Origin: Daucus carota subsp. sativus
Lineage: Eukaryota; Streptophyta; Magnoliopsida; Apiales; Apiaceae
Assembly: GCF_001625215.2 (NCBI RefSeq)
Contig: NC_030386.2
Span: forward strand, 35,839,296-35,903,295
DNA length: 64,000 bases
Reading direction: 5' to 3'
Position 1 is the stretch's first letter. Every line of letters begins with the position of its first letter. Position numbers and translations under genes: made by a program. Positions 1 through 64,000 of this stretch are shown piece after piece. Under the pieces are notes generated by a model. It saw only the letters and a list, made by a program, of their open reading frames with translations, was not told where the DNA came from and did no database searches.

Positions 1-311
1 ATTCCGTTCTCTAAATCCATATTTATCACATACTTCACCATCTTCTTGCAAGAATTCATAATCTTCCGACTCTTATATTCTGTTCTACTAGGTTTCCTTA
101 CACCTAAACAAAATTTCTTCATAACCTCTGTGCCTATTTCAGTCGATTACTTCCAAGCAAAGCACAATTAAAGTGCACACAGTGTTTAAGATTAACAGCT
201 TGCCAGACATCAACTCAAGCTCAGTCAAAAAAATCAAAACCTACAGTCTGACTTCTGGGGTAATAATTCAAGTTATAATTAATAAAAGAAACAGAGTATT
301 CATTCACTCAC

Positions 312-3300
312 TTGGGGCAATCTGTGTCCGTCCAGCATCAATGACAATATGGGTGGGTATGTTGAGAGATTTAGCTCGTTCCTGCCAGAATAATATAAGT
401 TCAAATACTAGCAAAAGGATAGTTCATATATCATATAAATGAGAATAAGTCTGCAGTGGACATACAACGAGGTTAAAAATTTAAGATTGGGCTATAAACT
501 AGGCAAGATAAGTTGTATACTAGGCTGAACATGCTCTGATCATGCAAAATAACACAATTCTCTTCTTAAAATAATGCTTTCCTAATCAAACTCAACTCTT
601 TTAACTAAAGGAGCTAAGCTGAGCCGCTGAGGAGAGCCTAAGCAAACATAAAGAATGTCAACTAGATCAGGTCTTTTATTAAGCACAAAATGCTTCTTCA
701 TGTGGCTTGATTTGAAGTAGGCAACGCAAGGGTGTTACAAACAGATCCTTTCATTAACAGCCCTGATCAAATTGTGTTCTACTTGTGGATCTTTTCTTAA
801 ACTTCAGAATTGAAGAGGAAAATAAAGCATGAAAAAATGAAAGCACAATTAAAAACTGAAAATAATAGATCCTACCAACCACTAAACTCTGGTAGTTTTC
901 ACCATTCATCTATAATTGGTATCACTACTATTGCCAAATTAATTAGCACAAAGTTTCCCTATAACAAATTAATATAAAGTCCCCTCCAAATTAAAATGAA
1001 ATCAGTGTCTAAGCAACACAAATTGTAATAACATGACTGGTCAACGACCGTGACCACTGACCACTGTCTTGCTAATAATCAAGCATGAAAAAAAGTGAAA
1101 AGAGTAGCACTGTTAATTTTTGTTTAAGTGTAGAACATGGTTTACTTGCTTAGGGTCGAGCACTTTTTACTGCCTTGAAATATTCTTGTCACATGGGTTT
1201 GACTCTAAAGTTCAGGGTTTTAGGGTGTTTCCTGTTTAACTAGTCTTCTCATGATCAGGTAATCAGCTAAATCTATAGTTCACTAAACAGCAAAAACTGA
1301 GACCACCCTCATCACGAACAGCAAAAACTGATACCAGCCATGCCACAAATATACACTACAAATACGGATGACTATAAGTAAATGAAGCAATAGCTGACTG
1401 AACTTTTTTAAACAAAGTATAACAGAAAAGAAGGTTGAGAAAAACATTGAGCATCATAAATAGAAAAACCATATCCAGCCCAAAAAAAAACACCAAACCA
1501 GATCTGGTCTGAGCCAGCATGTCTCCAAAACTTTGCTTTCTACTAAGACCTGCAGGCACTCTTTTACGGGGAAGTAACAGGAATATGCTGATGGAGAGGG
1601 CTGCAACTGACTCTATGGTTTGGTGGTATCACCAAGTTGATTACATATGTACATGTGCAACAAACTCAACTTTAATCCAGAGAATATACACCGTCACTCC
1701 CATCATCTCTAGTGATTAATTTTCCGAAAAGAAACCAAGTTCCAAGTTATATATACAAAGGACTGCTGTTAGAAATATTTGTGGCATCATAAAGTAGCAC
1801 TGTGCTGACATAAACCATCAAACTAGCAACTTTAGTTACTTCATAATTCGGGTATATAACCAACGAACTATAGTTAGATCAGATTAGGCAAGTCATAAGT
1901 TGAAGTTTTTTGCAAGCATTACTTGTAGAACCAGCATATCATCTTCGCTATCAATTTTCACGACGACCTTAACTTGGCCACACATCTCCCACCTATTGAC
2001 AAGGAAAAAAAGATATATAACAAAAACCATCATGAGAGATACTGCTCATGGCACTACTATCAGGTTAACTAACTTTAAGCTGTAGACATACCTATTTAAA
2101 GCTTTTGGCGCTCGGTGAAGGATCTTCTTGTATAGACCCAGTGTTGCATGACTGACAAAATTAGCAAATGTTTTAGTATACATCAATCACAAATGACTGC
2201 ATAATTATGCCCTACAGGTACGCTATCCCAAGATACAGCATAATCTTGACGTAAGTGTCTCTAACTCACTCCATCTTTGATATAATTTTAAAGGAGTTGA
2301 TTATGAACATTAGAAAACATGCACATCCCTTTATAAAGATGGTGAAAGTCTCATGGAAATTTTTTCTCATAAACAAGGCTCTTGTAAGTTTATTTAATAT
2401 TGGCATTTTGGAAAATCATCAACATAAGATTATTACTATGTTTATTTTCAATTTTAGTGTTTGCACTATTCAGGTTATGTAGACAGCATTTCTTCCTCCC
2501 TATTATGAGGCCAATGCTACTGTCAGGCTTCAATTAGAGGATTGTATTAGTGGCAAGAATTCGGCTGAAAGTAAATAATTTATGCAGTAAAAATACAATG
2601 ATGGACTTGGTTTAACATATTGATATACACTAATGCACTACTATACTTAATGAGGTTAAGTAAAGTAAATTATAAAATCGCTGTTTCCATCTTGGTGTTT
2701 TGGCCTATTTTGTTGCATGCAATCACCTCCATCAACCTTTTTTGACCTTGGCTACATAAATTTATTTACTTAAAAAGATCTTTAGTTTAGATAGTCAACT
2801 TGTTTGTGAAGAACTCCAATTTCTATTACTCAAACTCATCTACTCATGTTTCTTGGTTACTTTTGACATTGATTAGCATACTTCCAATTGTAAAATTCAT
2901 TTGTTCTAACATCTCAAACTTTATTTTGTATACCTACATAATGCACCAGTCAAATGTCATGTGCACTTTCCATATTGATATTCATTAGACATTATGGTCA
3001 CTGTTAAGACGATAACTCTATGTGCTAAGTAATATTGTTAAGATATTTATGTTGTGTTTGGTTGGGGTGAATGATTCCGGAAGGAATGGAATGAAAAATG
3101 AACTATCTTATGGACAATTTTTAAGAAATTTCATTCCTTCCTCCATTCCATTCCTTACATCATGTGTTAGATATCACACCTTCAATTTGAGATGGAATGC
3201 TCCATTCTCTCCTATCCTCAATTTCTTCTCAAATCTCATCATAGCAATTTTGCACTATCTCAATTTTTTTCCAAAACTTTCTTTCTATCTCTATTAGTTT

Positions 3301-3752
3301 CAAGTAATTTTACTCCTTTCATTCCATTCCATTCCATTCTCCCCAACCAAACACAACATTAACTGAAACAAAAACAAATCAGAGCTATTAAACAATACCT
3401 GCACTGAGCAGCAATTTTCCCTTTCCCCATCTTCAAGTCATTCCTCACAACTAAAACCTGCATAACTAAAGCAAATGATTCTTAGGTCTAAATCAGACAG
3501 CGCATGGGGAAAGTATTTAGAGGTGTGGAGTGAACAGGTGAGGACCATTTTGAAATCTTCAAGGATTTCAGCCAGCTTTTCAACCTCAAGAGGTGGTTTG
3601 GCCCGGGTCTTCTTTCCATTAATAACTGCAGTATTTGTGGCACTTTTGGCCTTGAACTTTATAACACCCGGATACTTTGTACCAAAGAGATATCCCAAAG
3701 CAAGGCAGCCTGCCCCGACTAAAATGGCGCTGAGCCATGTCATGTCCATCAT
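312..3752 (-). CDS. PTH2: Peptidyl-tRNA hydrolase 2 (PTH2/Bit1 family), 3' end outside window
   Basis: PTH2 enzymes cleave the ester bond of peptidyl-tRNAs released from stalled ribosomes. Five coding exons are visible on the minus strand: 3546-3752, 3399-3457, 2092-2151, 1923-1992 and 312-381. Phases agree at every join. Exon 1 begins MMDMTWLSAILVGAG, a hydrophobic N-terminal anchor as in plant and animal PTH2. The next exons give VLVVRNDLKMGKGKIAAQC, SHATLGLYKKILHRAP, WEMCGQVKVVVKIDSEDDM and PTHIVIDAGRTQIAP, which are the core family motifs. The last exon (usually about 25 residues ending in a GGLKLL-like tail) is not in the first 311 bases, so it lies beyond the left edge. The exon 1 donor (ATG then GTCCTC) is weak but gives the expected KM-VLVVRND join. 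A 5'-UTR intron spans about 3764-5030, with its leader exon above 5031. The gene is divergent from TOL1. Confidence 0.9.
3050..3358. mobile_element. Tourist/PIF-Harbinger-type MITE in PTH2 intron
   Basis: The element starts TGTTGTGTTTGGTTGGGG and ends with the reverse complement, CCCCAACCAAACACAACA. It is flanked by the 3-bp direct repeat TTA (3047-3049 and 3359-3361), which is the target duplication expected of PIF/Harbinger elements. The subterminal regions carry inverted GGAATGGAATG-like motifs. At 309 bp with no coding capacity it is a nonautonomous MITE. It lies in the PTH2 intron between the exons at 2092-2151 and 3399-3457, ending about 40 bp from the latter. Confidence 0.85.
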
Positions 3753-4417
3753 ATGCCAACAACCTGTAACAAGTGTAATGAGGTGAAATACTGAGATTTT
3801 AAGTGCATTTCTTCGTGTAGTGTAGCTAAAAGTGGACTATGGAGCATTGAGGATTGAACTATAAGTGTCATTAAATTTCACCAGCACCAGGGTGTTGAGA
3901 CCTTATGCAGGGCAACTTCTACTTGGCCAACCCAGATTGGCTAGACACCTGGATCAACACAAAAGCATGGGAGCTAATGACAAATAAATACAAAACACAG
4001 ATCTTCCGAATTCTGGTGTTTATGATGGTTATTGTAGTAAGAGTAAATATAATTGACCTTATCTAAAAGAAAAAGAAAAAGGTATCAGGACGAATGGTAG
4101 GTATCCAGGTAACAATCCTAGTAGAGCGAGTTACCTTTCTCTATCACCATGGAGGTCTCTAACACACTAAAAAATATATATTCATTGCACAGCCTAATAT
4201 ATCATATATGTTACCAATATTTTCCAGGGTTCTACCCTGTGATTTAGAGCAAAGATAGTAGCACTTGACCATTTTTCCAGGCACAGCCTTTCTAATAAAC
4301 TTTCAAAAAACACAAATTATCTTATAACATGATCATTTACTATGATTGTCTCTAAGTGTTGTCCTTTCTTCTCCACACCCATCACCTTATCATCCCATGC
4401 CATTTGCACAACTTCCT

Positions 4418-4436
4418 CCCCCCCCCCCCCCCCCCC
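4418..4436. repeat. Homopolymer C19 tract
   Basis: An uninterrupted run of 19 C on the plus strand lies in the PTH2 5'-UTR intron, so the pre-mRNA (minus) carries a G run. Homopolymer length is often uncertain in assemblies. Confidence 0.9.
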
Positions 4437-5634
4437 TATCGAGTGCAACTGGTATCCGAATATCATACAAATGTACACATACATAAAATATAACCATCAA
4501 CCCTACAACGAGACCTTCATATTATTCATAAGCTCTCAACAAACTAACTAGATACCGTCAGTTGGCAAATTAAAACGAAAGATGTGACATAAAATACAAA
4601 CTTCCATAGAAAAAACCTATAACAAAATTAAGTGGAGTAGACAATGAATTCGCAAAAAAATATACAAATGATGTAACCTAAAGATACTAAACAAATAAAA
4701 TTAGTCATAGCATACACGGCTGAAATAAAATCGATTAAGTCTCAAAATATTATACTGAATAATCTAACAATTCAATCTACTCTTATCAACCAACAAAACA
4801 CATCGAGTGTTGATTAACAAAACAATACCTGATCACACTTCATCTATACAAACATATACGTACACAAAAGCACAATTTTAACATGTAAATTCATCGATCA
4901 TCATGTTACTTGTTCAATAAAACCAATTAATCAGGCAAAATATCAATTTAAGCAGAAATCTAAATTAACATATTTAAATGGGAAAAAAAATAATACAATA
5001 CATAAGGAGTTGATTTGAATTGAGAAATACCTAGCTGAAGAGATGATGATCGTGTAGAGCTACTGCATTGGCCGTCCGATTAGGATTGTATCAGACGGTG
5101 CAGAGCTGACGGAGGAGTGTGGGAGCTTTGCTGCTTATTTGTTACGGCGAATAAGGAAATAGAATGAGGAAGAACTGGCGACATTTTTTGATTGTTTGGA
5201 TATCTGAGTTGGAGTGCTCCAGACTTTGGGCTTCGTTTGTGTTTGGCCCATTACGAATCTGTTATCTGTTTGAATATGAGTCCGTTTGGGGGAGATAATG
5301 CCCGTTGGATAATTTTGAATTATTATCCAGCTAGGGTTATTAAAAATATGATAATAATAATAATAATAATTATTATTATTATAATAAAATGATCTATAAG
5401 TATCTCAAACTAACTTCTTGTTTTAAGTCAGATTCTGGTTTGTTTTTTACTTTAAGCCGATTTATCACATATTTTTTATATACAAACAGATATTTTTCAG
5501 CTTAAAGTCAGAAACGATATCAAGTCTCGGTTTAAAGCCCACGCACATGCTCTAGGTAGATCTTGCAATTTTGTTAATATGAGCCTTAAAAAAACACCAA
5601 TGTCCGTACTTCTGTTATCATAATTTAATATATT

Positions 5635-5884
5635 GCTCTCTCGGTTCAAATTAAATGTCCATTTTTAAAAAATCACACAGTTTAAGAAAAGTGGTTATTT
5701 ACAAATCAATTGTATTAAATGATCATAAGATGTGGTATGAGATTGATCTAGGAAATATAAATAAGAGATATGGGGAGTAAAATGGATTTTGGAAATATGA
5801 TTTTGCATTGAAAGTTGAAGTGGACAACTAATTTGAAACAAATATTTTTTTCAAAAGTGGATATGTAAATTGAAACGGAGGGAG
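5635..5884. mobile_element. Stowaway (Tc1/mariner) MITE, degenerate left end
   Basis: The right end reads GAAACGGAGGGAG followed by TA. The left end reads GCTCTCTCGGTTCAAATTAA. The reverse complement of the right end (CTCCCTCCGTTTCAATTTAC) aligns along the left end with several mismatches. The CTCCCTCCG terminal motif and TA target are typical of Stowaway elements. At about 250 bp it is noncoding, and the left TA appears mutated to TT, suggesting some age. Confidence 0.7.
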
Positions 5885-5951
5885 TAATAAACTAAATATG
5901 ATGATGTGAAAAAAATACTCCTCGTATCATGTATTAACGCTATATTATATA

Positions 5952-6176
5952 TTTCCTCCGTCCCATCAGTTCTTGTGTTATTTTTAACACGCATTTTAAG
6001 GTTCTTATAAAGTATACTTACATTATATTATTTTTTTTAAGAAATTGAAAAAAGTTTGAAATTTAAACTTTTATTTAAAAAAAGAAAAAATTAAAAATAC
6101 ATTATAAAATTATATTTTACGAGAGCCACGAAATGTGTGCAAACAGTACATAAACTTCTAGGCGTGACAGAGGGAG
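5952..6176. mobile_element. Stowaway (Tc1/mariner) MITE
   Basis: The left end is TTTCCTCCGTCCCATCAG and the right end is GCGTGACAGAGGGAG, which are imperfect inverted repeats flanked by TA (5950-5951 and 6177-6178). It is noncoding, about 225 bp, and lies only about 70 bp from the previous Stowaway element. Confidence 0.7.
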
Positions 6177-6661
6177 TAGTGTTTTTGATATTACTTATAA
6201 ATGCTATTTCATGTAACGTTTTGTTGAAATTTCAAAAAAAAAATTATCATATCATGTAACATTCAGTTGAAATTATGTTAATAGTTTATTTTTATCAAAA
6301 TAGTAAAAAAAGAATAAAATATGTGATGATTTAAAAAAATAAATATGAATAAAGTTTTTTAATAAGTATAAATAAATAACCAAGTACCCAATAAAACACA
6401 CAAAAGCATTAAAAGATGCATAAACAGGCTACACACACGCAACTTAGCAAAAAATCCAATATTATAATTTATTTATTTTTTCGAAACATCCAATATTATA
6501 ATGTATAAAAATTCATAGATAAGGCCAAATATCAAATAAACAAAAAAATTAATATTCCGACCACCTGGAGTCAAACAGAGAGACCTGGTCCGGTCCATGA
6601 ATTAATTTAATGCAATAACGTAAACCAGACTGCATTTTGAAGCAAAGAAACTTCCAAAGTC

Positions 6662-7061
6662 TCCCAACTTACACATTAGTCTTCTTTCTTCAAATCAACG
6701 CGTTTCGCTTCTATAATTCCTTGCAATTTTCAGGTACTCATTCCTCTATTTCTCAAAATTTTAATTTAATCTCGCTTTGATCTGAACATCTGTCAGTTTA
6801 TTATATCTCTTGAGCCACCGACTTCTCGTAAATAAATTTATGATTCAAATTTTTGGTACTGTTTTATAAAAAAAATACGAACTGTGTGTAGTGTGTATTT
6901 ATATGATTCGTATTTGATCTGTTAGTTTTGATATCCGTAAGTTAGTTAGGGTTTTGTGTTTCTGTGTGATTTTCATTTGTTTACATTTTTGTGTTTGCCA
7001 GTAAGCTAATTAGGCCTGTTTAGGTTTTGTAGAGGTGTAATTGGAGAAGCGAGTTTCGAGA
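6662..7061 (+). promoter_or_regulatory. TOL1 5' leader with a 5'-UTR intron
   Basis: A leader exon ends at TTTTCAG before GTACTC (donor at 6734). The matching acceptor GTTTTGTAG ends at 7032, giving a leader intron of about 299 bp and a 29-bp second leader segment before the ATG. The exact transcription start is not visible. Confidence 0.55.
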
Positions 7062-10000
7062 ATGAGTGATAATATAATGGAAAAAGTCAATGCTCTCGGT
7101 GAGCGATTGAAAATCGGGGGGTCAGAGGTTGGTCAGAAGATTAGTGCAGGAGTGAGTTCGGTTAGTTTTAAGATGAAGGAGTTTTTCCAAGGACCGAGTC
7201 AGGTTGACAAGATTGTGGAGGAGGCGACTGCGGATACGTTGGATGAACCTGACTGGTCGACGAATCTCGAGCTTTGTGATATGATAAATCATGATAGGAT
7301 TAATAGTATTGAACTGATTAGGGCGGTTAAGAAACGGATTGTGTTGAAGATCCCTAGGGTTCAGTACTTGTCTTTGGTTTTGCTTGAGACTATTGCTAAG
7401 AATTGCGAGAAGGCGTTTTCGGAAATTGCGGCGGAGAGGGTGCTTGATGAGATGGTGAAGATGATTGATGACCCTCAGACTGTTATTAATAACCGAAACA
7501 AGGCTCTGATGATGATTGAAGCGTGGGGAGAGTCTTCGGATGAGCTTCGTTATCTGCCTGTTTATGAAGAGACTTACAAGGTATACTACATCGAATTGTC
7601 TTAAGTATGGTTTAAGGTTTTGTGAGCACTCCTACTTTTGTTCTATTTTATCAACACATTACCACTGCAATTATAACGTTTTGTTTGCTATAATTTAATA
7701 TAGAGCCTGAGATCTAGAGGTGTACGTTTTCCTGGACGTGACAGTGAGAGCTTGGCTCCTATATTCACTCCTCCTCGTTCAACCACTGTGCCGGAACCAA
7801 ATCCTAGCTTGGCACAACAATTGCATCGGGAGGTTCCCGTGATAAGCTTTTCTGCTGAACAAACAAAGGAAGCCTTTGATGTTGCAAGAAACAGTATTGA
7901 ACTTCTTACCACTGTTTTGTCCTCTTCACCGCAGCAAGATGCTCTACAGGTATTTTTGTTTGATTTGTCCTTCAGATATTATAATTGTGTTTGATAGTGG
8001 TTTCTCAAGTGTCATAATATCTGGTGTGTCTTTTATGTGAATATAATTGCAAATCTTGTCTGCTAAATATAGTATTCTATGACGATATTTCACAGGTTTT
8101 ATTTTTGCGAAATGGATTTTTTCACTATATTGGGCAAAATTGTGATAACATCTCTGTCTACCTTAACGACCTTTCACTCATTTGTTGACTTTGCAATAAT
8201 TTCTCTTATAGGAAATTATTATTTAAGATATTTGTTGACTACAAGTTAGTGTTCAAGTACTTTCCGTAACCTTGTCTGCTCTGAGGAGTGTACTTATGCT
8301 GGTTGTCCTCATACGCGACTAGTACGTATCCCAATCTACTGGAACAATAGGTAGTAATACTTATACAAAGCTTGATGTGATGGAAATTGAATCTAGTAGA
8401 TGAGTGCGGTCTAGGTTGGTCAAGATTGGCAGTCAAGAGAAATTGAACTGAAATCCCTAACTGACTAAACCTAAATTAACAGCCGGTTAAGGGTAAGGTT
8501 GCTTTGACATATATATTCATAATAATTTTTTTTGGTTAAATAATAAATTACATAATAACAAAGATGACCACGACCTGCAAATGCCATTTTTCATTTCAGT
8601 TTTCAAAATAATAAATTGTTTACCTGATTTGAAAAATATCAAAATCTAATAAAACAAAAATAAGTAGTGTACTATTACTGTTAGAATATCAAAGTTAACT
8701 GATAATGTAAGATTAGGTGACCTGGAGGCCTTATTGCAGCTGTCTACCTGGGTCTTGGGTTGCCTTGACACTTGACATTTATGCACGTAATCATTATGGC
8801 ATTTTGCCAGTTTTTGCATAATTTTGATATCTTCGGTTACTTGTCATCCCCTCTTTAGAAATGCACACACGTGTAAAAATTCTCAACAAATCAAGTTCGA
8901 CACCATGTTTCCTTTTGATTAGTCACTGGCAGCAACTATCTTTATTTACACTACTGATTATTTTCACAATAAATAAGGCTGAAGTAGTATGAAATAAAGA
9001 AAAACCTCCCCCAATGTATGCCTGGACTCTTGACGAGAAATATTATTGTGGGACTGGATACGTGTCTCTTATCCACTGCTTCTTAGTTTCACAAATTAAA
9101 GTATTGATCTAAACTATACCCACATGTTGCAGTTTTCCCAATCGTACATTGCAAACATTAGGGATTCATAGCCTGACACCTGGCTATTTCTGACTAAGCT
9201 GAAGCATTATAGGTCAGATCAAGTCTTGCAAACATCAGGGATTCATAGCCTGACACCTGACATTCAGCCAAGCTGTTGTTATAAACCCGTTGCAAGTTGC
9301 AACCGTATGAAATTTAATTTCTTCTGAAATAAACTAATGATGTTATTAAATTATCACTTTTCTGGTAGCTCGACCAAATTTTAATATTTATAGACTCGCT
9401 AGTCACACCTGGACAACTTTTGACACAGAGTTTGAACGCCTGTTGACCTCTGTCTACCGGAGGGATAAGATGTGGTAACACTAACTACTAACGCACTGTT
9501 CCGTTTGTGATAATCACATTTTGAATCAAGAAATAAATAAATCCTCACCCGGATGCTAACATTTTAGCTAAATTTCCATATTTTGCATATGAATGACGAG
9601 GACCACACTTTCTCATTAATAATGTATCTCAGTGGTACTATATTTTGCTGGAGAACTATGGCACAACTAAGAAAGAATGAAAAAGGATTATGGAGATTGT
9701 TTTTTTGGAACTTGGAAGGCACTAATAGGTAGAATTGTATTGGCAGGACGACTTGACGACCACACTTGTGCAACAGTGCCATCAGTCCCAACATACTGTC
9801 CAGAGAATCATTGAGTCTGCTGGGGATGATGAAGCCTTGCTCTTTGAAGCCTTGAGCATAAATGATGAAATCCAGAAAGTCCTATCTAAGTTTGAAGACA
9901 TGAAGGCAAATACAGTTGTCCCAACAGTACCACCGCATGCGATGATACCTGTTGCTGCTGAGCCTGATGAAACGCCCCGTGAAGGTAAGGAAGATGCACT

Positions 10001-10163
10001 TGTTAGGAAGGCACCGGGTTCTTCAGGTGTAGCTCAAGTTAACCATGATGACGAGATGGACGATCTAGATGAGATGATCTTTGGCAAGAAAACTGATGGG
10101 ACATCAGAAACAGGGCATGCTACAAAAAAGGAATCGACTAAAGATGATCTCATAAACTTTTAA
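7062..10163 (+). CDS. TOL1: TOM1-like protein 1 (VHS + GAT ubiquitin receptor)
   Basis: TOL proteins act as ESCRT-0-like ubiquitin receptors that sort ubiquitinated membrane cargo to the vacuole in plants. Exons are 7062-7580, 7704-7949 and 9747-10163, in phase, for 393 aa. The start MSDNIMEKVNALGERLKIGG matches TOL1 closely. The VHS domain covers roughly residues 45-175 (EPDWSTNLELCDMIN to ELRYLPVYEETYK). The GAT domain (about 215-300) includes EAFDVARNSIELLTTVLSSS and DDLTTTLVQQCHQSQHTVQR. The acidic tail with MDDLDEMIFGKK and the C-terminal DDLINF is also TOL1-like. Upstream in-frame TTG codons are not needed, because the ATG at 7062 fits the family. Intron 2 is long (about 1.8 kb). Confidence 0.95.
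9149..9262. repeat. Direct repeat, 77-bp spacing, in TOL1 intron 2
   Basis: A segment of about 34 bp containing GGGATTCATAGCCTGACACC occurs at about 9149 and again 77 bp downstream with one or two differences. It is a local duplication in the long intron, with no coding signal. Confidence 0.8.
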
Positions 10164-10902
10164 GTTTCTTTACACCGAATTATAGACCTTGAAGAAACCA
10201 TTTGTTATGGTCTGCTTTAGGCCATGTAGATTATCTGTCATTGTTATTGTTTGATGATTACATCCTTGAACTCAACCACAGACTCTTTTTTTTTTTTGGC
10301 CCGGTGCCATTTTACTGCTACCTTTGTCTAGACCTATTTTCCCCCGCAATTTACATTTTCCCCAGCAATTTACTTAATTCATGTTTCAGCTTCACTAGCT
10401 TAGAGTCACTCAACTAGCATGAACAACTTTGCCTTAAAAAATTAAAAATGCTACCTATATCGTTATTTGAAAATTGTTCAAAGAACTAAAATTATGTTTT
10501 AGGAATGACGCAGATAACCAATTTTTTCTGTTTAAAAAAAAATTAAGCAAATTTGTATCACATATAAAAATATTAATTACCATTTTCTGATAACAAAACA
10601 CTTATGCAAATTTGTATCGTATATAAAAATATTAAAAGAAGAATACAAATTTTCATTTTTTTCACAGATGTGTCCTACCGTCTAAAATTATCCAAAATAT
10701 TATCAAAGATCTTTTTTTTTAAAGATGTAAAAGATCTTCTTCATATATAGGTCCGGCTTTAAAAAAAAAAAAGGGTAACCATGTAAATTAATTGTTTTTC
10801 ATCAAATAACTAAAAGAAAAGCGTCAAAAAAAGAGAGAGAGCTGTCTACTTTCAAGTTTCAACACTCCAGCTGAAACTAACTCCGTCGCTTCTTCATCAA
10901 AA
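10164..10902. other. Intergenic: TOL1 3' UTR and exostosin promoter
   Basis: The segment is AT-rich. It contains an imperfect direct repeat of GCAAATTTGTATC followed by an ATATAAAAATATTA stretch, at 10547 and 10606 (59-bp period). A GA-rich leader lies just before the exostosin ATG. No gene is seen. Confidence 0.6.
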
Positions 10903-13900
10903 ATGGCGGGTGGGAGATCGTACGGAAACCCTAGATTCAGATCCCCAATCATCATCACCCTCCTCTTCATCATCTCTCTCCTCATCTACATATCTCTCTC
11001 TCCATCTCGCCCAAATCTCCCCTCAACTAAATCACAAGTCCCAATGCTCAACCCTACCGTCGATTACTCCTTCCTCACCTCCCTCCAGAAATTCCTCTCC
11101 TCTCCCTCCGAATCTCGCCAATATCGAGACGATTCAGTTGCGAATACGGCGAGTCAGGCTGATGTGAAGAAACTAGATGACTTGATGTGGAGAAGAGAGA
11201 CTGAAAAGCTCTACGAAGATTCGGCTTATCCTGGTGTTTCAGTTGTTAGAGTTTATGTTTACGAAATGCCGGATAAGTTTACTTATGATATGCTGAGATT
11301 GTTCTGGAATACGTATCAGGAGACTGTTAATCTTACATCCAATGGTAGCCCCGTTCATCGACTTATCGAACAGGTTTTTTAAACTAATGCATGATTTTTT
11401 ACGCGTTCTTATGTTATCTAGTACCTTAATTAGTCCACATTGTGTGTATTTGTATTAGTTTTCAGTTGACGCGCTTAATTGATCTACATTGTGTTTGATT
11501 GATCTACAGTGTGTGTATGCTATATAGGTAGATTATAAGTCAGGTTCCTCTTGTTTTGGTCTCTGATTGGATAACATGACCTTGTTATTCTGATGCAGCA
11601 CTCGATTGACTATTGGCTGTGGGCAGATTTGATTGCGCCTGAATCACAAAGGCTTTTGAAGAATGTTGTTAGAGTTTACCGGCAGGAGGATGCTGATCTG
11701 TTTTACATTCCTTTCTTCACAACAATAAGTTTCTTCTTGTTGGAGAAACAGCAATGCAAGGCGCTTTATAGGGTGTGAGTGCCTTTTCAAAGGCTTAGCT
11801 CTTTTGTATTTTAAAGTTTTTCTATACCTTGTTATCTTGATTTGACTTTGATTTTTGACTTCGAACTGCTGCCTTTTAGGAGGAAGAAGTTTGTAGCATT
11901 CTGACCTACAATTTTGTATCACTAAATGGTTAACCCATGATGAGAAGCTGGGTTCAACTTTGTATAGTTTATGAGTTTTCTCATAGGTTATATACTGCGT
12001 GACAAGTAAATCCGGCTCTAAGTTCATGTGCTTTGGCAGCACCTATTGTACTTTATTTTTCTAAAAAAACAAAGGAAATTTTACATTTATTACTTACGCA
12101 ACTTATGATATGTAGGTTATAATACATTTGTCAACGAAGATTAATGACGAATCATGAATGTAGGATTAGCATTTAGGTAATACATTATTACTTGCACCAT
12201 TTCTTATGCTTTGAAGTGGCCTAAATTTAACTTGTGTGCCTAAAAGAGGATGGGTAGACCATAGGTAATCTTGGCTAACACCTTTAATCCTTGTTAGATG
12301 GTATTGATTATTGGAAACAGTGCTTAATGAAATCGTTTAGTTTGTGGAACCTATCATTCCGATGACACTTGCATTATCAACTGTTTAGTAATCTATACTT
12401 TTTAGCTCCTTAGTGGAGCTGAACGGGAAGGTTTGAGGGTCGTGCTAGTTGCATTAGTAGATGCTATTATGTTTAACTGAGTACGTAGTGAAGAGAGAAC
12501 AAGCAAATTTGGGAAAGTCTGTACATGCAAGTATCAGTTTGACAAGTAAATTTCCATATTCTCTAAAAATTCTGAAAGCATAATTGCCTTACCCATGATG
12601 TCTGTGTTGATGAAGATTACTGCACTATAATCAAGTTGACTTTGCTTTCCGTAGTTGGTGCAATGGTGCTTACGTTGTTACAGCCGTACATGTATAGTAG
12701 TAGATTGCAACATTTTTTGGAATTTGCTTTCTGTATGCAAAAAGTATCATCATTTTAGTTTGACAAGTTCTCATTAAATTTATTATCACTGCTTTATCTT
12801 ATTTAATCTGGAAATGTACAATGTAGGAAGCTTTGAAGTGGGTAACAGATCAGCCGGCTTGGAATCGTTCCGGAGGAAGAGATCACATACTTCCAGTTCA
12901 CCATCCTTGGTCTTTCAAGTCTGTTCGGAAATATATGAAAAATGCTATTTGGTTGCTACCGGATATGGACTCCACTGGGAACTGGTTAGTATCCAGATCA
13001 ACTGTAAACACCTGCTCGTTATAATGGTATGTTTCGAGCACATTGATAATTCCACTTAATGTGTCAGGTACAAGCCTGGACAAGTTTCGCTTGAAAAGGA
13101 CCTCATACTTCCTTACGTTGCAAATCTCGATCTATGTGATGCCAAATGTTTATCAGAAAGTGAATTGAAGAGAAGAACACTCCTATTCTTTCGTGGGAGG
13201 CTTAAAAGGAATGCTGTAAGATGTTATGCTAGTATATGAAGTGATTCGTCTTTATAACAATTTGGTTAGTTTATGTTTTTTAATTAGACAATGTGTTTAG
13301 ATATCTAAATTTGGAGGATGGCTACATATTGAGCTATATTACAAATGTCTCTGAGGTTTCTTCTATTCTTCGTATATTAGTCAAAATATTCTTGTATTAG
13401 GTGCAAGGACTTGAGTTACATGCTACAAGAGTGGACATCTTCTGAGCCTGCTATTAGTTTGTGCAAGACATGGTTATGAGACTGTATGATTCATCCGGCC
13501 TTCATGAACAGTTCTTCTGTAGCGTCACTAACATAAATGACAATGTTTATTTTGTGGGAGCTGTTATAAGTTAAATTGTACTAACATTGCGAAATTGAAA
13601 ATAAATTAAGGCTAGAAAATTATCAAAAAAGTTGTAAAAGTAATTGCAAATCGACTTTATATGAGTGGTTTAACCTTTTAGACCTTGTTGATTTGTAATA
13701 GTGCAAAAATTTGGGCTTTCTTTCTTTGAATGATCATGCATTTACTTCAGTTTCTGAAACTTAGTTTATGGGTCTACTGAGTTTTTGGAAGGAGTGCCTG
13801 ATATGTACCCTTACAGGGAGGAAAGATACGTGCTAAGCTTGTAGCAGAACTTAATCATGCTGAGGATGTTGTGATAGAGGAAGGGACTGCAGGAGAGGTT

Positions 13901-15587
13901 GGGAAGGCAGCAGCCCAGCATGGTATGCGCACGTAAGTGTCAACTTATCTTAAAAAAAATGGCGAATGCTACCTCAGAATGCACTATCCACCGGGGAGTC
14001 CTTTTTTTACAAGGAGATATGTCGATTTTTGCAAGTGATCCTGATTACTTCAGTGCACATGGTGTTAGAATGTATTTGTAAAATGTCAAATGCACATGTA
14101 GAAAAGTGACCACCTTCCTTTCTATATGCTCTTAGTAATATTGCTTAGTTGCTTTGTCGGTGATCAGGTCTGTGTTCTGCTTAAGTCCAGCTGGTGACAC
14201 TCCATCATCTGCTCGGTTATTTGATGCTATAGTGAGTGGTTGCATTCCTGTTATCATAAGTGATGAATTAGAACTTCCTTTTGAAGGAATACTTGATTAT
14301 TCGAAGGTATAGAACTATGCACTTTCCCTCTTTTGGCTGCTAAGCTCAGTTTTTATTGAGACATCCACTCTGATAAGTGATAACCAAATGCAGATAGCTT
14401 TGTTCATTTCTTCGAGCGATGCCGTGCAGCCAGGTTGGCTTTTAACATATCTCAGAAGTTTTGGTGTTGCTCAACTCAAAAAAATGCAAATGAACTTGGC
14501 AAAGGTTTGTACCGTCAGTAGTCATAGTGAATATATATTTTCAGCCAGGATGCATTGTTTTTCAGATATAATTTGGTTGACAAAAGCATCCTTGATCTCC
14601 ATCTCTTGTTAATTTTTCTATTTCATTTTTTAAAAATTACAGGTAACTGATTTTTGTGCTTCGGATTTTTGTTTCCTTCTCTACTTGACAATATCTTTAT
14701 TCTGATGCCTGAACTTCAAGCAACTTTTATTTCCTGATCATTTTCCAAAAATTCATTGATTGTATTGATAAATTTTTCAATATTAAAATCACTGGTGATC
14801 GATTTATAATGTTCTCTATTTCAGTACGCGAGGCATTTCTTATATTCTCATCCAGCTCAACCATTGGGTCCAGAGGACTTGGCCTGGAGAATGGTTTGAT
14901 CTTTTCTCTAACTTCTCTATCATCTATGAATATAATCTTTTTCCTTCATAAAATGTTTTGGAGCTCGTTGTACACTGTCATGCATAGATATCTAAATCAA
15001 ATTTATAATTTTCATTAATCACCATATTAAAGATTGCTAAAGGTGCAGAGTTACCCTAATGTACCTACTCAAAAAGTTATCATATGTTATAGGACTTATG
15101 AGCGCATTTTACTTCATTGGCTTCTATGCCAAGCAATTATAATATAACTCGGTGATGATTGCCTTGGAAGTTTGAATTAGCTAGACTCTTTTACTTTGAA
15201 AATCAACTAATCAAGCGTTTGTATGTTATCAAATCCTAGTATTACTGTCCTTAGTCCTGTAATATGAAATTTTTATTTATTTATAACCATGGGTAGCAGT
15301 TCTGTGCCTGTCATTTAATACTAATTAACAGTACATGTACATATGTGCATCTATATGCATGCTTTTAGTATTTCGATATACTATTCCATTTTAGTTATGC
15401 TAAGATTGTCCCTAATGGTGATTTTGATCCCCCACCCCCTCCTCTTTTGCTGGAATAGTTGTCAGGTAAGCTGGTAAATATCAAGCTCCACACCCGAAGG
15501 TCTCAGCGTGTTGTGAAAGAATCCAGAAGCTTGTGTAGTTGTGACTGCAAACCTGCCAACTTTACGAACTCTAGACCCCTGTCTTGA
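10903..15587 (+). CDS. Exostosin-family (GT47) glycosyltransferase, At5g16890-like
   Basis: This is a type II Golgi membrane glycosyltransferase of the GT47/exostosin family; the substrate is not clear. Nine exons join in phase for 504 aa: 10903-11373, 11599-11772, 12827-12984, 13068-13215, 13817-13932, 14168-14306, 14394-14504, 14825-14893 and 15459-15587. Residues about 15-33 ([17 protein letters not shown]) are a single signal anchor. The catalytic region includes [80 protein letters not shown] and [17 protein letters not shown]. The last two are the conserved nucleotide-sugar region of exostosins. The C terminus is Cys/Ser-rich and ends RPLS. The closest Arabidopsis relative I recall is At5g16890. 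Confidence 0.92.
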
Positions 15588-17819
15588 TTTTATTTTTTTT
15601 AAATTTTTTTTGTTTTGTAGAGTCCTTTCTTTTATTATTCTCTCTGCCAATATATAGTTGTAAGAGGTGAGTAGGTTGATGGTTGTTAATCTACTATGGA
15701 AAAGGAAAACAATTGTTGCAGGTAATTTACCTGCTAAGTGTCTCTTTAATTATTGTTGTCCCATGGATGTGAAATATTTGTAACTGTCATAACAATTTCT
15801 AATTAAACCCATGAACTGATGTATGCCTACTGGTATTTAGAACAGAATTGCCTTGGACAGGCCGTTTACTTTGGATATAAAGATAATGATGGTTAATAGG
15901 AAAAAATATGCAGAGGTTAAAAGTGTGAACCCTAGTCTATAAAGTTGAAACATTGAATTATTAAATTTAAGTTAGAGTAGATCAACTTTTTCTCCTTGTT
16001 AAAAAAAATAACCTTTTTCCCCTTGTATGTGCTCGAACTCACAGATTCATTCAATCAAGATTGTAGAGTACAGTTGTATATGTAAGATTGCGTATGGAGT
16101 TTGCAATATTAATAATCTTAAAGAATATACAATAAAAATCTGTTTATGGGCATTTCAAAAGCATTCCTTGTAGATTTAAATGATAAAATTCACATTGATG
16201 GGGACAGTTTTAACACTACGTCCACGCCTCAATCCTCTTTGATAGAAATAGATATATTATTCCTGATTTTGGGTTGATTCCGGGTTGGCAGGTATCATGA
16301 TATAAAAAAAGTCGTAGTCCAAAGAACCAGAATTTCATCATCATAATTCATCGGCAGTAGCATGCCCACATGAGTGAGTCTATAATCTAATGTATTTTCT
16401 ACCATTCTGTTTAGTATTCACATCGGTATCTTTATAATTTGCTACGAGATTCTTAAAATGAATTAGCAATTCTCTAACCTTTACAAGCTATTACTTCTTT
16501 ATATAACACCAACAATGTGTTTTCTTTATCTTGAACACTTACTAATTTAAATAATTAATAATTTTTAGTGATAACATTTTCCATCTCTAAACTCATTAAT
16601 TAATAGAAATTCTAAATAAAACAGAAGAAAAGAAAATTGCTTAATATATAGTATTTGGGCAGGTAATGTGGCACCGATACATGCAAGAAGAGAATAACAA
16701 TTAACAAGTCACGTTTAAAACAGAATCTGCCCATCCAGAAAAACACGATGCGCATGTAATGAAAATATAAGTATGCGTATTACAACTGTGATACCGCGTT
16801 AAACAAAAATTAAGTCAAAGAATTTTCGACTTGAAAACTATTTCCAAATTTGACTAAAACAACAAAAAGAAAATATAGAAAAGGAGAGGATAGTCATTCG
16901 ACAGTGACCCAAATCTAAAATTGCAAAAATGCCAGTTGAGTTACAACTCATCACAAGTACAATACATACATTACATTCAAAAACCTTAATAATTTGAAAC
17001 ACACTACTGCAAACAGTAGCAGCACAAAAGCACAACTAAACTCAAACCCCAATTCAAATTCCTTATCTTTTCTTGTCTGAAACTCGCTCACATTTCACGT
17101 TCAAATTCAAATCTTGGTTCCAGTGGAACTCAGCGATACAATATTAATATATACAAGCACCAAGCAAGAGAAGGTGATTGTAAGTAACAGCTGCACTAAG
17201 AGGTATGCAAATCTTAATTAATCTCTCACACATTAAACATTTTCTGCAACGCACACGCTTTTCTTGCTGCTTCAGACACCCAGATTGTGAGATCTGATGT
17301 GGGTTTTGTGGGTATATGTTAAAATCTTTTTTGTATTACACAAGCCCTATTTTTTAGGGATTTTGTAATTTCTTGTTTTTTCTTGATGTCCTTCCTTTTT
17401 TTAGCTTGCTATATAGTTTAGTAGTGTGTATATTGTATATACATCGTTTCAGCTTCTGTATATATCTTTGAGAATTCACTTTTGGTAGTTTGGTGATGTA
17501 ATGTAAAGTTTTTTTTTTTTTTTTTGGATTTGAATCTTTGCTTGGTTCTATCTTTTTCTACTTGGATCTTGATTTGATTCACTTGTGATTCCTCCACTTG
17601 TTTGTGTGAAGTTTGAATTTCTTTTGTGAAAGAGGTTTTCTTGAATCTGATTGTGTGATATGAGTGTATGGATATGTCTTGCTTTATGTTGGCTTTTTTA
17701 CTTTTTATGATGAATACACTGTTGTTCAATTTTAGACCAAGGTGTTTAAGTTCAAGATTTTGACTTTAATGCTTGATGATTTATTCAGGATCTGGTAATT
17801 AACTTACAGCTAAGTCCTC
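15588..17819. other. Intergenic: exostosin 3' UTR and CSLD promoter/leader
   Basis: About 2.2 kb without a recognisable gene. The last part holds the CSLD leader: an acceptor TTATTCAG ends at 17788, 31 bp before the ATG, so a 5'-UTR intron is likely, but its donor cannot be fixed (candidates near 17200-17310). A T17-18 run lies near 17509-17525. No transposon ends were found. Confidence 0.5.
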
Positions 17820-20800
17820 ATGGCATCGAAATCGTTCAAGGCGAGCCGGTTATCTATGTCATCAGGTGCAGATGAGTCCAATTCACAGCAGAATCCTTCG
17901 ATGGCCCCCACTGTGACATTTGGAAGGAGAACTTCATCGGGACGCTATGTTAGCTATTCACGGGATGATCTTGATAGTGAACTTGGGAGCGATAGATTCA
18001 CAAACTACACTGTACATATACCACCAACCCCAGACAATCAGCCGATGGATTCTATTCAACAAAAGGTTGAAGAGCAGTACGTCTCAAGTTCACTATTTAC
18101 TGGTGGATTCAATAGTGTGACAAGGGCTCATCTAATGGACAAGGTGATTGAATCAGAATCAAACCATCCTCAGATGGCTGGTTCAAAAGGATCTTCATGT
18201 GCTGTTCCGGGGTGTGATGCTAAGGTAATGAGTGATGAGCGAGGGGTGGATATTCTTCCGTGTGAATGTGATTTTAAGATATGTAGGGACTGTTATCTGG
18301 ATGCTGTAAAAAGTGGTGATAGCATCTGTCCCGGGTGCAAGGAACAGTATAAGGTGACTGATTTGAATGAGGTTGTGGACAATGGAAGGCCACTTCCCCT
18401 CCCACCTCCCCGGACAATGTCAAAAATGGAAAGGAGATTGTCATTGATGAAATCGACAAAGTCACAGCTAGTAAGGAGCCAGACAGGAGATTTTGATCAC
18501 AATAGGTGGCTATTTGAAACAAGTGGAACCTATGGGTATGGGAATGCTATATGGCCAAAGGAAGGGGGAGGGTTTGTTAATGGAAACGGTGAAGAGGTAG
18601 CTGAACCGTCAGACTTGGTTAGTAAGCCCTGGAGGCCACTGACTCGCAAATTAAAAATTCCAGCTGCTATTATCAGTCCATATCGGTACATTCTCCATTT
18701 TCTTTCTATATATTCCACAAGATTGTAGAACTTGTTTTACATTATATGATCAGGTGGTGCCCACCAGATCTACTTATAGTAAACAATTCATGAAATATTG
18801 CAGATGGTTATTGAATTGATGGATGGATAATATATACTGCTTTACCATGTCAATATGTATTGTAGTTTCTATAATAGCTAATGTGCATGAGTGCATATAG
18901 TTTATGATTGTATGACTGAAAAAAACAAATAGCTATTATTTGCACTTCACTTTGCAAATATGTTGCATTCGTTTTTTATTATTATCCATTAGGAAACTTG
19001 TGGTCATTTATGATATATGTCCACTTGGTTTGCTGATTAGTTTTGAGGACAAACCCCACTGTTTGATCTGTCAAAAAGCTGCCTTCTTGTTATGTGACTC
19101 TGGATAACTACTTTTTACTGCAGTTTGTTTTCTCCAGATTGTAGAACTTTTAAATTCATCTTATATACACTTCACATGCTCCTGGATGGCATGTAACTTT
19201 TATACTTGACACAAATAATACTCAATTTATAAATTAATGTTGAAAATAATGTTGACTGTTTCTTTGTATTGACTTCACTTCTCAAATTTATCTACAAGTA
19301 GAGTAAGCATTTAGACTGATATCATAATGCCTGTCACTTATTGTCCGCAGCCTTTTGGTTTTGATTCGTATGGTTGTTCTTGGATTATTCTTGCAATGGA
19401 GGATTGCCCACCCAAACAATGATGCAATTTGGCTTTGGGGAATGTCTATAGTATGTGAATTATGGTTTGCTTTCTCATGGGTTCTTGATCAGTTGCCAAA
19501 GCTCTGCCCCATAAATCGTTCTACAGACCTTAAAGTCTTGGAAGAGAAGTTTGAAACATCTGGCCCAAATAATCCCACCGGAAAATCAGATCTTCCAGGC
19601 ATTGATATCTTTGTCTCCACTGCAGATCCTGACAAAGAACCACCTCTTGTCACAGCAAACACCATACTGTCTATATTAGCTGCTGATTATCCAGTCGAAA
19701 AACTTGCATGCTATGTTTCTGATGATGGGGGTGCACTTTTGACTTTCGAGGCCATGGCAGAAGCTGCAAGTTTCGCAAACATGTGGGTACCTTTTTGCCG
19801 CAAACATAATATTGAGCCTAGAAACCCTGAATCTTACTTCAGTTTAAAAAGGGATCCGTACAAAAATAAGTTGCGCACTGATTTTGTCAAGGATCGTAGA
19901 AGAGTAAAACGCGAGTATGATGAATTTAAGGTCCGCATTAATGGGTTGCCAGATTCTATCCGCCGCAGGTCTGATGCCTATCATGCTCGGGAAGAAATCA
20001 AGGCAATGAAGCAACAGAGACAGAAGAGGGATGATGAGGTTGTGGAGAGCATCAAGATTCCAAAAGCTACATGGATGGCAGATGGAACCCATTGGCCAGG
20101 GACATGGTTAACCTCTTCTGCTGAACATGGTAGAGGTGATCATGCTGGTATAATACAGGTACAAGATTATTATTTTTGTATTACTATTAAAGTGAGCAGA
20201 AGTCAACAGGGTTGAAGCAATATAGTATGTAAATAGGAAATCCTAATGTCTAGACTACAATGCAGGTGATGTTGAAACCTCCTAGTGATGAGCCATTGCA
20301 AGGTACATCTGATGATGTTGGGATATTTGACCTGACTGAAGTTGATATCCGTCTCCCCATGCTTGTTTATGTTTCTCGTGAGAAACGCCCTGGCTATGAT
20401 CATAACAAGAAAGCAGGGGCCATGAATGCCCTAGTTCGAGCCTCTGCAATCATGTCTAATGGCCCTTTCATTCTTAATCTTGATTGTGACCACTACATCT
20501 ACAACTCCCAGGCCATGAAGGAAGGCATGTGTTTCATGATGGATAGAGGTGGGGATCGAATTTGTTATGTGCAGTTTCCCCAAAGATTTGAGGGCATTGA
20601 TCCATCTGATCGTTATGCCAATCATAATACTGTTTTCTTTGATGGCAACATGCGGGCGCTTGATGGACTACAAGGTCCTGTCTATGTGGGAACTGGGTGT
20701 CTCTTCCGAAGAATTGCTCTATATGGCTTTGATCCACCTCGTGCAAAGGAACACAGCCCTGGTTGTTGCAGCTGCTGTTTTGGCCGTAAGAAGCGTTCTT

Positions 20801-22014
20801 CTAATAATTCAGAAGAGAACCGAGCTTTAAGGATGGGTGACTCGGATGATGACGACATGAATCTCTCCTTAGCTCCTAAGCAGTTTGGGAATTCTACTTT
20901 CCTCATTGATTCTATCCCAGTAGCAGAATTTCAAGGGCGTCCCCTTGCAGATCATCCTGCTGTGAAGAATGGACGGCCACCTGGTGCTCTTACCATTCCT
21001 CGTGAGCTTCTCGATGCATCCACTGTTGCAGAAGCAATCAGTGTCATTTCCTGCTGGTACGAGGATAAAACTGAGTGGGGAGAGCGTGTTGGATGGATCT
21101 ATGGGTCTGTTACAGAAGATGTTGTCACAGGGTATAGAATGCACAACAGGGGATGGAGATCAATTTACTGTGTGACCAAAAGGGATGCTTTCCGTGGGAC
21201 TGCCCCAATTAATCTGACAGATAGGCTACACCAGGTTCTTCGTTGGGCCACTGGCTCAGTTGAGATATTTTTCTCTCGTAACAATGCTCTCCTAGCCAGC
21301 CCCAAGATGAAGTTTTTACAAAGAATTGCATACCTCAATGTTGGAATCTACCCATTCACCTCCATCTTCCTTATTGTCTACTGTTTTCTTCCTGCACTTT
21401 CCCTTTTCTCCGGCCAGTTTATAGTTCAAACCCTCAATGTCACTTTCCTAGTCTACCTCTTAGCCATTACTATCACTCTTTGTTTGCTTGCTGTGCTTGA
21501 GGTGAAGTGGTCTGGCATTGAACTTGAAGAGTGGTGGAGGAATGAGCAGTTTTGGTTGATCGGAGGAACTAGTGCCCATTTGGCTGCTGTCCTTCAAGGG
21601 CTGCTCAAAGTAGTTGCTGGAATTGAAATATCTTTCACATTGACATCAAAATCCTCTGGTGATGAAGAAGACGATGACTTTGCTGATCTCTATCTAGTCA
21701 AATGGACCGCTCTCATGATCCCTCCTATCACAATTATGATGACTAATTTGATCGCCATAGCTGTTGGGATCAGCAGAACTATATACAGCACTATACCACA
21801 ATGGAGTCGTCTACTAGGCGGGGTTTTCTTCAGTTTTTGGGTGTTGGCACATCTCTATCCTTTCGCCAAAGGACTAATGGGACGAAGGGGAAGAACACCC
21901 ACCATCGTATTCGTCTGGTCAGGGCTTATCGCTATCACCATTTCACTTCTCTGGGTAGCAATCAATCCTCCAGAAGGAGCTAATGAGATTGGAGGCTCTT
22001 TCCAGTTTCCTTGA
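17820..22014 (+). CDS. CSLD2/CSLD3: Cellulose synthase-like protein D (CSLD2/CSLD3 type)
   Basis: CSLD proteins are processive GT2 beta-glucan synthases needed for tip-growing cells such as root hairs. Exons 17820-18685, 19351-20158 and 20266-22014 join in phase for 1,140 aa, the usual CSLD length. The N terminus is Ser-rich with a cysteine-rich RING-like zinc finger at about residues 125-180 ([37 protein letters not shown]). Two membrane segments follow (about 290-340). The catalytic motifs are all present: DDGG near 411, DCD near 631, TED near 840 and QVLRW near 881. Six C-terminal membrane segments lead to the end GGSFQFP. The CSLD-specific variable region has a [11 protein letters not shown] patch. 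By position this corresponds to the CSLD2/CSLD3 pair of Arabidopsis (from memory At5g16910 and At3g03050). Confidence 0.96.
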
Positions 22015-22797
22015 AAAGAATGTGCTTAGAATTCATCTGAACTATTTCTCAACAAGCCAGTTCTTTTTTACATCACTGTGCTGTAGTTTTTCTGGAGCTA
22101 AAACTTTGCTCATTGCTGTTTGATAGCATAGTTTATATCAAAGCATTACAAACAGGACAGAGCCTCTGCTTTTATAAGCATTTGTTATTTCATTTATGCT
22201 ATTTATGTTATAACTTAATTTATATACACATTTGTTATCCAACTACCTTTTCAAAATTACTGTGATTTAAGATTCTGGAGTTTGTGGTAAACCTGGTACT
22301 CACAAGTCCTTTTTTAATGAGATTTTTTTAACTCAACTTGAAAATACGTGAACTCAAATTAATAATTAAAACTTCGACTAGGTAATTTTTTTTTCCTTAA
22401 AAAAAAAAACTAGGTGAGTTTTGAGTGTGTTTTTATTCATATTACTCAAGATTTCTGTCCCATATTTAAATTTATATATCAGTATCTTATATTTAATCAA
22501 TAATTCAACATACATACCATTATTTGAAAATAAATAAATTAATATTTCAGTAAAAAAAGTTTTTTGCCCCCAAAACCCTACTAAACAAAAAGTACCAAAA
22601 CCCTCGAAACTTTGTGTGCTAAGCCAACACTCACCAATACAATTTCTTTCTTTCTTTCTTCTTTCCCAAGCCTTTACCTCAATTACTAAAACCCTCCAAA
22701 CCCCTTCTAACTAACACATTCATTAGGGTTTTACAATTTTCCCCCAATTTTTTTAAACCTAAAATTAGGGTTTTACATTTTCTTGCAATTAGCAAAA
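22015..22797. other. Intergenic: CSLD 3' UTR and ATAD3 promoter
   Basis: An AT-rich spacer. The last 240 bp is pyrimidine-rich, with repeated CTTT units and several AAACCCT motifs upstream of the ATAD3 start. No gene is present. Confidence 0.6.
22574..22581 (+). promoter_or_regulatory. Telo-box (AAACCCTA) upstream of ATAD3
   Basis: An exact AAACCCTA lies about 215 bp before the ATG, with further AAACCCT-like copies near 22598 and 22690. Telo-boxes are common in promoters of plant growth and translation genes. The function here is inferred. Confidence 0.45.
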
Positions 22798-25700
22798 ATG
22801 GTGAAAGGCTTGGCAACAGCAGGCTTGTTCTCTGCCCTAGCTTCTTCACTCAGCGTGCCCCATGTTTATGCTGATGGCCCTTTGAATTTCCCTTCTTTCA
22901 ACTCTTCTCCGGCGCCGGCGCCGGGAGTTTCTTCGCCGGAGAAGCCGACGGAAAGTGAGGAGAAGCCGGCTCCTCCGCGGGTTCGAAATGATCATCCGCG
23001 GACGACGTCGGCTGGGTTCGATCCCGAGGCGTTGGAGAGAGGTGTAAAGGCTTTGAAGGAGATTAGTAGCTCTAATAGTGCCAAACAGGTCTTATGAATC
23101 TTGTTTGTATGTCAAGTTAGCTACTTTAATTGTATTTTAGTGAATGTTAGCAATTTAACTATATATGTGTTTGTGCATATTTGTATATTCGAGTAAAGTT
23201 AGCCCCTTTAATTGGTTTTGGGAGATAATTTGATGAGTTTTAATTTTTGATGATGTAGCATCAATTTGTTGGTCTGCAGGGTAATAGTGATGACAGTGTC
23301 GTTTTTGTCGTAGTATTGTTAAGTTGTGATTCGATAGTGGTGTTGTGTTATTGAAGTATAGTTGTCTTGTTGTGGTATTTAGGTATTTGAGTCGATGAAG
23401 AAGCAAGAAGAGACGAAGCAGAAAGCATTAGTTGCTAAACAAGCTGAATATAAGGCACTTCAAGCTCAGGCCGAAACTGTAAGTTTAAGTTGGTACACTA
23501 TTACGTTTATCCTGTTCTTTTTCTGTAATGTAAGTTGGCAGATTTATGCGTTAAATATTTGAAGGACTGATCTGGATGTCTTCCGTTGACTGAATTGGGT
23601 TCTAAGATTAATCATTTTGCTTCAAACTGCCATGAAATGATTTATGTATGCAAGTATAATGTGCTTTGTTCAGTGGCTATCTAGTACAAGTTCTATCTCA
23701 AATGTGAAGTTCTTTTTGGCCTAAAGGAAGGTTTCTTAATTTCCCATATAATTGCAATTTTTTTTGTCCATTATAGACATGGTGATCTAGATTGGTTCCA
23801 ACCTAGTAGCTATGTTCACTACAGGACCCATAAGCACTTTTGATTTCCAGGTCACAAGGAAACTTTTGTTCAATTTATTTTAAGATTGTGACAATGCCAG
23901 GACGGACTTATAGAAAAATGATCATAATGAATTATGCAAATAAAAGTTATTAGCCAACTACATTGGCAGCATATAGTATGTTGATCATTTTGACGTAGTG
24001 TTCTAGATGAAACTTTTTTCATACAACAGCTATCATACTATCATTACATTAACTTGTGGCTATTATTCCTTGCCTTGCACTTATCTCAATTGACTTAGTC
24101 ATTTTATTCTTGGGCATCTATCTTTTGTTCAAATACGTGTTGTAGATTAATGAGTTGAGATTTTATGTACTTCGAGTGCATCCTTAAGGTACTAAAACCC
24201 ATATTAGAGCCACTTTGCAGTACCATGTGATTTTAGTTTTGCTCTTTGACAGGAGAGGCAAAAGGTAATATATGAGGAGCAGAAAAACTTAGCTCAGCAG
24301 CAGGCTCAGATAAAGTCCCAGATGGCACGCTATGAGGATGAATTGGCAAGAAAGAGGATGCAGGCATGTTATTGTTGTTGTTTGAATCCATGAATGTTGC
24401 AGAGAGGCAACTGACTAAATTTCTAATTGTCATCTAGGCGGAAAATGAACATCATAGAACAAGAAATCAAGAGCTTGTAAAAATGCAAGAAGAATCATCT
24501 ATCAGGCAGGAACAAGCTAGGCGGGCAACAGAGGAACAAATTCAGGCACAAAGACTACAAACAGAGAGGGAAAAGGCCGAGATAGAGAGGGAAACAATTA
24601 GGGTGAGGGCCATGGCAGAAGCAGAAGGAAGAGCCCATGAAGCGAAGCTTGCGGAAGATGTTAATAGGAGAATGCTAGTGGAGCGGGCAAGTGCGGAAAG
24701 AGATAAGTGGGTTGCTGCTATTAATACAGCTTTTGATCACATTGGAGGTACTTTCTTACACCTTTTCTTCCGAGGAGCCTGTATTTTAATCAATTAGCTG
24801 ATTATGTGAATGTCTTTTCTCGTAGTCTGAGGCACTTTGCCTGTTGTTCCATATCTTTTAACAGGAAACCTTATTATACCGCACTATAATTTAATGAGTT
24901 GATCAGTCCCCTTACTTATCATTTAATTTACTTTTCCATTCCCTTGTATGAGTCTAATCTTATCATAAAGTTGTTCAAAAATCGACTTATCTTTCTTTTG
25001 CATTTAGGGGGTTTACGAGCCATATTGACTGATCAAAACAAGTTAGTTGTAGCTGTTGGGGGTGTGACAGCCCTTGCAGCAGGAATCTATACAACAAGGT
25101 ATTATAATTATGCATAATAGGTGAACTTGTATCATTCAGTTTGTTCATATATTCGATGTTACGTTGTCTCTGTGGCCCATCCCTATCCAATAAAAGGGGA
25201 GTATGGATTAGAGACATCAGCAGAATTTTGGTTTTAACTAAATTATCTGTACCAGCCATATGTTTGGTCGCAATAAATTATGGAACTCTTTCTGTAATTG
25301 CAGAGAAGGGGCAAAGGTTATTTGGAGCTACGTGGACAGAATATTAGGACAACCATCACTGGTTAGAGAGTCTACCATCGGGAAATTCCCTTGGTCAGGC
25401 TCCTCACGTCGCTTTAGCACCCTCTTACGTGGAGGCAATAATGCCTCTACTACCAATAATGGGAATGGTTTTGGGGATGTCATTCTACATCCCTCTCTAC
25501 AGAAAAGAATTCAGCAGTTGGCTAGTGCAACAGCCAATACTAAAGCCCATCAGGCACCATATCGAAATATGCTCTTTTTTGGTCCCCCGGGAACAGGAAA
25601 AACAATGGCTGCAAGAGAGTTAGCTCGCAAATCGGTATCAGATCTTAACTTGTGGTTTTTACGGGTGCTCAATTTTCATAGTGCTTTGAGATTTTATAGT

Positions 25701-26784
25701 TATCTGTCTTTGCAATGCCATTCCCTTTTTTTGAATTAACTTGTATATAGGATGCCAGTTCAGCTAAAACCAAGAAAAGGTTCAATGTGTTTGATTTTTC
25801 TACTTTGTACAGTATCTGATGTTGATTTGGGTTGTTTTCAGGGGCTTGATTATGCATTAATGACAGGTGGAGATGTTGCGCCACTTGGTTCTCAAGCTGT
25901 TACGAAGATACACCAGTTGTTTGATTGGGCAAAAAAGTCCAACAGAGGGTTACTACTCTTTATTGACGAAGCAGATGCATTTTTGTGCGAGTAAGTTGGT
26001 TAGAGCCTAGTTTTTTCAACAATTATATAGTTGCTCACATTAGTTTTATTTTATTGCATTTGATCCGATGAAAATGTGATTTTTGAAGTCAGATCTATAT
26101 AGATAGTAAATTTTGCAAGAAATATTTTGTTAACATCAAATAAGTAAGTCTGTGATTGATATTGTGTCTATTTGCTATATATGGATATTTGATTAGTGGT
26201 ATTCACTTGCCCCTGCACATATATTATAGTCGAAGATTGGAGCTTTCAATCATTTCAACTTGGTTTTGGCTTATTTCAGGCGGAACAAAACCTATATGAG
26301 TGAAGCCCAAAGAAGTGCACTCAATGCCCTCCTTTTCCGCACAGGTGATCAATCAAAAGACATAGTCCTTGCTCTGGCAACAAACCGTCCTGGCGATCTT
26401 GATTCAGCAGTTGCTGATCGTATTGATGAAGTCCTAGAATTTCCTTTGCCTGGGGAGGATGAAAGATTTAAGCTTCTTAAACTTTATTTGGACAAGTACA
26501 TTGCACAAGCTGGGGCGAGGAAGCCAGGATTGTTCTCTAATTTGTTCAGAAAAGAACAGCAGAAGATAGAAATTAAGGACTTGACAGATGATATTTTGAA
26601 GGAAGCAGCAGCAAAAACAGACGGCTTTTCAGGAAGAGAAATAGCAAAGCTGATGGCTGGTGTTCAGGCTGCTGTTTACGGAAGTGAGAACTGTGTGCTT
26701 GACCCAAATCTCTTCCGTGAAGTCATAGATTATAAAGTTGCAGAGCATCAACAGAGAAAGAATCTTGCAGTGAAAAGTGCATGA
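22798..26784 (+). CDS. ATAD3: ATAD3-like mitochondrial AAA ATPase
   Basis: ATAD3 proteins are inner-membrane AAA+ ATPases linked to mitochondrial nucleoid and membrane organisation. Eight exons join in phase for 627 aa: 22798-23088, 23383-23478, 24253-24363, 24438-24747, 25008-25098, 25304-25634, 25842-25990 and 26280-26784. The start [20 protein letters not shown] precedes a Pro-rich stretch. A long charged coiled coil follows ([19 protein letters not shown] to [17 protein letters not shown]). Next is a hydrophobic segment, [17 protein letters not shown]. The AAA domain has Walker A GPPGTGKT near residue 392, Walker [10 protein letters not shown] near 449, sensor ATNRPGDLD, and a C-terminal [11 protein letters not shown] helix. 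Intron 3 (24364-24437, 74 bp) has a GC donor, CAG then GCATGT. The in-frame TTG codons upstream are not used; the ATG at 22798 fits. Confidence 0.94.
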
Positions 26785-27154
26785 TTGATGATTGTTACTC
26801 TCATCGCTTTTTCAGGAATTTTGGGTCTGAATCAAGAGATTGGAGCAAATGAACTAATCATTTGTATCATACAACATTATTTATCGGCTGATCTATATTC
26901 AAGAGAATATGCATACTTCTTTTCTGGGTTTGAGTAATGCTAATTTCGTCCTAACTGTATCAGTTAATCAGTTAATAAATACGAGGAACTGATGAACAAG
27001 TTGATTTTGTGTATTATCATTACACCACGCAAGTGTGTCCTAGTTCCTTAATTATTATGCCTTCACTACTTGACAACAAGTGGTGTTTGTCTTGCTCATC
27101 AACAAAAGATGAAGAAATAAATAAAAAAAAATATTTAAATTCATATTCAAAGAT

Positions 27155-27415
27155 ATGCACTTAAAAATTAGTTGAATTTAGAATTTTGTACTTAAATTAG
27201 TTAAATTCATAAGTATTAAATATAATATGATTAAATTAGTTAAATTCATAAGTATCAATTATATTATGATGTACTTCAAAATTATATATTTTCTACCTGA
27301 AAATTAGTTAAATTCAATACCTGAAAATCAGTTAAATTCGTATATAAAGATGTTAGTATATTAGTTAAATTAGTATACAAAGATAAGATGACATTTGAAA
27401 ATAGTTGAATTTAAA
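27155..27415. repeat. Degenerate array of a TTAGTTAAATTCATA motif
   Basis: About seven imperfect copies of TTAGTTAAATTCATA are scattered over roughly 260 bp, two of them in a longer conserved 24-25 bp context about 38 bp apart. It is noncoding and AT-rich. Confidence 0.7.
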
Positions 27416-27481
27416 ATAAAATTTAAAACAATAGATCAAAGACATTGTACTATTTTGAAATCATTACATATAAAAACAACA

Positions 27482-27667
27482 TTCTAAATATTATTACATG
27501 TAATTAATTGAAAATAGAATGTTAGAAAAGTTATTTCAATCATTCATGATAAAGGGTATGGTCGACTGGAGAATTTCTAAATATTATTACATGTAATTCA
27601 TTGAAAATAGAATGTTAGAAAAGTTATTTCAATCATTCATGATAAAGGGGATGATCGACTGGAGAAT
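27482..27667. repeat. 93-bp tandem duplication
   Basis: Two adjacent copies begin with TTCTAAATATTATTACATG and end with GTCGACTGGAGAAT. They differ at only about three positions, indicating a recent duplication in the ATAD3-PPR spacer. Confidence 0.9.
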
Positions 27668-29125
27668 GAGCAGTGTACTTAACCCAATCAACCTAATCGA
27701 ATAAACAACTTAAGAAAAAAACTTAAATAATTTTCTCCAATTTCTCTTTCAAAAATCTTTAGCATACATGGAAAAAATAATGATGAGAGATGCTTATCAT
27801 TTACCCTGCGACATACATAGAAACCACAATTTTGTTTAATATTTGTAACACTCAATCACGTCTTTCTAACTTAGGCGAATTCATTCAGGTTCTCTTGTCA
27901 CGATACTGGTGCGTCAGTAATAGTTCATTAATTTTTAATTTTCATAATGTTTAGCGATAAAAAGGTGCAGCATGCGCATGATTCCTATAACATACTCTAT
28001 ATTCATAATAATTTTAGATAATCATACTTTTTATATCAAAATTAATATATAATTAATATATAATTAATATATTGTACTTTTAAACAGTACTTATTATAAC
28101 ATATAAGTAATAATTTGTGATTCCGATACCATTTTTGATTGATAATATGATTTTATAACTTGTTTTAAAAAAAAAAAATCTGAATAAAAATCTAATATTA
28201 GGTGAAAATATTGCCTCTGATTTGATTTTTAATTTAGTAATAATATTGACAGATATTATTAATAATAAATAATATATATAATTCTTTTGGTAAGGTTTAT
28301 TAGAATAATAATTAATCAGCCAACATGTTACCTTTAGTTTGATTTAATTTAGTAATAGTATTGATAATCTAATTATTTTAATAAGGTTTATTCAAAAAAA
28401 AATATCAATCTAGACTGAATTACCTATCACTCTAAAACCAAATTATGTTTGTTATTGTGAACATCATTTGATTTTTCTTATAGATCTTATAAGCTCAAAA
28501 CTAATATGTTACATTTAGGATGTTTATCTGTGCAAAAATAATAACAATAATTTAACAGCTATAATACCAGGCTAAATGATCTTCTAACCTGTAAATGTAA
28601 TTGCATTTGCGGGAGGTTAAATAGTGATCTTATGTACTGAAATAAAATTAAACAATACTTTCCTCATTCAAAAGAACAACTAGCTCAAGTAATCCTGTCC
28701 TGACTCTTCTAAATGTGCAAAAAATCTGGTGGCAGTAGTCTCTGCAGCAGTAGAGCACCTAGAAAAAAGCAATGTATACAGGTTCAACGGTTCTGCAATC
28801 AAGCAATGCGGCAATTCACCAACAGCGATGAGGTTATAATGTTTATGTATCACCCAGAGCCAAAGGTCATCATTTTGAGCCTATGGCTAGCCCAGTTCCA
28901 TTACAAAAGTTAATGGAGATTGTCGAATTTTGCGTGTTTAAGAAGCACCTCTTCTCTTCATAGACGTGTGAAGGTTGGAAAGGCCGTCACTGACCACCTC
29001 TTCCCAGCATGCCTTCATATCTGCTAATTCCTTTTCTCAGCATATCTTTGGTTTTGCAATAGCGTTGTAATCATTACTGCCTCACCAGTATTATATAGAT
29101 GAGAGGTGGCACTGATTTTGACAGA

Positions 29126-32100
29126 CTAGATACTCTGAGCTTTTGATCCAACTACAAGATTATCGAGGAAAGAAATTCCCAAACTCTTCATAGACTTTAG
29201 AATGTCTTCAGATTTAGGTTCCATGCCAACTGACTGGTACAAATGAACAGCTGCGCTCATAATAAACCTGTCTGGTTCAACTAAACCAGTAATCTTTTCA
29301 TAGAAAGAGATGCCTTCTTCCACGTGTCCATAGTCCATGTAAGCTCCAAGTAAAGCTCTGTAGCATGCAAGCTCAGGAATTAATCCAGCGCCTAAAATTT
29401 CTTCAAATACCATTGCAGCTTCCTTTGTCCTGCCCGTTTTTGCAAAGGCGTGTAGTAAGAGGTTAAAGTGAGCACAGGAAGGGGATATTCCATTCTTCCT
29501 CATTAATCTTATAGTTTCCTCTGCTTGAGAGTATTTAAGTCCCTTTGTATAAGCTCGAATAAGGGCAAGGTAAGTGAAGGAGTCTGGTGAGCAACCATCT
29601 CTTTGCATGGTTTCAAAAAGCTCTTCTGCTTCATGATGAAGTGTTGCAGTAGAATACACATTCATCATAATATTGTAACTCACCTACATTAAGAGATTAC
29701 CTATGCTTTTATATAATCTTAGTTTATCAACCATCGAGAGCACAGATAAATATTATGCTACCATTTATAGATTAAAAGACTAAAATGCATTAGCTAATGA
29801 AAAAACAATGTATTACTACCATGCATGCCACTTCTATGTAATATTTCAAGAACTCATTTAATATATTTAATCAGCTTCAACCTCTGGACTTGTATCTATC
29901 ATTTTTGATGTACCGTTGAGTTTGTAGATATTAAATATTTAAAATATATTGTTATTTAGGTTTTGTGAATCTGTACATAATTGACCTGGTACCAGAACTG
30001 ATGGCTCTAAAGATGTATATGTAATCTACCTACACACACACATAATATATGGTAGTTTTTCTTCTTTAGAGTTTAGACCATAAACTCTGGCACAATTCAT
30101 ACACATACCTGCCCAGGTTTTATTCCTTCTTCTCGCATTTTTCTAAATAGAAGGGATGCTTCATCACTTTTACCTGCAAAGAAGATAAAATCAAATTTCT
30201 TGGTATTTACAACAGATCGTAACAAAAATCTTTTACTAAAAAACCACAGCTGAACAAAGAACTCTCCATGCCTATGATTGTTTAACTGGTAATAAGTGGT
30301 CCTTATAACTCTAAAAGCCCAGTACAGCCCAGCAAGATAATAGATGTTACTCCTTATGTTCCATTTTTATTGTCCCTGTACCAATTTTGCGTGTCCCAAA
30401 AGTAATGTCCAGATATAATAATTTAATAAAAGAAATCCTCTAATACCACCAAACAATTTTAATTATTAATGCAAATTGAAATTGATTAGTAATTTTATTA
30501 AGGGGTAAATTTGAGGAAAAGATATTTTTTAGGAAGTTGTCAATTTATTTAGTTTTATGAAATGAATGGTGGATTTTTACAGGGGGGCAATAAAAAAGGG
30601 ACGGAGGGAGTACTAGACAGTAATATAGTCATCTCGAATCTACCTTGACCTCAATTTGCTTATATAGAAACTCATGTCAGACACTGAAAGTATAACTATC
30701 AGGAAAAAAGGCATTTAATGTATGATATGGGTGTAGTTTAATACATGTATATTTTGATGGACCAAGTGAGTAACTTTACCAGCTTTTCCATAATAGCATA
30801 TCATATTAGTGTATGCTTTCTCATCCAAAGCCACCCCCCTACTTTGAGCCATCTTAAATACCTCCACGGCTTTATCCAGATTTCGACCACGTCCATGCAC
30901 ACTGCACACAACATACACTGCTGCGTCAATTGCAAACGAGTATATTATGAACTATCTTCTTGATTGAACATTCTATTAAGGGTGACAAAGGCAGACAGAC
31001 ACCTCTTCTTCACATGCAAAATAAGTTTATTAACAAACCCAACCGCACTAGACAAGTTCTGCACTATGACTCCAGGCCACAGAATTCAACCATGAAGGTC
31101 AAGGTTTTACCTGATCATGGTGTTATATGTATGAATTGATGGAACAACGCCCAGAGAGAGCATGTGCTCATAAATGCTAGCTGCAAAATGCAATCTACCT
31201 GTGCACATTAAATTGGTCCACGTGTTAATCCAGCTTTATCCTCTCCTAATTTCCTCATAAGATACAAAATTAAAAAAGGAAAGATGGATGTAACCTGCAT
31301 CTAGCATCGCTTTGATGAAGGTATTGTACGCTACAGTATCAAGCTCCATATTATTACGAAAGCAGTCACGAATAACGTTCTCTGCTAGTCTATATTTACC
31401 TGTAAAAGGTTTCGTAATGTTATAGTAAACATATAAATAAAATATGTGTCATTTAGAACTAATAGCACTGATAAACCTTTTATGCATTCACGTGAGCCCT
31501 ACCCATTTCTGATAAGCCCGTATAATCATCACCACGTGAGATTTGAGATTACAGATGTTAGTCTTTGGTGTCAATTTCAAAAATACAAATAAGCTTCAAG
31601 CTACTCAAGTAAGCTCTTATAGATCACAAAGTGGTGCAGTAGGGGTCCATACATCGTAAAGAATCAATTGACTGATAGTGTTAATGGGTCACTGATGTTG
31701 TTTTTTGTAAGCTTAGAAATCAATGATTGAAGAATATAATGACTTGTTCACTAAGGACTGAGGGTCGCCCTGCGGACATTAAGACTACAGAAGACAAATA
31801 ACAGGAAGGGACTTCTTATATACATCTATAATCTTGAAGTTATAAGTAACAGATTTCCGTATACTCAAGTTGAACATAAATATACAAACTGTAGATGCAC
31901 CATTCTTAGTTCCTTACCACAGTCAGTCAAAACATTCACAAGCATGCTGATGGCTACAGCACCTAAATCATGGCCTTTTACAGTCTCTTCTCTGAAAAAT
32001 AGGTATGCTTCCTCTGATGTTCCACACTTGGCATACGCATCAATCATTGAACTGTATAAAAGTTTTCTAGCTTTAGATGAATCTGCCACTGCTGCAAAGA

Positions 32101-35100
32101 CTTCTTGTGCTTGTTTCAGCTTCCGTTGCTTTCCATACAAACTTATCATAGATGCACTTGCAACATCCTCCGGGGTGTAACCAAGCTTCAGTAGTAAGGC
32201 ATGCAGGCATTCCGCTTTTGATGCGTCTCCTGTATACATACCCATTTCAGATATCTAAAGTATATCATAGTATCTGCACGTTTCCCTGCAATTTTAGCAA
32301 GATCCTTGAAGAAATTATAATGGGAACACTTTTAACTTTTACGTAAGACTTTTTTTTGTTACTGACCTGCCCTGCCTTGGTATTATAAGTATTGGAGTTT
32401 TTCTTTTAATAGTATTTGTGTTATTGTTGGTTAAAACTTAAAACTTGGTATATCGAGTAATATAGTTATTACTTATATCTATTTTGAATTCATAACATAT
32501 ATAGATTAACAGCTATTATTTTTCATATATGAACGTTTCGGACGCCACAAAGCCATATTGTTGTGAAGGTCCTCAGGCACTGCAGCTCGCCTGGGCACCA
32601 TAACAACCTTGGGAATCAGCCAAAAATATCTGCTAATATTTTAATTGTGAAAAAGAAAATGATGGAACACTAAATAAACTATCAGATTCATGTGCATTCT
32701 TGCCTTCTTTAATAAAATTGATGATGAGTTGGCTAGCAACTGTCAAGCCATTAGGAGTGTTGAGCAGAAATTTGAGTTTTTCTTCTATTCCACTGCCATT
32801 GCCATCTGCCATATACAAACTAAGCATCATCCCAAAAGCCATTGTACCATGTGCATCCAAGGGCTCAAAAGAATCATCACCATCAGGCAATACAGATTCA
32901 CCATGCATAACCAGGGAAATTGTTTGTATAAATTTATTGTTCCTAAAAGATTCAATTGTATTTAAATCATCAATCAACTGTTCTGCATCCTTCAACATAT
33001 TCTCCTGGCAATATAACTTAATGACTGTCTTTAGAAGCTCCTCATCGAAATTTACCCCATCTTTCCTTACCTGAACAATAAAACTTTTTGCCTTGTCAAT
33101 CAAACTTAGTTTCATATACAAGCTGAGCATGTCTTTACAGGAACGAGCATCAGGAATCCCAGTCTTTGCCAGAGCTTGAAATGTACCCTCAGCAGCTGCT
33201 ACATCTTCTTTCATAACATTGCATTGCAATAAGACAATGAAAGCAAATCTTGAAAACAATATGTTTTTAGCACGCATTTCTTCCATAATACGCAAAGCTT
33301 CCTCAAAGTTTCCTGAATTAAGATGGACTTGTGTCATTGTTATATATGTTTTCTCATCAGTAAGTAAACCCAGTGTCTTAATCTCTCGGAAAGTTTTTTG
33401 AGCATCCTCGTATAGACCAAGTTTCCCATATATCCTAATTAGTAAGCCATAGATAACCTCATCTGCAGCTATTTTATACTTTCCCATTTCCAAAAAAAGG
33501 GAAAGAGCTCTAGAATAGTCCCTGTTTCTGTAGTGAAGGGCCAAAAGTGATGCACATGTGAAATTACTTGGTACTATGCCATGTGATCTCATGCTCCTAT
33601 ATAGTCTAAGTGTTTCATCCGTGTCACCCCTTTTGGCACTTAAACTTATTAGGAGGCTGTAAGTTACCTCCTCTGGTATAAAACTTAATTTTATCATCTC
33701 CCTGTAAGTTTCAAAGGCTTGCTCGGCTTGACCTTGTTTCACAAATGAGCTTATTACTACTGTATAAGTAAACTCATTTGGCACTACCCCCGTATCAACC
33801 ATCTGCCTCCACAACTCTGTGACATTAACATGGAGTGACTTTTTCTGCAGAGATGAAAGCATGAAATTGTAAACCGCAATGGTAAGAGATATCCCTCGTT
33901 CACGTACAGCAGAGTAAAATGACTCCATAGCCTTGTGACGTCCCCATCTAGCATATGCACAGAGCATGGTACCACAAGCAACTTCATCAGGCTCGCACCC
34001 TGATTCAAGCATCTCCAAGAAGGTCTCTTCTGCAAGCTTTATTTTCCCGACTTGGCCATACATACGTATCACAATTGTGTAGACAATAACACTAGGTCGG
34101 TAGCTTAACTGTTCAAGCACAATTCTAATATTACACCAAATTAATATTGTATATCGTTGATATAACTTGAGAATAAATAAGATGTCACCTATTATTCAAA
34201 TTAAAGACTTAAAAAAGGCGATATCACAATCCCAATTTTAAATAAAGAAGATGTGTACTGTGTAGAGTATTAATTCAGACCTTTAACCCAACTTTATCAT
34301 GTTACCTACATAGTGCAGTATTTGTGTTTCCTATATATCTTACTCTAGAAAATTGTTCAAAATATACAGTCAAATCTCAATAAACGAGATTAAATACACT
34401 ATTATGTTCAAAATTCCAATAAATTAATTATAGAACACCGCAGTACACAAAACAAGACCCACAATTCAAAATCACCACCCCATGTAAAAATCATCATAAT
34501 GTAAAACAACAACAATATCAAATATCTTAATCAGTTACATAATTACAGTAATATAACTGTAAACATACAACACGGAAACGAAACAAACCTGCAATTTCAT
34601 CCACCCGAAAAAATCCCTCACTTGCCTCCACCCCTTCTGCTCCTTCAACACAGTACACATTTCCCTAAAACTCAACACACTAACAAATCCCGCCATCACA
34701 ACCCTCATATCATACTCCCCTTCCCCTCTCCCAGCCAAACTCCTAACCCGCTTTATCGCAGCCACGACATGCTTCCCATACAAATGCCCATTCCTATCAT
34801 CCTCCAAATAGGCCACCATTTGCTCCGGAGACCTCTTGATCCACCTGGGCGTTTGAGCATTGGACCCCTGGTTCCTCCTCAGAGTGCTCAAGTACTGGGC
34901 CTTGCTCTTGATTATGCGACGGGCGTTGTCGTCGGAGAGGTTGTTCTTGGGGTTCTTGGACTTGGGCTTGGGCTTGTTGATGGAGTTGCCGTCGCTTAAG
35001 GACCATGGGTCTGGAGAGATGGCGGAGCAGGAGATTGTGGGCTTTGGGGGTTTGGGTTTTGATGGGGTTTGGGAGAAGGGGAGGGGGGAGATGAAGGAGG

Positions 35101-35116
35101 ATTTTAGAGCTTCCAT
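29126..35116 (-). CDS. EMB976: Pentatricopeptide repeat protein, At5g27270/EMB976-like
   Basis: PPR proteins bind organellar RNA through 35-residue helical hairpins. Eight minus-strand exons join in phase for 1,060 aa: 34589-35116, 32704-34108, 31918-32229, 31295-31399, 31111-31198, 30780-30901, 30109-30173 and 29126-29683. The Ser/Pro/Lys-rich N terminus (MEALKSSFISPLPFSQTPSK) looks like a plastid transit peptide. Repeats run almost throughout, for example SYRPSVIVYTIVIRMYGQVG, GCEPDEVACGTMLCAYARWG and GVVPNEFTYTVVISSFVKQG. No E, DYW or SMR domain follows, so it is P-class. Intron 2 (32230-32703) has a GC donor, AAG then GCAAGA. The start is the ATG at 35116. The match to At5g27270, which I recall as the embryo-defective gene EMB976, is from memory. 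Confidence 0.92.
30350..30610. mobile_element. Stowaway MITE in a PPR-gene intron
   Basis: The left end is CTCCTTATGTTCCATTTTTA and the right end is AAAAAGGGACGGAGGGAG, flanked by TA (30348-30349 and 30611-30612). It is about 261 bp, noncoding, and sits in the intron 30174-30779. Confidence 0.8.
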
Positions 35117-36036
35117 TTAAGGGCGTGTTTGGATGGGTGTGTTTTATTGTTATTGAGATTAAATTAAAGTGAAGAGGAAGAAGACATTGAGGGAGAAAGA
35201 AGAAGAAGATAATGAAGTATCAGTGTCTGGATTTTTGGAAGATGAGTGTTTGATGAAAAAGACCAATGATATTTCTGGGATTTTTTTTTTCCTTTTCATT
35301 TTTAAAGAGAGAATTTTGTTTATTTAAGACATGAAATTGTGAAAATCGATTCTTGAAAGAATTGTTTTATCAGTCTCTGAAAATAGTTTTTTGCTTTTTA
35401 ACACTAGTTTATGCATTGGTAATTTCCTTAAAAAAAAGTAATTTATTTTATAAATTATTGTCTAAATATATATTATAAATAAAAATTACAGATACTATAT
35501 GAAAATCCTCAATTTTATTAAGATATTCCCATCAAAATATGAATATACATAATCTTTTATTATATGAGGATAATATATCTCGTCAAGACACAACATTTTA
35601 CCTATGTTTTATTTATTTTATATGTTGCCATTGTTTTGATAAACATTTATATTTTATAGTGTTGCAAATGATAGCAATTTTTAAGCAGCATTTTCATGTA
35701 CTGTATTCTGTTTTGTTAATCTGATTTCTGTTTGCTTCAAACCTTTTTTCAGAAACAAAGTCAATTGTCAAACACTGCAATTAAAAAAATAGTAATAAAA
35801 CTGTTTCCTCTTAAAAAGTAGTCTAAAACCTGTTTTTAGTTTTTCAAGTCAAAACATGTTCTATTGTAGTTGGCTTCCTAACAGAAGCACATGAAAGTTA
35901 GATAATGCACTAAGGGTAAGGAAAAAAAAAGTCTCCATTGACTTCAAAACTGGACTGATAGCACATTGTGGATTGATATAAATACAGCAAATTCTAGTTT
36001 TACATGATTTTCTTCTTCCCATCTTTATGTTCCCCG
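35117..36036. other. Intergenic: PPR promoter and 3' flank of the basic-protein gene
   Basis: An AT-rich spacer of 0.9 kb. A GGGCGTGTTTGGATGGGTGT motif at about 35122 resembles a transposon end, but I found no partner terminus. No gene is seen. Confidence 0.5.
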
Positions 36037-37725
36037 TCACTCAAACTCCATAACATCAACTGCAGCCTTTTCTGCCGATTTTTCTGATTTTCCTTTCTTC
36101 CCTGCATGGTGATTAATTGTTGTACTTAGCAATAACAATAATAATCATTGCCGTTGCAAAAACTTGTTATAAATTAGATACACAAAAATTTATAATCATT
36201 CCATTTTTTAAACAAAAGAGAGTGGCTCAGCGCAGGGATTAACATGGCAGTATGGTGTCAATCCTCAGATCATTGATTTAGTTTTTACTACTAATAAGCA
36301 AGAACTGAAGATAACCTCATCCTTCAGTACAAAGGAAGACAAATGTTATTAAGCCTAGTGCCAAACTACACAAGAGTGGACACGCGGGATCATGCTTTTA
36401 ACCTGAACTCCGCATATAAAGCTGCCAAGAATGGAAGCATACACTTACACATCATAGTGAAGGTATAGCTCTGTGTTCCTGTTTAAAGATGTACTGAAAA
36501 TAATTTAAGTGTTGTTTACAGAAACCGCAACCAATCAATTTAACATCCTCCCAAACTTGCACAGGATACACTAATTTAGCATCTGCTAGCATAGATCATA
36601 TACTGATTCATAATTGCCTAAAAGCTATCTCGGCTACTGCATGTGCTAGTTACAATCTCTTCCAACTTTACTCAGCTCCCCCCCCCCCCCCCCCCCTCTC
36701 CCCCCCTCTCTCCTCCCATTGTAACTACATGCTCATCCATCACTACCTTCCATCCAACAACAACAAATCTTCACATTGAGTGAATCATCAAGAAACACGC
36801 ATTGATTATCGAGTGACGCATTAAGGCCAATACTAGCATAATCCCCCTCGAGCTCATAGTTACAGATAACATTATGTTGGATAGAAAAATACTGCTCTAG
36901 TGTAACAAAAGATAAATAACTTTATCTACCTTTCTTCTGTGACCGTTTGGATTTAACCTTCAAACTCTTCTTCACACTGAATGCTAGCGGAGCCTTGCTT
37001 ACATTTTCGGATGTACCTGATGAACAAATAAATGCAAAGCATTGTCAATTCATACTGAGATTAAGGATTATACCACGCCAATTAAAAAAAAAACTTATTA
37101 GTCCTTAGTCACACGTTTATTTCTTGGTTTCATTGGCCATTTCAAAGTTTCTCAATTCCATTTAAATTCAAAGTTTGACCTAAGATTGTCATTGAGTGAT
37201 GTATATGTATATATTAGAATCCAATTCAATGGAAAACTCTGGCCAAAATATCACAACTCTCCCTGCTACAAAAGTGCCTTACCCGCATTATCACGTAAAT
37301 ATATATATATGTTAATCACTAACAAGCATATTACATAAGTGTGTACCTTCAGCAACAGCCATCTCAACATCTTCCATTGTAATAAGACCCTTTGCAATAG
37401 CATCCTTCTGGTCCTGTTTCACTCATTCCTAGAACATTAGCATACATATACACGCGTGTGGTGGGGGAGACAGGGGGAGAGAGAGGGGGAGGGAGAGAGA
37501 GAGGGAGGGAGGGAGGGGTGGAGGGAGAGAGAGGGGGAGAGAGAGGGAGGGGGGAGAGAGTACCCTGCGCCATTTTTTAAAGAGCTTGCGCTTTCGCTTG
37601 CCAGAGATAGGGATAGTTGGGGCCCTCAGCTTAAGTTTACCGGTCACGGGATCGCCGTGTTTGGCTCTTTTATGGTCGGCAATAGCTGCTCTTCTTCTCC
37701 TCTGGACCACGTTGAAAGCCGCCAT
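36037..37725 (-). CDS. Small conserved basic protein of unknown function (126 aa)
   Basis: I do not recognise a named function. Four exons join in phase: 37564-37725, 37347-37413, 36930-37016 and 36037-36101. The protein begins MAAFNVVQRRRRAAIADHKR, continues HGDPVTGKLKLRAPT and SGKRKRKLFKKWRR, then an acidic patch GLITMEDVEMAVAEG. It ends in a Lys/Ser-rich tail (KKSLKVKSKRSQKKGKKG) and DVMEFE. No membrane segment or signal peptide is visible. The basic clusters look like nuclear or nucleolar signals, and two telo-boxes lie just upstream, which is typical of ribosome-biogenesis genes, so a nuclear or nucleolar role is a reasonable inference only. Consistent splice sites and phases support a real gene. 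Confidence 0.8.
36678..36696. repeat. Homopolymer C19 tract in intron 3 of the basic-protein gene
   Basis: Nineteen C on the plus strand, read as a G run in the minus-strand transcript, followed by more CT-rich sequence to about 36715. Confidence 0.9.
37455..37560. repeat. Purine-only GA/GGGA-rich tract
   Basis: About 105 bp of almost pure G and A (GGGAGAGAG, GGAGGGAGGG units) lies in intron 1 of the basic-protein gene. It begins just after the 5' splice site in transcript order, where the RNA is almost purely pyrimidine. Such tracts are prone to slippage and to triplex formation. Confidence 0.9.
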
Positions 37726-37754
37726 CTCTTCACTGTCCCCCCAATTTTCCAACA

Positions 37755-37787
37755 AAACCCTAGTTGATTGTGTTATTTTAAACCCTA
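37755..37787 (-). promoter_or_regulatory. Two telo-boxes upstream of the basic-protein gene
   Basis: AAACCCTA occurs at 37755-37762 and 37780-37787 (plus-strand reading), 30 and 55 bp upstream of the minus-strand ATG at 37725. This arrangement is typical of plant translation and ribosome-biogenesis genes. The regulatory role is inferred. Confidence 0.5.
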
Positions 37788-37907
37788 GCTGATTCTCATC
37801 AACTTATATGTATGTTATGTTATATTAACCCGGCCCGGATCCGAGGAGTGGACAAAAACTAACTGCAGTTCAGATGCCTATCTTCCATCCAAAAACAATA
37901 TTTTACC

Positions 37908-38019
37908 GATTGGATAGCCTAAATGGTGGGTTTATTCTATGTTGTCCCGAGAGATCTGGGTTCGACTCTGGCTATAGATACTAATTTGTAAGGTATATAA
38001 ATTTGCATTGTCAACAAGG
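37908..38019 (+). mobile_element. tRNA-derived SINE with target-site duplication
   Basis: A 112-bp insert is flanked by a perfect 15-bp direct repeat, AAACAATATTTTACC (37893-37907 and 38020-38034). It contains an A-box-like TAGCCTAAATGG (37915-37926) and a B-box-like GGGTTCGACTC (37958-37968) about 32 bp apart, the RNA polymerase III promoter layout of tRNA-derived SINEs. It is too divergent and too long after the B box to be a tRNA gene. No poly(A) tail is seen; the 3' end is AACAAGG. Confidence 0.75.
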
Positions 38020-39743
38020 AAACAATATTTTACCCATACTTTTTGACTCAAATCGGACCTCATAATTTTACATTACAAGAATGATATGCAACCCCCTTCG
38101 TTAATGGTCGTGTAACTTCTTACCACCGCCGTTAAAAAACTCCTTTTACCTTTTTTTAGCTGCACATTTGGTTTTGTATCGATCAAATTTGACCAAAGTT
38201 TGACCGAAAAGTATTGATATTTTATCAATTGATAAAATAAAAAAAAAATAGATCACCAGAAATAACTTTTAATCTATTTTAAGATGTATTTTTAGTTTTC
38301 AAAAATAATGAAAGACTGACTTATAATCTTTGGTCAAAAATTAATCCGTTTGACAAATAAAAATAGAAAAGTTGCGACTAAAAAAGGACGAATGATTATA
38401 TTCAGGATAGATTAATATTTAATAAAATTATATGCATTCACAAATACACAATAGTTAAAAGACAAAATTGATTTTCAAATTTGAATGAATCATTAATTTA
38501 AACTGTCGGATCAACTCAGCATGTATATATTTTGTCAAAATCTCTGATTAAAATTTTGCAATAAATCATTGATGAATGAATGAATTGAAAACTAAAATAA
38601 TAACCTTCATCTCGCAAATTCTAAAATATATTATGTAAAATAAGTTCGGGATAAAATAAATCCAAGCATAGACTACATCTAATACAAATTCATCAAGTTT
38701 CTCCGATTATTTAAAAGTCAGTAAAATATATATAACAAAAGATAGATAACATCTGAATTATTTTTCGACGAATAAAAAGTAGGGTAAAAATGGCTTTATC
38801 TCGCTAATTTTTTTTAAAATCAAATTTGTACTTATATGTTATAATTTGATAAGTCGAAAATCTTAGTTTTTATGATGACTCGTTATTTTTAATACCTGAC
38901 TTGCAAAACTCATTAAAAATAATTTGGAAGACAATTTCATATATTTTGTATAATAATAATAAATTAAAACTATCAAAACTGAAATTTAATCATTTATAAA
39001 TAGTTTCTCATTCATAATAGTTGTTTCAAATTAAATCAAGCTTTAATATGAGGATATGGTCGTAGACATTCATTTCCTAAAAAAATACATTTATACCGAC
39101 AACCGCCTTGTCAAAAAATAAAAATACTTTTTTTCTGAAAAATTGGAGAAAAGAGTTTATACACGTGTCAGAAATATATTGGATTGAATTCCCACCGGTG
39201 ACGAGTCACACACACCCGTCTTCAACCCCTTCCCCTCTAGCGATACGATACATACACCGATCAATTTTGAATCAAAAATCACAAATCAATTTCCCCTAAT
39301 TAATTACTTGAATGCCTCAATTTTAATTCCAGAGCTTCTCGGAGCGAATCCGAGTCATCCAGACGGATTAAATCTACCAGGTATAAATATACGCATGTAT
39401 AAATTCTATAAGCCATATGAATTCTAGGGTTGCGTATCCGATTTTCTCGATTCGTCATTTAACTGAATGCAGTCATGTATGTATATGTTTATATATGTTG
39501 ATTTTTCATCGCGTTTAGTTATTTGTTGTGTTTACAGATCTTATTTTATTGATTGGAGCATATTTGTGGATTTCTTATTTATTTGTTATATTGCGTGTGT
39601 TTACCGAAATTGTGCGTATCATATAAGTTGAATTTGAGGGTTTATGCATTATTAGTTGCTAATATGATTGTATGTGTGAACTAATGGTTTTGATGGAGTT
39701 GAATTTGTTTTATGATGCAGTGTTGTAGTTGGATAGGTCAAAG

Positions 39744-42700
39744 ATGATGAGGTTACAGACGTACGCAGGGGTTAGCTTGATTGCTACCCTGGCGGTTGTT
39801 TATCATGCTTTTAGTAGTCGGCAGCAGTTTTACCCGGCAATGGTTTATTTATCAACTTCTAAGGTCAGTTTGGTGCTTCTACTAAATATGGGCCTGGTTG
39901 TGATGTGCATATTGTGGCAACTGACTAAGAAGATTTTCCTGGGGTCGCTCCGTGAAGCGGAGGTTGAAAGGCTTAATGAGCAGTCGTGGCGGGAAGTGAT
40001 GGAGATACTCTTTGCTATTACTATTTTCAGACAGGACTTTTCGGTTACTTTTCTTTCTATGGTCACGGCTCTTTTGTTGATAAAGGCTTTGCATTGGTTG
40101 GCTCAGAAGAGAGTTGAATATATTGAAACGACACCGTCAGTTCCCATGTTGTCTCATATTCGAATAGTCTCGTTCATGGGATTCCTTTTTCTACTTGACA
40201 GTCTCTTTTTGTATAATTCAGTGAAGTATCTAATAGAGACCCGCCAGGCATCAGTTTCTCTCTTTTTTGCCTTTGAGTAAGTTATTTTTTTTCTTTTACA
40301 CTATCCAGTTTTCTTAATTGAGCATATATGAATTATCGTTCTCTTCTTTAATAATTTTGAAACAATTTTTGCAATGTATGATCGTCTAAACCTTTAAGGA
40401 ACTTATAATTTAATATTGATCAAGATAAAAGATGTTAAGATTTCTTTTAGTGATGATATACCGAGTTTCATAAATAATACTGTTTGATTAATTTGGCGAA
40501 AAGAAATTAATTCCTATACTATTGATCATTGTAATGTTACTGGGTTTATTAGGTAATTATGTTTTTAATACTTTACCTTAAAAGGAAGCACTCCTAATGA
40601 GCAAGTAGCTTGTGAGGAAAGCCAGAAAGTAATACATTGGCCTTTCTGTAGTTATCTAACAATTTGTATTAACTGAAATTTTACAGAGGGATATATTTCA
40701 CTATCAAATATTTTTTTTTTCTTTTGTTTTTACTAGATACATGTCTCCTATATTTTTGTGAACAGCAATGGATACGGACTCCCTGATATAGGAACATATA
40801 ATTAATGAGTACTCTACTATTTCATTCACAATTAGGTGTTTAGTTGTAAGTTTGGCCATAAATTTGAGCTTTATCTTTTACTAAAATGATGATGATAGTT
40901 TAGAGTAATAGAATATGGCGGTTGTTTTGTGTATGCCATTTTTCACAAGCAGATATTATTACTTCATATAGAATGACTGTATAAGTGGTTAAAGAAAGTT
41001 AACAAGAAAATGGGAGAGACCTGAAGGTGCCAATTTCTTTAGCTGGATTGCCTCACATTTCCTTCTGTTGCTTAAACTAATGATACTTGTTTAGTTTATG
41101 ACTGTTGTAGTTGTTTTGTCGATGTACGACTCGTACTTAAAAAGTTAAAATGCATAATTTACTTGAGATTTTGGAAAAAAATATATACTGATGACTGACA
41201 ACTTCCCAATTGTTGGCTTTCTTACTCTGAGGTTGGATGTTTTCATACTCGTAGAGATTTCCTTTTCGTTTCTTTCTCACTGCTTGTTTTTCTGGATTCT
41301 TGTTCTACTAAATGTTGTGTATACTTATTATATATGCTGGTTTTGAGGTGTTCAACATTACTTTGGTCACATCACATATTATTTTTAGCTGTTTAAGAAG
41401 ATCGCCTTAAAAAGCACTTTGCTGGTCTCAGGATTGCCATAGTATTGATTTATGGTGTGGTAAATTTGGATTTCAATATTTGTAAACATTGTCTTTCAGG
41501 TACATGATATTGGCAACATCAACGGTATCAATATTTGTAAAATATATATTCTATGTCAGCGACATGCTTATGGAAGGACAGTGGGAAAAAAAGGCCGTCT
41601 ATACATTTTATTTGGAACTGATTCGGGACTTACTGCACTTGTCTATGTACTTGTGTTTCTTCCTTGTGATTTTCATGTAAGTGAATATGTTAAATTTTGT
41701 CTTGTTTCTGTTAATTGTAGTGCACATATTTATAGAGGGGCAAGAGCCAAATAATTTATAATTTATTTCTTTATTATTCAAATAATTGTAGGTTGTAGCT
41801 ATATGTCCTCCTTCACACTTGGTGCATGTTTGGTCATTCACGTATCTAGCTCTCATCACTAGAGTAGCACTTGTTTCCAATTATATTATAAAATCATATG
41901 ACTAGTTATTCCTTGTAGTTGTGTTCGTCTGACAAATATTGTGTATAGTTTGTAAGTGACATTTGTTTTCTTCAGGAACTATGGTGTGCCTCTTCATTTG
42001 ATTCGGGAGCTTTATGAAACTTTCCGTAACTTCAAAATCCGTGTTGCTGATTACATTCGTTACCGGAAGATCACTTCCAACATGAATGACCGTTTTCCAG
42101 ATGCTACACCAGAAGAGATCGACTCGTGAGTACTTTCTAATTAAGTCTCTTGCATGTCGATACTCTCAAAATCTTCTCTCTGATGTATATTTTTCTCTAC
42201 ATTTTTATATCTGCGCAGTAGCGATGCAACCTGCATTATCTGTCGTGAGGAGATGACAACAGCCAAGAAGTTAATCTGTGGTCATCTTTTCCATGTTCAC
42301 TGCCTCCGGTCATGGTTAGAGAGGCAACACACTTGTCCTACTTGCAGAGCCCTTGTTGTACCATCTGAAAATGGGGCAAGTCCAGCTGGTTCCCATGCTA
42401 ATGTTCACCAACACGGTATTGAAAAAACTCTATCTGGAGCCTTACTTTAACATCTTTTATATTTGCTTTTACCTTAACCTATGGATCAAATTATTCAAAT
42501 CACTACTTCACTTGAGGATTCAAAGTTTTAGTAGACATTTTTATGTTAACAAGTTTACTGTCAAGATGGAGAAAAAGATTTTCTCTACATGACTGCTTGG
42601 CATCGATAACATTTCAGCATTTTTTATAAATGATGATTATTGTAATGCAAACTTTAACAGGGTTTCTAAATCCCCAGTTTTGCTTATATGAAAGGAAAGA

Positions 42701-45604
42701 AAAAGAAAAAAGTTAAACACCTACATATCAATACTGTATTATGTCCTTTTTTCTTTTGGAAAATAGAATAATTGTCTTGGAAACAGGCTTACTTTGTCTC
42801 CAAAAGTTTCTGGGGAGAACTAGAATGAAATATAGAAGGCAATTCATGGAATTCCAGTATAACTAACTGTACCCTATTATTAGATTAATAACTGTTTCTT
42901 TTACATGTCCTACGTCTTTTACAATATAGAAGGATAAGGGTATTATAATGAAATACTTAATTTCTTCTCTTCGCTTTCCAACTTGGGAACACAAGAACAG
43001 TACCATTTTCACTTTCTTAGCTAGTCTTCCTAGTGCAATATGGTCAGACCCATATGAACATCTGGGATATTTGGCTAAAAATTTTAAATTACTTGACGCA
43101 TGGTGTTGGTGCTGACATACTTTATTGGGCTACAGGAACAAACATGTCAAATTCGCCTTCTCAGGGCTCAACTGGTGATGGTGCTCCAAATGCTAATATT
43201 AGCCCACAACAGGCCAGACTACGGGCTGCTGCTGCCGCTGCTGCGATATATGAAAAGTCTTTTGTATACCCATCTCCGAGTACGCTAGTCTGGTATTTCT
43301 TCTTTTCATTTTCTTATTTTTGTTTACAACGGTAGCATGTTTTACCCGGGTTTTACATGTACACCCTCCGTCCCTCTCATTTCTTCATAGTTTTTTCTCC
43401 ACTGCTTGTCACACATTTAAAGGTGCATAATAAAGTATATTTTCATAATTTATATATAAAATTTTCCTTTTTTGTATAAAATTTTAAACATTATACTTTT
43501 ACCCAGAGAAAAAAATAATTTATAATGTATGACACTATTTTATAGGAGCCTTAAAATCCGTGCTGAATCCTTCATCCCCAATGTAAAGAACCTAGGGGTT
43601 CGGACGGAGTACTAGACTTTTGCTTATATTCTACATTAGATTGAAGAGTAATGGATTGTATACTAGGTATAAATTATTGTGATGATTTTTGCTACCTGTG
43701 CACTGTTCACTTTCCTGAATGAAAAACTACAGTGTTTGCGATGCAAGTAAGAAGAGCTTATCTGGCTAAGCTGTATGCCGAGTCAAGCAATTGTTAGACA
43801 GTTGTGACCACAACTTTTTTATCTAGGCTTGACTTTACTCGAACTTGTTAAAAGAACTTGTTTATCTAGGCTTTTTGATCATTTATTAGTTTAGACTTAA
43901 CCCCAAGGTCCAAGGCGAAAATCTTGATATCGAATCACCTAAACTTGGGAAGTATAAAACTTGGAGATCAGATTTATGCCAATTGATTTGCATAGATGTG
44001 ATTGGTTGCGTGTATGTATTACGAAATTGACATTCCGATTAAAATTCATTGGCTTATCTTCGAGCCGCTTGTGAGGATCTTCTTCACCAAAAAGAGACAA
44101 GGAATTAAATATAGTTAATATGATGATAGCTTGAAGACAAAGCTTTCTATCCCCTCCCCTGTAAATGGAGAATGGCGATAAGTCTTGTTTTGTTTTGCCT
44201 TCTTACATATGAGTTCCACCCTTATTTAAGAGCCAGTGCGTTGGTAGGAAATCGATTTGTAAACCAATTGTATCTTCTGAGCTCAGATATGTGGAATTTG
44301 TGATTATTATAATGTAACAAACATGCACCAATATATTGCAGGATTTGATATTTATGCGTAGAATCGAACTGATGGTAGTTTTTCCTTTTGCAGGTCTCCT
44401 GGGTACGCTTTACCCGTGCAAACAGACCGAACTGTGGCTGGCTCTAGCACTGGGAATTCCAATGGAGAAACAATTTCTGGACACAATACACTGAAACCTC
44501 AGTTTGCAACCGTTGGTGGACCTGCAGATTTCTCTTTTCAGAAGCCCACCATCAGTTCCTATCAGGCTTCTGATATTGATGTGAAGTTTGAACAGTATTT
44601 TGGTAGCAATATATCGGACTCTCAACTGGAAGGGCAAAGAAAACTAATTCAAAGGCAAATTGAGGTATTATTATAATCTTTCTTAGTGAAATGCACTTTG
44701 TTCTGTTTTTTACCTTGCAGATGTAATGTGATAGTTAATACTTGTTCTGATGTGGTGAGTGCTTTAAGTTGATCTTTTCTCTCACTTATTATGCCCTTGA
44801 GGTCCCCTGCAATTTGAGCTTCATCAGTTTTGAACCTTATGACTTGTGTTTTATAAACTTAGCAGGAAGAGAACTAGGTAAATAATGTTCAGCACATTTG
44901 TTGGCTGTAAAAGTGTGGAAATATTCCAAATTTTATGATTATATTACTCTCAGAGTAGTATCCAAGTTAATAGTATCAGGATGAGATTGGGTAGTTTTTG
45001 ATGAGCTATTGAGCTTGTTTAGTTGTATTAGCATAGACAATAATATCTCTTACTATATATATTTAAAATCAATTTTGTATGTAGTTAAAATATTATAATA
45101 TCATTTGGTTTAGTTAAGGTTCACTGTGGCTGTATTTCAAAATCATGGCTGGCGAGTCAAGAAATTTAATGCCATCCTCCTTTCCGCTGTCCAATTATTC
45201 CCATTTTCTGTCACATCATTAATTTGTACCATTAATTTGTTGGAAGAAGCCCAGAACAGAAACTGATATCTGATATTTTAAAATTGTATGTTCATTCCAG
45301 TAGACTGGTAGGTTTTTCTGATTATGTCGATCTGCACAAAGTGCAGTTTTGAGCGTTCAGCTTGGGTTAATGTTCATTAATTAATAATTCAGTAAATTCT
45401 GCATGAATTTTTTGGCAGAGTTTGGCAGGAAATATGTGATCTAATTGTATTATATAACAGGTTTTGCAAGAACAACTTCAACTTCTACAAAAGCCAAATG
45501 CCGAGAAAAGCACAGAAATGGATCAAACAACTGCTGCTGATAAAAAGGGAAAGGGGCTTGCATCATCGTCGTCTTCCTCATCTGATTCAGATAGGGAAGA
45601 CTGA
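39744..45604 (+). CDS. HRD1: HRD1-type ER membrane RING-H2 ubiquitin ligase
   Basis: HRD1 is the ER-associated degradation E3 ligase. Seven exons join in phase for 542 aa: 39744-40276, 41500-41676, 41976-42125, 42219-42415, 43136-43292, 44394-44664 and 45461-45604. The N-terminal half has about six hydrophobic membrane segments, beginning YAGVSLIATLAVVYHAF. The RING-H2 domain at about residues 292-329 reads CIICREEM, then CGHLFHVHCLRSW, then CPTC, so all eight zinc ligands are present. After it come a Gly/Ser/Asn-rich region, ISPQQARLRAAAAAAAIYEK and an acidic Ser tail ending SDSDRED, as in plant HRD1A/B. The ATG at 39744 is chosen because upstream in-frame codons are not ATG. The family has two Arabidopsis members, and I cannot say which is closer. 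Confidence 0.94.
43372..43609. mobile_element. Stowaway MITE in an HRD1 intron
   Basis: The left end is CACCCTCCGTCCCTCTCATT and the right end is GGGGTTCGGACGGAG, flanked by TA (43370-43371 and 43610-43611). At about 238 bp it is noncoding and lies at the 5' end of the intron 43293-44393. Confidence 0.75.
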
Positions 45605-46056
45605 GAACCTGTGTAGATGCCCTGCACAATTTGCAGTAGTATTTGGTGGACTGTGATACCTTAATATAGAGAGAAAACAGGGAATTGTTTACTTTCTTTG
45701 AGGTATCCATTTCAAAGAGGAGTTAATATATGATACTTGTTGTAGCTCAGTTAAGTTTTTAGTGTACTTGTGTGAATTTTGCGCATGAAGATCCTTGGAT
45801 AAATATATCATGTAAAATGTTCTTGTGTAGTGCAAATACCATAATTTCTGTTTATTGTTGTTTTTTTTAAATATTTTTCTTGTTAATCTCTCCGTTTTTG
45901 ATTTGATTTTTCCCATCAATTGGTGAATTTCTTTTCTTTTTCTTTTTTTAATCTGATTTCAGTGTATCGTGCTTCATCTTTTAACGATCAATTTGTTGAT
46001 AGGTATCATATAAAAACTGTTAGTCATGCATACAAAACTGTTAGTCATGTATATAT

Positions 46057-46100
46057 ACAAACTATGTGCGATAGGGTATACAAACTATGTGCGATAGGGT
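46057..46100. repeat. 23-bp tandem duplication
   Basis: Two copies of ACAAACTATGTGCGATAGGG with 23-bp period sit directly left of the hAT-type element. A second local repeat of AAACTGTTAGTCATG lies just upstream (46016-46050). Confidence 0.85.
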
Positions 46101-46118
46101 CATGCTCTTAGAACTATT

Positions 46119-46673
46119 CAGGATGGCATCTGGTCGGATTGGGTCGGGTTTCTTGAGATCCAGACCTAATCTATTATATTTCGGTTCGGGTCCGGGTCTG
46201 GAAAATGAAGATCCAAATCCGATCCGTCGGGTTTTTTCGGGTTTTGGTTCGGGTTCGGATCTAATTTGGATACTTAAAAAATAAATTACATAAAAATTAA
46301 AAAAATTACGTCTATAAAAAATGTGATGTTTTATTTTTTTTAAAATTTAGGAATATAAAAAAGGGTTTTGCAGGCATTTAGTACAATAAACAAACATGTT
46401 AACTTAATTGTATATAATCATTAAACTTATCATTTATATTTTATAATTTTTTATTATATTTAGATTTTTTTAATGCACAGTAATTGAGGAAATAAAATAT
46501 TGATGAAATGAATATAGATTTTTTTAATGCACAGTAATTGAGGAAATAAAATATTGATGAAATGAATATAAATTCTGTATTGCGCGTATAAAGTTAAGTA
46601 AAATGCTAATATTCATACATAATAATCATAATATTTCAATATATATACTTTACATTTAACATATAACACACTA

Positions 46674-46706
<33 letters not shown>

Positions 46707-46780
46707 ATATTTTGTATCGGGTTTTTATCGGGTTTCGGGGTTAAATTGGGTCGGAAAGGGTCGGAAAACTACCATCCGTA
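46119..46780. mobile_element. Nonautonomous hAT-type element
   Basis: The insert starts CAGGATGGCATCTGGTCGG and ends with the near reverse complement, CCGACC-related sequence and TACCATCCG. It is flanked by the direct repeat TAGAACTATT (46109-46118 and 46779-46788), which contains the 8-bp duplication GAACTATT expected for hAT. Subterminal zones are rich in GGGTCGGGTTT/TTCGGGT units, a composition common in plant hAT MITEs. The middle is AT-rich with no transposase. If the true duplication is 10 bp, the right end is 46778. Confidence 0.7.
46461..46568. repeat. 54-bp tandem duplication inside the hAT-type element
   Basis: Two adjacent, almost identical copies of a unit beginning TAGATTTTTTTAATGCACAG and ending ATGAAATGAATA. 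The lack of divergence indicates recent duplication. Confidence 0.9.
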
Positions 46781-47442
46781 GAACTATTAGCTTAATTCTA
46801 GTATTAGTTAGAGTTCTGCAGGAGAACTGTACATGAAAAAAATATCTTATTTATGTATTTTATTTTGAAATTATTTTTGAACACACACAACATGCAAAAA
46901 AAAAAAACATGCACCTTAGATTTAGATACTTGAAATCTATGTAAAAAATAGGGTTTTGAGCGTGACCCTGAAATTCTAATATGGATCGAATTGAACCGTG
47001 TTGAAATAATTCAGTTCAGCTTGGTTCGGTAAAAAAAATCGATTTTTATAATAAAAACTTATATTATAAATAAAGGTAAAATTAATTATTTATTAAAAAT
47101 TTAACATTAATTAATCACCAACACTTCATAAAAGATATCTATAATAAAATTTAGAAATTGGATATTATAATTATTATTTATAAGATATATATAAATTTAT
47201 ATTATATATTATTTGGACTATTCTGCCCTTGTGATGGGACCTTAATATTATTTTAAGATCCGGACCAGACTGAATTTTAGCTTAACCTATTTGGTCGGGA
47301 TCGAATAGAGTAAATTTTCAGAAAGTTATGATCAAACCGAATAAATTTCACACGGTTCTATTTGGTTTTTGGATTTCAATTCGGTGTTCACTCTTGCAAC
47401 TGACAAATATAGTATTTAAATTTCTGATTTTCATTGAAGTAT

Positions 47443-47633
47443 TAATTTCTTTCACGATAATTAAACAAAAACATCTAAAAATACAATATTTCAAATCTTT
47501 CGTCGATACACTTGAAATCTGAATACATGTAAATTTAAAGTATTTAATTCTTTCACGATAATTAAACAAAGATATCTGAAGATACAATCTTACGTCGATA
47601 CATTTGAAATCTGAATACGTATAAATTTAAAGG
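47443..47633. repeat. 101-bp tandem duplication
   Basis: CTTTCACGATAATTAAACA, then GTCGATACA, TTGAAATCTGAATAC and TAAATTTAAAG, occur twice in the same order with a 101-bp period and several mismatches and small gaps. It is noncoding. Confidence 0.85.
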
Positions 47634-48188
47634 GCTAACTTTCAACGCTAACGATCTCCGACACGTAATCATAAATTTATTTATCTTCTTCTTAATTTAA
47701 TTCATTTTATCCCTAACGATCATATCATGCACGGGTCAACTCTTCATTCATTTTTCTTCATATTTAATATTTATATATCTTATCAAAAAATAAATGTAAA
47801 ACTTTCATTTTAATTACTAAAACAATATCTGAAACAAAATACAACAGTGCACAAATGATCCATATAGTCCGAAAAAATCAACAAGATAGCCTAGATTTAA
47901 AGCTGATTTTGGAGGAAAAAGTCAGAATTAGAAACAGAACCTTCTTGCTTAAAAAAACCCAAACAAATAGAACCTTCTAAGTCAAACCTCAATTTATTTA
48001 TTTATTTGAAAAAACCTAAAAATGTGGTTTTAAAAAATACAAAAACGAGGACACGCATGCCTCCGCTTCTAATTCACGCTAACATATAACCCTCGCCCTA
48101 AAACCCCGTTGGAAATAATCCAGCTGCCCACATATATAAGCCACAACAAACAGTCATCTGCTTTCTCTATATCTATATTCCAGGGCCC

Positions 48189-48190
<2 letters not shown>

Positions 48191-48226
<36 letters not shown>
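48191..48226. repeat. (CT)n microsatellite in the XPO1 leader
   Basis: About 17 CT units lie roughly 210 bp before the XPO1 ATG. CT repeats are common in plant 5' UTRs near transcription starts. Confidence 0.9.
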
Positions 48227-48231
<5 letters not shown>

Positions 48232-48432
48232 TCCCCATCAAACACTGTCAGTTTTCAAAAGCTTTCGCTTTCCCCCTCTCTCCCCACAAAAACAGGAGGG
48301 AAGCGCCTGGTATCAACACATTTGAATTTTTCATCTTCTATTCTTCTGTTTTGTGCGTGTGTTTGTTATAACAATTGTGTGTAATTAAGCTAGGGTTTTG
48401 TTTGTGTGCAGGGCGATTGATTTAGGTTTGGA

Positions 48433-51400
48433 ATGGAGATTGCTTCGGAGAAGCTGAGGGATTTAAGCCGGCCGATTGATGTGCCGTTGCTCGATGCTAC
48501 TGTCGCTGCTTTCTATGGAACTGGATCTAAAGAGGAGGTGATGAATCACAACTTTTCCTTTGTTTTTACGATTTTTTGGTGTGAATTGGTAGGTTATGCG
48601 TTGGCTATGGCTTGTATGAGCGTTGCTTTGTGCTCCAGAACACACAAGAGTTGTTGTTTTGCACATGTTTTGTAGTTTTTTTATTTATATGTTGTTGAAT
48701 TATTTATATTTGCTTATGAATTGTTTACTATAAAAGACTGATATGTGTTTTTGATGTTTGATTACAATGTGCTATGATTGATTACAATGTGTTTTTTAAG
48801 TGCTGATGTGTGTTTGGTAAATGTGATTTAAGAAGGAAAAAGAGAGATGCATGTTCTTTATTTGTGTTTGTTGTTTGTATTGAATGATCGACTTATGGAA
48901 GAAAGGAAATTGAATGGCAAATAAATTTAGTGGAAAACAAGCAATTATAGGATTGTATTTTCTGTTAAAGCATTTGTCTGGTAATCGGAGATTTTAGGTC
49001 ATCTGCCGGAATGCTTCCTTCTGTTTGTAATTAAGACGAGGTCATTAGAGCGTGTTTAATATACCTCGCACGTTTTTATGTGTGGGACAGATAGGGTATG
49101 TTTGATTTGATTTGACATAATATGATTTTTAATGACACATTACAAGTTGATTTAAAATTTGTTTGCTTACTATATCGTCACTTGATAGGTGTGCTATTTA
49201 AAGTTTGCGCTTTTGTCAACGAACTAGTCAATCCCCTTATCTATAGGTTTGAATGTGGAATCAAGTGTCGTCAGCGGTCGACTGATTCTCTTCCCGCATT
49301 ATTAAGTCCAAACATTACGTGTGCTCCACGCAATTCTCTCATCCATAACTATGCATCCGCAATACTTATTTTATATGCGTTATATTATTTATTTAATCTT
49401 CTTGTCCAGACTTTTACTTAAAAAATAATGTATCGATATCCAAAATTTTTCATATAGTCTGGCTCTCTGGCATACTCTTTTTTGTACATGCCATATTTTC
49501 AACAATTAAAATCTGAACAATCTTTTTTCTTCCAGTGAAAAAATTAAGATTCCGAACTTAATATAATACACACGAATGTTTTAATCTTTAAAAGTTGATG
49601 GGTTTGTGTTTGGTACAGTAAATGTGATTCTTAAGGTAAATACAGATATACATATTTTCATTAATGAAGTTTCTGATGTTGCATTTATTTTGTTAATTGT
49701 AGTTCACAGTTCTGCTAGAACTCTTCCTTCCATGACTAATTAAGATGATTCCATCAATTCTATTGAATATTGTTATTTCTTACTCCATTATTTGGAATCT
49801 TGAATCACCAATGCTGACATCATGTGCTAACTAATGGTTTAGAGGAATGCTGCGGACCATATATTGCGAGAGTTGCAAACAAATCCTGATATGTGGCTCC
49901 AAGTCGTTCACATTCTTTCAAATACACAGAATCTCAACACCAAGTTTTTTGCTTTGCAGGTTAGCTTATTCTGTCATCCACGTCTTACTTTATTTTAACT
50001 TCAATAGAACAGAAATTTGATGGGCAGTTTATATATGAACCATAACTTTTTGGTCAGTCTTATTTTGCAATGTATGCTGAGTTATTATTTGCAGGTTCTG
50101 GAAGGTGTAATCAAATATAGGTGGAACGCTCTGCCTGTTGAGCAACGAGATGGAATGAAGAACTACATCTCTGATGTTATTGTTAAGGTACTTAGCTTCA
50201 GTGTTGGTGAAGGTTTAGAAAATGAAGAAGCTCTTGGCAGTTCTGAACTGACAAATTGCATGTTCACTTTTTCTTTCCCCTAACAGCTTTCAAGCGATGA
50301 AATCTCCTTTCGCCGGGAAAGGCTGTATGTCAACAAACTTAATATTATATTGGTTCAGGTACTATATTTAGTTCTCTCTAGTAAATTGTTATAAGTTCTT
50401 ATATGGCAACCATGTTCGGATGCCTGGTTAATTTTTGGGATTCCACATTATATGCAGATCTTGAAGCATGAGTGGCCTACTCGGTGGCAGAGCTTTGTTC
50501 CAGATCTGGTTGCAGCAGCGAAGAGTAGTGAAACGATTTGTGAGAATTGCATGGCCATTTTAAAGGTAGGTCACCCACCCATATATATTATCATTCATGT
50601 ATGTGCGTGTGTGTATATATTCCAGCAATTCCAGGATTAACTTGTTCATTTACATGTCAGCTATTAAGTGAAGAGGTATTTGATTTCTCAAGGGGTGAAA
50701 TGACTCAACAGAAGATTAAAGAGCTCAAACAGTCATTGAACAGGTGATTACTCCAACTTCAGTTTAGTTACTATGTCACTGCAATGCATTAGCTACTTGT
50801 AGTTTTGCGTACATCAATAGTTCCAATTAATTAAATAAGTTTGAGCATCAAATGGGTATATTTAGTTCAGTCACTACTTTACTGTTGTGTATTAAATATA
50901 AGTTTTGTTTCAATTTAAAATCCTTAATTAATTAAATTAGTGAGCGCGTGGACTGTTTGTTGAACAGGGGAAGACCATTTTTTTCCAGTACTCCAGAGTC
51001 CGTGACTCTTTAATTTAGTGATTTTCCAACACTTGACCGACTCACCTATCCTATATATTGCTGATTTCAGTGTTGTACTCCATATACAGTGTGGTACTGT
51101 TCTACTGCATGTAAATGCTAATAAGAGTTTTTGTTGTTTTTTAAGTTATATTACTTGTTGGATATTAGTTTATTTTTGCCTTTGGTTGTTGACATGCCAC
51201 TGGCATGTGCTTGTTCTGATTAATAATTGATTTTTTTCGCAGCGAGTTTCAACTCATCCACGAGTTATGCTTGTATGTACTATCTGCATCTCAAAGAGCA
51301 GAGCTTATCAGGGCTACGCTTGCCACACTGCATGCATTTCTTTCTTGGATACCTCTTGGATATATCTTCGAGTCTACTCTGGTTTGTTCAGTAACCTTTT

Positions 51401-54400
51401 TCACTTTCTACTCCTGATTTTATACCTCTAAAGCCATGCCCTTTGACTAGTGAATGGATTATGATTGAAAGCATGTGTGCATCATAAAATCAAGTATTTA
51501 CCTATACGTTTCAAGCTACATGTTGAATTTACTATATATATCTTCTGTCTTGTTTTTTCTCTCAGCTGGAAACACTTCTTAAATTCTTCCCCACGCCAGC
51601 GTTTCGGAATCTGACTCTCCAGTGTTTGACAGAGGTATATTTCGAATTAAAGGCTCACTAAAAACATCCAAAGCCATCAGCATTCTGCACCTTAGAATAT
51701 GTGCATATAGTTGATTGCCCTCCTGTGATACTTTACACAGGTAGCAGCTCTTAGTTTCGGAGATTTCTATAATAGCCAGTATGCTAAATTGTATGGCATA
51801 TTCATGCTACAATTGCAGGCAAGTAAAGTTTATTTTGTTGGTGCTACATGTTTATGAATTCATGTTAGTCTGTTTGCTGACTATATACTTTACCAACTTG
51901 CTTACAATTGATAATGTTTACTTGTTCTCTAGGCTGTTGTCCCTTCCAGTTCAAAAATACCTGAAGCCTATGCAAATGGGTCTAGTGAGGAACAGGTTTT
52001 AATTTGAATCAATAAAATCATACTTAGTCCTCAAGCTCATTATAATTATGTGCTACTGATATGTGTCCAAACTTTTTCATCAGGCATTCATTCAGAACTT
52101 GGCGTTATTCTTCACCTCGTTTTTCAAGGCAAGTTTATTTTTTTGGTAACTTATTATAATTTTATGAAGGGAATTTTCTTCTCTGTATACCAAGCTCATG
52201 AAAAGTGACGAGTTAGCTGCTTGTATGTTCAAGCTATGCGAATTGTTAAGCCTTTGCTAAATTTGATCTTATTGTGATTTCAATTGAAGAATGCAATCCA
52301 AACTAAACCTGACAATAAGTACTTTCATCGCCATTCTTCTTCGTTTTAAAATAGACACCAACATTGTAACTGTCCTGTGTTGGATTTTTTTTTTTTTTTT
52401 TTTTTTTGGGGGGGGGGGGGGGGGGTTGTTTTTAGACTTCCAATTTCCCTGAAGTTGAAGTTTATATGGTTATTGATGAATCATTATCATCTGCTTAATG
52501 CAGTGCCATATACGAGTTCTTGAGGCAACACAGGAAAATATTACTGCTTTGCTTGCCGGTCTAGAATATCTCATTGACATTTCATACGTGGATGATACTG
52601 AAGTTTTTAAGGTATGGTTTTTGCTTTGTGTGTTTGTTCGTTGTTTAGCGGCTATCGAGAACTTCACGTGGAAAACAATCACTGATATTAGTGTGCTGGT
52701 CTATAGTCTTCTTTTAATTACTGTCATGATAAGACGTGTTTTAAATGTTGTTATTGATCATCAATGCTGTTGCACTGGCAGGTGTGCTTGGATTATTGGA
52801 ACTCCTTGGTATCAGAGCTCTTCGAGGCACATCATAACATGTATAATCCTTTAGCAACAGGAAGCATAATTGGACTGCAGGTTTGATTCCTCCATGCTAG
52901 TGAATAAAATATGTTTATCTTGTTCACAATTCCTTGTAGTTGTTCAAATTCAATTTTCTTTTGCAGTTGTGTTTGATTACCTATAGCAATTCCATTGCGA
53001 TAAGTACATCACAGGACCTCTAATCTTGTGTTAGCCTTGTGTTACTGTCAGAATTAACTTTGCATGCATCTGTATTCTTCCATTAATCTAATAGATTCTT
53101 GCCTGTCATATAGTATCTGTCTGCTCCTAGTATTGTATCTAATAGATTCTTGCCTGTCAACCTTAATTTCATACGTGCGAGTATTGATTTATATGCATAA
53201 ATTATTTTACTTGCAGCGAACTGTATCTCTTATACAAACATGTTCGTTTCTATTATGTCACTTATTAATGTCATTTTTTATCTACTATCTGAAGCAGATG
53301 CCATTGCTTAATCGTGTTGCCGGTGGTCTTGGCTCGGAAATTTTACAGCGCCGCCAACTTTATGCGATGCCAATGTCCAAGTTGAGATTGCTTATGATAT
53401 GTCGCATGGCAAAGCCCGAGGAGGTTCTAATTGTTGAAGATGAGAATGGTAATATTGTCCGTGAAACTATGAAAGACAATGATGTCCTCGTGCAATACAA
53501 GGTAGTCATACTTCTATGTGTGCTTGAAGTTGTCTCTGTATGATTTCCAAATTGCAGGCCTCCTTTATTTTGCTATAATGCTTTTTTGATAATCTTTGAA
53601 ATTGGTAATTGATATTCTGCATAAAACTATGGACAATGGCGTCCTTGTGCAATACAGGGTAGACAATACATACTTGTAAGCTAGGCATGCCCTTGTCCTT
53701 GTATAAATTATCTGGGTAATAGGGTCATAGACTTTAGCACTTGCCCTTAATTTTGTAGTGCTTCATATAAATAAGATTTTTTAAAGTTATCTGATAAAAA
53801 AAAACAGTATGAAGCTTAGGCTTAGATCTCGCTATTCCTGCTTATTGATGTAAATGTTTGTTATTGGTATTTTATGTTTTATTTACAGTATGCATAATTT
53901 TGTTATTCTATTCTGTTTATGATATTTAAAAATTGTCTTTTATACAGATAATGAGGGAAACACTTATCTACTTGTCCCATCTTGACCATGAAGATACTGA
54001 GAAGCAGGTGCATATTTTTTTATAAATGTAACTGAATGCTGTTTAATTATATATGATATGTTTTCTTAATCTAAATATCATTGTGTTGATCAGAGCCAGC
54101 GTTGACTAATCTGTTACTGGACACTACTTAATGCAAAATTGCAATTGCTGCACTATTACTGTTGTGTATAGGACTTTTATTTTTGCATCACAAATGAGCA
54201 TGAAATATTCATCTACTAGATTTTCCCTATTAGTTATTTGTACTGCCAGATAGTACATAGCATATATATTTTTTAAATTAAACGAAAATAAACAGAATAG
54301 TAGTATAATGGCATATGGTCTTTCACGTTAAGGTTCTTTCGGCTTCTTACAAAGACCAGAGATTCTTTAAGTATCCTGGTTCATTACCGTCCATAAACAA

Positions 54401-57400
54401 GATTTGTAAATCAGTCGTTCGATTTGTAATATTTGTATTACAATAAAGAAATGTGTGATGTACACTAATCTGTATCTGATCTACTCCTAATAGACACTTG
54501 AATTGGTGATTTAAGTGTCTTCTTCATAATTTAGGTTCCTTTTTATCCTTAATAATATGGCTGATGGCCTGTTGCACAAAATTGAAGTGATTAAGCTGTT
54601 CTAGTGTCCTAGTTATTTGTTTGAGTATATCTAGTTGTGATCTCTATTCAGATGCTGAGAAAATTGAGCAAACAACTAAATGGAGAGGATTGGACTTGGA
54701 ACAACCTGAACACATTATGTTGGGCAATTGGATCAATATCTGGGTCCATGATGGAAGATCAGGTTTGATTATCTTATTTCAGAATATGGTTTTTAAATAT
54801 TTCTCCCGTTGTATCATCTAAAGCTTAAACAATCTAAGTATCTAACTACTGTTTTAAGTCCAATAATTATTATTTATCTATTTTTTAATTTTTTTTGTCA
54901 GGAAAATAGATTTCTCGTTATGGTGATTCGGGATTTACTGAATCTATGCGAAGTAACAAAAGGAAAAGACAACAAAGCTGTTATTGCTAGTAACATTATG
55001 TAAGAATTGTATATCAGTTGTAGTATATCATAGTGGCTCCATCCTCATCTTCTGTGAACTAGATGATTAAAAATTTACTTACATTTGAAAACCTATGGCT
55101 TTTGTTCAGGTACGTGGTTGGCCAGTACCCAAGGTTTCTTCGTGCCCATTGGAAGTTTCTCAAAACGGTTGTCAACAAGTTGTTTGAATTCATGCATGAA
55201 ACACATCCGGGAGTTCAGGTTTTTAATAAAGCTCAAGCAATTTTCTTTTTAATTTTCGGTGCTTTCATTTATTTTTTTTCTTCCAAATGCTTAAAGGTAC
55301 AAATACTTATATCCCAAACCGAACTTAAGATTTTTCTTCTAAACAATGTTGTTATGATATATATAGTGTGAGTATCATATTGATAATGTAAAATACAGTC
55401 CTGAAGAACGAGCTCCACAAGTCTTATGCATACATGGTCAGGGGTCGTATAAAGTCATGTTCTTTGCTTAGTGTGTACAAAGTCGTTCTGCTTTCTGTTC
55501 TGTATTGCTGGTCACAAATATTATCTTATATTTCATAATAGTGGGTAGTGGATGGTGCAAGTAAATTTTAAGAATACTGGTTTGGTTTCAGTCAAAATAT
55601 AACATTTACCAAAATGTTATGTTAGTGAATGACAAAAAATCTGACATGGAAGTAGAGAATTTACACAAATAATCGATGTAGAGTAAGTTAAAGACTTGTA
55701 GTCACACAAATAATTGATGTAAAGTAAGTTGTAGACTTTTAGTATTAAATAGTTAATTAGTATAAATGTTATTCGACAAAATGGTCATACATTTTGGTGA
55801 GGAGCTACTGTTACTCCTTTAAAAATATGTTGCGACTTGGAATATTGACAGACTTTAGGTTTTGTCGCAATTTTCTGTGGGCATTAGACTTGATCTGTTT
55901 CTTTTGGATCATTGTTTTCTGAGTTACTATTAGATTTTCTTTTGAGTTTGGGGGCTGCAATATTGTAGTTTTTTTAAGCTTTATTTATAATATAACTTCT
56001 CTTTTGTTATTTATGGTGGTCTGCACCACATTATTAATTTACTGTAACTGCTGAAATTTCGTTTACAATTTGACATTTTCTCGTTGATAATTTATAGGAT
56101 ATGGCCTGCGATACTTTTTTGAAAATCGTTCAGAAATGCAGGCGTAAATTTGTTATTGTTCAGGTAATATATTTTGTCTCAAGCATTATTATCTATTGGT
56201 TTCTTGGTTTGTTATCTATTATTGTAAATTCCTTGTTCCATGTGCAACATGTGGAATACTAGATGTGAACTCAACGCTAAAGTCCAACTACAAAGTGCAC
56301 AAATAATTCATTTTTTGAGGGACTGGGGTTGCTTGTGGACTGGACTGTTAGAATTCTTCCACTATAGCTTATGTTATCTTCTCTGCAGGTTGGGGAGAGT
56401 GAACCGTTTGTGTCGGAACTTTTAACAACACTTCCTACAACCATTGCAGATCTTGAGAATCATCAGATTCATTCATTTTATGAATCTGTAAGGCAGTTTA
56501 TTATTCATATCTTTCTTATATATATATATATATTTATAATCCATCTCAGCCTGTTAGCATCACATTATTAAATATTCTGTTTATAGGTTGGTAATATGAT
56601 TCAAGCAGAATCTGACCCCCAAAAGAGAGATGAATATCTGCAGAGGCTAATGGAGCTTCCTAATCAGGCAAGTTTTGAACCCCCCCCCCCCTCCCATTTA
56701 CATGAACAGGTGTAGAAATTATATTTGTTAAGCATCTGTTTTAAGTATTGAACTTTATGCAGAAATGGGCTGAGATTATAGGCCAAGCACGTCAAAGTGT
56801 TGAATTACTAAAGGACCCAGATGTTGGCCGGGCTGTGCTTAATATATTGCAGGTATGTATTGGTTTTCAGGATGGTTTCTCGAGCTATTCAAGAATACTT
56901 GTTCATGTATTACAGACGCAGTAGCCATTAGCTAGATTGTCCTATTAACAAAGTGTTGTGCATATTTTGAATTAGTAACGAGACTCGATATAGTACCTCT
57001 ATTATTAATTTTATCTTCTTTTTTTGAATAATAATTTTATTTTATTTGTTTGGCATTGGCAGACTAATACAAGCGTTGCTGCCTCCCTTGGAACTTATTT
57101 CTTGCCACAAATTTCTCTGATCTTTCTGGACATGCTTAATGTGTATCGGTATGTCAATACTAGTATAGACATCCTATTCCAACTATGAACAACGCTGATT
57201 AAATAATTTTCAATTTTTACTCATGAGATTTAGATCCATAATCTTTTATTGGGTTTCAACAGAATGTATAGTGAGCTCATATCAGCCAGCATTGCTGAAG
57301 GAACACCTTATACTTCGAAGTCATCTTATGTCAAACTCTTACGGTGAGGTCAACTAACAAAATTTTGTTCTAGATTGTTTTGTATGTTTGAACCCTTCTC

Positions 57401-60400
57401 TTAAAAAACTGTTTCTTTTTGTTCAATCAGTTCTGTAAAGAGAGAAACTCTTAAACTCATCGAGACATTTCTAGACAAGGCGGAAAATCAACCACAAATT
57501 GGGAAGCAATTTGTGCCTCCTATGATGGACCCTGTTCTTGGTGATTATGCTCGGAATTTGCCAGATGCTAGAGAATCTGAAGTTTTATCACTTTTTGCTA
57601 CAATAATAAACAAGTATGCCCATGGTTGTCTTTTTTTCTTCTTCCTCATTTTCTGTCTGTTTCATTTTGACATGATTTGGTTTACTTTCTGTATTCAGGT
57701 ACAAAGCTGCAATGATTGAGGATGTCCCTCACATATTTGAAGCTTCTTTTCAGTGTACACTTGAGGTGAGTTTTAATGCTGCTTTAGACATTTAGTTACA
57801 AGTTAGTACTTTAGTCTCTTGTGTCAAATAGATAGCCTTTGAAAGTGAATTTTACTCATTTCAAACATGTACACATGTTCACCCGATGTTGATTAGTACC
57901 TCGGCATGTATTCTGTATAGTTTTAGTACTGTTAACCATGCATATAGCATTCTCTTGCATCAATTAAAAAAAACCTAAAAAGTTATCACAGAAGGCTTCT
58001 TCTATGCAAGTGAGTATTATTTGCTGTGGGTATTAGCTACCTAGTGCAAGGCAAGCCTAGTTGGCAACTTGAGGTTCTGTATCTGAACATGGGGAGTACA
58101 CATGGTTGAACATTCCACACAGACTTGTATGTGGATTTTGCTCCACTCAGTACCATTAGAGGTTGTCTGTTGTATTGAACTTGTAGTTAGCTATGTTTGG
58201 TCTGTTAGCCAACTCGTTTTTTTTTTTTAAGTAGGTATTACATATCCCTTTTCTCTTTATTGTGAAAGTAATCTAATTTACGACCTCACGGAGATACTAG
58301 ACTGTAGCTTATCTTGAAAATTTTTTGTATTGCAACTGTGGGCTGCTTTTGGCAAGGCATATCTGTTTATTCCATTAATGCGATGCAACTTACTGAGCTT
58401 ATCTTGCTTTATAATAGATGTTATTCTTTTATTCTCCTAAAAATGTCTGCAAAGAAAGGTTGCATGTTATTATTGTTTTCAGTTCCAATAATATATATTT
58501 TGCTTTATATATTTCTATTCCGCCTTTACCATAGTAATAGCCATATTTCTATGAAGAATGTAGTATAGTTAATCGTTATGTCCGACATGTATCAGGAATT
58601 TGTATATGTTTTGGCCTAAGATCCTTGGTTCTGGGATCATTGGGCTGAGAAGTTGTAGTGGATTGATTTTTTGTGGTTTATACAAGGGTTGCACAGTTAT
58701 CTTCCAAACATTCAACTTATATCTGGGTTCTTCATCCCAATGGACTTATCAATGATTTTCCTTATTGTATTCCAGATGATCACGAAGAATTTTGAGGACT
58801 ACCCTGAGCATCGGCTTAAGTTCTTTTCTCTGCTCCGTGCAATCGCTACACATTGTTTCAAGGCATTAATTCTTTTGTCAAGCGAGGTTAGTCTTTGGAG
58901 ATGTACCACAGCATACTTCTTTCAGTTTATTAGTTTGTAAAGGACAACAAGTTTACTGATTATGTGAAAACCAAATACAGTATAGCAAGTTTTGCCTATA
59001 TTATAAATTGTCTAATGTTGCTTATGTTCTGGATTAGCAACTTAAACTTGTTATGGATTCGATAATATGGGCATTCCGGCACACGGAAAGGAATATAGCT
59101 GAAACAGGGCTTAACCTATTGTTAGAGATGCTGAAGAATTTCCAGGTATGATTTCTGCGGCCAACATCTACATCTACTTAACATGGAGGGAGAGATGACT
59201 GTTTAGTAATTCAGAGTGTGTATGTGAATATTACTTTTTTATGGAACTTACATTATTAATAACACCTTGACAGGCTACAGACTTCTGCAACCAATTCTAT
59301 CGCAGTTACTTCTTGACTATTGAGCAGGAAATTTTTGCGGTCCTAACAGACACATTTCATAAACCCGGGTTCAAGTTGCATGTGGCAGTGCTTCAGCACT
59401 TGTTCTGCCTGGTACTGTTTCTTTCATATTTTTGGTTCCAATTTTGTTGGAATTATGTTCACCAGGGTTGTAATTGCACCTGTTCAGGCAGATTCAGGCT
59501 CACTAACTGAACCATTGTTGTAATTGTGCGTTTTCAGGTAGATTCAGGTTCATTAACCGAACCTTTGTGGGATGCATCAACGGTTGCTTACCCGTATTCA
59601 AGTAATGCTATGTTTGTTCGTGAGTACACAATAAAGCTGTTGGGCTCATCATTCCCGAATATGACAGTTGCTGAGGTACATGCTTATCAAATGTAGATGA
59701 AATGTTATGTTAATTGTGAACATGGACTAGACTGTTAAAATATATTTGATCTTTTCAGGTGACTCAGTTTGTCAGTGGGTTGTATGAATCAAGAGCTGAT
59801 CTTTCCACATTTAAGAACCACATACGAGACTTCCTCGTCCAATCAAAAGCATTTTCAGCTCAGGTATCTCTTGTGGCAATGCAATACTTCTTTTGTCAAC
59901 AGAAGCCCTCTTTTCATGGAATTGGAATTTTTTTTCTTAATTTTTATATGGCACAGGCTTTGTAATTTTGTAATTATGGTTTAATGCACTATATATGAGC
60001 ACATATCCGAACCCTTTAAAGGAATAGAACACTTTGAAGATTACATGCATTAAAATTCATGAATTTTGATAGGAGGATATATATTTATGATCTACGTGGA
60101 ATTTTATTTGACCTACTTCTCGTATGATATATTTTCAGAAATTAAAGGGGATTACAGAACTTGGGAACATGAATGATAATTCTAGATTGTAAAATGTTAT
60201 GTTAGAAGCCCCACACGTGTCCTCGATATGTTTTGATGCTGTTAATCTGTGGAGTTACATGAATCTGTGTTGTATACAGGATAACAAGGATCTTTATGCG
60301 GAAGAAGCTGCTGCTCAGAGAGAAAGGGAACGGCAACGAATGCTTACAATTCCAGGGCTTATTGCACCTAATGAGATACAAGATGAAATGTTGGATTCGT

Positions 60401-60402
60401 AA
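48433..60402 (+). CDS. XPO1: Exportin-1 / CRM1 nuclear export receptor, complete
   Basis: XPO1 carries leucine-rich-NES cargo out of the nucleus with Ran-GTP. I trace 32 in-phase coding exons for 1,078 aa. The first are 48433-48537, 49843-49959, 50095-50187, 50287-50358, 50458-50565, 50661-50743 and 51243-51381. The next are 51566-51634, 51741-51818, 51933-51995, 52084-52128, 52504-52611, 52782-52880, 53298-53501, 53948-54007, 54652-54762, 54902-54999 and 55110-55218. Then come 56098-56163, 56389-56487, 56587-56667, 56763-56852, 57063-57148, 57263-57343, 57431-57613, 57699-57765, 58776-58886 and 59038-59145. The last four are 59274-59411, 59538-59675, 59759-59863 and 60280-60402. The start is [16 protein letters not shown] and the end [22 protein letters not shown] (Cys near residue 504, codon 54718-54720) is the NES-groove cysteine equivalent to human Cys528. 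Introns 9, 11 and 21 have GC donors. It is full length and looks functional. Confidence 0.97.
52385..52425. repeat. T23-G18 homopolymer tract in XPO1 intron 11
   Basis: Twenty-three T followed directly by 18 G, about 80 bp before the exon 12 acceptor. Exact lengths are uncertain in any assembly. A shorter C12 run lies at 56680-56691 in intron 21. Confidence 0.9.
53091..53159. repeat. Direct repeat in XPO1 intron 13
   Basis: ATCTAATAGATTCTTGCCTGTCA occurs twice about 50 bp apart. It is noncoding. Confidence 0.8.
55664..55742. repeat. 41-bp imperfect tandem duplication in XPO1 intron 18
   Basis: Two copies of a unit starting CACAAATAATCGATGTA with five or so differences. They lie between ACCAAAATGT (about 55607) and its inverted copy ACATTTTGGT (about 55788), which may mark an eroded inverted-repeat element. 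Confidence 0.65.
59468..59567. repeat. 50-bp tandem duplication across the XPO1 exon 30 acceptor
   Basis: The unit runs from TTGTAATTG through the pyrimidine tract and TTCAG into the first bases of exon 30 (GATTCAGG, then CACTAACTGAACC or CATTAACCGAACC). The downstream copy is the real exon start at 59538. The upstream copy ends its exon-like part at TTGTTGTAA. Confidence 0.85.
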
Positions 60403-61276
60403 TTGTTTTAAATTGTGCAGAGAAGTGCTAGTTTCCCTAATTTGTACCATCGTCTTTCATGGGATTTTCGGATGCTGACAGAACCAATGGTTGGCAGGTG
60501 TAGAGATTTTTTAGTTTATATCGTGCAGGAATATAGTGGTAGACCTTGTGTCGTATGGGGTTTCGTTGTAACCGGAACAAAGTTAAGAAGTTAATTATCA
60601 GAATAGGGATTATGTATACAAATTTAGCAGGTTTTGCAGATTATAAAAATCCTGTTTAGAAATTTTCTTCCTGGATTGCTTGCTGAAAAGGTTTATTATG
60701 CATATATATTTGCATAATATAGGATTTTTAATGTGGATGGATTGAGGAAATTTTGGTTTCTTTTATGTTTGACTCGTATCTGAGTTTTATATTTTCTTCA
60801 TTTTAAACGGTTGCGGGAATACCTCTCCTCTGTACATAGGTGTTCCGTATTCTTTATGAAACAAATAAAGCGGGTAGAGTCTGTGGAACAATGATCGGTA
60901 TTTTTGCTTCATTAGCTAAAACTCTTTATTACATTAGCTAAAACTCTTTCTTCAATCTCGAAGGAGTAACATTTGAGAAATATGCAACTGTTTGGGCGTC
61001 GTTAGTTTATCATGGATAATTGAAAAAACTTTTTTACATTTATTAACAAATTCTATATTGATGTTAAATGTGGGTTTTTTCAAACATTATAGTTGAATAG
61101 AATATTTTAAAATTCAAAGTGTTTTTTAGGTAAAAAGATTAATTTATATAATCCTTTAACTCTCTTGATTATCTGGATGAAATGTTGAGAGGATTATAAT
61201 TCCTTTAAACCTTCTCTGAGAAGAACACTACTGTTAAAATTCATAAAGGTCTTTTTATTTTATTCCTTTAAACTAG
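60403..61276. other. Convergent intergenic region: XPO1 and the chimeric F-box gene
   Basis: Contains both 3' UTRs. ATTAGCTAAAACTCTTT is repeated at about 60911 and 60935. The right half (60990-61240) is AT-rich with no recognised element. No gene is seen. Confidence 0.55.
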
Positions 61277-63149
61277 CTAAATTGTTGTTTGATTCTTTTG
61301 ACATCTCCATGTGAGCTGCTTGATACTTCCATCCTCCAAGCTAAATACACCCATATCAACTCCAGTCTCGTTGCTAATTGAAGAAATATGATCCGTGAAA
61401 TAAATAGAATTCCCTTGCCAACCTTGAGTATCCAAAACCGAAAAAGACAGAGAATGATCACCACCAAGAAATAGACTACGATCTCCCAGAGAATCCACTT
61501 TCACCCATCGTCTGTCATCAAAATTATATGTAAAAACATCAAAGTACTTAGTTGCATAAACCTGCTGACCATTTTCAAGAAGACTACCTATAATCCTTGT
61601 AACAAGAAGAATATCAACCCCCGATTCTACCAAATAAAGTATAATATAATTATTGACCCAAGGACGCCAGTAAATTTCTCTCGGAGGAATGTTACGAGTC
61701 ATCTCGCTAAAACGAGGTGAATCAATTGTCGATGCTAACTTGGAGGTCCATTGAAAATCTAAAGCTTTTCTGACACATGCTGCTTCAAGGGAATAGAACG
61801 ACGAAGACGTCAACGGGGCCTCGATCCACTTGTTGTTTTCAGGATGATAACTATCCTGCAGCAACAATTTGACTTTATTACACATTAGGAAAATGACTCC
61901 AAATCTGCCTCCGGAACGAATGGGATCTGATGTGAGACGAGTTCGATAAAATTTTCTGATAAGCATATAATGTGGAAGAGTATCAGAAGGAATAACAATC
62001 TTCCTAGCTTCAAAACAATAAGGGTTGAAGATAAATACAGAAGATTGGCGTTCTTCATCCACAACATGTAATATCAACCACCCTTTTGAACATCCAATAC
62101 AATAAATATTTAAATCACCCCAGAAGTTGTTGAACTCATGGTGTAGTTTCTGACGAGCAAAGTTGAAAAAACAACATCCCCTGTTGTCTGTTGTTGACCA
62201 GATCAGATATGGAGGCTGTGAAGAAGGATTAGAGATAAGACATAAATTCAAAACAGCTATTTTCCATGAACGACATACGTGTTTGAAGCGAATAATGTCA
62301 AAACAAGTCATCCTCTTTATAACAGACTCCAAAATATCAGTATGAAGATTGGCCCAATCTGGTGAAGAAGCAGAAAGCTTCCTACGTTTGCTTGGAATAG
62401 TGTAGAAGGGTTTCATGCTTGGGTTTATAATCCTATCAATATGCAACTGCACACCACGAAGGACTTCTAAAATAAACTCATTGGTTTGGCAGGGAACCTT
62501 TGTTACTTGAAAGATATGTGAACCAAGTTTAGGCTCTGCTAATCCTACACTCAATTTGGAATTGTTTCCCTCCTCCGGTTTGGGGAGGGCAAGTACCAAA
62601 AATCTGTGCAACTCGTCAGTCATTTGACCTATAAATTTAAAAAATATAATTAGAAACATAAAAATTTGTGAAACTTCAATTCAAGCAATCAGCAAAAATT
62701 AGTCAAAAAAGTATGTCACACAAATCATAAATAATCACAACATCAGTGACATTCATATATCTACATGCCCCCTATTCATAAAAATTATATCTTTATCTTT
62801 TATATCATCAAAATCAAACAAAACAGAACTTTATTCAACTTGGGGAGTTGAGAATCATAAAAATCAAAACTTTATCTTTACAATAAAAAGTAAAACTTTA
62901 TCAAGTAACTAAAAATAAACATACAATTATAGAAATACCTAAAGAGAAAGCAGTGATTTGATTTAGGGCGTGGAGGGCCGATTGAAAAGGATCGAAAGCC
63001 ACGAGCTTTACAACTTTGCTAAACTCTTTGAGGTCGCTCACGCAGTTCCGAACAGCGTCAGTATTCTTTCCGATGTCTTCTGATTCATATTCATGGCAGA
63101 GAAACAGAGAATACCCTAAAGCCGCCTGGTAGAGCAGATACAACACCAT
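61277..63149 (-). CDS. Chimeric protein: NOP56 N-terminal region + F-box + DUF295 (KIB-like)
   Basis: Two exons, 62939-63149 and 61277-62628, join in phase across a GT-AG intron of 310 bp for 520 aa. Residues 1 to about 138 match the start of NOP56, the box C/D snoRNP core protein: MVLYLLYQAALGYSLFL, GKNTDAVRNCVSDL, KVVKLVAFDPFQSALHALNQ, MTDELHRFLVLALPK, GLAEPKLGSHIFQ and PCQTNEFILEVLRGVQLH. The NOP56 coiled coil and Nop RNA-binding domain are absent. A basic linker (SKRRKL, about 150-155) leads into an F-box at about 160-200 (DWANLHTDILESVI, FKHVCRSWKIAV). A DUF295/KIB-type C-terminal domain follows, ending LGDRSLFLGGDHSLSFSVLD, GNSIYFTDH and GVFSLEDGSIKQLTW. The ATG at 63149 is exactly the NOP56 start; the frame continues upstream only from a GTG. 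The function is unknown; I infer an SCF adaptor. Confidence 0.85.
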
Positions 63150-63592
63150 CTTAGCTGAGACTTGAGAGAGAACAACGGAAGAGAGAATCTCGCCGAGAAA
63201 CGACTGCACTTCTTTTTTATTATTACACTATAATTATAATCATATTATCTCCTCGATACCTAAATTTGATATAGGCCGGGGACGAACTACTCTCAAGTCT
63301 CAACCCATAGATCGATCAGTGTTTATCACTTTTTTCAGGAGGACGGGTTCTAGTTCTACTCGGATTTTAAAACAAAAAAATTGGATATTCAATTGAAATT
63401 GTAAAATACTATTTTTTGAAACATGTATTTAACTCAAATTTCTTATATTTTTTAATATTCAAAAAATGTAGAGTAAAAATATAATAAACAAATGAAATAC
63501 ATTAAAAAAAAAACCTCTCTCCCTGGCCAAGAATACTCTCTCAGCAATCTCTCTCTGTGCTTTGATCCAACTGTTAAAACAGAAGGTGGGTG
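63150..63592. promoter_or_regulatory. Divergent promoter region between the chimeric F-box gene and ARFB1
   Basis: Only 443 bp separate the two start codons, so the two genes must share or abut promoters here. The segment is AT-rich with a CT-rich stretch just before the ARFB1 ATG (about 63515-63560). No clear TATA box could be assigned. Confidence 0.5.
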
Positions 63593-63649
63593 ATGGGACA
63601 AGCCTTTCGCAAGCTCTTTGACACCTTCTTCGGTAACACTGAGATGCGG
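63593..63649 (+). CDS. ARFB1: ARFB1-type ADP-ribosylation factor, exon 1 only
   Basis: ARF GTPases control vesicle budding; the plant ARFB class acts at the plasma membrane or Golgi. The exon encodes MGQAFRKLFDTFFGNTEMR, 19 codons, ending at a GT donor (CGG then GTATCT). Gly2 is the N-myristoylation site and the amphipathic helix follows. This sequence is characteristic of ARFB1B/ARFB1C (from memory At5g17060 and At3g03120). The P-loop exon lies beyond the right edge; 63650-64000 appears to be intron 1 only. In Arabidopsis this gene also lies close to XPO1, which supports the call. Confidence 0.8.
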
Positions 63650-64000
63650 GTATCTTTCCATCACTTTTTTGTTATGTAAACACCACTGCATTCCTCATCA
63701 TTCTGCTCAACTCTGTGTATATATATGTGTGTGTATGGCGAAATGTATTACAACTATTACAAATCACGCATTTGAAATTGGAGAATTCGAGAGATTTATG
63801 TTTAGTGTGAGACTCATTCCGATAATTTTCGACAGTAGATATAGTTATTCAGAGGTCCAAGATTAGGTATTCTCAAAATTTGTTGTGGATTTGATAAATG
63901 TTTTGATCACATGGCGATTAGGTAGATAGATTGCATTAATCGTATGCTTCTGCTTACAACGATAATCGTTAACTGTATTTAGCAAATTAATAATATATTC

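What the first reader, a model, noticed from the sequence alone, without database searches (positions are those of the whole stretch)
61277..63149. Intact chimera of the NOP56 N-terminal region with an F-box/DUF295 protein
The first ~138 residues follow NOP56 from its start methionine through the NOP5NT domain and the GLAEPKLGSHIF segment, then switch without a break into an F-box and a DUF295/KIB domain. In archaea and yeast the NOP5/NOP56 N-terminal domain binds fibrillarin, and F-boxes bind SKP1. The inferred product would join a nucleolar docking module to an SCF ubiquitin-ligase adaptor. It has dropped the RNA-binding Nop domain. I know of no described plant protein with this order. The frame is open and a conventional intron splits the NOP56 part, pointing to DNA-level fusion rather than a retrocopy.
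Basis: partly seen in the sequence, partly recalled or inferred. Interest (0 to 1): 0.88.

Follow-up and report, generated by a model that had tools for sequence, protein, structure and literature searches.

The report
NOP56 head fused to F-box protein
A plant gene joins the front end of a ribosome-building protein (NOP56) in one unbroken reading frame to a protein-destruction adaptor (an F-box protein of the KIB/DUF295 type); the fusion is plain in the DNA, but nothing here shows that it is made or what it does.

Summary
On the minus strand, exon 1 (63149..62939) and exon 2 (62628..61277), split by a 310-nt GT-AG phase-1 intron, encode 520 aa. Pfam finds NOP5NT (4-69), F-box (162-201) and KIB1-4 beta-propeller (244-500), all above cut-off. 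Residues 2-138 match NOP56 of solved structures, NOP58 far more weakly. The junction lies inside one stop-free frame of 467 codons, so it is not two genes joined by annotation. The F-box half has its own Met (142), 20 residues before the F-box.

The NOP56 half has drifted: NOP5NT scores 62 bits against 78-92 for three true NOP56s, one recalled. Its differences are mostly conservative, but the tests for constraint are weak and lean on a recalled Arabidopsis sequence. Transcription, plant relatives, the ancestral intron position, dN/dS and binding could not be tested: no plant genome or RNA data are held.

Best reading: a DNA-level fusion that gives an F-box/KIB protein a NOP56-derived N-terminal domain. 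Fibrillarin docking and a nucleolar SCF ligase remain conjecture.

The parts
62939..63149 (-). Exon 1: codons 1-70 and the first base of codon 71; NOP5NT domain (residues 4-69, 63140..62943)
62629..62938 (-). Intron, 310 nt, GT-AG, phase 1
   Evidence: sequence; not tested against transcripts
61277..62628 (-). Exon 2 including the stop codon; holds the end of the NOP56 homology, the junction, the F-box and the propeller in one frame
62426..62628 (-). NOP56-type sequence after NOP5NT (rest of codon 71 to residue 138)
   Evidence: matches end at residue 137-138
62357..62425 (-). Junction and linker, residues 139-161, with Met142 (codon 62416..62414) and an NLS-like KRRK at 151-154
62237..62356 (-). 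F-box domain, residues 162-201
   Evidence: E 1.7e-6
61340..62110 (-). KIB1-4 beta-propeller (PF03478), residues 244-500, profile positions 20-242 of 242
   Evidence: E 1.9e-28

Best explanation
A DNA-level copy of the 5' part of a plant NOP56 gene, through an intron to about codon 138, came to lie directly in front of an F-box/KIB (DUF295) gene, in frame with it and close to what looks like the F-box gene's old start codon (Met142). The result is one two-exon gene for a 60-kDa protein: a NOP56-type N-terminal domain without the Nop RNA-binding part, then an F-box, then a KIB propeller. Shown: the gene structure, the open frame, the domains. Inferred: the mode of copying (from the intron), that the protein is made from the NOP56-derived start, and that it acts first of all as an SCF substrate adaptor (F-box to SKP1/ASK, propeller to substrate) with the NOP56 head as an accessory domain that may still pair with fibrillarin. 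The fibrillarin step is the least certain.
For: Gene model with canonical splice sites. Three domains above Pfam cut-offs. NOP56 rather than NOP58 as the source. Junction inside one 467-codon open frame; 0 internal stops against a shuffle mean of 32. The halves differ in third-position GC, 0.457 against 0.330. Differences from recalled Arabidopsis NOP56 are conservative: mean BLOSUM62 +0.19, reached by 0 of 400 neutral simulations that put all divergence on this branch. 24 of 32 cross-kingdom columns kept against 58 of the other 104 (one-sided hypergeometric p 0.039). F-box proteins with DUF295 preferred ASK1-2 in a two-hybrid survey (PMC3499479, passages); KIB1 is an F-box ligase (PMC12111011, passages). 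6zdt holds fibrillarin and a 168-residue Nop56 N-terminal chain.
Against: No transcript or relative was seen. NOP5NT scores 62.4 bits against 78.2, 91.8 and 82.8 (last one recalled). 8 of 32 columns shared by human, yeast and recalled Arabidopsis are changed, among them E to L at 70 and R to Q at 131. With half the divergence on this branch, the neutral BLOSUM maximum (0.56) exceeds the observed value and 18% of runs stay stop-free; Fisher two-sided p is 0.064. None of the promoter motifs that I recall as usual for nucleolar genes (telo-box, TGGGC) occurs in the 851 nt upstream.
Confidence: 0.45

Rival explanations
1. The F-box/KIB protein, translated from Met142, is the only product that matters. 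The NOP56 fragment serves as promoter, leader or intron-bearing 5' UTR, or is a passenger not yet broken.
For: Met142 lies 20 residues before the F-box and directly after the end of the NOP56 homology. The NOP56 half is diverged and has lost conserved residues. A neutral passenger stays stop-free in 18% of runs if half the divergence is its own.
Against: Start codon, splice sites and frame of the NOP56 half are all intact, and its differences are conservative. With all divergence on this branch only 1.5% of neutral runs stay stop-free (indels were not modelled).
Confidence: 0.33
2. The whole locus is a young, fast-evolving F-box gene on its way to being a pseudogene, with no stable function in either half.
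For: F-box genes of narrow distribution often evolve under relaxed constraint like F-box pseudogenes (PMC3030570, passages). The F-box reads LH where LP is usual (recalled consensus). The NOP56 half is diverged.
Against: No stop or frameshift in 520 codons; the propeller profile is covered from 20 to 242 of 242 and the F-box is above its cut-off.
Confidence: 0.15
3. An assembly error joins a NOP56 locus to an F-box locus.
For: No raw reads could be inspected.
Against: The window holds no N. The join is in frame and close to a Met that fits an F-box start. The NOP56 half is more diverged than true NOP56s, unlike what a false join to the parent gene would give.
Confidence: 0.05

Closest known systems
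NOP56 (Nop5/56/58 family), core box C/D snoRNP protein
   Same: Residues 2-138 align with NOP56 from near its start through NOP5NT to the RGVR.H segment
   Different: The coiled-coil and Nop RNA-binding parts are absent; conserved residues are changed; an F-box and propeller follow
F-box/KIB (DUF295) proteins, such as Arabidopsis KIB1
   Same: F-box followed by the PF03478 propeller, profile covered 20-242 of 242
   Different: A 138-residue NOP56-type domain stands in front; no sequence match in the PDB at E up to 1
F-box genes that captured foreign domains, such as the F-box::HTH genes of Caenorhabditis (PMC12062965)
   Same: A multicopy F-box gene that gained an unrelated domain by genomic fusion (passages)
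   Different: The donor here is a cellular snoRNP gene, not a transposon; a plant, not a nematode

Membership tests
F-box/KIB (DUF295) proteins | F-box domain above the curated cut-off | tested here: met
   28.1 bits against 20.5
F-box/KIB (DUF295) proteins | KIB1-4 beta-propeller after the F-box | tested here: met
   100.1 bits against 27.4
F-box/KIB (DUF295) proteins | Binding to SKP1/ASK in an SCF complex | not testable with these tools
   Needs a binding assay; family behaviour only from passages
NOP56 (Nop5/56/58 family) | NOP5NT domain | tested here: met
   59.1 bits in the whole protein against 27; lower than true NOP56s
NOP56 (Nop5/56/58 family) | Nop (snoRNA-binding) domain | tested here: not met
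   Not among the 4 Pfam matches at E up to 1; no further NOP56 piece in the window by tblastn with recalled Arabidopsis NOP56. So it is not a NOP56
NOP56 (Nop5/56/58 family) | Fibrillarin binding by the N-terminal domain | not testable with these tools
   6zdt shows that such a complex has been solved, but contact residues were not mapped

The most novel reading that the evidence does not exclude
A plant lineage evolved a dedicated nucleolar SCF adaptor: the NOP56 head docks on fibrillarin in competition with NOP56, and the F-box and propeller bring a ubiquitin ligase to box C/D snoRNPs or to a client held there, tying rRNA methylation or ribosome assembly to protein turnover.
Probability: 0.12. 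Interest if true: 0.82.

Novelty: new variant of a known kind. Interest (0 to 1): 0.5.

Why it matters
If the chimera is expressed, a conserved ribosome-biogenesis domain has been recruited as a possible targeting module of an E3-ligase adaptor, and it becomes directly testable whether SCF ligases act on fibrillarin or box C/D snoRNPs in plants. If it is not, it is one more instance of the rapid birth and death of F-box genes.

Tried and rejected
Own-genome search for NOP56: no genome is held for this window. Relatives: genome contigs with the NOP56 half (44 pattern matches, none confirmed) and with recalled Arabidopsis NOP56 (47, none confirmed); viral contigs with the NOP56 half (10, none confirmed) and with the exon-2 product (no match). 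These collections are bacterial, archaeal and viral, so this says nothing about conservation in plants.

AlphaFold2 of the exon-2 product as a single sequence gave mean pLDDT 33.3 and was set aside; no fold search was run. The PDB search with the F-box/KIB half gave nothing at E up to 1.

Transposon capture: of 10 inverted-repeat pairs in 60400-64000, two flank the gene (18 nt at 78% and 15 nt at 87% complementarity); they are too short and imperfect to count as terminal repeats, though their chance rate was not computed. Tandem duplication: at 60 nt or more the only direct repeat in the window is at 27482-27667, and tblastn with the fusion found only itself at E up to 1.

A codon-usage score favoured the true frame among the three forward frames in every segment tested, but a reverse frame beat it in exon 1, in the whole NOP56 part and in the linker, so I do not use it. 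Third-position GC for exon 2 was taken out of frame; one search replaces it.

The upstream reading frames 63452-63694 and 63459-63671 had no Pfam match at E up to 1, and 50 residues of the first had only 3 PDB matches at E 0.31-0.89.

Full report
What is there. The gene lies on the minus strand: exon 1 63149..62939 (211 nt), intron 62938..62629 (310 nt, GT-AG, phase 1, 22.6% GC), exon 2 62628..61277 with the stop; 520 residues. Pfam at E up to 1 gives NOP5NT at 4-69 (E 5.5e-16), F-box at 162-201 (E 1.7e-6), Beta-prop_KIB1-4 at 244-500 (E 1.9e-28; the family formerly called DUF295, old name recalled), and Kelch_6 below its cut-off. Residues 1-155 match 8 distinct PDB sequences at E up to 0.01, 7 NOP56 and 1 NOP58; the best E is 1.7e-16, the NOP58 match 3e-5, and the NOP56 matches stop at residue 137 or 138. 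So the first 138 residues are NOP56-type and what follows is not.

It is a fusion, not two neighbouring genes. Exon 2 is part of one stop-to-stop frame of 467 codons (61277..62680) that holds the end of the NOP56 homology, the junction, the F-box and the propeller. No stop codon could end a separate NOP56 fragment. The spliced frame has 0 internal stops; 2000 base shuffles gave a mean of 32 and a minimum of 17, and the other five frames hold 23 to 41. The halves differ in third-position GC (0.457 for residues 1-138, 0.330 for 139-520; 0.393 over eight other open frames of the window), which fits different origins but does not prove them.

How it probably arose (inference). The NOP56 half keeps an intron, so that half is unlikely to be a retrocopy. 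F-box/KIB genes are often intronless (recalled), so the F-box half says nothing here. Met142 follows the NOP56 homology after three residues and stands 20 residues before the F-box; an NLS-like KRRK begins at 151. The simplest picture is a 5' piece of NOP56 set just in front of a whole F-box gene. A recalled Arabidopsis NOP56 aligns on to about residue 144, so the break lies somewhere in 139-145. Whether the intron matches one in plant NOP56 could not be tested. Two short inverted-repeat pairs flank the gene (18 nt, 78%; 15 nt, 87%), which I take for chance. The promoter motifs that I looked for as recalled marks of nucleolar genes (telo-box, TGGGC) were absent from the 851 nt upstream.

Is the NOP56 half under constraint? 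The evidence leans to yes but is weak. Against a recalled, unverified Arabidopsis NOP56, 82 of 136 aligned residues are identical. Of 32 columns identical in human, yeast and recalled Arabidopsis, 24 are kept, against 58 of the other 104; one-sided hypergeometric p 0.039, Fisher two-sided p 0.064. The 54 differences are conservative (mean BLOSUM62 +0.19; 23 of 54 positive). In 400 neutral runs with all divergence on this branch none reached that mean and 1.5% stayed stop-free; in 400 with half of it on this branch 18% stayed stop-free and the BLOSUM maximum (0.56) exceeded the observed value. The 24 kept columns lie inside the simulated range (mean 19.7, maximum 28). Ordinary divergence between plant NOP56s accounts for an unknown part of this. 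Without the recalled sequence: of 49 columns identical in human and yeast the fusion keeps 27; recalled Arabidopsis keeps 32. The NOP5NT score is 62.4 bits, against 78.2 (human), 91.8 (yeast) and 82.8 (recalled Arabidopsis). Lost conserved residues include E to L at 70 and R to Q at 131.

What it would do. In an Arabidopsis two-hybrid survey, F-box proteins with DUF295 preferred ASK1-2 (PMC3499479, passages), and a review describes KIB1 as an F-box ligase that ubiquitinates BIN2 (PMC12111011, passages). The N-terminal domain of archaeal Nop5 recruits fibrillarin (PMC7089733, passages). PDB entry 6zdt holds fibrillarin (chain A) and a 168-residue Nop56 chain (chain B), a fragment somewhat longer than the one kept here; its contacts were not examined. 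The likeliest role is therefore an SCF substrate adaptor with an accessory NOP56-type head. Fibrillarin docking is possible but unproved, and the changed residues count against it to an unknown degree.

Surroundings. Of ten other open frames scanned, eight had Pfam matches and fit a plant: cellulose synthase family (20254-22014, with a RING-type zinc finger at 17814-18728), PPR proteins (29126-29683, 32633-34195), a synoviolin-like ligase (39729-40280), a VHS protein (7041-7604), an AAA ATPase (26230-26784) and CRM1/exportin (53058-53543); two had none. A plus-strand reading that stops at 60402 looks like the exportin-1 C terminus (recalled likeness), which would make it the fusion's convergent neighbour, about 870 nt tail to tail. 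Only 851 nt upstream of the start codon are in the window.

Novelty. Paper searches for NOP56 with F-box (5 papers, 25 listed of 1,072 holding at least two terms), NOP5NT with F-box (none), Nop domain, F-box domain and domain architecture (20 listed of 97), and F-box with nucleolus, fibrillarin and SCF (5 papers) listed no protein of this order; I saw listings and abstract openings. The main text of a plant F-box survey holds no word beginning with 'Nop' (PMC3030570, find). UniProt and InterPro could not be searched, so an annotated relative may exist. Capture of foreign domains by F-box genes has precedent (PMC12062965, passages). I rate it a new variant of a known kind: the DNA fact is firm, the biology open.

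Noticed in passing
window 53058-60402, + strand: CRM1/exportin match at 53058-53543 and a reading that stops at 60402 and resembles the exportin-1 C terminus (likeness recalled); it would be the convergent neighbour of the fusion gene.
   Followed up: partly
window 27482-27667: Two tandem copies of a 93-nt unit, 97% alike.
   Followed up: no
window 63452-63694, - strand: Open frame of 80 codons upstream of the fusion (MERYPHLSVTEEG...) with no Pfam match at E up to 1 and no convincing PDB match; perhaps an exon of another gene cut by the window end.
   Followed up: partly
window 62356-62237, - strand: The F-box begins with LH where the usual F-box has LP (consensus recalled); it might weaken SKP1 binding.
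   Followed up: no
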